Shown here: positions 1-64,000 of the stretch, in pieces
How positions within the stretch are numbered: the stretch's first letter is position 1
Layout of the letters: each line of letters starts with the position of its first letter
Origin: Hypomyces perniciosus
Taxonomy: Eukaryota; Ascomycota; Sordariomycetes; Hypocreales; Hypocreaceae
Direction: 5' to 3'
Assembly (NCBI GenBank): GCA_008477525.1
Contig: SPDT01000006.1
Coordinates: 337,501-401,500, forward strand
DNA length: 64,000 bases
Made by a program: the position numbers and the translations under genes
The notes under the pieces: generated by a model
What the model was told of the DNA's origin: nothing
The model's input: only the letters and a program-made list of their open reading frames with translations
Database searches by the model: none

Positions 1-2009
1 ATTAGTTAAAATAAGGCTCTTTAATCTAAGTAATTGCATTATTAGGATTTAGGACTTTTAGAGAAAGTGCTAGTCTATAAAGCCTTATATTAAGCAGCTA
101 CTATTAATAAAGGTTAATATAGTTACTAGTAAATGCGCAAGGAATAATATAGTATAAATAAATAGTAATTTATTATCTATAGTATTTAGAATTAATAGTC
201 TATTATTAATAATAATTTATTATATCTATAAAGGCATTAGGTTTATAGGCTATTTTAATATTTTATTGCGTTTCTTAATATAATATTATTAAAAAGCTAC
301 TTTTTTCCTTGCCTTTTTATATTAAAGGTTATATCTTTATAAGCAAGTATATTATTAAAGGTAATTAATCCTTTAATAAAGCTAGTTTTATCGATATAGT
401 ATAGGAATAGGTTTTTATAGTATAATAAGTTATTTCTTTAAGCTAGGAAGTGCTGGTAATACAGGAACTAGGGAATAGGAATTTATAGTACTAATATACC
501 TCTTCCTTAGCCTAGGGTATATACCCTGCTTTAAGGCGCTATAGTGCTATTGCCTTAATATATTCTGTATCCTAGAAAGCCGCTACTATATCCTTATAGG
601 GTTTAAGGTTTTATAGTATTAGTTTTCTGCTTTTTTATATAGTTACTGATAATATATTAGCCGCTATAGTAATAGTATAGGTTATAGAGTTATTAGTATT
701 TTTTATATTATAAAGTAAAGGATATAGTATTTAACTGTATAGGATTACCTGCGTTTTCTTACTTTAAAGGGTTTAACTTATTTTAAGGCAGGGCTTATTA
801 AAGAGTATAGTTACTGTTTAGCTTTTTAAACTTATAGTTGCCTTTAAGTTTAATATAGTAAGCTCACTCTTTAAAGTTATTATAAACTTTTTAACTAAAA
901 GTTCTTTAAATAGACTAGTTATCTTTACTTATAGGCTTATTGCTTTTATTAATAAAGGCAGCGGCTATCTCTTTAAATACTTTAAAGTAAAGGGCATTGA
1001 CTTTTTAAGTATTGGTTTTGCTGGCTTAGGCTGCCAGTTTATAAAAACTAGTAATAAAGTTTTAAAATAGTTTATTTACTATATAGTAAGTATTAAACTT
1101 TTAAGTAGTAGATTATAAAAGGTTAAGAGTTTTATACTATAAGTCTAAGAATTTAATAAAAGTTTTACTATTTTTTTATTTTTATATTATATAATTATCC
1201 TTTTTTATTATAATATAGTTAAATACCTTTTATATTAAATTATAGGTATTATTATTTAATTAACTGCTAATATAAAGGATATATTTATAAAGGGTATTAA
1301 AGTATTTAATATTAATTATAATATTATATAGTATAGTAAAATACTAGTTTATATATTTCTATTAATAGGTTTTTATATCTTTATCTTTAATATTAAATTT
1401 ATCTTTAAAGTTATTAATTTAATACTTTAAAATATTATTACTTTTAGCTTTAATAAACTTATTAATTATATTACTTTAGCTTTAAACTTTATATTAAATA
1501 AGCTTTAGGTTTTAATAATAGCATTTTTTTTAAACTCTTTTTATTTTAAGGCTATATTAAAGTTATACTTTTAGTTCTAAAAGTAATTAAAGATAATATT
1601 AAAGGATTATTTAAGTTCTAGTATTTAAAGCTATAAGGTTAAGTTATAATTATTATTATAAGCTTTTAGGATAATATAGATATAAGGCTAGTCGCAGAAG
1701 TAATTAGTAAGTCTTGCTTTTTAATTAAAGTCCCCTTTTATGCCTTTTATTCTCGCTTTAATATTCTTAGGTTAAATATAGGCTAGGGAATCGGGTATAG
1801 GCTAAAAAGCTAGGCTAAGGTATATTTTTTACTGCAGGGATATAAGCTTTTAGGCTTAAGATCTCGCTATAGTTAAAGATTAGTGAATTTTCTGTAAAAT
1901 ATAGGGCTTTTTATAGTATTGCGACTAGGCTATTAGCGACTTTATTAATCTTTTCGGGCAAGGTTAAGGGCTAAAGGTAATAGCATAGTTATTATAGGAA
2001 GGTATAAAC
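1..2009 (-). pseudogene. Degenerate 5' interior of LTR element Q
   Basis: This stretch lies just inside the LTR at 2010-2171 on the minus strand, so it should be the leader and gag part of that element. The first bases after the LTR (reading minus: GTTTAT) match those after the 5' LTR of element P at 5407, which supports a related Ty3/gypsy family. No frame stays open and I cannot recognise a domain. The rest of the element lies left of the window. CpG is slightly better kept near 1650-2160 than further left. Confidence 0.45.
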
Positions 2010-2171
2010 TATTACGGTATATAGAATAGTAGGTTAAAGTAATATCTTTATTGTGCCTTAAATAAGGCAAGAAGCTATAAGAATGTGGTTTAAAGGTATA
2101 GAACCAAGTTATTATGTAAGGATATATATAATGCTGATGAGTTATTAGAGGGCAGGTTTAGTGCCGTAATA
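2010..2171 (-). repeat. LTR of element Q (162 bp)
   Basis: On the minus strand it starts TATTACGGCAC and ends CCGTAATA. These are the RIP-altered forms of TGTTACGGCAC...GTGCCGTAACA, the ends of the 172-bp LTRs of element P. The middle differs a lot from P, so this is a related but separate family. It interrupts the integrase relic to its right: the homologous copy near 51570 reads straight through this point. The 5-bp flank is AAGGT at 2172-2176; the other flank is outside the window. Confidence 0.65.
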
Positions 2172-3295
2172 AAGGTAATCTATTAATTTAAAAGGTTTTT
2201 CTTTATAATTATAATATAGTTTAAATTTTATAATATTAAAAATATTATAAATTTTAATAGAAGATAAGAGATAAATTTAATATATTAATCCATTTATTTT
2301 AATTTAGTGTTTAATTTAATAAAAACGAATATACTTTTTAGTAAGTTTTTTATTAAATTATTAAAGTTTTAGGTATTTTATAGAAAGTAATATTTAATTG
2401 CCTGTAGTAAATTTCTTTTTAAGTTAGTAAATATTATACTACTTTTTATATTTTTTTTAGCTTTATTATAGTATTTATTTAGCTATTTTATAATTAACTT
2501 AAAACTCTTTTACCTTTATAATAGTATTAATATAATATTTAAAGTAAATTAATCTACTATACCTTAAAGTATTAAATTTATAGCTAAAGAGTAAAAAAGT
2601 TAAAAAATAGTTAAATATAAAATATTTAATGCTATTATATATAAACTAAATAAAAGATAATTTTTATAGTTAATTATTTTATTATTTACTATAAAAAAAT
2701 ATAAAAAATACTTTAAGGTTTAATTCTATTATTTAATTTAACTATTAGTCTATAAGTAAAAAGTAATATTAAATTGCTATTTATAAATAAATAAATAATA
2801 GAAATGTCGCTAAAATCTAGATTTAAGTAATTAATCTCTATTAAAAATAATTCCTTATAGTATTTTAAAAATTAAATAAATGTATTTTATAAGGAGGTTA
2901 ATGACTTTACTGCTGATAATATATACTATTATAGGTATATATAGGGTATATTTTATATATTAATTCATAATAATAAAAATTATATTATATAAATATTTGC
3001 CTTTATAGTTTAGGATTTCCGGTAAATTTATAATAAAATCTATAGAAATTTCTTTAAAACGCTTTTTTAATATTAATAATAAAATCAATTTACTATAAAG
3101 TTAATAGGTTTTTGTCTTTATTATTTAGTAAATGTAATATATAGATATATAGCGCTTAATATTTTACTTTATACTTTACTAATAATAGGTTAATATAATG
3201 TATTTTAAAGTATAATTAACTTTTTAATATCTAGTAGTTAAATTATTATAAAATAGTATTAAAATCTTAGTATAAAGACTTATTAGTATATAATT
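2172..3295 (-). pseudogene. Ty3/gypsy integrase relic (family of R)
   Basis: The reverse complement aligns base for base, apart from C/T and G/A changes and a few indels, with plus-strand 50470-51580 inside element R. It covers the linker before integrase, the integrase core and the C-terminal part, and it stops just before the chromodomain because element Q inserted there. Integrase of this group joins cDNA ends to the target. Many stops are present in every frame. At 3295 the match ends abruptly against the ~400-bp repeat, and the upstream RT part was not found on the other side of that repeat. Confidence 0.8.
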
Positions 3296-3694
3296 TGTCA
3301 AGGGGGAATTGGCACTCCAAAACACATACACAATATATATATACATATATACAACGACTGGTATTGAGCGCGGGAACTGCACTCCTAATAAAACTATAAA
3401 GCAGCAATTAAGTAATATAGGGACTAAAAGATACTATAGATTATTTAATTATAATGCCAGCAGCTAAAAGCAACTAATAGTTACCTTTATATACCTTAGC
3501 AGCTATATTTTTATAAGTAAAGTTATATATTAAAGGGGGAAAAAGGTTATTCTTTATTAAATTAGGTCTATTTATATATCTTTATATTCTTATACTTTTG
3601 TAATTTAATAGCTGCTTAAATAAGCGGTTAACCTTTCTTAGGTAAATTAAAAGGAGAAATATAAATATATTAAATATATTAATTACCTTTAATA
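3296..3694. repeat. ~400-bp TGTCG...CGACA repeat, copy 1
   Basis: It aligns over its full length with 40596-40999 and 44767-45155. This copy is strongly RIP-altered: the right end TTACCTTTAATA corresponds to TTACCCCCGACA in copy 2. The TG...CA ends and the short inverted termini fit an LTR, but a MITE is not excluded. Left flank is AATT (3292-3295). The same four bases follow copy 2, and AACT follows copy 3, so the pairing of these repeats is unresolved. It may be the 3' LTR of the minus-strand element G. Confidence 0.6.
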
Positions 3695-5229
3695 AAACCC
3701 TCTTTATAAATATTTACAAAGAAAAGTAGTGAATTTTAATAAAATGCTTTTTTATTAAATCCTTTTAATATTAATATAATAATATTTAAGAAAAATATAA
3801 ATAATATAGGAAAATAGTAGAAAAAGTAGTATTAAAAGAAAAAAAGAAAGAACATTAAAAGCAAAACTACTGCTATCTATATTACTAATTCCTATCTAAT
3901 CTATATTAAATTATTCCCCTTTTATTAGAATTGTTATAATTAAATAATCCCTTTTTATTAATCTCTTTATTACAAGGTATTCTACACTGCTATTTACTTA
4001 TTTTATATTGGTTATCCTATTATTTATATAAGTGTATAGATTTATTTTTAGATATTATTTTAAGCCGATTTATCTATTAGCTTAAATAAGGTTAAGCTAT
4101 AATATATATTTAAGGCTATAATTTATTAGACCTAGGAATATTAAAGTGCAGTTTTTTTTATTGCTACTGTAAAGGCTATTATTATAGCTTGCCCTCTTTT
4201 ACCTAGTTTTCAAAGAGCTTTTTTATTGTTTTTGGTTATTTACTAGTTAAGCTTAATAGTAACTTTTAAAACCTTTTTATCTTTTAAGTTTTAGTTATCC
4301 TTTAATATATTAAAAAAGCTATTACTTTTTAAAAGGAAACTAATTCTGTATTTAAAGTTTTAATATTATTAGCGTTAACTAATATAGTTAATAGGGGTTT
4401 TATAGGTTATAGCATTATTAAAAAATATATTAATTGACTTTTAATTGCTAGTTTTATTACTAGTTTTATAAAGGATACTATTTATATTACTAGCCTGGTA
4501 ATATTATTTTATTTTTTAGCTCTTAATATAATTTATAAAGTAAAAGAGAATATTCTTTTTTACTGTAACTAGCTTAGCTGTATAGCTGGGGGTATAGGTA
4601 TTATTAATATAAGAAGTTGTATTTTAAGTATTAGCTACTGTTATTAGAATTTTTTTAAATGCCTAAAGGTAAAAAGGTAATTAATTATTAAAAAAGACTA
4701 TTATTATAATAGATTAACTTATTCTTTTTTACAGGGTTATTTACTAGTATTTTTTAAATTAGCTAGGCATTAATTATTAATTTTTATTATATTCTTTTTA
4801 TAAGTTGTTTTAAAGGGAGTTTATTAGCTTTAATTTAATTTAATTAAATAGTATTTAATTAAAAAAGGCAAGATATTTTTAATATTTATTTTAGAATTTA
4901 TAATAGTAAATTTATTTACTGTTAAAGATTAATATAGAACTTAACTTATATCTATATAGCTTTTAGCTAAATATTTAAAGTATAGGTATTAATATTAATC
5001 TTAAAGTAGAAGTTTAAATCTTTTTAAGTTAATTATTTTATACTTTTTAAAGTTAAAAGACATAGGGATCCCGCTTAAAGGGTTTACTAGTTAATTTAAT
5101 TTAATGCTAATAAGTCTATAAAGCATTTCCTAGATTTAGAATAGGCTTAAATAGCTATATTTATTAGCTTTAGGTTATTTTATATATAAGATTATATAAG
5201 ATTATATAAAAGTTAAATAAATAAAAAAA
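3695..5229. other. RIP-degraded, unassigned repeat DNA
   Basis: Very AT-rich, without CpG, and with stops in all frames. Element P inserted at its right end (TSD TCTAG) and the same host continues at 11596. A weak protease-like reading on the plus strand near 4340-4400 (an Asn-x-Gly, then Gly-Tyr-Ser-Ile-Ile) was noted but is not enough for a call. If copy 1 of the ~400-bp repeat is the 3' LTR of element G, this would be the long 3' non-pol region of G. Confidence 0.4.
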
Positions 5230-5234
5230 TCTAG

Positions 5235-5406
5235 TGTTACGGCATTGACTGTAACGCGATATTAATGCCCTGTCACGTAAGCCCCGGTTACGTGACTAGG
5301 CCCTAACGCGTTCCTAGCTATAGCTTTCTATAAAGCCTTAAGGCTTTCTCGCTCTCTACAGTATAATAACGATATTTGCCCTGACCCGCCTTTCTATACC
5401 GTGATA
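5235..5406 (+). repeat. 5' LTR of element P
   Basis: 172 bp, starting TGTTACGGCA and ending in a RIP-altered form of TGCCGTAACA. It is collinear with the 3' LTR at 11419-11590; nearly all differences are C/T or G/A. The interior starts GTTTATGCTATCCC; I found no obvious TGG primer site there. Confidence 0.95.
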
Positions 5407-7150
5407 GTTTATGCTATCCCTTAACTTAGCTGCACTGTCGCGAGGCATATACTTAACCAATTATAAATTCCCTTTAAATCCCCTTTTATTCCCGAACTTA
5501 TAATAACGCCTCTATAGCCTAGCCTTTATCCCTTAAACCTTATATCTATAGGAAACCAATTATAAGCAAGATAAATATAAATACTTTAAACCTTACCCTG
5601 CAGCTTAACCTAGCCTAATAGATTACAGTCCTAGCTATAGAGTTTATGCCTTTCTTTTTTCTTTTTAAAACCTTATAAAAATCTAGCATTAATAGCGACT
5701 ATATATATTTAATAAACGCGATTATTAAGGATAATAACTTTTATTACTAATTCTATCTCTTTAGTTAAATAATTAAAAAGGGCTTAATTTAATAAGAAAA
5801 ATAAAAATAAACCTTTAAATAGGAAATCTTAAAATAGGCAGCTAAAAATTAAAACCTTAAAGTATAAATTAAAGCCTAGGTTAAAGCTTTAAAAATCGCC
5901 TTACTATTAAGCCCTAGAAATAATAACCTATTTAACTGCTATTAAATTAAAAACTTTAAGTAATTTAATAGTAAATAAAAGGATATTATTAAATATTAGT
6001 AAAAATATAGTAATTAGCGTTTTTAAATTAATATTACCTTTATAGGCAATTAATTAATTTTTTTAATTAAACTTAAAAAGATTTTATATATTATAGGTCT
6101 TTTAAAGGGAAATATATACTAACTGCAATAAAAAAACTTTAATACTATTATTAAAAGTTTTAATAACTTTACCTAATAGTATTAAAAGATTAATATAGTC
6201 CTTTTTACTAATTTTAATAAATAATATAAAATAATTAACCTTTTTTAAAAGGTATTATAGTCTTTTAACAACTTATATATATTAAATAAGCCTTTTTAAA
6301 ATTTTATAGCAAAGTTATTTATATTAGGCAGTAAATGCAGTAAAACTATTAAATAGATAATAGAGGCCTTAAAGATAAAGGTCTTTTAAAAGCTTACTAA
6401 TACTATAAAGACTTAAATAATTAAGCCAGATAAATCTTACTTTACTAAATAGTGTTAACTCTACTAGACTATTTATAATAGGCTTTAAAAGGGCGCCTAC
6501 TATAATGCCCTTTACGCTGCTTAAATAAGCTAGTATTAATAAAGCTATTAATAGCAGCAGTATTAATATTAACAGCAATATTACTAATACTAGCAGAATA
6601 ACTAAACTACTACTTTAGCGCTAGCCAGCGACCTAATATAATTAAATACTATATATACCCTGCTATTTTACCTTTAAATCTTTTATAAGGAATATATTAC
6701 TAAAGGATATTACTTTTACTATAAAAAAGTAGACTATAGCTTTAATAAATGCAATAAAAAAAGCAGTTTAATATATATTAAGGTAATCTATACTAGATAT
6801 AAAATTAAAACCGCTAAGTTTAGCTATACTAGCTATACTTTAACCTAGTAATACTTTAAAGCTAATAATAAAATAGCCTAGTAAAGTATAATAATTAAAC
6901 TCTAGTAGCGCGCTAATACTATTTATAATATTTAAATAACCTATAAATCTAGGCCTTAAACAATATACCCTCTTTAAGTATTAATAAAGATAATAATAAT
7001 AGCGCTGCCCTATTAACTTTCAATTTACCTTAATTTAACTAGACTTATTTATCAGGAACCTAAACCTAATCTGTAAATTAAGGAAAAGATTAACCTTTAC
7101 TAAAAGTTATAAGTAAAGGTTAATTATAAATAAAACTATTATCTTAAAAT
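5407..7150 (+). pseudogene. gag of element P (broken)
   Basis: This is the leader plus Gag, the structural protein that packages element RNA into virus-like particles. The clear landmark is a CCHC zinc knuckle at 6711-6752 with the exact spacing C-x2-C-x4-H-x4-C. The first two Cys and the His are now Tyr codons (TAC/TAT) and the last Cys (TGC at 6750-6752) survives. Cys to Tyr and His to Tyr are what RIP produces. Stops are frequent and the start codon cannot be fixed. A 69-codon open frame on the opposite strand (6369-6578) is a chance product of AT-rich sequence. Confidence 0.8.
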
Positions 7151-7199
7151 AGATTTACTATTATCTTTTTAGTTAAAAACCCTTAAAATTTAACTTAAT

Positions 7200-10100
7200 A
7201 GACAGTAAATCCCTTTTAATATAAACTATATTATTCCTTGCATATAATATCTATATTAATATAAAAGCTTTAATAGATAGCAGCTATATACTTTAAGCTT
7301 TTATTAGCTGCGCTTTTATTAACCGATTTAGTATTATTATTTAATAACTGCCATTTACCAGGAATCTTTTATTTATTTATAAAAGTATAGTTAATAAAAT
7401 TTTAAACTTCTTTATTATATAAACTATAATTAGCTTTTATAAAAAACTCTGCCTTTTTTTATTATAAATATCTTTAATAATATACTTATAATCTTTAGCC
7501 TTTTATAGTTAAGAAAATATAACTTTAATATTAACTGGGAGGAGTTAACTATTATTTTTAAATCCTGTTACTATTATTACTATTATCTTTTAAAAAATAT
7601 AGCTGGCTTTATATAGGTTTTAATAGCAGTTAAAATAAAAAATAACTTTACTAAAGCTAATATAGGGAGTATATATTACTAGCAACTAATAGTTAAAGAC
7701 GCCTTAGATAAGGCAGAGCTTAATTTAATTAAATAAAAAACTATACTATATTAATAACTATTAGTTAAGAATACTTTAAAAGAAATAGACTATAACTTAA
7801 TTAGAGAGGGGGCCTTTAAACTGTATATTCTATAAACTTTAACGCTAAACTACAATTACTATATAACCTGTAAATATAGTAAAACTAATAATAAAAGAAT
7901 ATAGGTATAAATAATCTTAAACTAAATATATATAAAGCTACTGCCTGCCTTTATAATTTATAGTTAACAATAAAAAGGGAAACCTTTATTAAAGCTATTA
8001 CTATTACGTTTTAATATATTATTTCCGCAAAACTAAACTAAACTTTAAAATTAAAAAGTATACTTAAATATAGCAGATATATAAATAGTGGCAGCTATAA
8101 ACTTTATTACCCTCTATTAATAACTATATATCTATATAATAAAAGTAATTTAAAAGGAGATTAATTAAGCTATTAAAATTAAAGAACTAATACCTACTAT
8201 TTTACTAAAGCTTTTAGATAAGTTTTTCTAATAAATATTTATAGGATAGGGAGACTATATTAAAGTAAAAATAGTATTATTTAAAGAAATATATAACTTT
8301 ATCGATAAATGCTACTCTTTAGTATAATTAAAAAAGATTATAGCTGCTAACATTAAGAAATTTATAGTAAAGAAACCTAAACTTAGTAAGCTAAATATCC
8401 TGAAAAAACTATTATCTTAGCTATATAACTTATATAATGCCTTCCTGCTAAAGATAGTAAATAAGCTTCCTTTATAACAGGCCTAAAACTATAAAATCGA
8501 GATACAGCCAGGAAAAAACCCGCTATATTAAAAGAATAGGCTATTTTTACTTAATGAATTGCAGGTAATAAGAAAATGGTTAAATAATAACTTGGCGAAA
8601 GGATTTATCTGTAAATTGCAAGTATAATACACTACTCCCCTCTTTTTAGCTGTAAAATTAAAAGGCAGCGTCTATATCTATTAAGATTATTAAAAGTTAA
8701 ATAATATTCCTATTAAAAATTAGTACTTATTGCTATTAATCTAAGAAACTTTTAACGCTTTAAGCTATATAAAGGTATATATAAAATTTAACATTATCGC
8801 TATATTTAATAACCTTTATATTATTAAAGGGGATATATAGAAAATAGTGTTTATTATAAGGTTTAGCCTTTTTAAAATATTAATTATACCTTTTAGCCTT
8901 TATAATATACCTGCTATATTTTAATACTATATTAACTATACTCTTTATAACCTCTTTAACTATATCTATATAGTATATTTTAATAATATCTTTATATATT
9001 TATTATATTAAAAGGAGTATTGAAAATATATATATAAAGTAGTAGCCTACCTTTAAAATATTGGCCTTTAAATTAATATTATTAAATGTAACTTTAAGAT
9101 AATAAAGATAAAATACCTTAGCTTAATTATTACTTTAAAGGGACTGGAAATAAATTTTAAAAAAGTTAAGGCTATATTAAACTGGCAATTACTTAAAGGA
9201 GTAAAAGACTTATAAAAGTTTTTTAGCTTTGTAAATTTTTATTGCTATTTTATTTAAAGATACTTTAAAATAGCTATACTATTAAATAAGCTTTTAAAGA
9301 AAGATTAATTATATATGTAAAGAGAGAAATAGCAGAAAGCCTTTAACCTAATTAAATATACCTTTAAATTAACCTTAATCTTAGCCCTTTTAAACTATAA
9401 TAAGTAAATAGTCTTTAAGATTAATGCCTTTACTTAAACATTAGGCAGTATTTTATTGCAGTATAATAAAAAGGGCATTTTGTACTTTATTGTATTTTTT
9501 CCCATAAAGTATAATACTTAAAAATATAACTATAAGATTTATAATAAAAAACTTTTAACTATTATTAAAGTAATAAAGGAGTATCGCTTAAAATTATAAA
9601 GCTTATAAAAGTTTAATGTTATTATAGACTATAAGAACTTTAAATACGTTACTTTAATAAAAGCTTTAAATTAGTGGTAAGTTTAATAGTTTAAATTCTT
9701 TTCTGGTTTTAACTTTTATATTGTTTACTAACCTGGCTTTAAAGCTATAAAGCCTAACGCTTTAAGTAAAAAAGTAGAAAATAGGCCTGCAAAATTAAAC
9801 CCATTTAACAACTGAATTAAAAATAGGCAATATACTATTTTCCTATAAAGTTCTTTTAGCTTTAAAGTATAGGCGATATTTTAAAAAAAAGTTTTATTAA
9901 ATATGAAACTATTTATAAAGGCCGCCTTTATAGCTATAATAACACTAGCAGAAAATAGATTAATTAATAACCTAATTATAGCAGTATATAAATAAAATAC
10001 TATAGTAAAAGAAATAGTAACTGCGCTTTAAAACCCTAATATCTATTAATAATTAAAATAGCTTTACAGAGAACTTTAGATTGCAATAAATAACTGCTAA

Positions 10101-11400
10101 GTAATAAATAGTAGAATTTACTATTAAAAGCAGCTTGTTATTCCCTTTAATAAAAAGCTTTAAATATAAATCTTATTTAGAAACCACTTAAGCGGCCTAG
10201 CTAAATACTTAGGCAGGTTTAAAACTCTAAACTTTATTAGCTAGATATACTAATAGCTATAGATCTTAAAAGATATTAAAGTATTTATATAAGCCTATAA
10301 ACTATATATTAAAATAAAGGCCTTATAATCCTTACTATAAGGCTTCCTTTAACTATTATTAGTCTTTATAGTATATTTAATAATATTATATTAAACTATA
10401 ATATATAGTTTATATTAAAATTCTAGAAATAACTCTTAAAGCGATTAAAAGTTATATTAAAATAGTTATTAGCCTTTTACTTTAAGGCTAATAGCTAAAA
10501 TAAAAGGATTAATATAAATATAAAATAATACCTATAAGCTTTTATTAACTTTTATTAAAATAACTAGGCTTATTAGCTTTTATTAGCTGAATTTGCTGTA
10601 AATAATATAGTATTTAAAACTATTAGTATATTGCTGTTTTTTATTAATTATAGTTTTAACCTTTACCTAAAGATAAAGCCTTTATAGCCTTGCCTACTAA
10701 ACCTCTTTATAGTAAAGAAAAGAGAGTTCTTTTATATTAATACTATTATTAAGCGATTGAAATATATTATTATATAGTAAAAAGCCTTTATTAAAGCTTT
10801 AAAAAGAAGATATAACAAAAACGCAAATGCGTAAAAAGAGGTATTATTAATCTATACTATTAGGCAAGAAGTCTTTATTAATATACAAAATATAAAGATT
10901 AAATTTAAAAGCGCTTTAAACTCCTATTTCTCTTATACTTTATTTATATTATTTTCTTTTTTTAATATTCTGCCTTAAATATTCTTTAACTTAGCTTTAT
11001 TAATTATCTTTTATTTAAAATATAGTAAAGTAACTGTTTTAAATTATAGGAAGGAGTTATATAGGACTAGGAAAATCTATATATTTTCTAGCAGGCTACA
11101 AAGTTAAAAAAGGGTAATATAAAACTTTTATAAAAAAAACCTAGAAAAGTTAGGCCTACCGCAATAGGCACTAAAAGGAATTATAAAAGAGGAAAAGGAG
11201 GAAATAGCTAAAAAGAAACTAATACCTGTAAAGCATTAACCGAAGACTATATTATACCGAAGCCTATAACTAAACTATACATTACTAACACCAAAAACTG
11301 TATAATTCTCCCCATTTACCCTTATATCGGAAATATCAAGATAGATTACCTGGAATTTCAATTTATGCAAGTAATATAGCTATTCGCGGCTGAATAGCGT
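7200..11400 (+). pseudogene. pol of element P: protease, RT, RNase H, integrase (broken)
   Basis: An aspartic protease site is seen at 7270-7281, with Asp-Ser kept and the Gly of DSG now Ser. RT is readable from about 8564 to 9200; its catalytic tyrosine plus two-Asp motif is Tyr-Phe-Asn-Asn at 8976-8987. RNase H follows at about 9410-9770, with the Tyr-x-Pro-Gly that marks the end of RNase H in this superfamily near 9727. The integrase zinc domain lies at about 10180-10310, followed by the core to about 11000. The C-terminal tail (11090-11400) is Lys/Arg-rich and shows no chromodomain I can recognise. Dozens of TAA/TAG codons stand where Gln, Arg or Trp is expected. Confidence 0.9.
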
Positions 11401-11403
11401 AAT

Positions 11404-11418
11404 AAAGAGGGGGGGTAC
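11404..11418 (+). promoter_or_regulatory. Polypurine tract of element P
   Basis: AAAGAGGGGGGG followed by TAC abuts the 3' LTR. This is the expected primer site for plus-strand DNA synthesis. Confidence 0.85.
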
Positions 11419-11590
11419 TGTTACGGCACTGACCGTGACGCGATATTAATGCCCTGTCACGTAAGCCCTGGTTACGTAACCAGGCCCTAACGCGTTCCTA
11501 GCTATAGCTTTCTGTAAAGCCTTAGGGCTTTCTCGCTCTCCACGGCACAACAACAATATTTACCCTGACCCGCCTTTCCGTGCCGTAATA
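11419..11590 (+). repeat. 3' LTR of element P
   Basis: 172 bp, TGTTACGGCAC to GTGCCGTAATA, less altered than the 5' LTR. It contains a perfect 18-bp palindrome CCTGGTTACGTAACCAGG at 11467-11484; the 5' LTR has the same site with a few transitions. TSD TCTAG follows at 11591-11595. Confidence 0.95.
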
Positions 11591-11595
11591 TCTAG

Positions 11596-13899
11596 CTTTT
11601 TTAACTATATAGGCCTATAAATTAAAAAACTATTACGCTTAGCACTTATAGTTATATCTATAAAAGTTAAAGTAATAAAGGTATTTGCATTTATTAAAAA
11701 TATAAATATATTAGTATTTAGGGAAATAGATTAACTTTGTAAAAATTTATTATGTTTTAGTAAAGTGCTGGAAGTTTTATAGTCTATTAGGAATATTAAA
11801 AGCTTAAAGTACTATTTAATTAAAGGTAAAGGCACCTTTAAAAGCATCTATAGGTACTGTAATTTTAATTTAGGCTACTTTAATAGTTATTAATCTTTTT
11901 ACTATTATATAAAGTATTACCTTTATAGTAAAGTTTAATGCTTTTCTTTTATAAGAAAAGTTATATAAAAAGTTATAAATATTTTTAATATAAAAGCGTT
12001 ATTTATTTACTTTAAAGTTAAATATTAATATAAAATTTTTATAGTAAATATAGCTTAAAGTAATTATTATTTTAATTAATAGTTATAGGTAGCTAGTAAT
12101 ATATTAGTTAAATTAAAGGTAAATTTATAATAGTTACTAGCTATATTAATTTATAATAGGATTAATAATAAAGTTTTATTTATTTAATTTAAAGAAGTTT
12201 TTAGCGCAGTTTAAAAATATTTAACTAATATAGTAAAGGAGTAGAGTTTTTAATTTATTTTTTATAGGCTAGAAAAATAAAATAAAAAAGTAAAGGTTTT
12301 TATTTAAATAAGGTATTATAGTAGAGAAGGAAGAAAGGTATAATTAAATAGTTTTAAAGTAGGATTTAAAGTAAAGGTAATATTTTAGTTATAGTGAGAT
12401 AGGATTATATTTAGGTGGATAAAGAGAAAAAAGAAAGGCAGAGTATAATATTATTTTTATCTTTTTATAGGTATAGGTATATAGTTTAGTGTATAGGGTG
12501 GTTTCTTTATTGTATATAAATTACTATTCTTTTAAAATAGCCTTTATAATTTTTTTATTTTTTTATTTTCTTTTATTTTTTATGTTTTTTTTTAATTATT
12601 ATTTAATTATAAAGGATCCCGCTAAAAAGTTTATTATTAATTGTTTAATATAGCCGACTTTATTGATATATTTATTATAGGCGAGAAAACCTTTAGTGAG
12701 ATTTCTTTATCTTAGAAAGGTTAAACCTAGCTTTATCTCTTTATTTAGCTGTTTACTTTAGATAAAGCTTTGGTAAATAGGTATTATTTAATTAGTGTCT
12801 TTATTCTAACTTTATTAAAGTTTAAGAGTATTTTGCTGTTTAGATTATAGGTAGTGTTAATATTAGTTAGTTAAATTTGCTAATTTATTTAAAGATTACT
12901 TTTTCCCTTTTATTTATATTATTTTTATTGCTTTTATTATTTATAAAAGGTTATACCCCCAAGGAATATTTTTAGCGCTATACTTTTAATGGCTTTTAAT
13001 TATATTTTTAAAATGTTATATACACTATTAAAGGAAAGCCTTTTAAGCTTATCTATATCCCAGTAGAGATTTTATATATTTGTAGGTAGTTTTTTTATAC
13101 TTTTTTTAACTATACAGGGTATATTAAAGCCTTATTTGTATTGTTTTATAGATAGTGTAATCTTTTATTTTGCTAAAGGTGCCTTTAGATTTAGTCTATT
13201 ACTATTATAACTATTAAAGAATATATTTTATTCCTTTTTCATAACTGTATCTTTATCCTAGGTTTTTAATAAAGGGATTATTTAAATTGCCTTTAGTTTA
13301 GGGCCTTTTTTTATATATAGCGATATTTTCTTGGTTACTAGCCTTAATAAAGTAATTAAGGTATAGCTATCACTTTCTTTAAAAAGGATTAAATACCTAT
13401 TTCTATTAGGCTAGTAGTCTTTAATTATTTTAATCCTTTAAGAGCCTTTTATTTTATAAAGGACTTTCTTTATTTTAAAGGAAATAAAAAGCAGAAAGTT
13501 AAGTGATTTAGTAGGTTTAAAAGTTTATCTTAGCTTTTACTATTAAAAAATAAACGGTTAATAAAGAAATGTAGTTAATAAATTATTTAATTTTATAGTC
13601 TTTTTTATAGTCTATTTAAATTATATTTTTTATAGGCGGGGCAGTAAACTTTAATTAGCGGCTATCTTTTCCTTTTTAAAAACAGTATCTAATAGCTGTT
13701 TTTTAAGAACATTACTATTTATCTTCCCCTATATATCCTTTATATAAAGGTAATTATCCTAATTTATCTAGTTTATTCCAGGAATAATTACCTTAAAGTA
13801 TTATAAGGGACTGCATTTTAGTTAAAATATCTCTTTTTCCTTTAACTTATAAATATATACCTTAGTTTTTGGCCGGACTATTTGATTTTATTAATTATA
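11596..13899. other. RIP-degraded, unassigned repeat DNA
   Basis: Continuation of the host of element P. Both strands carry many stops. A long plus-strand reading at about 12650-13600 has stops at about the density expected by chance, so I do not call it. A block at 12300-12530 is a little richer in G. On the minus strand this lies downstream of the integrase of element G, so it may be the 3' untranslated part of that element. I recognise no domain. Confidence 0.35.
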
Positions 13900-16800
13900 T
13901 GTTCTTTTAGTAGTTAAAGAGTTACTATAAAGCTTTTTAAGTTTTTAGTTATTAATGACTTTAATTGTTGCTTTATTAACTGCTTTATCTTTAAGTAGGT
14001 CTTTATTTGCCTTTAAGTTTTAATTTATAAAAGTCTCTTTATTATTTTTAGCTATTTACTAGCTAAATCTATTTTTTATAAATTTCTTTAAATGTTTATT
14101 TAAGTAAATTTTATTAAACAGGACCTTATTTAATATTTTCAGTTTATATACTTTTATTATATCTGCTTAAAACTTAATCTTAAATAAGTTTAGTTAATAT
14201 ATCTTTAATTTTATATTTTTTAAAAGGTCCCTTTAATGCTTTATATTATAAAGTAAAATAAAGTCGCTAAAGAGAAATAGTTTAGCTGCTTTTTGCAGTA
14301 AATATTAATTATTAGTGTTTATCCTTTTAGTTAATATTTAGTAAAATACAGTTACTTTCTTTTAGGCTATTTTAATATTTTCTTTTTTCTTTTAAGTATA
14401 TAGATATATGCTATTAATTAATCTTTTATTATATAGACTTTATTTTAATTAATTAGCCGCTAAGTAGGTAGTTTTACCTTTAAGGGAAAAATTAGTTTTT
14501 AGCTAAATAATAAGTAAAATGCAGAATACTTTATTAAGCTTTTTACTATATATTTATTAGTTATAATTGCTTTATTTAAATTCTAGAATTACTTTTTATT
14601 AAGCCTAGCTATTTTTACTAGTATTAATATTAAACTTTAATAGTTAACTTTTACTGCAGTATTGGCTTTAAGGTTATATATTAATATCCGAATAATCTTA
14701 ACTTTTCAATTAATTAATACTTTTTAAAGTATTTTTTTATTGTTAGTCCTTTATCTATAATAGCTTAAATTATTATATTAAATTAATATATTTATTTCAA
14801 TATAAACTTTATTCTTACTGCTAATAATAAAGTAAATATAGGTTTTATTTTTATTTATCTATAAAAGTTATACTTTCCTTTAAATAAATAAATATATTTA
14901 TAGTTATTTAAAATATATTAAATATTAAAATAGACTTTCTTTATAGGCTTAATTAATTTTATTATAATAACTAGTTCTTTAAAGCAGTATAGATTAGACC
15001 CTTAATATTAGGGGTATACTATAACCGCTTTAAATATATTATTCTATATCTAGGGCTATTAATATCTTTCTTTTAAAAACTTAAAAGTTACTTTTTAGCC
15101 TTTATAGCCTATTTCTATATAATACTATTAAATAGCTATTCTTTTTAAGCTTAAGCTATTAAAGATACATGCAGGTTAATGGTAGTATTTTATTAATTTT
15201 ACCTATAATTTCCTGTCTTTTATAATAAACCTTTTTACTTTATTTTTAAATTATTAGAAATCTGCAGCTAAAAGATTAAATAATCTTTATATTATTTAAA
15301 GATACTGTACAATTTATTAAAACTCTTCGCTATACTTTTCTCTTAATAGTATAAATAAAATAGTATTTAAATATATATTTATAAAATCTTTTAAGTCTCT
15401 TTCTTTCTTAGCTTTAACTTTATCTATAGCAGTTACTATTTTATAAGATAATATATTTATTATAGTATTATCTTTTTCAAGGATATATTTAACTGTAAAG
15501 TTAAAAAGAAAGATATAATTAATTTACTAGGTTATATACCCGCTGAAAATATTATTAATTCTGCTATTTATTTAATTAATAATTACTTTAATATTTATTT
15601 TTAATATACATAAAAGTCTATAAATATAAGCGCGCAGCCTTTTAAAGGCTTAAAATAAAGCTTTATATTCCTTTTTTATAGCATTATACTTTATCTTTAA
15701 TAGGAGTTAATATTTACTTTTATATTAAATTAAATAAAATCTTTTTATAATCTATATTAAAATAGCCTTTTAGCCTATTATATTAGCATTAACTATAAAG
15801 ATTACCTCTTTTTATCCTTTATTTATATTTAATATTACTAGTATTAAGGCTAAAGTAATAAATTCTTCAAGTTAATTTATAGTTTACTATTATTCCTTAA
15901 TCTGTTTTTAAAAGGCATTTTTATTTAATAAAGTTATTAAAGGATTAATAATTTACGCGAAATATTTAATTTAGTATCTATAATAGCTAATTAAACTAAC
16001 GAAAAATTAAACTTTATTAATAGTCTTATAGTTCTTTTATTCTTTAATTTTAATAATTTTACCTATAGTTAATTAAGACCTTTTTATTTTATATAAGTAC
16101 TTTATTAATTTAGCAGATTTTTAATAAAAAATGAATGTTACTATTAAAATTAAATATTTTAATAGTTTAATATTTATTAAGGTTTTAGTTAAGTTTTATA
16201 AATACTTTGAAATATAGCATTAAACCTTAAATATTACTTTTTTACTGCTATATATAAACTTTAAACCTTATACAATAATATTATTTAAAAATAATTTATA
16301 ACTATAAATATAAAATTAAATAGTATTTAAAGAATAATATATTAAAATTGCGCTATTAAGTTTATAGCGCCTATTAAAAAGTATGGTATTTTAAAAGGCT
16401 AATAAGGCTTATAAATATAATTATATTTTAGCTTTTTTTATTAAAAGGGATTTAATTATAGCTTAAAAGAAAGTCTAGTAATAATAATACTATATAACCT
16501 GCGAAATCTTTATTAAATTAATTTGCGCTTAAAGGAATAAAGGTATCCTTAATAGTTACTTTATTTATTTATATAATAAAGTTAATAAAGCAGAAGCTAT
16601 TATTTTTCTTTTACACTAAAAAAAACAGGTTTTTATATAGCGTATAACTTTCCTTTCAAAAACCTTTTTTAATATATATTTATAGCAAGTTAATTATTTT
16701 CTTTTCTATACCTTTAAAAATTAAAATACTGCTACTCTGCTAAGCATTATACTTTATTATATAAATAGGTTATAATAAAGTAATCTTAAAGTCTAGCTTT

Positions 16801-16991
16801 TTATATTTTATAAAATCCTAGGAAAGTATTATTTCTTTATTTTTCAAAATCTATATTAAAATTGCAGTCTTTTATATTATTAGTTTCCTTTCTACTATTT
16901 TTAAGATTACTGCCAGGCAGTCTAATATAAGTTTTAACCTAGCTTTCATCGGTAAAAGCTTTAAAGTAATATATTTAGTGAAAGGGGTATT
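13900..16991 (-). pseudogene. pol of divergent Ty3/gypsy element G: RT, RNase H, integrase
   Basis: The minus strand reads as RT (from about 16991 down to 15900), RNase H/thumb (to about 15300) and integrase (to about 13900). The RT belongs to the lineage whose catalytic region reads L-D-D-I-x-V-x-G-P-K. Here the two Asp codons are Asn (16280-16285). The integrase C-terminal part, with its Pro-Phe-Tyr-Leu-Leu-Phe-like segment, lies near 14500-14560. Element X interrupts the gene at 16991. The frame continues correctly at 22399 once X and one copy of its TSD are removed, which proves X is a later insertion. All frames are broken by RIP. Confidence 0.8.
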
Positions 16992-17216
16992 TATAACAGG
17001 TATAGCCTAACTGGAAAGCATGCAGTTAAGGCACTTCTATATTGTCTATCTATAGCTAAGGAAGGAGGCTCTATATTAGCTATATATATGTTATATAGTT
17101 GTGTATATAAGGTTATAGCTAAGGTGGTTTCTTAATTAAATAAGCAGTCTAGTATTGGTTATATTTCCGGATTTAGTATAGTTGTAATTCCAGGAGATAT
17201 AGCCTAGCCTATAATA
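16992..17216 (-). repeat. 3' LTR of element X
   Basis: 225 bp. On the minus strand it runs from TATTATAGGC to CCTGTTATA, RIP-altered from TGTTACAGG...CCTGTTACA. It aligns with five other LTRs in the window (22169, 52450, 53184, 58374, 58822). Confidence 0.95.
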
Positions 17217-17231
17217 TTACCCCCCCTTTTT
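17217..17231 (-). promoter_or_regulatory. Polypurine tract of element X
   Basis: Read on the minus strand it is AAAAAGGGGGGGTAA directly before the 3' LTR. The same tract stands before the 3' LTR of Y at 58359-58373. Confidence 0.85.
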
Positions 17232-17249
17232 ACAATAACTGTCTCTTTA

Positions 17250-20200
17250 AACGCTATTACTTTGCTGGCGTATAACTGTTAAGTGGCCTATTATTAGATT
17301 TAATTAGGCTATATTTAGATATATAGTTGTTAAGTGCTATTATATCTTTAAGTATATGTATTGGTTCCAAGGTTAGCTTTATATATCCTTTTTACTATAT
17401 TAATGCTTTGCGGAAAAAGCTGCGACCTTACTGCTTAGTCTTTATATAGAGGACCTCTTTAACTTCCTATTTATCCTCGCTATCTATTTATATTAATAAT
17501 AGTTAAAGGTTATTTAAAAGTTAGCCTAGAAAGGGGTTATTGGCTGCTTTTTTTAACAGGTTAATATAAAATCGCGGGTATATACCAGTTAATATACCTA
17601 GTTTTATTATATAAAGGCTAATAACCTTTATTACTATATATTTATAATATAACATATTAAGCTTTTTAAAAGGCTAGGCAAGATTATAGTTGCTAAAGTA
17701 TAGCTAGACTTTATCTCTTACTTTATATTTTTTACAGGGGCCTTGCTGCTAATTTATGGAGTTTTTATAGTATTATTATATAACAGTAAATACTATTTAA
17801 GTAAAGGCGGTTACTTTTTCTAGTCTTTTAACTATTTCTTTTATAGCTTTCTCCTTTAAGTCTTTTAATTTAATAGCTTTATTTTCTTTTATATATAGCT
17901 AAAAGGGTTTTATATAATAGCTGTATTTAAGGAAAAAAGGGCTTATTTAGATAGCTGTATATTTACAGTTATTTAAAGCTAGTTGCGCTGCTAGGAGGAG
18001 GTCTTTTTAATTGCTTTAAAAGTAGTCTATATATACTTTAAAGTATATTTAAATCTTTTAGTTACTTTTCTTTAGTCTGCTGTTAATTTATAGGTAATAC
18101 ACTATACTTAGGCATTACTGGGTTCCTGCTAGTTTATAGAAAGCTCTTTAAAAGCAGCTAATTTAATTAAATCCTTAATTATTAACTATAGATTAAGGTA
18201 TCCTATAAAATCGATAATAGCATTAAAAGAACCTCTTTATATATACTTTTACCTCTATACTCTTTATTACTTTAACGGTAATACTTTTAATAAGCTAGTT
18301 AATAATAACTTAAAAGTATTATACCTATATTAATCTTATAAGTAGTAGGTTAACTATAAAGTTTATAGCTAGGTTACTATAGATATATTGAAGAATAGGT
18401 AATAGTTTAAAGAGTCTTTACTTATAGCTTCTTTATACCTTTCCTTTTTTATATATACTATAGTTATAGAGGAATTATTAAACTATACTGCTAATTCCTA
18501 GCTAAAAAACCTATAGGAAATAATAGCTACAGTTTTATTATAACCTAGGTAGCCTAAAACTATAGTATTATATTCTGCTTATATAATATAAATATATAGC
18601 ATTTTGCCTTCTTTTTCAATTATAGCTAATACTTAAATATAGTTTTAAAATATTAGTCTTTATTCTTTATTAATTATATATTCTAATATTTATACTTTAA
18701 GTTAAAGGTTTATAGGGAGGGAGTGTTTTTCCTTTTTAACTGCAGTATATACCCGTTAAATATACTAGGTCCTTTTAAATTATTAGGTTCTATAGGTTTT
18801 ATAGTTTTTCATTTTTATTAAATATATATATTAAAGGGAGATTAGTATTGCTATCCTTGAATCTTTATATTGCTAGTGCAGCTAAGATAAATTATATATA
18901 GCAGCTTAGTTTATGTTTATTGCCTTAATTAAATAAAAGGTTTTATTCCCTGCAGTTTAATATATTAAGAGCGGCTACTTTACTACCTAGCCTATATTAA
19001 ATTATAAAATCAAACTAGGAAAAAAACTCTACCTAATATATTTATTATTTAAAGAGTTTCCTGTATATTATAAAGAACTATAAGTTCTTATAATCTAAAA
19101 TAACTATAAAGGGGTTACAGCTATATAGCTTTACTCTTTACTCTTTTAAATAGTAAATTACTGCTAGTATTTCCTTATTATAAATAGGATAATTATATTT
19201 AATAGGGCTTAACTTTTATAAATAATAAGCTATAGTATAGTATTCTCTCTTTTTATTCTTTTATAAAAAGACTCCTTTTAAAGCGTATATTAAATAGTCT
19301 GCTTTAATAAAAGTATATTTTATAAAATCCTATGCTTATAATATAAGGGTTTTAATAAAGAGGCATTTAAGCTCTTAAAAGGCTGCTTCTTTTATACCTT
19401 TCTATTAAAAGGGGGTCCCTTTCTTAGTCAGCCTTATAAGCAGGTAAGCTATCTAAAAGAACCCAGAGATAAATATCTAATAGTAATTAGTAAAGCTAAA
19501 GAAGCTTGAAACTTTTATTACTATTATAGGTGCCTGCTACTCACTAATACCTTACTGCTTTTTAAAGTTACAGGCAATTCCTTTACTAATATATATAATA
19601 AACCTAAAATATTTAATCTTTTTCTATATAAATATATACTTTTTAAAATCTAGGTATAGCCTAGTATTAGCAAGGGTATATAAAACTCGCTAAACCTTCT
19701 TTATATAATCCTTTTATAACTAATTAATATAGATTAAGATATTATTAAAGTATATAAATGTAAAGTCGTTTAAAAAAGGGCGTAATACTTAATTAATATA
19801 CTATTAAAACACTGCTAGTATACTAGTAAATCTAAATAAAACTACCTACCACTTATATAGGCTATAGTATATATAGAATACAGTCTTATATTTTTCTCTT
19901 TTCATAACTTTAATTTTATAAAATACAGCTACTATATCTAGCTTTATAAACTACTTTACTTTTATTAAACTATTAAGGGTTTTAGAAAAAAGGGGCAAAT
20001 GGTAATAATTTTACTGTATTATTGCATTTAAAGCGCAGTAGTCTATATAAAAGCGAATTCCTTTTCTAGGTTTCTAAATAAAGAGGATAAAAGCTATAGC
20101 AGTTAAGCTGCTAACTTAAATAAATCCTTTATCGAGTAAATTAAAAAAGGTTTTCTATAACACTAATAGTTCTTTGCATAATATACTGTAAAAAAGGCCT

Positions 20201-20860
20201 TAAAAAAGTTCTGGTTCTTTACTGTATTTATTGGCTTTTAAGGGAATCTGTAAATTGACTTCAAGGCAGTATAGTAAAAGCTTAATAGCTTCTTTTATAA
20301 AGAATAGTAAATAGAACTTTTTATATAGTTTAGGTAGGATATATTCCTAGGGATTTATAGGTTTCTTAGGCTAAAGTACTTTTTTAATATTAAAGGAAAT
20401 ATATTTCCTTTTCGCTATTCCTTTTAATATAGCAGTATTTTACTTATAATATTAAGGCTAATATAAGCTAGGCTTTTTATATAGCCTTAATATTCCCAGG
20501 CTCCTTTTTATTTGCGAATTATAACTATAGGCTAGCTTTTCTATAAGTAACTTCCTTTTTAGCTGCATTATATACTACCTAGTTAGCCTTAACTTAAAGC
20601 TTATTACAGATTAGGTTATAATCTAGTGTATCTACTATATAGGTACATTAATATTTAATATCGCTGTATAGATCTAGGTAAATAATAGTAATATAGCTGG
20701 TTTCTACCTTCTTATAAATCTCAGTAAATATCTTAATTTTCCTTTTAATAATCTTTATCTATAAAAGGTATAACTGTTAAGTAAAAGAGGAGTTTATAAT
20801 AGTATAAAGGTTATAGCTAATATTAAATAGTACTGTAATAAATATATTCTTTATTTTAGC
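17250..20860 (-). pseudogene. pol of element X: protease to chromodomain (broken)
   Basis: It reads on the minus strand and matches pol of Y (54700-58300) throughout. The protease lies near 20790-20850, its Asp-Thr-Gly now altered. The RT catalytic motif is Tyr-Phe-Asn-Asn at 19741-19752. RNase H spans about 18850-19350 and integrase about 17600-18750. The chromodomain lies at about 17320-17490; in chromoviruses this C-terminal domain steers integration to heterochromatin. Stops occur in all frames. Confidence 0.85.
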
Positions 20861-22168
20861 TTATAATATTACTAATTCACTAATTATATACTCCTTAAAC
20901 TCCTTTTATCCCTTTAACTTTTCCTTTATAGGCTTTAATACTTAACTTTATATTAAAGCTAATCTTTTAACTTATCGCTAAAGTTACCGTCTTCCTTACC
21001 ATTAATATACTAGTTATTATTATTAAACTTATAGTTAGCGATCTAGATTTAATATACTTAAGCTCTATAGCCTTTTTTTTAAAAATTAGGTAATATATCC
21101 CTTTTTCCTGCAATAGTAATATATAGCCTTTTAAGCAGTATCTGCCTTACTCGCTAAAAAGCTATATTAGCGCTAGTTCTTTATATAATTTATACCCTTT
21201 ATTTAGGTATTGCCCTTTTTATTAACTGCTTATATATAGTCCTTTAAAGTGCCATATAGTTAAGGCTTATTATATTTTTTCTGCTAAAAGTAGTTTATTA
21301 AAGCGGCTCTTATATTCTCTTAGTTTAGATCTAATTATTTAATACAGCTAGCGATATCTTAAACTTTAATAAGCTATTTACTATAAGTAAACAGTAAATC
21401 TACTATTATTCAGCAGAATTATAGTTTTAAAGATAATACTCCTTTAAGGAAAATAATCTTAATTTAATTAACTTAATTATTGCCGTTTACTTTAAAATGC
21501 TTTTATTTAAAGCAGGAAAGGAAAAATAAAAGTAAAGTTTTATCGCTTTACTTAAAAGTGTATAGCTTTTATACAGCTTAATTCTAAAGTCTTTAATCTT
21601 TATAGGTATAGTCTAGGTATTATATAAATTCTGCTAGGTTATAGTTCTTATTAATTCTTTTTTATATATAAAAGGTAGCAACTATTTATTTAAATATAAT
21701 ATTTAAGTAAGAGTTAATAAAGTACTATTATTTTTTATTATTATTATAGAACTCTTTATTAAATTTAAGCTTTTTGCGTATATTTTACGCTTATATAATA
21801 TACTCCTTTTACTTTTTTAAGAATTTAAATAGGTTAAAGAGTAGCTTCCTTTTAACTTTAAAAGCTTATATAAACTTTATTATAAAAGTTAATGCAGGCT
21901 TTATAGTTATAGCCTATACAGGTTCTTACTTAAGTTATAAAAGGAATAATATCTTATTTTTTTAGCTATTTAGCCTTTAAGTCGCTAATACTATAAAGTC
22001 TAGCTTTCTTATTAATACAGCTATTTATTTTTATAAAGGTAAAACAGCTTGCTTGATCCGCGACTATATATTATTGCCTTTAAAGGCTTAGTCTTTAAAA
22101 TTCACTATTTTCCTTTTACAGTAAAAGTTCTATTACTTGCTAGCTAGGTAATAGCTAAGCTATAGATA
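20861..22168 (-). pseudogene. gag of element X (broken)
   Basis: Gag relic with a CCHC zinc knuckle on the minus strand at 21080-21121, spacing C-x2-C-x4-H-x4-C. The second Cys (TGC) survives; the first is Tyr, the His is Tyr and the last position is lost. A 63-codon open frame on the plus strand (21774-21965) has no counterpart in the sister copies Y and W and is ignored. The leader next to the LTR matches that of Y at 53410-53500. Confidence 0.8.
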
Positions 22169-22393
22169 TATAATAGGTATAGCCTAACTGGAAAGTATAT
22201 AGTTAAAGCACTTTTATATTGTTTATTTATAGCTAAGGAAAGAGGCTCTATACTAGTCATATATATATTATATAGTTGTGCGTATAGGGTTATGGCCGAG
22301 GTAGTTTTTTAATTAGGTAAGCGGTCTAGTATTGGTTGTATTTCCGGATTCGGCGTAGTTATGATTCCGGGAGATATAGCCTAGCCTGTAACA
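22169..22393 (-). repeat. 5' LTR of element X
   Basis: 225 bp, collinear with 16992-17216. Its 5' end (right end on the plus strand) is well kept, reading TGTTACAGGCTAGGC on the minus strand. TSD GTATT follows. Confidence 0.95.
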
Positions 22394-22398
22394 GTATT

Positions 22399-23227
22399 AA
22401 GGTCTAAATTGCCTTTAACTTTATCTTACTTTTTCTGTTTTTAATAAAAACTTTTTACAGGAATAAAACTATTAAATAAAATATTATTTACTAAATAGAT
22501 TTTTATACCCTTTTTTTATATATAATATTAGTTTTAATCCGCTTATACTTTTACATTTTTTTAAAACCTTTTCTTTTATTCTTTTACTCCTTTAAATTCC
22601 TTTATTACTTTTTTTATTACTTTTATTTAATCTTTTAATTTATCAGCTAATAGTAATTAAATTAAATCTTCCTTAATTTACTTTAATAGTCTATATAAAA
22701 CCTTCTTTTTAAAAGTAAAGTAAAGGTTTTTTAAGCTTTTTTCCGCTTTATTAACTTTATACTTAAATATAAAATTAATATTTATTTTAACTTTAAGTTA
22801 TATAATGCCTTTATTTTATATTTTTAATAAATAGCTTTAATAGCTAAAGTAATAATTTAAATATTCTTGATTTTATATTTTATATATAAATCCCTATTCT
22901 TTAATATATAATTAAATATTAACTGTATAGCTTAAATAAATAATATATTAAAGATAAAGGGCATTAAAATATTATTAAATGCAATATAAAATCTAACTAT
23001 TATTCAAGCATTACTTATATATACTTAAATAATAGTTTTACTATATATATTTACTTAACTATTATTAAATATAGTATTATTATATTATATTTTATAACTA
23101 GCTAATAAAAGATAATATTTCCCTTTAACTTTAAATCTATAAATACTTTAATAAATATACTATTAGGCTCTTTTAACTATACTTATATTTACAGTAAATC
23201 CTATAAATAGCAGAGGATCTTTTTTAT
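22399..23227 (-). pseudogene. Element G, upstream of RT (continued)
   Basis: It joins in frame to 16991 after removal of element X. It should cover the end of Gag, protease and the linker before RT, but no catalytic site is readable. It is Lys-rich in the minus reading. Element E1 interrupts it at its right end; the TSD copy is TTTAT at 23223-23227, against CTTAT at 39737-39741. Confidence 0.6.
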
Positions 23228-23613
23228 TATAACAATCCGGGTTGATTCTTAAAGGATAAACCAAGGCTTATAGGTTTATATTAACAGAAAGGTTAGGGAT
23301 AAATATTAAGCAGGGTAATATAGTTATAATTCTATAGAATAGGTGGTTCTAGCAAATGCAATTTATTAACGACTATTTAAGTAACTATATTAAATAAATA
23401 ATAAGCTAGTTGTATATATATAAGGGAATAATTATAGATTACCTTAGATTACATTTATTTTCTTAATAATCTATAATAAGTCCTTCTATTAGCTTACTAG
23501 GATTACTTTATAGTTTATAATAACCTAAATAATCTAGTGCTAATTAGTTTGTTTATCTAAGGTTCCTTTAAGTATATACTATATTACGTTCTTATAATAA
23601 TCGGGCTATAATA
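23228..23613 (-). repeat. 3' LTR of element E1
   Basis: 386 bp. On the plus strand it reads TATAACAATCCGGGTTG at the left and ends ...CGGGCTATAATA. Sister LTRs at 25893, 33852 and 39350 show the unaltered ends TGTAACGATCC and ...CATAACA. Confidence 0.92.
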
Positions 23614-23728
23614 TAATATCCCTTTCCGGTTAATTTTATCTTTAAGACCTATTAGTTCTTTTTATAAATACCACTATCCCTTACAGTTTATAGGTATAGT
23701 GCCTTTATTTTATATTTTATGTTTTTTT

Positions 23729-24345
23729 ACTAACAGAATATTAAATTGTATAGCGAAATCTCATTCTTGTAAAACTAAATAGCGCCTAGCTCTTTTTTCA
23801 TTAATTAAGGCTACTGGTGATTTTATTATGCCTTATTTATTCTGCTATAGTCGCAATCTTTCTTATAAGATAATTACAGATAATTTATATTATAGTGAGT
23901 GTATACAGTAAGGTCGTTTATATAATAGTTCTAGTATTATGCTTTCTGCAGGTTTATTTTTTGTTAAGTTTATTGATTTTTTTTTAATTTATAGTATAGC
24001 GCAATATATAATTTTAGAGAAGTAAAAGATAAAGCGAGAAAAAGAAGAGACTAAGGCTCGCTTACTCCGCGCTTAATAAAAGGTAAACAAGGCCTTTGCG
24101 AAGTTGGTATACTTAAGGCAACAGTATCGGTCTATAGTATTTTATAGTCATAAAATGGTTTATTGTAGTCTTAAATCCCTAAACAAGTTAGATAAAGCGG
24201 AATATCGAGAAGTAGAAGCAGCTATCGATATATATTCTTTTAGGGCTGTTAATATAATTAACTAGACTGCCTTTAGGTCGCTTAATCTGTTGTTAATAAG
24301 TTAAGATTTCGGTGGAATTATTGCAGAGTTATCTAAAAGTATTTA
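23729..24345 (+). pseudogene. Antisense Zn(II)2Cys6-like regulator frame in E1
   Basis: It lies between the end of pol and the 3' LTR but runs opposite to gag-pol. The frame holds six positions spaced C-x2-C-x6-C-x8-C-x2-C-x6-C (23834-23923), exactly a fungal Zn2Cys6 (GAL4-type) DNA-binding cluster. The second (TGC 23843-23845) and fifth (TGT 23900-23902) Cys are intact; the other four are TAT, the RIP product of TGT. An Arg-Asn-Leu-Ser segment precedes the third Cys. Downstream comes a Lys/Glu/Arg-rich, Leu-repeating stretch typical of a coiled coil, then an acidic segment ending near an Ile-Asn-stop-Thr motif. There are about six stops in ~200 codons, far fewer than in the neighbourhood. 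A 1-nt indel disturbs the start. A DNA-binding role is inferred, not shown. Confidence 0.7.
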
Positions 24346-24399
24346 AAGTGCTTTTTAGGTTCCTAGGAGTTATATTCCTCTCTATAGTTTTTTTATTTT

Positions 24400-25892
24400 A
24401 TTAAATACTGGCGTTTATTGTTTTCTATTTTTATAGTTTTAATTTTTTTAATTTTATACTCCTCTTTAACTAATAGGACTTCAATTAAATCTATAATTAG
24501 TCTATTTTCCAATTTATCTTATAATGCTTTTTTAAGTAATAAAATATAAAATACTAGGTAAATCTAAATACTGTCTAGTAGTATAAGTTTATAAGTAACC
24601 TTTAAAATAACCTTTTTAACTAGATAAAGTCTAAATTTCTTAAAATCCAATTTATCGCTTAATCGCGTTATTTTAATATTTACAGTCTTTTTTCCTAGTA
24701 AATAATAATATAAGTAAACTATATCTCCCTCTTTAAAGATTAGTCCCTTTAATCTATATTTATTAGTATATTTTTTTATTTTTTCCTATATAAAGTAAAA
24801 GTATACCTATATTTCTTTATATAACTGCTTTATATCTTTAGCTTTAATTTATACTTTATTAATATATAGGCCTTTCCTTAGCGCTTTATATATATCTGGT
24901 ATAAAGCTATAGTTAGTGTATATAGGGCTAAGTCTAGTCGATTTTAAAATGTTACTGTTATAGGATATTTATATAATTAATAACTTTTCTACTTAAGTGT
25001 TTTAGTTAAAGTTAATATAGCTTTTTAGATAGGCTTTAATAATCTAGTTAATACATTCTGTTTAACTATTTATCTATAGGTAATATATAGTATTAAGCTT
25101 ATAATTTATACTTAATTGATTTATAAGTGCTTGCTAGAATTTAGATATAAAGGTTAATCTTTAGTTAGAAATAATTTTAGCTGGAATTATATAGTTAACT
25201 GCAATAAATTGCAAGAATATATAAGCTAGTATTTCTATATCTATTACTTCTTTATATAAAAGGAAATAAAAGTATTTAGTGAATTAGTCTATAATTATTA
25301 AAATACTATTATACTTAATTTTCGATTTTGGTTTAATAGATAATAGTAGTTTAATAATAAAGTCTAATAAAATTAATTGTTATAGTTATTCCAGTATTAA
25401 TAAAGGTTAAAGTTTACTGTATAGCTTATATTTTAAGGGTTTAACTGTTTTATCAATTATATAGTAAGAAATAATATTTTATATTACTTTTTTAAGCCTT
25501 TAAAATTCAAAATACCTTTATACTTATTTATAAGTTTTGCGAATACTTTTATATCTATATACTAAATATTAATAAACTTTTATAATTATATTTTTCTAAA
25601 GTTTATCTAAGATTTAAATCTTTTTATTTTATTATTAAGTTCCTTTTTTATTAAACTTTATATCTTTTAGGAATGTATTATTATTTTAAGTAGTATAGTG
25701 CTCTTTAATATATTGAAGTATAATATTATTACTAGATACCTTATATATAGCTTAAAATGCTATTTATTAGTAACATCTTTTAAAGGTTTATTCTAAAATC
25801 TGCCTAGTGTATTTAATCTTTCCTTAATTATAGTCAGCTTATCTACTAAGCGCGTTTACTTATCTGTTTTCGGATCTTTTCTAGTAAATTAA
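24400..25892 (-). pseudogene. Integrase part of pol of E1 (broken)
   Basis: The minus strand reads as the zinc domain (near 25600-25800), catalytic core (about 25000-25400, first Asp near 25350 in a Leu-Asp-Phe-Ile context) and C-terminal SH3-like part. Integrase cuts and joins cDNA ends. It is collinear with E2 27100-29190. At 25888-25892 the sequence ends in ATTAA, the TSD of E2, and its upstream continuation is at 34239. Confidence 0.85.
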
Positions 25893-26279
25893 TGTAACGA
25901 TCCGGGTTGATTCTCAAGGGATAAACCAAGGTTCATGGGTTTATATTAACAGAGAGGTCAAAGATAAATACTAAGCAGGGTAATGTAGTCACGATTCTAT
26001 AAAACAAGCGGTTCTAGTGAATGCAATTTATTAACGACTGTCTAAATAACTATACTAAATAAATAACAAGCCAGTTATATATATATAAAGGGAATAATCT
26101 TAAATCACCTTAGATTACACTTATTTTCCTGATAATCTATAGTAAATCCTTCTATTAGCTTACTAAAATCACTTTATAGCTTATAGTAACCTAAATAATC
26201 TAATACTAATTAATTCGTTTATCTAAAGTTCCTTCAAGTATATACTATATTATATTCTTATAATAGTCAAGTTATAATA
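25893..26279 (-). repeat. 3' LTR of element E2
   Basis: 387 bp. The left end on the plus strand is TGTAACGATCCGGGTTG, the best preserved terminus of the family. Confidence 0.95.
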
Positions 26280-26383
26280 CAATATCCCCCTCCTATTAGT
26301 CTTATCCCTAAAACCTATTAATTCCTCTATAAATACCGCTATCCCCTATAGTTTATAAATATAATGCCTTTATTTTATATTCT

Positions 26384-27010
26384 GTGTTTTCTGCTAACAG
26401 AATATCAGGTCGCATAGCGAAATCTCATTCTCATAAAACTAAACAGCGCCTAGCTCTTTTTTCATTAATCGAAGCTACTAGTAATTTTATTATACCTTAT
26501 TTATTCTACTATAATCGCAATCTTTCTTATAAAATAATTACAGATAATTTATATTATAATAAATATATACAGTAAGGTTATTTATGCAATAGTTCCAGTA
26601 TTACATTTTCTACAGGTTTATTTTTTATTAATTTTTATTAAATTTTTCTAATTTATAGTATAGTATAATATATAATTTCAGAAAAGCAAAAGATAAAATA
26701 AAAAGAAAAAGAGACTAAGGCTTATTTACTCTGCGCTTAATAAAAGGTAAACAAGGCTTTTATAAAGTTAGCGCATTTAAAGCAACAGTATTAGTCTATA
26801 GTATCTTATAGTTATAAGATAGTTTAGTATAGTCTTAAATCTTTAGACAAGTTAGATAAGGCGGAATATTATAAAGCAAAAGCTGCTATTAATATATATT
26901 CCTTTAAGGCTGTTAATATAATTAATTAAACTGCCTTTAGGTTACTCGATCTGTTATTAATAGGCTAAGATTTTAGTAGAATTATTATAAAGTTATCCGC
27001 GAGTATTTAA
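26384..27010 (+). pseudogene. Antisense Zn(II)2Cys6-like regulator frame in E2
   Basis: Second copy of the frame described at 23729, again opposite to gag-pol and between pol and the 3' LTR. The first 63 codons (26384-26575) are still open. The same spacing C-x2-C-x6-C-x8-C-x2-C-x6-C is at 26498-26587; five positions are now Tyr codons (TAT/TAC) and the sixth Cys (TGC 26585-26587) survives. Between the two copies, three of six Cys are therefore directly seen. The Lys/Glu-rich helix and the final segment also align. One in-frame TAA just after the fifth position is shared by both copies, so it may be old. The start is uncertain: GTG stands at 26384 where E1 has ATG. Confidence 0.7.
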
Positions 27011-27099
27011 AGTATTCTTTAAGTTCCTAAAAGTTATATTCTTCTCTATAGTTTTTCCATTTAATTAAATACTAGCGTTTATTATTTTCTATTCTTATA

Positions 27100-27539
27100 G
27101 CTTTAATTTCTTTAACTTTATATTTTTCTTTAACTAGTAAAACTTTAATTAAGTCTATAATTAATCTATTTTCTAATTCGTTTTATAATACTTTTTTAAA
27201 TAGTAAAATATAAAATACTAAGTAAATTTAAATATTATCTAGTAGTATAAATTTATAAATAACTTTTAAAATAACCTTTTTAACCAGGTAAGGTCTAAGT
27301 TTCTTAAAATCTAATTTATCGCTTAGTCGCGTTATTTTAATATTCGCAGTCTTTTTCCTTAGCGAATATTAATATAAATAAACTATATCTCCCTCTTTAA
27401 AGATTAGTCCCTTTAATTTATATTTATCGGTATACTTCTTTATTTTTTCCTATATAAAGTAAAGGTATACCTGTATTTTTTCATATAACTGCTTTATATC
27501 TTTAGCTTTAATTTATACTTTATCGATATATAGGCCTTT
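27100..27539 (-). pseudogene. C-terminal integrase part of E2
   Basis: Minus-strand relic collinear with 24450-24880 of E1. It is split from the rest of integrase (from 28180) by the 635-bp mini-element; the duplicated bases are CCTTT. Confidence 0.8.
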
Positions 27540-27615
27540 TGTCAGACCACAAATCCAGCAAAAGTGAAGCTCTACACAATCTGCGTGGATAAGTGACCTT
27601 ATATGCTATGTGACA
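27540..27615 (-). repeat. 76-bp LTR (3' end of chimeric mini-element)
   Basis: Reverse complement of the 76-bp direct repeats at 37808-37883 and 38178-38253. Ends TGTCA...TGACA. A G-run purine tract (CCTGGGGGGTG on the minus strand) abuts it at 27616. Confidence 0.9.
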
Positions 27616-27836
27616 CACCCCCCAGGTGCGATAGTCTAGATAGAGCGCCTGTATTCCCTGTAATCCTATATAAAGGGCAGGGCGCAGAGGACTTTTCTGC
27701 TAACCTTAACCGTGGCTGCAGTGCCTAGATCTGGTTAAACTAGGACTTTTGCCTAGATCTGGTTAAACTAGGACTTTCTTCGGCTTTATTTTAATTCCCC
27801 CGAATAAATAGTAGGAACCCTAGCGTATTTTAATTC

Positions 27837-27868
27837 CTCCAGGACAGAATCGAACTTGCAACCTGGAG
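27837..27868 (-). other. tRNA T-arm/B-box-like hairpin
   Basis: A perfect 7-bp stem CTCCAGG/CCTGGAG encloses GTTCGATTC (27847-27855, minus strand). That string fits the RNA polymerase III B-box consensus GWTCRANNC and a tRNA T-loop. No A-box at normal spacing and no complete tRNA fold is present, so it is not a tRNA gene. The same block is in the mini-element at 37927-37958. Confidence 0.45.
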
Positions 27869-27898
27869 CTATGTCGGATAATTTCGCGCGAAACAATA

Positions 27899-27911
27899 CC
27901 GGGCTCATAAC
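27899..27911 (-). promoter_or_regulatory. Primer-binding site, half initiator tRNA-Met
   Basis: On the minus strand GTTATGAGCCCGG directly follows the 5' LTR-like block. Its complement CCGGGCTCATAAC is the CAU anticodon loop and 5' stem of eukaryotic initiator tRNA-Met. Copia and Ty5 are known to prime from this internal site using a cleaved 5' half of that tRNA. Confidence 0.7.
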
Positions 27912-28174
27912 TGTGGCGGAGCGCGGCACAGCTATGTGGAGCATAGAGAGATGGGAAACGAAGCTTGATTCTATGAAAGAGAATATGCCGTAGTGGCCTC
28001 GCTATATATACACATAGCTAACACAAAGAAGAAGCTGTGTGCAGCGCTGTAAGCGTCTGCACCGTCTGACACATCGCTTACGCGATGTGTATATCAGCTT
28101 GTATCTGCTTTGTAAGCAGATAAGAGCTCCCTAGCGCTGACAAGCGGTAGGGCCCCGGCCTACTCAACCTAACA
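27912..28174 (-). repeat. 263-bp LTR-like 5' end of chimeric mini-element
   Basis: Starts TGTTAGG and ends CGCCACA on the minus strand, with a TATATATAG box near its middle. It contains two perfect 9-bp-stem hairpins: ACACATCGC/GCGATGTGT with a TTAC loop (28069-28090) and TATCTGCTT/AAGCAGATA with a TGT loop (28102-28122). No second copy is in this window, so its family is unknown. Confidence 0.65.
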
Positions 28175-28179
28175 CCTTT

Positions 28180-29190
28180 CTTTAGCGTTCTATATATATC
28201 TGGCATAAAGCTATAGTTAATATATATAAGGCTAAGTCCAGTTAACTTTAAAATATCGCTATTATAAGATATTTATACAATTAATAGCTTCTCTACCTAA
28301 TTATTTTAGTTAAAGTTAATATAACTTTTTAAATAAACTTTAATAATCTAGTTAATATATTTTATTTAACTATTTATCTATAGCTAATATATAGTATTAA
28401 GCTTATAATTTATGCCTAACTAACTTATAAATACTTACTAGAATTTAAACGTAAAAGTTAATCCTCGGTTAAAAATAATCTCGGCTAGAATTATATAGTT
28501 AGCTACAATAAATTGCAAAAATATATAAGCTAGTATCTCTACATTTATTACTTCTTTATATAAAAAGAAGTAAAAGTATTTAATAAATTAATCTATAATT
28601 ATTAAGATACTATTATATTTAATCTTTATTCTTAATTTAATAAATAATAATAATTTAATAATAAAGTCTAATAAAATTAACTCTTATAGTTATTCCGGTA
28701 CTAGCAAAGGTTAGAGTTTGCTGTATAGTTTATATTTTAAGGGTTTAACTATTTTACAAATTATACAGTAAAAGACAATATCTTATACTACTTTCTTAAG
28801 CCCTTAAAACTTAAAGTACCTTTATATTTATTCGCAAGTCTTACAAATGCCTTTATATCCGTATACTAGGTATTAATAAACTTCTATAACTATGTTTTTC
28901 TAGAGTTTGTCTAGGACCTAAATCTTTCTATTTTATTATTAAGTTCCTTTTTCATTAGACTGTATATTTTCTAGGAATCTATTATTATCCCAGGTAATAT
29001 AATGCTCTTTAATGCATTAAAGCGTAGCATTATTACTGGATACCTTATATATAGCTTAAAGTGCTATTTATTAATAATATCCTTTAAAGGTCTGTTTTAA
29101 AATCTGCCTAGTATACTTAATCTTTCTTTAGTTATAATCGGCTTATCTGTTAAGCGCGTCTACTTATCTATTCTTGGATCCTTTTTAATG
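28180..29190 (-). pseudogene. Integrase of E2, zinc domain and core (broken)
   Basis: Minus-strand continuation of the integrase split by the 635-bp mini-element. The core matches E1 25000-25400. The C/T and G/A differences between the two copies are spread evenly, as RIP leaves them. Confidence 0.82.
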
Positions 29191-30690
29191 GATCAGGATA
29201 TAGTCGAATTGTAAGAGGTATTCCGTATAGCGGATCTGCCTTTTAGAGAGTTATTAAACTATCGCGAAATACGCAATATTCTTATAGTTAATATATACCT
29301 TAACTTTATATATTCCTCCTAACAGGTAATATCGCTATTCCTTAAATATAAGAATAATAGCGAGGAATTCTTTATTATATATTAAGTAATTCAATTCTAT
29401 ACTATATAGTGCTTTAAAGTAAAAGGCAATAGGGTATAGTTTACTATTCTTATCCTTTTAACTAAATTAAACTCCTATAGTAAAGTTAGAAATATCTATT
29501 TTAACTTCTATTTCCTTAAATAAATTAAATATAATAAATATAGGTTCTTTTAAAATAAACCACTTAAGTTTATTAAATATATCCTATATATTTAATGCCT
29601 ATAGAAATTTTTAATCCTTTTTAATAAGTTTATAGAGGGTTTATATAATACTTCTATAGCCTTTAATAAATTGTTAGTAATAGTTAGCGAGTCTTAAAAA
29701 GCTTTAGACTTCTTTAACTATTATATATATAGGCTAATTTTATACTGCTTATACTTTTAATAAATTTATATAAATTTCTTTAAAGGTAATAATATACTTT
29801 AAGAAAGTAACTTTCTATATATAGAATTTGCATTTCTTTAGTTTTATAAGTAGTTTAATATCTTATAGTATCTATAATACTTTATAGATATATGCCTTAT
29901 ATTTTTTAAAGGTATTTAAAAAAATTAAAATATTATTTAAGTAAATAACTATAAAAATATTAAAGTACTTTTTTAATATATTCTTAATTATCTTTTAGAA
30001 TATCGCAGGGGCGTTAGTGAGATTAAAAGGTATAATTAAATATTTAAATAAGCTATATTTAGTTTAAAAGGCAGTTATCTATTTATATCCTTTTTTAATT
30101 TAGATAAGGTTATAAGCGCCTTTAAGGTCTAGTACTATAAACTACTTTTTCCTATATAGCCTATCCTGCAATTTTATAATTAACAGTAGTGGAGTTTTAT
30201 TTTTAATAGTAGCTTTATTAAACTATTAGTAGTCTATAATTAACTATAGTTTACCTCTTTTCTTTAATATAAATATAATAAAATAGCCTACTTTTAATAA
30301 AGAAAGTTAAATATACCTTTTAGCTAATATATTATTTAAATAGTCATATAGGCTTTTAAGCTCTTTTTTATTTAAATTATAAATTTTATAAAAAGTAATA
30401 CTTACACTATCTTTAAGCTTAATTATATAGTCCTATTAACTGTATTCCAGTAGCTTTATATTAAGTGTTTCCTTAAATAGCTTATTATATTTCCAGTATT
30501 CTTTAAAGATATTTTATAGCTATTCTATTAATACTGTTATTTTAAGGCTTTTTATATTAAGTATTTTATTAATATTATTAAATACTTTCTATAAACAGGC
30601 AATTATTCTTTAAATTTATCTATCCTTCCCTTTACTTTATTTAAATTTTATTCTTAAATAAATTATTTCTATAATCAAATCAAAGGTAAC
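29191..30690 (-). pseudogene. RT and RNase H of E2 (broken)
   Basis: RNase H occupies roughly 29191-29560 and RT 29560-30690. The catalytic motif is Tyr-Leu-Asn-Asn at 29932-29943, from an original pair of Asp. RT copies element RNA into DNA. The homologous part of E1 is 34239-35760 with the same loss. Confidence 0.85.
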
Positions 30691-31110
30691 TTTCTTAATC
30701 CCTTTCTTTAGTATACCCAAGGGTTCTATACAAGATTTCTGCCCTGCAGCTAAGGCCTTTCTAATAGTTCCAATCGCTAAAGAAGCTTTACTATCGCGCC
30801 AATAAAGCTAGCTATTCTCCCAGTTAATATTAAGGTTATTAAATTTTAACTAAAAATAACCGAGAATAATGTTATACCTATTAATATTCACTATATTACA
30901 AGGAACCACTCCCTTGCATTTAGCGATTTCAAGTTCAAGATAATCAGTCTTTCGCTTAACCTATCTATTATTATATATAAAGGCTCCTCTTTTTGCCTAA
31001 TAAAGTTAATACAGTCTAGTTTTCTTTTTCTAAAGTAACTATAAGCGATTTATAATTATAGGTACAATAAAATTGCCTATCGCTCCACTATCTATTAATA
31101 TATATAACTA
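30691..31110 (-). pseudogene. Protease and post-protease linker of E2
   Basis: The aspartic protease site Asp-Ser-Gly-Ala is intact at 31081-31095, followed by Gly-Asn-Phe-Ile. Downstream (30780-30880) is the usual Ile-Leu-Gly-Tyr-x-Trp-Leu segment found after the protease in Ty3/gypsy. This block has fewer stops and more CpG than the rest of E2. In E1 the Gly of DSG has become Arg (near 36128-36142). Confidence 0.8.
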
Positions 31111-33851
31111 ATATCCCTTAACTATTATCTTTAATTTAAAATATAGTAAATTTTTATTATTACTTTTATTATTTAATATTTTAAAAGATATAATTTATTA
31201 ATTATTACTTTATAGCCCTTTTATAGGTAATATTAATTATTTCCCAATTTTTCTCTTTTTATATAGATTTTATAGTTAATCAGGGTTTTTTAAAGTACAT
31301 ACTATTTTCTTTTATTATAGGCAATTCCTTTATAGGTAATAAAGTTAAACTAGTTTCAGTGCAGCTCTTTTATAATTTAATTAATCTCTCTGTCTTTTAA
31401 AGTAGGTTTATACTTTATATAATTTTACATTTACTATTTTTAGAGTCTTTCCTATAGGTAGATAGCGCATTTATCCTTTTAATAGTATATATAATTTAGT
31501 GATAAGTATAGGGTATTATTGGTTTATTATAAGTGCTAATCCTGCAATTTATTTTATTTATATATAATACACTTTAGGCTATTGCACTTTAAATAGTGTT
31601 ATTAATTGCACTTAAACCTTTTATTATAGCGGAAGTGCTATTTTATTAATTTCTCTTTATAGTAGATATAGTATCCTTTAAACTTATATCCTTTAAGTCT
31701 TTATAGCTAATAATATTCCTTTAAGGTTTTAGTATTTAATTTAATAATAACAATTTTAAAGTTTTAATACTATATAATTATAATCTATTCTTCGAAAGTA
31801 TTATAATCCTATACCTGCTTTACAGGGTAAAACAGGATTCTAATTAGGAATATATTATACTTTACTTTCTCCTAAAAGTATATTATATACCTATATATAA
31901 TATAAATGACTTAGGATATAGTATAGTGCTTTTTATAAGTAGGGTTATTTATAGTATAGTCTTTTTATATATAGAAATATACAGGTTCTTTGCATATAGC
32001 TAAAGTAACTAGGATAGCTTTAACAGCTATTTCGTTATTAACTCTATTTTGCATATAGAGCTGTCTATATAGGTATAAGTTCAACCTATTTTATTATATA
32101 CCTATAGCAACTCTTTTAATTAAGTTTAAGTAGTATTCGTTTAGCTTACCCTTAAGGTTACTGTTTATAGGTAATATGTTTTCTAGTTCTAAAAGTATAG
32201 TACTATATAGTAATAGTCTATATCGCGAAAGGTTATTTTTATCTTTATTATTAAAGTTACTGCTATTAATCTATCTTTTATTGCCTGCAGTAATTTAATT
32301 AAAATCTTAATAGTTAATTACAGTAACTATTTATTTATTTAAAATACTATTATCTTTATCTAACTTTATATAGCTAGAGTTTAGGTTTTATTCCATTAAA
32401 CTATTTAGGTATAGTAAATACCTGTTTATTTTATTTTCTCTGAAAATGTCTTTAAGAGTCGAGGATCTAGGTCTTAACCGGTATCCCCTTTAATTTATTA
32501 TAGATATTTTTCTAGGTTATTTCAGGTATTATCCGCTTTTATCTTTACTGGATTTATAAATAAGGCAGCTATTATTATAGTATATAGTCCAGCTAAGTAA
32601 TATATAATTAGTGGTTTTTAAAACTATATTAACCTTTTATTTAGGTTTTAGCGCAGGCTTTTAAAGTTTATTAATTCTTAGTTTTTATAAAGCTTTATAG
32701 TCCTTTAAAAAGTATCCTAGTTTATTATAGTTATAATAGGCAGCCTTTACTTTTCCCTTTTAAATAGCATTTAAATCTATTTAACTAGGTCTTTTATTAT
32801 TAAAGCTAGCGATATATTTTTATTGCTTTTTACTTTAGTTTATATATTCTTCATATTTATAAACTTATATAGATTACTGTTATCCTTTCTTTATATTTAA
32901 GTAAAGTTTATAAAGTAAATTATCTATATTTATATATTTTTTAATAAACTTAATAATACCTTTATCGCGAAAGAACTTATAGGCTTCCTTTTTAACTTTT
33001 AGCTTAAATCTAATATAAAAGCATTTAATAAAAGTAAGGTTTCCTTATTTAACTTTAAAAGTATAGTTCTTAAAGTATATCGTATAATTAAAGTATTTTC
33101 CTTTCTAGATTAAGTTTATAAATTTATTTTCTGCAGTATATTCTTTACTAATATTATTAAAGACATTCTTTAGTTTTTCCTTAAACCAATTATAGCTAGC
33201 GAATATAAACTGTATTTACTTATTAGCTTTACTTTTATTATTAAAGAAATCCCTTTAGGTAGGTTTAAACTATTTTAGGGTATTCCTTTTAAGTCGTCTA
33301 GCAGCTAAAAGAACTTTACTAGTCTTTATATTAAAGCTGGTTAAAAAATAGGTAAAATAATTGTATAATTAAATGAAAAATAGTTAAAGCGTTATAATAC
33401 TTCCATTAAAATGCTTAAAGGGTTACATCTTAAGTAACTCCCTTAAATCCCTTAAAGGTCAGTTCCCTTTATAGTTTAGTATAAAGTTTAGGTTAAATGC
33501 AGGCAGCGCTTAATTCTATAAATCTATAATAGTCGCTTACTGTTAGTAAATTATTTAATTAAGCCTAGCGTTTTTAGCAATTAAGTATTAATAGCGTTAC
33601 TCTTATTCTATATAGTTAGCTTCTATATATTAGAAGGCTTCCTTTATACAGATATATAGTTATTCCGTTTTATTAACTTTATCCTTATCTTTACTTCCAC
33701 TTATATTATTATCTCCATCATTATCCTACCTTTAGCGAGGAGGTAGAATAAAGGGTAGAGTATTAAGGTTATTAGAAGAGGATACTGTAGCGGATATATT
33801 TATAATATTATTTAAGGTTCTCAGTAGCCTTTTAAATAAAAGTTATTAATA
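31111..33851 (-). pseudogene. gag and 5' leader of E2 (broken)
   Basis: By position and by match to E1 36150-39349 this is Gag plus the untranslated leader. Stops occur in all frames and I could not fix a zinc knuckle with standard spacing. A purine-rich patch near 33730-33790 is shared with E1 (39230-39285). Confidence 0.65.
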
Positions 33852-34238
33852 TATAATAATCTAGGTTAATTCTTAAGGGATAAACCAAGGTTTATAGGTT
33901 TATATTAACAGAAAGGTTAAGGATAAATACTAAATAAAGTAATATAGTTACAATTCTATAGAATAAGCGGTTCTAGTAAATGCAATTTATTAACAACTAT
34001 CTAAATAACTATACTAAATAAATAATAAACTAGTCGTATATATATAAAAAGAATAATCTTAGATTACCTTAAATCATACTTATTTTCCTGATAATCTATA
34101 GTAAGTCTTTCTATTAACTTACTGGGATTACTTTATAGTTTATAGTAACCTAAGTAATCTAATACTAATTGGTTTATTTATCTGAGGTTCCTCCGGGTAC
34201 GTACTATGTCACGTTCTTATAATGGTCGGGTTATAACA
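33852..34238 (-). repeat. 5' LTR of element E2
   Basis: 387 bp, collinear with 25893-26279. Its right end keeps GGTCGGGTTATAACA. TSD copy ATTAG follows at 34239. Confidence 0.95.
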
Positions 34239-36150
34239 ATTAGAATATAGTCGAATTCTAAAAGGTATTTTATATAGTAGATTTATCTTTTAGAGAGTTA
34301 TTAAACTATTGCGAAATATATAATATTTTTATAGTTAATATATACTTTAACTTTATATATTCCTTTTAATAAGTAGTATTGCTATTCTTTAAATGTAAGA
34401 ATAATAGCAAGGAATTCCTTATTATATATTAAGTAGTTTAATTTTGCGCTATATAGTATTTAAGAGTAAAAGGTAATAGGGTATAGTTTACTGTTTTTAT
34501 CTTTTTAATTAAGTTAAGCTTTTATAGTAAAGTTAAAAGTATCTATTTCGACTTTTATTTCTTTAAATAGGTTAAATATAATAAATATAAATTCTTTTAA
34601 AATAAATTGCTTAAGTTTATTAAATATATCCTATATATTTAATGCCTATAGGAACTTTTAATCCTTTTTACTAAGTTTATAGAGGGTTTATATAATATTT
34701 TTATAGCCTTTAATAAATTATTAATAATAGTTAGCGAGTTTTAAAAAGCTTTAGATTTCCTTAACTATTATAGGTATAGGCTAGTCTTTTACTGCTTATA
34801 CTTTTAATAAATCTATACAAATTTCTTTAAGGGTAATAATATACCTTAGGAAAGTAACTTTCTGTATATAGAATTTGCATTTCTTTAGTTTTATAAGTAG
34901 TTTAGTATTTTATAGTGTCTATAATACTTTATAAATATATATTTTATATTCTTTAAAGGTATTTGAAAAGATTAAGATATTATTTAAGTAAATCACTATA
35001 AAGATATTAAGGTATTCTTTTAATATATTATTAATTATCTTTTGGAATATTATAGGGGTATTAGTAAGACTAAAAGGTATAACTAGGTATTTAAATAAAC
35101 TGTATTTAGTTTAAAAGGCGGTTATTTATTTATATCCTTCTTTAATTCAGATAAGGTTATAAGCGCCTTTAAGGTCTAGCGCTATAAACTACTTTTTTTT
35201 ATATAGTCTATTCTATAATTCTATAATTAATAGTAATAGAGTTTTATCCTTAATAGTAGCTTTATTAAACTATTAGTAATCTATAACTAACTATAGTTTA
35301 CCTTTTTTTTTTAATATAAATATAATAAGGTAGCCTGCTTTTAATAAAAAAGGTTAAATATACCCTTTAATTAATATATTATCTAAATAATTGCATAGGC
35401 TTTTAAGCTTTTTTTTATTTAGATTATAAATCTTATAAAAGGTAGTATTTATATTATCTTTAAGTTTAATTATATAGTCTTATTAACTGTATTCCAGTAA
35501 TTATATATTAAATGTTTCCTTATACAGTTTATTATATTTCTAGTATTTTTCAGGGATATTCTGCAGTTATTCTAGCAATACTGCTATTTTAAGGCTTTTT
35601 ATCTTAAGTATTTTATTAATATTATCGAATATTTTCTGTAAAAAGGTAATTGTTTTTTAGATTTATTTAATTTTCCCTTTACTTTACTTAAGCTTTATTT
35701 TTAGGTAGATTGTTTCTGTAATTGAATTAAAGGTAACTTTCTTAGTCCTTTTCTTTAATATACTTAGGGATTTTATATAAGATTTCTGCCTTACAGCTAA
35801 AGCCTTTTTAATAATTCTAATCGCTAAAGAAGCTTTACTATTGCGCTAATAAAGCTAGCCTTTCTTTTAGTCGATATTAAGGTTATTGCATTTTAACTAA
35901 AGATAACCGAAAATAATATTATACCTATTAATATTTACTATATTGCAAGGAACTACTCTTTTACATTTAGCGATTTTAAGTTTAAGACAATTAATTTTTT
36001 ACTTAACCTATCTGTTATTATATATAAAAGCTCCTTCTTTTACTTAATAAAATTAATATAGTCTAGTTTTCTCTTTCTAAAGTAACTATAAACAATTTAT
36101 AGTTTTAAGTATAATAAAATTACCTATTACTCTGCTATCTATTAATATAT
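34239..36150 (-). pseudogene. RNase H, RT and protease of E1 (broken)
   Basis: Starts exactly at the E2 insertion point and is collinear with E2 29195-31110. The RT catalytic pair, the protease site and many Gln/Arg/Trp codons are altered by RIP. Its downstream part (integrase) is at 24400-25892. Confidence 0.85.
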
Positions 36151-37807
36151 ATAGCTAATATTCTTTAACTATTATCTTTAATTCAAAATATAGTAAATTT
36201 TTATTATTACTTTTATCATTTAATTTTTTTAAAAATATAATTTATTAATTATTACTTTATAGCCTTTTTACAGGTAATATTAATTATTTCTTAATTCTTT
36301 TTTTCTTATATAAATTTTACAGTTAATTAAAGTTCCTTAAAGTAAATACTACTTTCTTTTATTATAGGCAATTCCTTTATAGGTAATAAAGTTAAACTAG
36401 TTTTAGTGCAGTTCCTTTATAATTTAATTAATCTTTCTGTCTTTTAAGGCAGGTTTATACTTTATATACTTTTACATTTACTATTTTTAAAGTTTTTCCT
36501 ATAAGTAAATAGCGTATTTATTTTTCTAGCAGTATATATAGTCTAGCAATAAATATAGGGTATTATTAGCTTATTATAAATACTAATCCTGTAATTTATT
36601 TTGCTTATATATAATATACTTTAAGCTATTATATTCCAAGTAATATTATTAATTGCATTTAAACCTTCTATTATAGTAAAAGTACTACTCTATTAATTTC
36701 TTTTAATAGTAGATATGATATCCTTTAAACTTATATCTTTTAAGACTTTATAGCTGGCGATATTCCTTTAAGGTTTTAGTATTTTATTTAATAATAATAA
36801 CTTTAAGGTCTTAATACTATATAGTTATAATCTATTCTTTAAAAGCATTATAATCCTATACCTATTTTATAAAGTAGAATAGGATTTTAATTAGGAATAT
36901 ATTATATTTTACTTTCTTTTAAAAGTATACTATATACCTATATATAATGCAAGTAACCTAGGATATAGTATAGTATTCTTTATAGTTAAGGTTATTTACA
37001 GTATAGTCTCTTTATTTATAAATATATATAAATTCCACTTATATAGCTAGGGCAGTTAAAACTACTTTAATAATTATTTTATTATTAGCTCTGTTTTATA
37101 TATAAAGCTATTTATATAGGCGTAAATATATCCTATTTTATTATATACTTATAGCAATTCTTTCAACTATATAAAGGTAATATTCATTTAAGTTATTTCT
37201 AAGATTACTATATATTAGTAGTATATTTTCTAGTTTTAAAGGTATAGCACTATATAGTAATAGTCTATATTATAAAGGATTATTCTTATCTTTATTATTA
37301 AAGTTACTGCTGCTAGTTTATCCTTTATTACCTATAGTAATTTAATTTAAATATTAATAATCGATTATAGCAACTAATTATTTATTTAAAATACTATTAT
37401 CTTTATTTAACTTTATATAACTAAAGTCTAGGTATTATTTTATTAAACTGTCTAGGTATAGTAAATACCTATTCGCTCTATCTCCTTTAAAAATATCTTT
37501 AAGAGTTAAAGATTTAGGTCTTAACTAGTATCCCCTTTAGTTTATTATAGATATCTTTTTAAATTGTTTCAGGTACTATCTGCTTTTATCTTTACTGGAT
37601 TTATAAATAAGGCAGCTATTATTATAGTATATAGTCTAGTTAAATAATATATAATTAATAGTTTTTAAAACTATATTAACTTTTTATTTAGGTTTTAGCG
37701 CAGGCTTTTAAGGTTTATTAGTTTTTAGCTTTTATAAAGCTTTATAGTCCTTTAAAAAGTATTTTAGTTTATTATAGTTATAATAAATAACTTTCGCTTT
37801 TCCTTTT

Positions 37808-37883
37808 TGTCATATAGTATATAAGGTTACTTATTTACGCAGATTGTATAGAGCTTCACTTTTACTGGATTTATAGTCTGACA
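37808..37883 (+). repeat. 5' LTR of 446-bp mini-element
   Basis: 76 bp, TGTCATATAG to GTCTGACA, with a TATATAAG box about 10 bp from its start that could serve as its promoter. Confidence 0.92.
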
Positions 37884-37896
37884 GTTATAAGCCCGG
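37884..37896 (+). promoter_or_regulatory. Primer-binding site, half initiator tRNA-Met
   Basis: GTTATAAGCCCGG immediately follows the LTR. It differs from the site at 27899-27911 by one G to A and is complementary to the anticodon arm of initiator tRNA-Met. Confidence 0.65.
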
Positions 37897-38164
37897 TATC
37901 GTTTCGCGCAAAATTATCTGATATAGCTCTAGGTTGCAAGTTCGATTCTGTCCTGGAGGAATTAAAATACGCTAGGGTTCCCACTATTTGGGGGAATTAA
38001 AATAAAAAGCCGAAGAAAGTCCTAGTTTAACTAGATCTAGGCAAAAGTCCTAGTTTAACCAGATCTAGGCACTGCAGCTATGGTTAAGGTTAGCAGAAAA
38101 GTCCTCTGCGCCCTGCCCTTTATATAGGATTACAGGGAATACAGGCGCTCTATCTGGACTATTG

Positions 38165-38177
38165 CACCTGGGGGGTG
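38165..38177 (+). promoter_or_regulatory. Polypurine tract of 446-bp mini-element
   Basis: CACCTGGGGGGTG abuts the 3' LTR; the run of six G is the likely plus-strand primer. Confidence 0.75.
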
Positions 38178-38253
38178 TATTATATAGTATATAAGGTTAC
38201 TTATCTACGCAGATTGTATAGAGCTTTACTTTTGCTGGATTTGTGGTCTAATA
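38178..38253 (+). repeat. 3' LTR of 446-bp mini-element
   Basis: 76 bp, collinear with 37808-37883. The terminal TGTCA and TGACA are here TATTA and TAATA. Confidence 0.92.
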
Positions 38254-39349
38254 CTTTTTAAATAGCATTTAGATTTATTTAATTAAGCCTTTTATTATTA
38301 AAGCTAGCAATATATTTTTATTGCTTTTTACTTTAGTTTATATATCTTTAATATTTATAAATTTATTTAAATTACTATTATCTTTTTTTTATATTTAAAT
38401 TGAGTTTATAAAGTAAATTATTAATATTTATATATTTTTTAATAAACTTAGTAATGCCTTTATTACAGGGGAACTTATAGGCTTCCCTTTTAACTTTTAG
38501 TTTAAGTCTATTATAAAAACGTTTAATAAAAGTAAAGTTTCTTTATTTAACTTTAAAAATATAGTTTTTAAAGTATATAGTATAGTTAAAGTATTTTCCT
38601 TTCTAGATTAAGTTTATAAGTTTATTTTCTGCAGTATATTCTTTATTTATATTATTAAAGATATTCTTTAATTTTTCTTTAAACTAATTATAACTAGCGA
38701 ATATAGTTTACATTTATTTATTAATATTAGCTTTATTATTAAAGAAATCCCTTTAAGTAAATTTAAACTACTTTAAGGCATTCCTTTTAAGTTATTTAAC
38801 AGCTAAAAGAATCTTATTAGTTTTTATACTAAAGCTAGTTAAAAAGTAGGTGAAATAGTTATATAGTTAAGTAAGAAATAGTTAAAGTGCTATAGTACTT
38901 TTATTAAAGTCTTTAAAGGGTTATATTTTAAGCGACTCTCTTAAATCCCTTTAAAGTTAATTCCCTTTAAGGTTTAGTATAGGGTTTAGAGCAGGTACAG
39001 GTAATATTTAGTTCTATAAGTCTATAATAGCTGCTTACTATTAATAAATTACTTACTAAAGTTTAGCATTTTTAGCGACTAAATATTAATAGCGTTATTC
39101 CTGTTCTATATAGTTGGCTTCTATATATTAAAAGGCTTTTTCTATATAAATGCAGAGTTGTTCCGTTTTGTCGGCTTTATCTTTATTTTCGCTTCCATTT
39201 ATATTATTATCTTTATTATAGTCCTGTCTTTAGTAAGGAGGTAGAGTAGAGGGTAGAGTGTTAGGGTTATTGGAAGAGGATACTACAGCAGATATACTTG
39301 CAATATTGCTTAAGATTCTTAATAGCCTTTTAAATAAAAGTTATTAATG

Positions 39350-39736
39350 TATAATAATCTGGGTTGATTTTTAAGGGATAAATTAAGGCTTATAGGTTTA
39401 TATTAATAAAGAGGTTAAGGATAAATACTAAGCAGGGTAATATAGTTATAATTCTGTAAAATAGGCAGTTTTAGTAAATGCAATTTATTAACAATTATCT
39501 AAATAAATATACTAAATAAGTAATAAGCCAGTTATATATATATAAAAGGAATAATTGTAGATTACCTTAGATTATATTTATTTTCTTAATAATCTATAGT
39601 AAATCCTTTTATTGGCTTACTAGGATTACTTTATAGTTTATAGTGACCTAAGTAATCCAGTACTAATTAGTTTATTTATCCGAGGTTCCTCTAGGTATAT
39701 ACTATGTTACGTTCTTATAATGGTCGGGCCATAACA
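39350..39736 (-). repeat. 5' LTR of element E1
   Basis: 387 bp, with the well-kept right end GGTCGGGCCATAACA. TSD copy CTTAT follows at 39737-39741. Confidence 0.95.
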
Positions 39737-39741
39737 CTTAT

Positions 39742-40595
39742 TTAAACTATATAAATCTAAGTTATAGATTTCTATAATTAATTTACTTTATAGTTAATAG
39801 CTATATTTAATTGCTTTAACTTATAAAAGTATATTTCTAAAAGTAATAATAGGTTTAAGTCTTTAAAATTAAATAACTTTTTATTTAATAAATAATCCCT
39901 TTACTAGTAAAGGTTATAAGGTTATAGCTTTAAAAGATTAATTTTATAGTAATTAAATACTTTATATAGTTAATTTTATATATACAGCTATTATATCTAA
40001 TCTTTTTAATAGTTTTGCCTTTAAAGGGTATTTATATATAAAGATAAATATTATTTAATATAAAGTATATTTAAAGATAGTTAAATTAATCTTTTTATAA
40101 AACTATATTTTAGTAATCTTTTATAATTTCGCTATTAAATTTACTTTTAAAGTATTCGCGAGTTTTAAAATAGTATTTAAAAGAGTGCTAGTTTTAAGCT
40201 TAATTGCATTATTTAAAATTACTATTTAAATTATTATTTTAGTTTACTTTACTTTTAATAATTCCTCTTTATTCTTAGCGTCTTTGATTCCGCCTTCTTT
40301 ATTATATAGCAGTCTAAATAATATAGCCTTTAAGGTTATAGGTATAGGGTTTAAATCTAGTTACTTTTTCTTAATTAACTGCTTTAATTAAAGCAGTAAT
40401 AGCTCCTTTTTAATTTCTTTATCTGCTTTATTAATTATGTAATATACTTTTATCCTCTTTTAATTATAGGGTTTATAAAAAGAGTTTAATTAAATAATTC
40501 CTTAATTAAAATAGCTTAATTATATTTATCTAAAGGTTTCTTTAATGGGTTTATTTTAGCTAGGTTTATAGAAATTTTCTTAACCCCTTTTATTT
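39742..40595 (-). pseudogene. Host of E1, probably gag side of element G
   Basis: Once E1 and one TSD copy are removed it joins 23222. On the minus strand it would lie upstream of protease and RT of G. No domain is readable. It ends at copy 2 of the ~400-bp repeat. Confidence 0.4.
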
Positions 40596-40999
40596 TGTCG
40601 AGGGGGAATTGGCACTCCAAAACATACACACAACATATACACACACCTATATACAACGACTAGTATCGAGCGCGGGAACCGCGCTCCTAACAGAACCATG
40701 AAGCGGCGATTGAGTAATATAGGGACTAAAAAGATACTGCAGATCATTTGATCATAATGCTGGCAGCCAAAAGCAACCAACAGTTACCTTTATACGCCTC
40801 AGCGACTGTATTCTCATAGGTGGGGTTATATGTTAAAGGGGGAAGAAGGTTATTCTTTATTAAACTAGATCTATCTATATGTCTTTATACTCCCGTGCTT
40901 TCCTAATCTAGTAGCTGCTTAAATAAGCGGCAAACCTTTCTCGGGTAAGCTAAAAGAAAAAAAAAGCGGGTGCGTTGGGCATATTAGTTACCCCCGACA
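40596..40999. repeat. ~400-bp TGTCG...CGACA repeat, copy 2 (best kept)
   Basis: 404 bp with CpG largely intact: TGTCGAGGGGGAATTGGCAC at the left and GTTACCCCCGACA at the right. The termini are short imperfect inverted repeats. No target duplication of 4-9 bp flanks this copy alone. A 66-codon minus-strand open frame (40580-40780) runs over the repeat edge into host DNA and is broken in the other copies, so it is not a gene. A solo LTR is most likely. Confidence 0.65.
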
Positions 41000-42925
41000 A
41001 ATTATTTATATATTATCTCTTTTATTAGTAATTATTTAATCTCTGCCTATAAAGTATATAATATTTATTATTAATCCCTTTATAAGGATTATATTTAACC
41101 TTTATAATATTTAAATTTTAAATATCTCCCTATACTTTACTTTTTTATAAATAATATTAAAGAGTTTAGTTTTATAAAGGTTTAATTCTTAATTAAAAAG
41201 CTAAATTTTATCTTTTTTATAAATAATAGGCTTAATAAAACCTTATTTTAAGCTTTACATAATTCTACTTAAAGCGCTAGTATTTTTTATATATACATTT
41301 TAATAGTTATAACTGCTATAATAAATTAAACTAAAACTAGGGTTTTCTATAGGCTTACCTAAACTATTCTTACTGCTAGGTTATATATTATAAACCTATA
41401 GGCTTTATTATAGGCCAGTTTAATATACTTTTAAAGAGAATAGCTTTTATCCATATAGTATAAATAATATTTAATATTAGTAACTGCCTTTAAGTAATTA
41501 ATAAAAAAGGTATTTAGTATATTATTATATAAAGGGTTTATTATATTAATATTATTAATAGCGATTATTAAAGTAAAAGGTCTTTATTTAGGTTTATTAC
41601 TATTAATAGTAATTTAATAATACTCTTTTTCTTTTAAGTTAATTGCTTTTTCCTTTTATTAAAAAAGCTAAATTACTAGTTTATTAAACTTTTCAAATAA
41701 AGTATTTATTTAATCTTTAAGCTATAAAGTTATAACTAGTTTTATAGGTTTTAGCTATTCTTTTTTTTCATTTTCTTATCTTTAACTTTAATTTAAATAA
41801 ATCTAATAAATCTATAGTTTTAAATAATCCTTTATTAAACTCTTAAAAATAAACTCTTTAAATATTAAGCTCTGCTAGTATGTTATTATAAAAAAGTATC
41901 TAAACCTTAATATATACTAAATCTTTAAAATTATTAATTTCTTTAATCCTTTAAAAAGCTATTACTAGCTAAAATAGCCCTAGTAATATTATGTTCGCGA
42001 TATTATAAAAATATAGTATTATTATCCTTTAACTTCTTTTATTAAACTTTTAATAAAAGTATTAATATTAAAGTAACTAATTTATTGCAGACTATATACT
42101 TATAGGCTTATAGCAATAAAGGTTTTAAAGTTATACTATATATAATTCTAATTATTCTTTATTATATTACTTATAGTATTATATAAGCTTTTATTTTATT
42201 TTATCCTAATTAATACTTTTTTTAATAAAAATCTAAACTATCTTTTATTCCTTTACTTTTATAAATAGTTTTAAATACCTCCCTTAATCTTTAATCAGGA
42301 TTCTTTAATCTTCTATTTTTTACTTATAGCTTCTTGAAAACTAAAATATATTCTTACTAGTAAATTTATTTATAAAATTAATCTTTGTTAATAGCTTTAT
42401 ACCTTCAATATTTTCAAAGGCTTAAATAAAAAAAAGGAATTTTTAAAATAATAACTTCCTTTTCTTTACTAAAAAGCTTAACTTTTCCATAATTTTTATT
42501 ATAATAAATATAAAAGGTGTTAATATTAGGTTAAATATATAATTAAATAATTCTTTCAGTTAAAGGGTTAAAGAAGAGGTTGCGTTTAGTATCTTGGTAA
42601 AAGAAGGTTATTAATTTAATTTAAACTCTTTTACTTTAAGTTAAAGTAAATTGTTAGAGTTTTAATTAAATAGTTTTTTAATAAAAGAATATCCTTTCTC
42701 CTGCAAATTAAAATTATCTAACTTAAATACCTAGCCTTTAAAAGAGTATTCCTTTTTTAAGTAAAAAAAGGATATATTCTTTTAATAAAGGAGCTATAGC
42801 AATATATTCTATTAAAATAAAGAGTTTTTTTATAAAAAAGAAAGATTATATTTATTTATCTAGGCTACTAAAATCAATTAATCTTTTAAAGATAATTTCC
42901 TATATTAATACTAATTATAAGATAT
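41000..42925 (-). pseudogene. Gag-like relic, element not certain
   Basis: RIP-altered. The minus strand around 41050-41700 reads with relatively few stops and gives a helix-rich, Lys/Arg/Glu-rich product, as Gag proteins do, but no catalytic or zinc site is seen. It may be the gag of element G, with the repeat at 44767-45155 as 5' LTR. It is interrupted at 42925 by the GC-rich mini-element (TSD GATAT) and continues at 44046. Confidence 0.4.
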
Positions 42926-43009
42926 TGATACACAATGGGGTGGAAAGGAGAGAATGAATGATAAAAGGGGAAGGGAAGGAAAGGGAAGGATACGCTTTTA
43001 TGCGTATCA
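42926..43009 (-). repeat. 3' LTR of Gag-like mini-element (84 bp)
   Basis: Minus strand: TGATACGCATAAAAGCGTAT, a pyrimidine-rich tract, then ...TTGTGTATCA. The first 20 bases form a hairpin (stem GATACGC/GCGTATC) whose loop holds ATAAAA, a TATA-like box; the CT-rich tract follows, as in fungal promoters. Confidence 0.9.
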
Positions 43010-43013
43010 AATG

Positions 43014-43022
43014 CCCCCCCTA
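43014..43022 (-). promoter_or_regulatory. Polypurine tract of Gag-like mini-element
   Basis: On the minus strand AGGGGGGG lies four to five bases before the 3' LTR. Confidence 0.7.
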
Positions 43023-43032
43023 GAAAAGAAAA

Positions 43033-43719
43033 CTAACCCGACCTCGGGTTATCCCTACTATCCCCGCTACGCCATTGATGAACCCGAACAATATAATGAC
43101 TGACGGCCTCATCCAATAGCCGGCTTGGTGGTTCGAAGCCATATTGATCGATGTGGCGCTTTGTATAGCCGGCTTGCCATTGGGCTAGGCTATCCAGGCG
43201 CTGTCGATCATAAGGCCGGCCTCCAGGAACGCGTTGTTCGAGTCGGCTAGGCTGAACGGAACGGCGTTGTTCAGGGCCGCGTTGTTCGAAACCGCGTTGT
43301 CCAAGTCGGCTAGGTCTAACCAAGCAGCGTTGTTCAGTTTGTCGTGGAACAGGGCTGCGTTGAACGGGGCCGCGTTGTTCAGGTCGGCTAGGTCGGTCGA
43401 ATTGGCGTTGTTCAAGTCGGCTAGGTCGAATAGAGCCGCGTGGTTCGAAGCGGCGTTGTTCGAAGCGTTGGATCCGGCTTGAACGGCTGATGGGCTTGAA
43501 TTCGATCGGGCTAGCTGGGCAGCGCGATTGAAGATGAAGAAAGAGTTGATTACGTGACGGGAAGGTCTGGCGGCACAATCCACAGGTTCGGCGCTGTAGA
43601 TCTTGCTGATATAGCTGGCAGGCCCGCTGTTGTTCGAGCTGATCGAGCTGATCGAATAGGCCCATCACGAAGTCGGTCGAATTGGAAGAAAGAAAGAACG
43701 CCAAACGCGAAGGAAGCAA
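43033..43719 (-). CDS. Gag-like protein of mini LTR element, 228 aa
   Basis: The only intact gene in the window. Residues 46-67 form a zinc finger C-x2-C-x12-H-x4-C with a Phe-Pro-Ser-Arg-Asn core, a C2HC type seen in fungal retroelement Gag-like proteins. Residues 23-43 are Gln/Leu-rich, like a short coiled coil. Residues 70-165 are a basic repeat region built from variants of Arg-Pro-Ser-Arg-Leu-Glu-Gln-Arg, suited to binding RNA. The C-terminus (166-228) is of mixed composition. No protease or RT motif is present. Met19 (43665) is an alternative start. The likely role is RNA packaging into particles of a helper element. The DNA repeats keep other frames open (43185-43583 minus, 43234-43482 plus), which I take as shadows. 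Codons are GC-rich, unlike everything around. Confidence 0.8.
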   Translation of the reverse strand: MLPSRLAFFLSSNSTDFVMGLFDQLDQLEQQRACQLYQQDLQRRTCGLCRQTFPSRNQLFLHLQSRCPASPIEFKPISRSSRIQRFEQRRFEPRGSIRPSRLEQRQFDRPSRPEQRGPVQRSPVPRQTEQRCLVRPSRLGQRGFEQRGPEQRRSVQPSRLEQRVPGGRPYDRQRLDSLAQWQAGYTKRHIDQYGFEPPSRLLDEAVSHYIVRVHQWRSGDSRDNPRSG

Positions 43720-43940
43720 GGAAACGCGTTATCAAACGCCGAAGAACGAAGGAATGAAAGAAAACGCGTTATCCGGCAGGTCTGATCGAGCCGGATTGAA
43801 GCTGCCGTTCAGGCCTGATGAAAGGGACGGCTTAGTCGATTGTAGATAGGTCTGGTTGCAGCTTGGTTGGTATTGGTTGGTTGGTTGCGTTTGGCTGTAT
43901 CTGGCAGCGGAAGCTGGTTACACGATCGGAATCATGAAAA

Positions 43941-43949
43941 TTGCTACCA
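43941..43949 (-). promoter_or_regulatory. Primer-binding site of Gag-like mini-element
   Basis: On the minus strand TGGTAGCAA starts two bases after the 5' LTR. TGGTAGC pairs with a tRNA 3' end ...GCTACCA, as in the Ty1 site for initiator tRNA-Met. The match beyond seven bases is not established. Confidence 0.6.
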
Positions 43950-43951
43950 TA

Positions 43952-44040
43952 TGATACACAATGGGGTGGAAAGGAGAGAATGAATGATAAAAGGGGAAGG
44001 AAAGGAAAGGAAAGGGAAGGATACGCTTTTATGCGTATCA
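43952..44040 (-). repeat. 5' LTR of Gag-like mini-element (89 bp)
   Basis: Same as 42926-43009 with one more GGAAA-type pentamer in the purine-rich (plus-strand) tract. Confidence 0.9.
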
Positions 44041-44045
44041 GATAT

Positions 44046-44766
44046 TAAGTTATTATCCTTTTTATATCTTCTTTAAATATTTTTAATATAAATAAAAACA
44101 GCCTATATACTAGAAATTATAAAAGTAATAAAAATAATACTTTTATTAAATATTAAAGAAAACCCGGCTAAAAATATTAATAAAATTAAAATAAAGTCTC
44201 TATACTAAAAAGTTAAATAATTAATATATCCTTTATTAGCCCCTTATAGCTATTTTACTTATTAACCTACCTACTAGTAAATAAAATAAAGGCTATAATA
44301 GTATATTAATAGTTTAAAGGGGCTTAGGTTATATAATATTAACTATTTTACCTATATATTCGCTTTTACTATAGCGACTAGTCTTTTAATAATTTTCTTT
44401 AAAATCTCAGCTTTTAATTAACAGGTATTATTAACTAGTAGTTTCTTATAATTCCGCTTTTTTATTATATTTGAGCGCATTACGCTTAAGTTAACTAATT
44501 TTAATATGTTTTCGGAAATTATAACTAAATAACCTATATTTTTAGAGTTAAGTATTATATTAATTTATATTAATTAGTTATAGAAGGGGTTTTAGGCTAT
44601 TTCCCTTGATTAATTATTTTATATTTATATAGACTAAGTAAAGCTAGCCTATAATTCTATTAATAGTTAAGTAAAGGTAGGTTTTAGTAGTAGTATAAAA
44701 GTGCCTTTAATAATTAGTTTTTAAAATGCAATCCCTAAAATTTCCCCCTATCTTAATTACCAGTTT
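44046..44766 (-). pseudogene. Host relic, continuation of 41000-42925
   Basis: RIP-altered DNA continuing the host of the GC-rich mini-element. Next to copy 3 of the ~400-bp repeat the minus strand reads CTGGTAATTAAGATAGGG, which could be a TGG-type primer site if that copy is a 5' LTR. No gene is readable. Confidence 0.35.
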
Positions 44767-45155
44767 TATTAAAGGGGAATTGGCACTTTAAAATATATAT
44801 ATACCTATATATAACAACTAGTATTAAGCGCAGGAACCGCGCTCCTAATAGAACTATAAAGCAGCGATTAAGTAATATAAAGACTAAAAGATATTGCAGA
44901 TTATTTAATTATAATGCCAGCAGCTAAAAGTAATTAATAGTTACTTTTATATACTTTAGCGGCCATATTTTTATAAGTAGGGTTATATATTAAAAGAGGA
45001 AAAAGGTCAGTTAATATTAAATTAAGTCTATCTATATATCTTTGTACTCTAATACTTCCTTAATCCAGTAACTGCTTAAATAAATAGCCGACTTTTCTTA
45101 GGTAAACTTAATAAGAAAAATGCAGGTGCGTTAGGTATATTAGTTACCCCCGACA
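44767..45155. repeat. ~400-bp TGTCG...CGACA repeat, copy 3
   Basis: 389 bp. The left end is RIP-altered (TATTAAAGGGG for TGTCGAGGGGG) and the right end ACCCCCGACA is intact. Followed by AACT, the C to T counterpart of the AATT that precedes copy 1. Possibly the 5' LTR of element G. Confidence 0.6.
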
Positions 45156-46590
45156 AACTACCCTTTTAGCTACTTTAAAAGGCTTTATAAATAGCCTTAA
45201 AAATTAATATAACCGGTATTTTAAGGAATTCTATTATAATAGTAGAAAGGAAAGTAATTAAAAACTTTAAACCTAATTCTTATCCTTAAGAATTATATAT
45301 TCCTATAATAGCCTTTATATTTATAAATAGAATAGTTTAATAAAATGCTTTATTAGAGTTTTATTAAATAGGCTATAGGCTATTATTATAGCAGTTAACT
45401 TACTACTATATCTCTAAGATTTTATTATTAGTATAATTCTTAAATTAGTTAACTATACAGCTATTACTAATAGGGACTTTACCCTTTATTAAAAGTTATA
45501 TAAAACTTAAACTTTAATAAGATTATAAACTTAACTTATAAAAATATAAGATTATTAGCTTTGATTATAAAGTATTTATTTTATAAAAATAAAAGGCTAA
45601 AGGCTATAAATTAGCCTTTAAAACTAAAACTAAAAGACTATTAGCAGTTTTAAGTAATAATACCTATTTTATTTATATTTTAACTAAATATATAGTCTTT
45701 AAATTGTTAACTATTAAGCTATATAAAAATAAAATTCCTAAACCTTAAATCCTAAAGCCTATTATAAGTTAAAATAATAAGGAATTAAAGGGAGAAATAA
45801 AGCTAGATTTATTAGATTAAATAATTCTTAGCTTTTAAAATATTAATCCTTTACTCCCTAACCGTATTTTAAAGGGAGTATTTACTGCTATTCCCCTTAT
45901 TCCTATACTAGTTATATAAGACTTTATATTTATAAAAGATCTTATAGATATCAATATATCCTATTTTCTCTATAATAGTATTAGAAAGTTAGCTTTTCTA
46001 GCTGCTGCAGTATACGACCTATAAATATTTAAGCAAGTACTTTATAGTTTTAATAAAATTAAATAGCTAAAAGCAATTTATAGCGAATTTAACTAGCTAG
46101 TTAAATAATATACTTTTACTTTTATTAAGTGTAATAGTATTCTTAAAGGCAAGAATCCTATTACTAATCGATTAGTTTCAAAGATTAAAAAAAACTAAAA
46201 TAATAGAATAGTTAAATTTAAAGCTAGGCTAGTTACTAGGGGCTTCCAATAACTAAAAGGAATAGATTTTAACTAAACATTTACTTTAACAGTTATTCCT
46301 TTTACTTAACAGCTCTTATTAACTTTAATTATTATATATAACTAGGAAATTAAATAAATCGACTTTATTAATACATTCTTTAATAGGATATTTAAGGAAA
46401 CTATTTTCTTTAACTTCCTTAAAAGGTTTAAAAACTATATTAGTTAAACTTCTTTTAAAATTAAGTTTATTTTTAGAAAGCTGGGCTATAACCCTGATTT
46501 AGATTAGGTTATTTAGTTATAGAAAGCTTTTTATAGTCTAAAACAGTCCCTTAAAGAATAGTAATAGGCTTTATAAGCCTTAGGAAATCA
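45156..46590 (+). pseudogene. Ty1/copia pol fragment: integrase end to RT
   Basis: The plus strand matches the reverse complement of 62930-64000 and adds the part upstream. About 45290-45480 reads as the end of the integrase core and its linker, about 45540-45780 as the integrase C-terminal region, and about 46080-46590 as the N-terminal half of RT. Integrase before RT defines Ty1/copia. It is cut at both ends: by the ~400-bp repeat at the left and by unknown sequence at 46591, before the RT catalytic motif. It is more RIP-altered than the copy at the right edge. Confidence 0.85.
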
Positions 46591-47600
46591 ATATTAAGAG
46601 ACCGGAAACTCCAGAGCTCTTATAATATTATATAGGCCAGAATATATATATAAGAGTAACAATAGTCTTTAAAGATATAAAACTTTAAAGACTAGTAAAC
46701 TACTGCTACTATACTTAATTATTAGTTTTTAGCTTATTATTTACTTATTAATACTTATTTTTCTTTTAAGTAACTGCTTTTTAACCTCCTTCACTCTTTT
46801 TTAAAGTTATAGCCTTTTATTTAATTTATTTACTATAAAGAGGGTTTTTAATATATTAATCTTTTATTATTCCTAATAAAAGTAAAAAAACTATTAAAAT
46901 TAAAAATGCCTTTAATAGTAAATAATTAATTTACTTTTAATAAAAAGGCTATATTTTAAATACAAAGACTTTTAAATAAAATTACTTTTTTAATTTATTA
47001 ATTAAGCCTTTTGAATAATATTTTATTTATAAAAGAAAAATTTAATATTTATATTTAATAAATAAAAGATAAACAGTAAATATATTTAAAGAGGAAATAT
47101 TTAAAAAAAGTTTTTAAAAAGAAACCCTTTTTTTTAAACGTTTAAAGATTAAAAGTTTATTGCCTATAATTAGTTTATTATATACTATTAATTTAAAATA
47201 ACTTTATAAAGGTAATTAAAGTAAAGTATAAATTTAAACTTTTTATTATAAAAAAAAGTTTTAAATAAAACTATAAAGACTTTTTTTATTATTATTAAAA
47301 GGCAGTTTAAATTATCCTTTAATACTTTTTTTAAGTAATTTATAAAATTACTTATACTGCTTTTTATTTAAAAAGAAATATTTAATAGTAATAAATTAGC
47401 TATTTTAAAAAAAAGGTAAATTTATTAAATTTAATTATTTAAAATAAATTTTATTAATAGCTTAAAAATAATAATTATAATAGTTTAATTAAATACTATA
47501 AAGTAACTTTATAAATCTTTTACTTATATTAAACTATTAAATAAAAATTTTAATTATTCTTTTTTTAATTTAAAATTATTAAAAGTAAGTTCTTTAAAAT
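46591..47600. other. Unassigned AT-rich repeat DNA
   Basis: The left 40 bases (TATTAAGAGACCGGAAACTC and on) keep a CCGG and could be the start of an LTR inserted in the copia fragment; I found no partner in the window. The rest is featureless AT-rich DNA. Confidence 0.35.
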
Positions 47601-50600
47601 AACTCCTTTATAGTTTAAGATTTATATATTTTTATAGTGTTTTTCCTTTATAATAAATAAGTGGATACTTTAGTATAAAATCGTTATAACCTAGTAAAAG
47701 TTAATTTATATTAATATAATTATTAAGACTTTTATATATAGCTATATTAATAATATAAATAGCTTCTAATAGGAATTTTAATTTTAAAAAAAATATAAAA
47801 AGACTAAATTTATTAATCAATAGGGATTATATTGAAATTATACTGCTAATACCTTAAAAGAATATAATAACTAAATATTTAAAGGTTTAAAAGAATAAAA
47901 AAACCTTTTTAATTTAATAATTTATTAGAAATATAATAGTTTTTATTATAAAACCTTTTACTAACCTTTTAATAATATATAGTGTAATAGTAAATATTAC
48001 TTTATTAAAAAATATAATAACTTTATTTAGCTATGCTTTACTAATAGAAATATTAAATTTATAGTTTATTACATTTAAAAATATAATTGCTATATAGATT
48101 TACTTATAAAATAACTAAAGAAAATATAGCTAAATAGCTACTAATAATATATAAATGCTTTATTTAATCCTAGCAGTAATATTTATATTATCTCTTTATA
48201 ATAAAAAGATTAATTAAAAGTCTATTATTAGCTTTTAAGTTTATTGCTATTTTTTTTTAAATATTTCTACTATAATTTATAACTATATAGATATATTTAT
48301 AAAGATAGTTAATAATTAAAGAGTAAAGAAAAAGTAATTACTTTATTATATTATTATTAATAGTTTAAAAGACATTATTTTAAAAAGACTTTAATTTTAA
48401 AACATTAATTTTACCCTTTTATAAAAATATAATTAATAAAATTATCCTTTAACTAGGGATTTTATTACTTTAATAGCCTTTAAAAAGCAGTTATAATAAA
48501 CTATTAAAGAAGCTTAAATAGGTTTTATATTAATAACTAAAAGAAGCTAAAAGTTAAATTAAAAGCTTTAAAAGACTTACTATCTCTTAACTTAAATAAA
48601 GCTACTTCTTTAAAAGACTATAAATTAGCTTTATATTTAAAATTACTTCTTATATATTAAAATATGACTAATATTTTCTCTATTAAAGAAGCTGTTAATA
48701 TATTAATAAATTAACAGTATACTATTAAGTTAAAAGATAGGAAAATGCCTTTATAGAATCTTATTTATAACCTAGTATTTAAAAAGCTAAAAGCTTTCTG
48801 TAAATATTTAGAAAAAGCACTATAAAATATATAGATTTAGCAGTCTATTAGTCCTGTAAATACCTTCATAATCTTTATATTAAAGAAAAGCAGTTAACTA
48901 TAAATATATATTAATTTCTATACTTTAAATAAAATAACTTATAAAAACCGCGCTCTTTTACTATTAATTTTTAAAAATTTAAATAAACTTTTATATATTA
49001 AGATTTTTATTAAATTTAATTTAAAAAATATATATTATTAAATACCTATTTATAAAAAAAATGACATAAAAGATAATATTTTACTGCTAATATAAATACT
49101 TTAAATGCAATATTATGCTATTTAGCTTTATAAATTCCCTTATAACTTTTTAATAATATATTAATAATATATTATAAAATCTAATTAATTTTATTTATAT
49201 TATATATTTTAATAATATATTAATGTATAGCTATACTTTTAAAGAATATATATAATAAATTTATTAAGTTTTTAAAAAGTTATAAAACGCAAAGCTATAT
49301 ATTAATATTAATAAATATATCTTTTATATTCCTTTAATATTTTTTTAAATATATTATTATATTTAATAAAATTAAAATCAAATAGTTATATATTTAAATT
49401 ATTATTAAATAACTAGTATTTAAAAGTATTTATAATACTTTTATATATTTAAAATTTTTAAAGTTTTACTATTATCATATTAAAAATTATAGTAAAATTA
49501 TAATACCTTTAATAGATTTTACTTATAAGAAGCGAAAAGGGTTTTTATAGCTAAAGCTTAATACTTTTAAAGCTTTTTAATAGCTTAATGGAAAGTTTTT
49601 AAAGAAATATATTTTAATATATTATAATTTAAAGGCGCTAATTTATATCAAGATAAATATATTAAACTATATAATTAAAGGAGTACTAGTTTAATAGCAG
49701 TAAAATATTTAATACTTTATAGTATATATATTAAAAAAGCTAAATAGTTTTAAATTATATTATTATACATTTAATATTAAATTTCTTATTATTATAAAAG
49801 CTTTTTATATGTAATGATATTATTTAATTTATATGTATATAAAGATTTAAATTAGAATAAACTATTTTAACTATAATTACTTTATAAATAAATAAAACCT
49901 TTTATACTAGTAAGTAAAAGCTTTTAATAAACTAGCTTTATTTAATTTTTATATTAAATATAAACTAAAGAAATTTAACTTTATTAACGCTTTATTTTAA
50001 TGCTTTAATTTTTATAATTTTACTAAAATTAAAGAATTACAGTAAAGCTATATATTAATAATTTTGCAGTATTTTTATAGTATAAAGGTTAATAACCTAT
50101 ATTAATTAAAGGGATTGATAGCAGTATACTATAATAACTAGGAGTATATAAAGTCGCTTATAGATAAAAGTATTACTTTAATATTACTTTAAATTAAAAA
50201 ATAAATTAAATACTATTTAGTAAATAGTTTACCTATAAAGTATAATAGCTAAAGTTATAACTGCTAGTTTATAGGTTATATAGTAAACTATTATAGATTT
50301 ACTATTAAAACTATAAAAGTCTTTATATTTAACTATTTTATAAATTTAATAAAAAAATTATTTTATTTAATAGAAGGTTTAAAGCTAAAGAGTAATTAAT
50401 ATATGTTATAGTAATTATTAGGTTATTAATAATAACTAGTTAATTTACTATTAAAGTAAAGTTTATATATATATAAGTCTTTATACTAAAATTTTAATAC
50501 TACTTTATAATAATGTAACTGCTAGATATTAAAAAGTTAATTATACTTTAAAATACATTATATTAACCTATTATTAATAAAATATACACCAAGATATTAA

Positions 50601-51760
50601 ACGCTATATATTTATATATTATATTTACTAGATAATAAAAGTAAAAACCTATTAACTTTATCGTAAATTTACTTTATTATTAATACTAGAAAAACTTTTT
50701 AAAGAAACTTTTATAGATTTTATTATAAATTTACCAGAATCTTAAACTATAAAAGTAAATACCTATATAATATAATTTATATTATTATTAATTAATACAT
50801 AAAATATATTTTATATATGTTTATAATAGTATATATTATAAATAATAAAGTTATTAACCTTTTTATAAAATATATGTATTTAATTTTTAAAATATTATAA
50901 GGAATTATTTTTAATGAAGATTAATTATTTAAATCTAGATTTTAGTAACGTTTCTAGTACCTATTTACTTATAAACAGTAATTAAGCATTATATTTACTT
51001 ATAAATTAATAGTTAAATTCAACAGTAAAATTAAACTTTAAAGTATTATTTATATTCTTTTTACAGTAAATAATAAAATAATTAGCTGCAAAAATTATCT
51101 TGTACTTGATTTATATATAATAGTGCTAAATATTCTATAACTAGCTATTTACTAGCTTTTTTATTATTTAGCTATAAGCCTAATACTTTAAGTTATAATA
51201 GACTAACCTACTATAAATATTATACTAATACTATTATAAAAGTAAAAAAGCTTTAAACTATCTATAAAATAGCTAAATAAATATTATAATAAAGTTAAAA
51301 AAATATAAAAAATAGTATAATATTTACTAACTTAAAAAGAAATTTACTATAAGCAATTAAATATTACTTTTTATAAAATACCTAAAACTTTAATAATTTA
51401 GTAAAAAACTCGCTAAAAAGTATATTAGTCTTTACTAGATTAAACACTAAATTAAAATAAATGGATTAATATATTAAATTTATCTTTTATCTTTTATTAA
51501 AATTTATAATATTTTTAATATTATAAATCTTAAACTATATTATAGCTATAAAAAAAAACCTTGTAGGGTAATAGATTACCCTTTTAGCGTTAAAGAGATA
51601 TTTAAAGTTAAAAAGATTATTAATTATATATATAAAGGAATATAATACTTATATTTAATTAAATAAAAAGACTATTTAAAGATTAATAATATTTAATAAA
51701 AAGACTATTTAAAGATTAATAATATTTAATAAAAAGAAGTAATTTTATTAATAATAAATT
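47601..51760 (+). pseudogene. Ty3/gypsy chromovirus relic R: gag end to chromodomain
   Basis: The plus strand reads as RT from about 48720 to 49200 (palm segment with Leu-Asn-Lys-Ile-Thr-Tyr-Lys-Asn-Arg near 48930), RNase H to about 50300 and integrase about 50400-51560. The first integrase Asp is kept at 50716-50718 in Phe-Ile-Asp-Phe-Ile, followed by Leu-Pro-Glu-Ser. A chromodomain (Tyr-Leu-x-Leu-Ile-Lys pattern) follows at 51585-51720. It is strongly RIP-altered, with stops everywhere. LTRs were not found. Same family as the minus-strand relic at 2172-3295. The part before 48600 probably holds gag and protease but is not readable. Confidence 0.8.
51663..51735 (+). repeat. Tandem duplication inside the R chromodomain
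   Basis: A unit of about 33 bp (AAAAAGACTATTTAAAG...) is repeated twice with a third partial copy. As 33 is a multiple of three it keeps the frame and repeats the Lys-x-Asp-Tyr-Leu segment. Confidence 0.75.
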
Positions 51761-52449
51761 AATAATAAATTAATTTAGAAGTATAAATAGTAATTTACTA
51801 GGAAATAACTAGCTATTATTATTAAATATTATAAAGTTAAAGGGAGTAAAGTATTATACAGTTTTAACTGGTTAATTAAAAATAGAAAATAAACTTATAA
51901 TAGTGTATATTTTACAGTAAACAAATAGTAATACTACTACTAAACGACAGCTAGTTCTCTTTACCTTTAAACAGCACTTTATTGTAATCTTTTATAATAA
52001 TAGGAAATACTTAAAGAAATATAAGAATTTTAATACATTAATATATTATATAATAATTAACTAAAAACTGCCTATTATAAATAAATAAAAATATATTAGA
52101 ATAAAAGTATATATAATAATAGTAATAATAGTAATAATAGTAAAAGAGTTTATTTTAATTAAAAGTAATTTAAAGGTTTAAATGCTTTAAGTTTTAGCAG
52201 TAATACTGCTTATTTACTATAAACTCTTTCTCTTTTTACTTTTTAGCTTAGCTTAACTTTTATTATATTAATATAAGGTTCTTTTTATATTAGATTTATA
52301 ATAATACTATTATAGACTAGTTATTTATTAGCTATTACTATATAGTAAAAAAGTAATATTAAAGTATTTACTTTATTAATAAAGGACTTTTAAGAATATT
52401 AAATTAATACATTAATAGTATTAATAAATTAATAAGTAATTAAATTATA
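51761..52449. other. Unassigned AT-rich DNA with a short microsatellite
   Basis: Probably the 3' end of R. At about 52113-52143 a TAATAG/TAA microsatellite repeats several times. No LTR or gene is recognised. Element Z inserted at its right end (flank TTATA). Confidence 0.4.
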
Positions 52450-52674
52450 TATAATAGGTATAGCCTAACTGGAAAGCACGCAGTTAAGGCACTTCTGTAT
52501 TGTCTATTTATAGTTAAAGAAGGAGGCTCTATACTAGCTATATATATATTATATAGTTATGCGTATAGGGTTATAGCTGAGGTGGTTTCCTAATAAGGTA
52601 AGCGGTCTAGTATTAGTCGTATTTCCGGATTTAGTGTAGTTATAATTCTAGGAGATATAGCCTAGCCTATAATA
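52450..52674 (-). repeat. 3' LTR of element Z (X family)
   Basis: 225 bp, minus orientation, with a purine tract to its right as in X. The matching 5' LTR of Z is beyond the window because W and the copia element are inserted in between. Confidence 0.93.
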
Positions 52675-53183
52675 TTACCCCTTTTTCTTATATTAACTCT
52701 CTCTTTAAGCACTATTGCTTCGCTGGCGTATAGCTGTTAAGTGGCCTGTTATTAGATTTAATTAGGCTATATTGAAATATATAGTCGTTAAAGGCTGCTA
52801 TATCTTTAAGTATATATATCGGTTCTTAAGTTAGCTTTATATATCCTTTCCATTATATTAATACTTCGCGGAAAGAGCTGTAACCTTACTGCTTAATCCT
52901 TGCGCAAAAGACCTCTTTAACTTCCTATTTATCCTTGCCATCTATTTAAATTAATAGTAGTTAAAGGTTATTTAAAATCTAGCCTAGAAAAAGGTTATTA
53001 GCCGCTCTTTTTAGCATATTAATATAAAATCGCGGGTATATACTAGGTAATATGCCTAGTTCCACTATATAAAGGCTAATAACCTTTATTACTATATATT
53101 TATAATATAAAGCATTAAGCTTTTTAGAAGGCCAGGGAGTATTATAGTTGCCAAGGTATAGCTAGACTTTATCTCTTACTTTA
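52675..53183 (-). pseudogene. Element Z: chromodomain and 3' end of integrase
   Basis: Collinear with 17217-17740 of X. It keeps more CpG than X, so the chromodomain region is easy to align. Element Y interrupts it at 53183 with TSD CTTTA (53179-53183 and 58600-58604); it resumes at 58605. Confidence 0.85.
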
Positions 53184-53409
53184 TATTATAGACTAGGCTA
53201 TATCTCCCGGAATCACGACTACACCAAATCCGGAAATACAACCAATACTAGACCGCTTGCCTAATTAAGAAACTACCTCAGCTATAACCCTATACGCACA
53301 ACTATATAATATATATATAGCTAATATAAAGCTTCCTTCTTTCAGCTATAGATAAATAATATAGAGGTGCCTTAACTATATATTTTCTAGTTAGGCTATA
53401 CCTGTTATA
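53184..53409 (+). repeat. 5' LTR of element Y
   Basis: 226 bp. The start TATTATAGAC is RIP-altered from TGTTACAGGC; it ends CCTGTTATA. Confidence 0.95.
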
Positions 53410-54690
53410 TATTTATAGCTTAGCTACTACTTAGCCAGTAAATAACGGAACTCTTACTGTAAAAGGAAAATAGTGAATTTTAAAGATTAAGCCTTTAAAG
53501 GCAATAATATATAATCGCGGATTAAATAAACTATTTTACCTTTACAGGAATAAATAGCTATATTAATAAAAAAGCTAAACTCTATAGCATTAATAACTTA
53601 AAGGTTAAATAGCTAAAAAGATAAGATATTATTCCTTTTATAACCTAAGTAAAAACCCGCGCAGGCTGTAACTATAAAGCTTATATTAACCTCTATAATA
53701 GAGTTTATATAAACTTTTAAGGTTAAAAGGAAGCTACTCTTTAACCTATTTAAATTCTTAAGAAAATAAAGGGAGTATACTATATAGGTATAAAATATAT
53801 ATAAAAAGTTTAAATTTAATAAAGAGTTCTATAATAGTAATAGAGAATAGTAATACTTTATTAACTTTTACTTAAATACTATATTTAAATAAATAATTAT
53901 TACTTTTTATATATTAAAAGGAATTAATAGAAACTATAACTTAGTAGAATTTATATAATACCTAAACTATACTTATAAAATTAAAGACTCTAGAACTAAA
54001 CTGTATAAAAGTTATATATTTTTAAGTAAAGAGATAAAACTTTACTTTTATTTTTCCTTCTTTACTTTTAATAAAAGCTTTTTCAAGCAGGTAGCAATAA
54101 TTAAATTAATTAAACTAAAATTATTTTCTTTAAAGAAGTATTATCTTTAAAGCTATAATTCTATTTAATAATAATAGATTTATTATTTACCTACAGTAAA
54201 TAGTTTATTAAAGTTTAAAATATTATTAACTGCATTAAACAATTAAATCTAAACTAATAAAATAAAGGAGCCGCTTTAATAAGCTACTTTTAGCAGAAAA
54301 AATATAATAAGCTTTAACTATATTATATTTTAAAGGATTATATATAAGCAGTTAATAAAAAGGGCGATGTTTAAATAAAGGGCATAAACTATATAAAGAA
54401 CTAGCATTAATATAGCTTTTTAATAAGGGAGGCAAATACTATTAAGGAGATTATATATTACTATTATAGGAAAGAGGGATATATTGCCTAGTTTTGCAAA
54501 AAAGGCTATAAAGCCTGGGTATATTAGGTCTAAATTGCTAACTGTAAGTCTAATAATAATAATTAATATATTAATAGTAAAAGAAATAATAACTTTAGCG
54601 ATAAATTAAAAGATTAACTTTAATATAAAGTTAAGCATTAAAGCCTATAAAAAAGAATTAAAGGGATAGAAAGAGTTTAAAGAGTAAATA
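53410..54690 (+). pseudogene. gag of element Y (broken)
   Basis: Gag relic with a CCHC knuckle at 54456-54497, spacing C-x2-C-x4-H-x4-C. The last Cys (TGC) is kept, the first two are Tyr, the His is Tyr, and the Arg before the last Phe-Cys is a stop. The sister copy W keeps the second Cys and that Arg, so the two copies together confirm the motif. Confidence 0.85.
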
Positions 54691-57600
54691 ACTAGTAAAT
54701 TAGTAATATTATAAGCTAAAATAAAGAATATATTTATTACAGTATTATTTAATACTGGCTATAACCGTTATACTATTATAAACTCCTCCTTTACTTAAAA
54801 GTTATACCTTTTACAGATTAAGATTAGTAAAAGGAAAATTAAGATATTTACTAAGATCTATAAAAAAGTAAAAATTAACTATATTAGTACTATTTACCTA
54901 AATTTATAGAGCTATATTAAATATTAATATACTTATATAGTAAATAAACTAGACTATAATTTAATTTTTAATAAACTTTAAGCTAAGGCTAACTAGGTAA
55001 TATATAATGCAGCTAAAAAGGAAGTTAGCTATAAAAAAGCCGGCCTATAGCTATAATTTACAAATAAAAAGGAGCCTGGGAATATTAAGGCTATATAAAG
55101 AGCCTGGCTTATATTAGCCTTAATATTATAAGCAGAATACTGCTATATTAAAAGGAATAGTAAAAAGGAAATATATTTCCTTTAAATTATTAGTTTATTT
55201 AATATTAAAAAAGCACTTTAACCTAAAAAACCTATAAATCCCTAGAAATATATTCCCCTTAAACTATATAAAAAGTTCTATTTACTATTCTTTATAAAAA
55301 AAGCTATTAAATTTCTACTATACTGCCTTAAAGTTAATTTACAGATTCCCTTAAAAGCCGATAATTATAGTAAAGAACTAAAACTCCTTTAAGGCCCCCT
55401 TTATAGTATATTATATAAGGAACTATTAATATTATAGAAGACCCTCTTTAACTTATTTAATAAGGGATTTATTTAAGCTAGTAGCTTAGCCGCTGCAGCC
55501 TTTATCTTTTTTGTCTAGAAACGTAGAAAAGGAATTTACTTTTATATAAACTACTGCGCCTTAAATGCAATAATATAGCGAGATCGCTACCCCTTTCCCC
55601 TTTTTTCCGAAACCTTTAATAGCTTAATAAAAGTAAAGTAGTTTATAAAATTAAATATAATAACTATATTTTATAAAATTAAAGTCGCGAAAGGAGAAGA
55701 ATATAAAACTGTATTCTATATATACTATAGCCTATATAAGTAGCAGATAATTCTATTTAAATTTACTAGCGCACTAGCAGTATTTTAACAGTATATTAAT
55801 TAAATATTATACCCTCTTTTAAATAACTTCGCATCTATATACTTTAATAATATTTTAATTTATATTAACAGGTTATAAAAAGACTATATAAAAAAGGTCT
55901 AGCGAGTTTTATACGCTTTTACTAATACTAGGCTATACTTAAATCCCAGGAAATATATATTTATATAAAAAAAAATTAAATACTTTAGGTTTATTATATA
56001 TACTAGTAAAAGAATTGCCTGTAACTTTAAAAAGCAGTAAACTATTAGCGAATAGCAGGCGCCTATAATAGTAATAAAAGTCTAAAGCTTCTTTAACTTT
56101 ATTACTTATTACTAAATATTTATCTTTAAATTCTTTTAAATAGCTTACCCGCTTATAAAGTTAATTAAAAAAGGGACCCCTTTTTAATAAAAAGGTATAA
56201 AAAAAGCAGCCTTTTAAAAGCTTAAATGCCTTTTTATTAAAGCCCCTATACTATAAGTTTAAAATCCAATAAAATATACTTCTATTAAAGTAAACTATTT
56301 AAAATATACTTTAAAAGGAGTCCTTTTATAAAAGAATAAAAAGGGAAAATACTATACTATAGCTTATTATTTATAAAAGCTAAGCCTTATTAAATATAAT
56401 TATTTTATTTATAATAAAGAAATATTAATAGTAATTTACTATTTAAAAGAGTAGAAAGCAAAGCTATATAGCTATAACCCCTTTACAGTTATTTTAGACT
56501 ATAAGAACTTATAGTTTTTTATAATATATAGGAAACTCTTTAAATAATAAATATATTAGGCAAAGTTCCTTTCCTAGTTTAATTTTATAATTTAATATAG
56601 GCCAGGCAATAAAGTAGTTGCTTTTAATATATTAAACTGCAGGGAATAAAACCTTTTTTTTATAAAGGTAATAAGCGCGAATTAAGCCGCTATATATAAT
56701 TTATTTTAACTATATTAGCGATATAGCGATTTAAGGATAGTAATACTAATCTTCCTTTAATATATATATTTAATAGAAACGAGGAACTATAAAACCTATA
56801 AAACCTAATAATTAAAAAGGATTTAGTATATTAATAAGTATATACTGTAGTTAAGACAGAAAAGTACTCCCTCCTTATATACCTTTAATTTAAGTATAGA
56901 TATTAGAATATATAATTAATAAAGAATAGAGATTAAAGTTCTAAAACTATATCTAAGTATTAGCTATAACTGAAAAAGAAAGCGAAATACTGTGCATTTA
57001 TATTATGCAAGCAGAATATAACGCCGCAGTCTTAAACTACTTAAATTATAATAAAACCCTAGCTATTATTTCCTATAGGTTCTTTTAGCTAGGAATTAAT
57101 AATATAGTCTAATAATCCCTCTGTAATTATAGTATATATAGAAAAGGAAAAGTATAAAGAAACTATAAGTAAAGACTCTTTAAACTATTACCTATTCCCT
57201 AGTATATCCGCAGTAATTTAGTTATAGACTTTATAGTCAATTTACTATTTACAGGATTAATATAAATATAATACTTTTAAGTTATTATTAACTAGTTGAT
57301 TAAAAATATTACTTTTAAGGTAATAGAGAGTATAAAGGTAGAAGTATATATAAAAAGGTTCCTTTAATACTACTATTAGTTCTATAGAATACTTTAATCT
57401 ATAGTTAATAACTGAGGATTTAATTAAATTAACTGCTTTTAGAGAGCTTTTTGTAAACTAGCAGGAACTTAATAACGCCTAAATATAGTATATTACCTTT
57501 AAATTAACAGCAGACTAAAGAAAAGTAATTAAAAGATTTAAGTATACTTTAAAGTATATATAGATTACTTTTAAAGCAATTAAAAAGACCTTTTCCCAGC

Positions 57601-58358
57601 AGCGCAGCTAACTTTAAATAACTGTAAATATATAGCTATTTAAATAAACCCCTTTTTCCTTAAATACAGCTATTATATAAAACCCCTTTAATTATATATA
57701 AAAGAAAATAAAGCTATTAGATTAAAGGACTAAAAGGAGAAGGCTATAAAAGAAGTAGTTAAGAGACTAGAAAAAGTAACTGCCTTTACTTAAATAGCAT
57801 TTACTGCTATACAATAATGCTATAAAGACTCTATAAACTAGCAGCAAGGCCCCTTTAAAAGATATAAAGTAAAAGATAAAGTCTAGCTATACCTCACCAA
57901 CTATAATACTCCCTGGCCTTTTAAAAAGCTTAATGCTTTATATTATAAGTATATAGTAATAAAGGTTATTAGCCTTTATATAGTGGAACTAGGTGTATTA
58001 ACTAGTATATACCCGCGATTTTATATTAACCTATTAAAAAAAGCAGCCAATAACTTTTTTCTAGGCTAGATTTTAAATAACCTTTAACTACTATTAATAT
58101 AAGTAAATAGCGAGGATAAATAGGAAATTAAAGAGGTCCTTTACGCAAAGACTAAGCAGTAAGGTCGCGGCTTTTTTTATAAAGCATTAATATAATAGAA
58201 AGGATATATAAAGTTAACCTGGGAACCGATATATATACTTAAAGATATAGTAGCCCTCGATAACTATATATTTAAATATAGCCTAATTAAATCTAATAAT
58301 AAGCCATTTAATAGCTATGCGCTAGTAAAGTAACAGCATTTAAAGAGAGAGCTATTAT
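54691..58358 (+). pseudogene. pol of element Y: protease to chromodomain (broken)
   Basis: The protease has Asn-Thr-Gly at 54751-54759 (Asp lost). RT spans about 55430-56000 with the catalytic Tyr-Phe-Asn-Asn at 55840-55851. RNase H spans about 56260-56640, with its closing Tyr-Arg-Pro-Gly near 56605 intact. The integrase zinc domain is near 57000-57180 and the core about 57220-57700. A clear chromodomain lies at about 58101-58265 (Trp-Glu-Pro-Ile kept, Lys-Gly-Tyr kept). Stops stand mostly at former Gln and Arg codons. Confidence 0.92.
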
Positions 58359-58373
58359 AAAAAGGGGGGGTAA
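58359..58373 (+). promoter_or_regulatory. Polypurine tract of element Y
   Basis: AAAAAGGGGGGG then TAA, directly before the 3' LTR. Confidence 0.85.
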
Positions 58374-58599
58374 TATTATAGGCTAGGCTATATCTCCCAG
58401 AATCATAACTATACTAAATCTAGAAATATAACCAATACTAGACTGTTTACTTAATTAAGAAACCACCTTAACTATAACCCTATACATATAACTATATAAC
58501 ATATATATAGCTAGTATAAAGCTTCCTTCCTTTAACTATAAATAAATAATATAGAGGTGCCTTAACTGTATACTTTCCAGTTAAGCTATACCTATTATA
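58374..58599 (+). repeat. 3' LTR of element Y
   Basis: 226 bp, collinear with 53184-53409; TSD CTTTA follows at 58600. Confidence 0.95.
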
Positions 58600-58604
58600 C
58601 TTTA

Positions 58605-58821
58605 TATCTTTTAAAGGGGCCTTACTGTTAATTTATAGAGTCTTTATAGTATTATTATATAGCAGTAAATACTGTTTAGGTAAAGGCAGTTACTCTTTTT
58701 AGTCTTTTAACTATTTCTTTTATAGCCTTTTCTTTTAAGTCTTTTAATTTAATAGCTTTATTTTCTTTTATATATAGCTAAAGGGGTTTTATATAATAGC
58801 TATATTTAAGGAAAAAGGGGC
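58605..58821 (-). pseudogene. Element Z, integrase segment (continued)
   Basis: Continues 53183 after removal of Y and matches X 17740-17950. Cut at 58821 by element W; the flank GGGGC (58817-58821) would be its TSD. Confidence 0.85.
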
Positions 58822-59046
58822 TATTACAGGCTAGGCTATATTTCCCGGAATTACAACTATACTAAATCTGGAAATATAACCAATACTAGACTGCTTACTT
58901 AATTAAGAAACCACCTCAGCTACAACCCTATATACACAACTATATAATATATATATAGCTAGTATAAAGCCTCCTTTCTTAACTATAAATAAACAATACA
59001 GAAATACTTTAACTATATACTTTCCAGTTAAGCTATACCTATTATA
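58822..59046 (+). repeat. 5' LTR of element W (X family)
   Basis: 225 bp, start TATTACAGGCTAGGC, end CCTATTATA. Plus orientation; the 3' LTR is outside the window. Confidence 0.93.
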
Positions 59047-61123
59047 TATCTATAGCTTAGCTATTACCTAGCCAGTAAATAACAAAACTTTTACTATAAA
59101 AGGAAAATAGTGAATTTTAAAGACTAAGCCTTTAAGGGCAATAATATATAGTCACGGATTAAGTAAACTATTTTACCTTTATAGGAATAAATAGCTATAT
59201 TAATAAGAAAGTTAAACTTTATAGTATTAACGACTTAAAGGCTAAATAGCTAGGAAAATAAGATATTATTCCTTTTATAACCTAAGCAAAAACCTATATA
59301 GGCTGTAATTATAAGGCCTATATTAACCTTTATAATAAAGTTTATATAAGCTTTTAAGGTTAAAAGAAAGCTACTTTTTAATCTATTTAAATTCTTAGGA
59401 AAGTAAAGGGAGTATACTATATAAATGTAAAATATATATAAAAAGCTTAAATTTAATAAAAAGTTTTATAATAGTAATAGAAAATAGTAATATTTTATTA
59501 ACTCTTATTTAAATACTATATTTAAATAAATAATCGTTACCTTTTATATATTAAAAGGAATTAATAAAAACTAGAACCTAGTAGAATTTATATAATACCT
59601 AGACTATACCTATAAAAATTAAAGACTCTAGAATTAAGCTGCATAAAAGCTATATACTTTTAAATAAAAAAATAAAACTTTAATTTTATTTTTCCTTCCT
59701 TGCTTTAAATAAAAGCTCTTTAAAGCAGGCAGTAATAACTAGGCTAACTAAGCCAGGATTATTTTCTTTAAGGGAGTGTTATTTCTAGAACTATAATTCC
59801 ACTTAGTAATAGTAGACTTGCCTTTCACTTATAGTAAATAGCTTACTAAGGTCTAGGATATCGCTAGCTGCGTTAAATGATTAGATTTAGACTGATAGAA
59901 TGCAGGAGCTGCTTTAATAGGCCACTTTTAGCAGAAAGAATATAATAAGCCTTAACTATATTGCACTTTAAAGGATTATATATAAGCAGTTAATAAAGAG
60001 GGCGATACCTAAATAAAGGGCATAAACTATATAAAAAACTAGCACTAATACAGCTCTTTAGCGAGCGAGATAGATACTGCCTAGGATATTATATATTACT
60101 ATTGCAGGAAAGAGGGATATATTGCCCGGTTTTACAAGAAAAACTATAAAGCCTAGGCGCATTAAGTCTAAATCGCTAACCGCAAATCTAATAATAATAA
60201 CTAATATACTAATAGCAAGGAAAACAGTAATTTTATTAATAAGTTAAAAGATTAACTTTAATATAAAGTTAGGCATTAAAGCCTATAAAAAAAAAACTGA
60301 AAAGATAGAAGGAGTTTAAGGAGTAAATAACTAATAAATTAGTAATATTATAAGCCAGAATAAAGAATATACCTATTACAGTACTATTTAATACTAGCTA
60401 TAACCTTTATATAATTATAAACTCCTCCTTTACCTAGAAATTATACCTTTTATAGATTAAGATTACTAAAAGGAAGATTAAGATATTTACTGAGATCTAT
60501 AAAAAGGTAAAAACCAGCTATATTGCTATTATTTACCTAAATCTATACAGCTATATTAAATATCAATACGCCTATATAGTAAATAAACTAAATTATAACC
60601 TAATCCTTAGTAAGCCTTAAGCTAAGGCTAACTAGGTAGTATATAATGCAGCTAAAAAGGAAATTAACTATAGAAAAGCTAGCCTATAACTATAATTTAC
60701 AGATAAAAAAAAGCTTAAAAATATTAAGGCTATATAAAGAGCCTAGCTTATACTAGCCTTATTATTATAAATAAAATACTGCTGTATTAAAAGGAATAGT
60801 AAAAAGGAAGTATATTTCCTTTAAGCTATTAGCTTATTTAATATAAAAAAAGCACTTTAGCTTAAAAAACCTATAAATCCCTGGGAATATATCCCCTTTA
60901 AACTATATAAAGAGTTTTATTTGCTATTCTCTATAAAAGAAGCTATTAAACTTCTACTATACTGCTTTAAAGTTAATTTATAAATTTACCTAAAAGCTAA
61001 TAAATACAGTAAAATACTGGAACTCCTTTAAAGCCCCCTTTATAGTATATTATATAAATAACTATTAATATTATAAAAGACCCTCCTTAATTTATTTAAT
61101 AAAGGATTTATTTAAGCTAGTAA
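59047..61123 (+). pseudogene. gag and start of pol of element W
   Basis: Collinear with Y 53410-55490. The CCHC knuckle at 60094-60135 keeps the second Cys. The protease site reads Asn-Thr-Ser at 60390-60398. The sequence stops in the N-terminal part of RT, where the copia element inserted: Y continues at the same point (55490) with AGCTTAGCC. Flank AGTAA (61119-61123) is the presumed TSD of the copia element. Confidence 0.9.
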
Positions 61124-61670
61124 TGTTAAAATAACAAGGTTATACTGAACCTTATTTAAGTGCAGCTTCTAGGAAGGTACACCCAACGCAGCAATAAGGA
61201 AACAACTGAGAGTCTAGTTAGGCTAACAATAGATAAATAATTGAATTGTAACTGAACTAATAGCTAGAAAGCTATAAAATATCTAGTAATATGCGGCTGG
61301 TGTAGAAGTAATTGTATAAACAATAGCTTTGTCTTCTACAATAGTCCTCCAACCTAATAATAGGTGTGCGGTGGCAGAATTAGGTTCATGGCCGCATTCC
61401 TATTTTCCGCAAAATTCATTTATATATAAAATCGGTTAAATCGACTCACGGCTATATAAACAGAAAACCATTTTGGTCAGATTTTTCACAATAGCCATTA
61501 TGGCCATTGTATTGAGTCTAGGGTAGGCGGGGTAGCTGGTCCTAGCTTAATTGTTATCGTTGAAGATAACAGAAATTTCCTGACTTACACCGAAGTTCCT
61601 CCGGAACTCGGTCCTAGCGTCGGGCCTAATTCCGGGTCTAGCCAGAATAGGAAGGTTACCTAATTACACA
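61124..61670 (-). repeat. 3' LTR of Ty1/copia element
   Basis: About 547 bp, TGTTAAAATAAC on the left and TTACACA on the right of the plus strand. It is much richer in CpG than its host. It carries an imperfect inverted repeat CAATAGCCATTATGGCCATTG near 61489-61509 and a hairpin GTTATCGTTGAAGATAAC near 61552-61569. The right edge is placed by the TG rule and the purine tract that follows, so it could be off by a few bases. Confidence 0.7.
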
Positions 61671-61920
61671 GAAATCCTTGCTTTTTAGCCCTCCTTTTTA
61701 ATACTCCCTCTGGAATAGATACTATCCTATATAACTTTAAAGTAAATATAGGATCTAGATATAGGAAAGTAACTAGGATATAACAATAAAAAGGATAGCT
61801 AAATATAGCTGAAAATAACAGGAATAACCAGGATAGCTAATAACTAAAAAAAAAGAAAAGGGTAAGAACCTTAGGTATAGACCTTAGGTAAAAGCTTGAG
61901 ATTAAGGAGACTTATAAAGT
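61671..61920 (-). other. 3' untranslated part and purine tract of copia element
   Basis: On the minus strand the block next to the LTR contains AAAAAGGAGGGCTAAAAAG, a likely purine tract. No gene is seen. Confidence 0.5.
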
Positions 61921-64000
61921 TCTTTAATTTCGGACCTGGAAGAGGCTTAGTAAGCCCGTCAGCAACCATTTTACTGGTTTCCAGATAGCTGACTATAATA
62001 ACACTATTTTTAACCTATTGTTTAATATAATTAAACTGTAACAGAGTATGTTTTGTTTAATTATAAAGGGTAGGGTTATTTGAGGTAGAAATAGCACCTT
62101 CATTGTTATTAAGTAAAGAGATTGGCTGTCTAATTAGTCGATCTACCTCTTTATATAGGCCAATAAGCCACTGAATCTCTCTGGTAGCTTCTATAAGAGC
62201 TATAAACTCTGCTTTTAGCGTAGAAAGACAGATAGTTAAGCCCCTTTTCAATTTCCAGCTAATTGGCCTATTAGTAACTATAATAACATAGCTATAAGTC
62301 GATTTGCTTAATTCTTTATCCCCAGCAAAATCACTATCGCAATAACTAATAGGTATAGGACTAGATTTTCTAGTATATGGAATAGCTAGATCCTGGGTAC
62401 TATTTAGATACTGTAATAGGTTGCGGGCTGCATTTAGATGCTCTTTATAGGGGCCTTGGAATTATCTTGCTAGCTACTAGACTAAAAAGCTAATATCTAC
62501 TTGAGTGTATATTGTTAAGTAGATAATAGTACTAACTATAGCTTGGAAAAGCTTAGTATTAGCTTTATCTAGTCTGGTTATGGTCTTATTAGCTAAGAGA
62601 GAGGGCTGCAGGGGTAATTAGATAGGCTTCGAGTCTTGAAGGTTAAAAAACTCTGTAGCTTCAGTAATATACTGTTTCTGGGAAAGCCAAAGAAGGCCTC
62701 TTTTTCTATCCCTAACTATCTGAACCCCTAAAAAGAAAGAGGCCGGGCCTTTATCTTCTATAGCATAGACTTTATTAAAAGCTAGCTTTAGCTAGGCTAT
62801 AGCTTCTTTATCTGGTCCAATAAGAAGACAGTTATTTATATAAGTAATAATAAAAATACTGTTATTAGGATTATAGAGAATAGCAGAGTCAGAAATTAAA
62901 GGATTATATCCTAGTTTATTTCCTAGGGCTTATAAGGCCTGTTGCTATTCTTTAGGGGACTGTTTAAGACCGTAAAGAGCTTTCTGTAACTAAATAACCT
63001 AATCTATATCAGGGTTATAACCCAGCTTCCTAAAAATAGATTTAATCTTAAGGGAAGCTTGACTAATATAGTCTTTAAACCCTTTAGGGAAGTTAAGGAA
63101 TATAGTTTCTTTAAGTATCCTATTAAGGAATACACTAATAAAGTCAATTTGTTCGATTTCCCAGTTATAAATAGTATCTAAAGCTAAAAGGAGCCGCCAA
63201 GTAAAAGGAACAGCCATTAAGGCAAACGTTTAGTTGAAATCTATTCCTTCTAGTTATTGGAAGCCCCTAGCAGCTAGCCTAGCTTTAAATTTAACTATTC
63301 TATTATTCTAGTCTTTTTTAGTCTTTAAAACTAATCGACTAGTAATAGGATTCCTGCCTTTAGGAATACTATTACGCTTAATAAAAGCAAAGGTGTATTG
63401 TTCGACTAGCTGGTCAAATTCGCTATAAATCGCTCCTAGCCACTTAGTCTTATTAGGACTACGAAATACTTGCTTGAGCGTTTAAGGGTCTTGTACTGCA
63501 GCGGCTAAAAAGGCTAGCTTTCTAACGCTATTATAGAGAAAATGGGATATATCTATATCCATAGGATCCTCTATAACTGCAGAGTCTTATATAACTGGTT
63601 TAGGAATACAGGTAAAGGGAATAGTAGTGGGTACTCCCTCTGGAATAGGGTTAAGGAGTAAGGGATTAATATCCTAAGAGCTAGGAATTATTTAATCTAT
63701 AGAATCTAGCTCTATTTCTCCCTTTAATTCCTTATTATCCTAACCTATAGTAGGTTCTAGGATTTAAAGCTCAGGAATCTTATCTTTATACAGCTTTATA
63801 GTTAACGATTTAAAGACTGTATATCTAGTTGGAATATAGATAAAATAGGTATTACTACCTAAGACTACTAGCAGTCTCCCAGTTTCAGTCTTAAAGGCTA
63901 ATTTATAGCCTTTGGCCCTTTATTCTTGCAGAACGAATACTTTATAATAAGAGCCAATAATCCTATATCTTTGCAGATCAGGCTTATAATCTTTATTAAG
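61921..64000 (-). pseudogene. Ty1/copia pol: integrase end, RT, RNase H (broken)
   Basis: Minus strand. From the right edge: end of integrase and linker (64000 to about 63440), RT (about 63430-62620) and RNase H (about 62300-61930). The RT catalytic motif is Tyr-Ile-Asn-Asn at 62831-62842. Two stretches are still open: 62999-63217 (72 codons, RT fingers/palm with Trp-Glu-Ile-Glu-Gln-Ile-Asp) and 62057-62251 (64 codons, RNase H with Leu-Ser-x-Leu-Lys-Ala-Glu-Phe). The RNase H end keeps Met-Val-Ala-Asp-Gly-Leu-Thr-Lys-Pro. It is the least RIP-altered large element here, hence the youngest. Gag, protease, most of integrase and the 5' LTR lie right of the window. Confidence 0.9.

What the first reader, a model, noticed from the sequence alone, without database searches (positions are those of the whole stretch)
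23729..27010. Antisense Zn2Cys6 regulator-like gene carried by a Ty3/gypsy family
In both E1 (23834-23923) and E2 (26498-26587) a frame opposite to gag-pol, between pol and the 3' LTR, has the exact spacing C-x2-C-x6-C-x8-C-x2-C-x6-C. Three of the six Cys are still Cys in one copy or the other; the rest are TAT or TAC, the G to A products of Cys codons. A charged Leu-repeat segment follows, and stop density is clearly lower than around it. This spacing is that of fungal GAL4-type clusters. An LTR element carrying its own DNA-binding protein on the antisense strand would be unusual; it could regulate the element or its host, or be a captured host gene.
Basis: partly seen in the sequence, partly recalled or inferred. 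Interest (0 to 1): 0.87.

Follow-up and report, generated by a model that had tools for sequence, protein, structure and literature searches.

The report
Swappable antisense regulator of a retrotransposon
Copies of one retrotransposon in a likely fungal genome carry, on the strand opposite to its usual genes, the remains of a gene for a predicted zinc-cluster DNA-binding protein that differs as one block together with the element's promoter between otherwise nearly identical copies, so the protein likely controlled its own element.

Summary
In 31 aligned copies the six sites are Cys or its RIP product Tyr in 27-31 of 31; the motif occurs in the window only at the two stated places (0.07 expected). 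The frame is a degraded, spliced gene (aORF) antisense to gag-pol, between pol and the 3' LTR: 50 of 53 aORF loci have pol's C-terminus on the opposite strand beside them. It belongs to a fungal protein family (63 of 82 fetched relatives have six Cys; zinc-cluster identity likely, by weak matches to Pho7, HAP1, GAL4).

New here: by RIP-proof transversions, pol differs 0.3-2.1% between element groups, as within them (0.1-1.8%), but the aORF differs 23-31% between and 0-1.4% within. The block begins at the R/U3 border of the LTR and ends in exon 2 of the aORF. At least five U3+aORF cassettes sit on one retrotransposon; U3 type matches aORF type in 49 of 50 copies. Three unalignable U3s share GATCAC repeats (14 against 0.6 expected); one cassette lacks them. 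Best reading: a self-specific regulator swapped together with its target sites, like a phage immunity region. Expression, binding and sign are untested. Nearest in print: brtn of Boty, plant Retand antisense ORFs, crapaud and Tnt1 U3 subfamilies.

The parts
23228..39736 (-). E1, Ty3/gypsy copy (type F1 cassette), gag-pol on - strand, interrupted by nested E2 and by a short insertion at about 37809-38255
   Evidence: Self-BLAST of window; LTR ends and 5-bp target-site duplication TTTAT/CTTAT read
25893..34238 (-). E2, second copy (type F1 cassette), inserted into E1's pol; interrupted at about 27540-28174
   Evidence: 5-bp target-site duplication ATTAA/ATTAG
23228..23613 (-). E1 3' LTR; R-U5 about 23228-23425, U3 about 23425-23613
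   Evidence: R-U5/U3 border placed by between-group alignment, approximate
25893..26279 (-). E2 3' LTR; R-U5 about 25893-26090, U3 about 26090-26279
   Evidence: border approximate
23738..23951 (+). E1 aORF exon 1 (predicted; start-codon position altered, broken)
   Evidence: Gene model read from aligned copies and from relatives
23834..23923 (+). E1 zinc-cluster segment, C/Y-x2-C/Y-x6-C/Y-x8-C/Y-x2-C/Y-x6-C/Y
23952..23999 (+). E1 aORF predicted intron (48 nt)
   Evidence: frame switch between exons in F1 against F3; relatives that lack this stretch or carry it as read-through
24000..24358 (+). E1 aORF exon 2 (predicted, broken): coiled coil and tail; 3' end overlaps pol on the other strand
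26402..26615 (+). E2 aORF exon 1 (predicted, broken)
26498..26587 (+). E2 zinc-cluster segment
26616..26663 (+). E2 aORF predicted intron (48 nt)
26664..27022 (+). E2 aORF exon 2 (predicted, broken)
24414..25883 (-). E1 pol C-terminal part up to the E2 insertion
   Evidence: (first 900 nt: 0.33% transversions to copy L040); domains by Pfam on L040
27078..27539 (-). E2 pol C-terminal part up to the short insertion
   Evidence: 0 transversions in 462 nt to L040

Best explanation
The frame is the decayed remnant of an antisense gene whose product is predicted to be a dimeric zinc-cluster DNA-binding protein, and since this gene and the LTR's U3 promoter differ as one block between elements that share the same pol, the protein likely bound and regulated its own element's U3. 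Shown: position and orientation, six-Cys pattern, presence across the family, protein-level conservation, and the sharp-edged U3+aORF cassette on an otherwise shared retrotransposon. Inferred: transcription leaves the 3' LTR on the antisense strand, one 48-nt intron is spliced out, the long helix dimerises the protein, and the dimer reads repeated sites (GATCAC-like in cassettes F1-F3) in U3. U3 of the 3' LTR lies just upstream of the aORF and U3 of the 5' LTR drives gag-pol, so the protein would control both. The short acidic-aromatic tail of the relatives makes an activator somewhat more likely than a repressor. Cassettes probably move by template switching in reverse transcription: the first jump falls at R/U3, a second near the aORF/pol overlap.
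For: Six Cys sites in 31 copies. Linkage: 50 of 53 aORF loci have pol's C-terminus on the opposite strand within 1.2 kb; 40 of 46 pol loci at 66% identity or more have a detected aORF, and 4 of 4 inspected of the 16 undetected at 60% or more carry a diverged aORF. Order LTR-aORF(+)-pol(-)-gag(-)-LTR complete in 9 of 15 long loci. Coding: F1 vs F3 tblastx 4e-26 in both exon frames while blastn's best is 15 nt. Relatives: 63 of 82 fetched proteins have six Cys; model pLDDT 87.9; fold matches Pho7, HAP1, GAL4. Cassette: transversions in pol 0.3-2.1% between and 0.1-1.8% within groups (12 copies), aORF 23.0-30.6% between and 0-1.4% within (11 copies); at the left edge 0 to 16 per 60 nt for L040/L050, and back to 0 at the right edge; all five cassettes on the same pol C-terminus (0-0.89% transversions to L040). 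U3 type = aORF type in 49 of 50 copies (45 of 46 without the four copies that served as reference for both), although the polypurine tract between them is more conserved and could have let them part. GATCAC/GTGATC 14 times (overlaps counted) in the U3s of L040, L041, L048; 0.56 expected, maximum 4 in 1000 resamplings; 0-0.04 per 190-nt window inside the elements.
Confidence: 0.6

Rival explanations
1. The antisense gene is real, but U3 and aORF simply evolve fast (relaxed or diversifying selection) and were not exchanged as a block; the protein may act elsewhere in the life cycle.
For: U3 hypervariability with conserved R-U5 is known in Tnt1 and crapaud (PMC1838419 passages; PMC10787394 abstract and sections 8 and 12); the crapaud authors name diversifying selection as one possibility.
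Against: Edges are abrupt; pol distances do not grow with cassette difference; the cassettes' nearest fetched proteins fall in three sets (F1 and F2 nearest P0019, F3 nearest P0002, F4 and F5 nearest P0062).
Confidence: 0.2
2. The protein targets integration or packaging rather than transcription, for example by tethering the pre-integration complex to host promoters.
For: A DNA-binding fold is predicted; some LTR elements choose sites through DNA-bound factors (recalled).
Against: Does not explain why U3 changes together with the gene; pol already ends in an SH3-like domain and, read by eye, a chromodomain.
Confidence: 0.1
3. The strand acts as antisense RNA against gag-pol, and the protein is incidental.
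For: Antisense transcripts over LTR elements are discussed as silencing triggers (PMC7264820 passages).
Against: Protein conserved across fungi with invariant or nearly invariant Cys, and F1 vs F3 similarity in the coding frames where DNA similarity is gone; an antisense RNA would need no open frame.
Confidence: 0.08
4. Chance pattern in AT-rich, Tyr-rich RIP DNA.
For: Tyr codons are common in such DNA.
Against: Only two places in 64 kb, 0.07 expected; each site is Cys in at least 4 of 31 copies; relatives with six Cys in other fungi.
Confidence: 0.02

Closest known systems
brtn, the additional antisense gene of Boty-like elements of Botrytis cinerea (Zhao et al. 2011, Virology, doi 10.1016/j.virol.2011.06.020)
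   Same: Fungal LTR element with gag-pol that includes a chromodomain, plus an extra gene antisense to gag-pol (title and passages in citing papers PMC7264820, PMC8365987, PMC4227169, PMC5987419).
   Different: The paper itself is not held and no BRTN sequence was available, so homology is untested; the citing passages seen mention neither a zinc cluster in BRTN nor cassette exchange. Our gene may be a brtn homologue.
Retand-type plant elements with antisense ORFs between pol and 3' LTR (TRP28 domain, PF04195)
   Same: Same position and orientation, predicted DNA binding, regulatory role proposed (PMC11963269 passages; PMC7264820 passages).
   Different: Different protein family and host kingdom; no co-swapped U3 in the passages seen.
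crapaud of Podospora anserina: 14 subfamilies differing in U3
   Same: RIP-exposed ascomycete LTR element, R-U5 conserved, U3 diverged, internal region not following LTR type (PMC10787394 abstract, sections 8 and 12).
   Different: No antisense gene is mentioned in that main text ('antisense' 0, 'zinc' 0 occurrences); here a gene follows the U3 type.
Tnt1 superfamily U3 modules
   Same: Groups that differ in U3 on a shared coding region; 'modular' evolution (PMC1838419 passages).
   Different: Plant Ty1/copia element (class recalled); no linked regulator gene in the passages seen.
Immunity region of lambdoid phages (recalled)
   Same: Regulator gene and its operators are swapped together between otherwise similar genomes.
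   Different: Only the architecture is compared; here the function is unproven and the genome is a retroelement.
GAL4-type Zn2Cys6 regulators (PF00172)
   Same: Six-Cys order and spacing, two short helices in the cluster, following long helix.
   Different: Divergent sequence; the six-Cys relatives are mostly 164-257 residues, too short for the middle homology region of the usual regulators (that feature is recalled).

Membership tests
Zn2Cys6 (GAL4-type) zinc cluster, PF00172 | Six Cys with spacing C-x2-C-x6-C-x5..12-C-x2-C-x6..8-C (range recalled) | tested here: met
   Element family F1: 2-6-8-2-6 in 31 copies, as Cys or Tyr. Relatives: 63 of 82 have six Cys in order; 47 of the 63 fit this range, 16 have 7 or 8 residues between Cys 2 and 3
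Zn2Cys6 (GAL4-type) zinc cluster, PF00172 | Pfam score over the gathering cut-off | tested here: inconclusive
   Window piece none, L048 13.8 bits vs 21; 1 of 10 relatives over the cut-off (P0055, 22 vs 21); 7 of 51 members at E 0.1 or less, the family hit by most members
Zn2Cys6 (GAL4-type) zinc cluster, PF00172 | Zinc-cluster fold | tested here: inconclusive
Zn2Cys6 (GAL4-type) zinc cluster, PF00172 | Zinc-dependent DNA binding | not testable with these tools
   Needs a binding assay
Ty3/gypsy (chromovirus-like) LTR element | LTRs, 5-bp target-site duplication, gag, CCHC, RT-RNase H-integrase order | tested here: met
   Pfam hits Retrotrans_gag, zf-CCHC, RVT_1, RT_RNaseH, SH3_Tf2-1 in 6 of 8 pieces of L040; the protease and integrase-core pieces had no Pfam hit and are placed by order and by eye
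Ty3/gypsy (chromovirus-like) LTR element | Chromodomain at the pol C-terminus | tested here: inconclusive
   Seen by eye in the frame; the piece given to Pfam ended before it
brtn-type antisense gene | Antisense to gag-pol in a fungal LTR element | tested here: met
brtn-type antisense gene | Sequence homology to BRTN | not tested
   No BRTN sequence obtained; paper not held
Immunity-region-like cassette | Regulator gene and promoter differ together on a conserved backbone | tested here: met
   (that the gene is a regulator is inferred)
Immunity-region-like cassette | Regulator acts only on its own cassette's sites | not testable with these tools
   Matched/mismatched reporter or binding test needed

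The most novel reading that the evidence does not exclude
Fungal Ty3/gypsy elements carry an 'immunity region': an antisense zinc-cluster regulator and its binding sites in U3 form a matched self-recognition pair that is swapped as one cassette by template switching, letting sister elements of the same genome escape or ignore each other's control, and explaining why U3s split into subfamilies in fungi.
Probability: 0.4. Interest if true: 0.9.

Novelty: new variant of a known kind. Interest (0 to 1): 0.76.

Why it matters
Antisense genes between pol and the 3' LTR have been reported in plants, and an antisense gene in Botrytis, without a known role, and the U3 subfamilies of crapaud are described by their finders without a settled cause. 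A DNA-binding protein gene that travels with its U3 would give a concrete, testable reason for both: element-specific control of transcription and competition among sister elements. It also gives a rule for finding such genes: look where U3 differs but R-U5 and pol do not.

Tried and rejected
Chance motif: rejected. Recent host capture: I found no copy shown to be a host gene. Of the 53 aORF loci, 3 had no pol C-terminus beside them: C16:604359 (N-terminal part only, with an exon-2 piece about 4 kb away), C8:302265 (a 141-nt piece in a locus where several element pieces meet) and C8:2887599 (F1 U3 and F1 aORF); beyond they were not followed. The two classes were an orientation error of mine, corrected. 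dN/dS was not computed because RIP transitions dominate; transversions and tblastx against blastn were used instead. CGG/CCG triplets (the usual zinc-cluster target, recalled): 6-11 per LTR in 8 copies, one near the inner end of U3 in several copies; no repeated pair arrangement was seen, and none was tested statistically. Other-species genomic context: three scans of viral contigs and one of genome contigs (prokaryotes) gave no confirmed locus, so linkage to LTR elements is shown in this genome only. A more distant relative (P0067) has no match in this genome. PDB sequence search with one piece found nothing; with the family profile the best match is centromere protein O (E 0.0079, in the helix), and Cep3, PUT3, LAC9 and RSC30 appear at E 0.57-5.3 among 26 rows. 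TATA-like boxes before the aORF: 5 of 6 F1, 3 of 3 F2 and 0 of 3 F3 copies, so no promoter claim is made. Hold-out of the GATCAC motif: F4 partly, F5 not. Copies left out of counts: one search used 12 of the 15 long loci for pol (not L043, L044, L046) and 11 for the aORF (not L052 either). Literature: searches listed (capped lists of 0-25 papers each) none that by title or shown abstract start describes a zinc-cluster antisense gene in an LTR element or a U3-plus-gene cassette; the library lacks most subscription papers, among them the brtn paper. PMC3248453 ('LTR Retrotransposons in Fungi'): 'antisense' has no occurrence in its main text.

Full report
What was checked. The stated frames exist as written on the + strand, opposite to gag-pol. 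The six-position C/Y pattern occurs in the 64-kb window only at 23834 and 26498; shuffles that keep local dinucleotides give 0.07 (60 shuffles, at most 2 in one). The genome (G000, 44 Mb, unnamed; fungal by its 143 Zn_clus matches, the RIP-like changes and the named relatives) holds at least 41 matches to a 61-residue open stretch of the E1 frame. In 31 aligned copies (E1, E2 and 29 others) the six codons are Cys or Tyr codons in 27 to 31 of 31; one copy has six Cys, one five, four have four. Every Cys codon has CpA on the other strand, the favoured RIP target (recalled), hence the Tyr codons. Three nearby sites that look like former Arg show R, H, C and Y; the six sites show no R or H.

The elements. 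E1 spans 23228-39736 and E2 (25893-34238) is nested inside it; both have 5-bp target-site duplications that differ by one transition. LTRs are about 386 nt. Of 15 long loci fetched, 9 show the complete order 3' LTR, aORF on one strand, then pol, gag and 5' LTR on the other; the rest are incomplete, rearranged or lack one detected part. Pfam finds gag, CCHC, RT, RNase H and an SH3-like integrase end in copy L040 (6 of 8 pieces).

The gene. Predicted exon 1 is 23738-23951 in E1 (26402-26615 in E2), a 48-nt intron follows, exon 2 is 24000-24358 (26664-27022). Several relatives lack the intron stretch and join at this place, and others carry it as read-through (my reading of the alignment). In both window copies the start-codon position is altered and stops lie in frame, so neither makes the protein. 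The gene's end overlaps the end of pol tail to tail.

Coding signal. F1 against F3: tblastx 4e-26 in the coding frames of both exons, blastn best 15 nt (E 7e-4). F1 against F2: 1e-27 in the coding frames, 1e-14 in reverse frames. F2 against F3: coding frame 8e-8, reverse frames 3e-8, so that pair (both RIP-altered) does not decide.

Presence. Merging searches gives 53 aORF loci; 50 have pol's C-terminus on the opposite strand within 1.2 kb. Of 90 pol loci (112 matches merged), 50 have a detected aORF: 40 of 46 at 66% identity or more, 7 of 22 at 56-65%, 3 of 22 below. I looked at 4 of the 16 undetected loci at 60% or more; all 4 carry a diverged aORF. These are lower bounds because the search scores limited candidates.

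The cassette. Copies fall into groups by aORF. Between groups F1, F2 and F3 the identity is 85-93% in R-U5 and 80-87% in pol (6 pairs) and 74-84% in gag plus leader (4 pairs), but 40-47% in U3 and 44-54% in the aORF; within groups it is 89-92, 79-86, 81-91 and 78-91% for R-U5, pol, U3 and aORF (4 pairs). Since RIP makes only transitions, I counted transversions: pol 0.3-2.1% between groups against 0.1-1.8% within (12 copies); aORF 23.0-30.6% between against 0-1.4% within (11 copies). Along the sequence, for three between-group pairs, transversions are 0-4 per 60 nt up to position 180 of the LTR, then 9-25, fall to 2-8 at the polypurine tract, stay at 8-21 through the aORF and return to 0-2 after about 960 (F1/F2) or 1080 (F1/F3, F2/F3). 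Groups F4 (four copies) and F5 (one copy) share the same pol C-terminus (0.11-0.89% transversions to L040) and R-U5 but have further U3s and aORFs. So one retrotransposon carries at least five alternative U3+aORF blocks. U3 type and aORF type agree in 49 of 50 copies where both could be typed, 45 of 46 without the four copies that served as references for both; the exception rests on a 44-nt match in a rearranged locus, and four further aORFs had no U3 in the fetched stretch. E1 and E2 both have F1.

Possible sites. In three U3s, one little-altered copy per cassette (L040, L041, L048), GATCAC or GTGATC occurs 14 times with overlaps (0.56 expected, maximum 4 of 1000). In all 8 aligned copies the counts are 2, 3, 4, 1, 3, 7, 0 and 1, the lower ones mostly in RIP-altered copies. 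190-nt windows inside 8 elements have 0-0.04 on average. F4 has GGATC arrays with only 1-2 exact cores per copy; F5 has none. The motif was picked from the data, so it is a lead.

Mechanism. Shown: antisense gene, zinc-cluster-like protein family, cassette with U3. Inferred: transcription from the 3' LTR, splicing, dimerisation by the long helix, binding to U3. A protein gene that changes only together with its promoter, on a backbone that is otherwise shared, is best explained as a regulator with its own target sites, as in lambdoid phage immunity regions (recalled). The tail motif with Asp, Trp and Phe in many relatives suggests activation, but the sign is open. The left border at R/U3 is where minus-strand strong-stop DNA changes template (recalled), so packaging of two RNAs and a second switch near the aORF/pol overlap would produce such blocks; the crapaud paper raises the same possibility for its U3s (PMC10787394 section 8).

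Known and new. Antisense genes at this place are known in plants (Retand, Grande, RIRE2) and an antisense gene in Boty (brtn), and so are U3 modules (Tnt1, crapaud); Closest known systems says what was seen of each paper. New in this work, as far as the nine searches listed under Tried and rejected show: the zinc-cluster nature of the antisense protein and the linked change of gene and U3. The brtn paper could not be read and may cover the first point.

Noticed in passing
window 27540-28174 and 37809-38255: Two inverted, 93% alike copies of a roughly 370-nt sequence (27544-27914, 37881-38249) interrupt E2 and E1; they look less RIP-altered than their surroundings, so they probably arrived later.
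   Followed up: no
window 43001-44000: An island of 53% GC in AT-rich DNA with overlapping open frames, the longest 231 codons at 43033-43728 on the - strand, rich in repeated Arg/Gln/Ser-Arg-Leu motifs.
   Followed up: no
window 16988-22391 and 52446-61123: Large inverted pairs (up to 1.47 kb, 80-92% complementary) of other repeats, with a short terminal repeat (16988, 22165, 52446, 53183, 58821), flank the nested gypsy pair.
   Followed up: no
window 62057-62461: 134-codon open frame on the - strand that by eye resembles the RNase H end of a Ty1/copia polyprotein.
   Followed up: no
genome copies, R-U5 of the LTR (first about 190 nt, e.g. from L040 position 1166): R-U5 is 82-96% identical to L040 in all 14 other copies compared (three over 167-169 nt only), whatever their U3, with 0-2.2% transversions; its outer end contains CCGG in nearly all copies read.
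   Followed up: partly
L051 (C16:1084900-1094800): In the aORF region this copy seems to show RIP-type changes mainly on one strand, unlike E1 and E2, which would explain intact Cys codons beside changed Arg codons (read by eye).
   Followed up: partly
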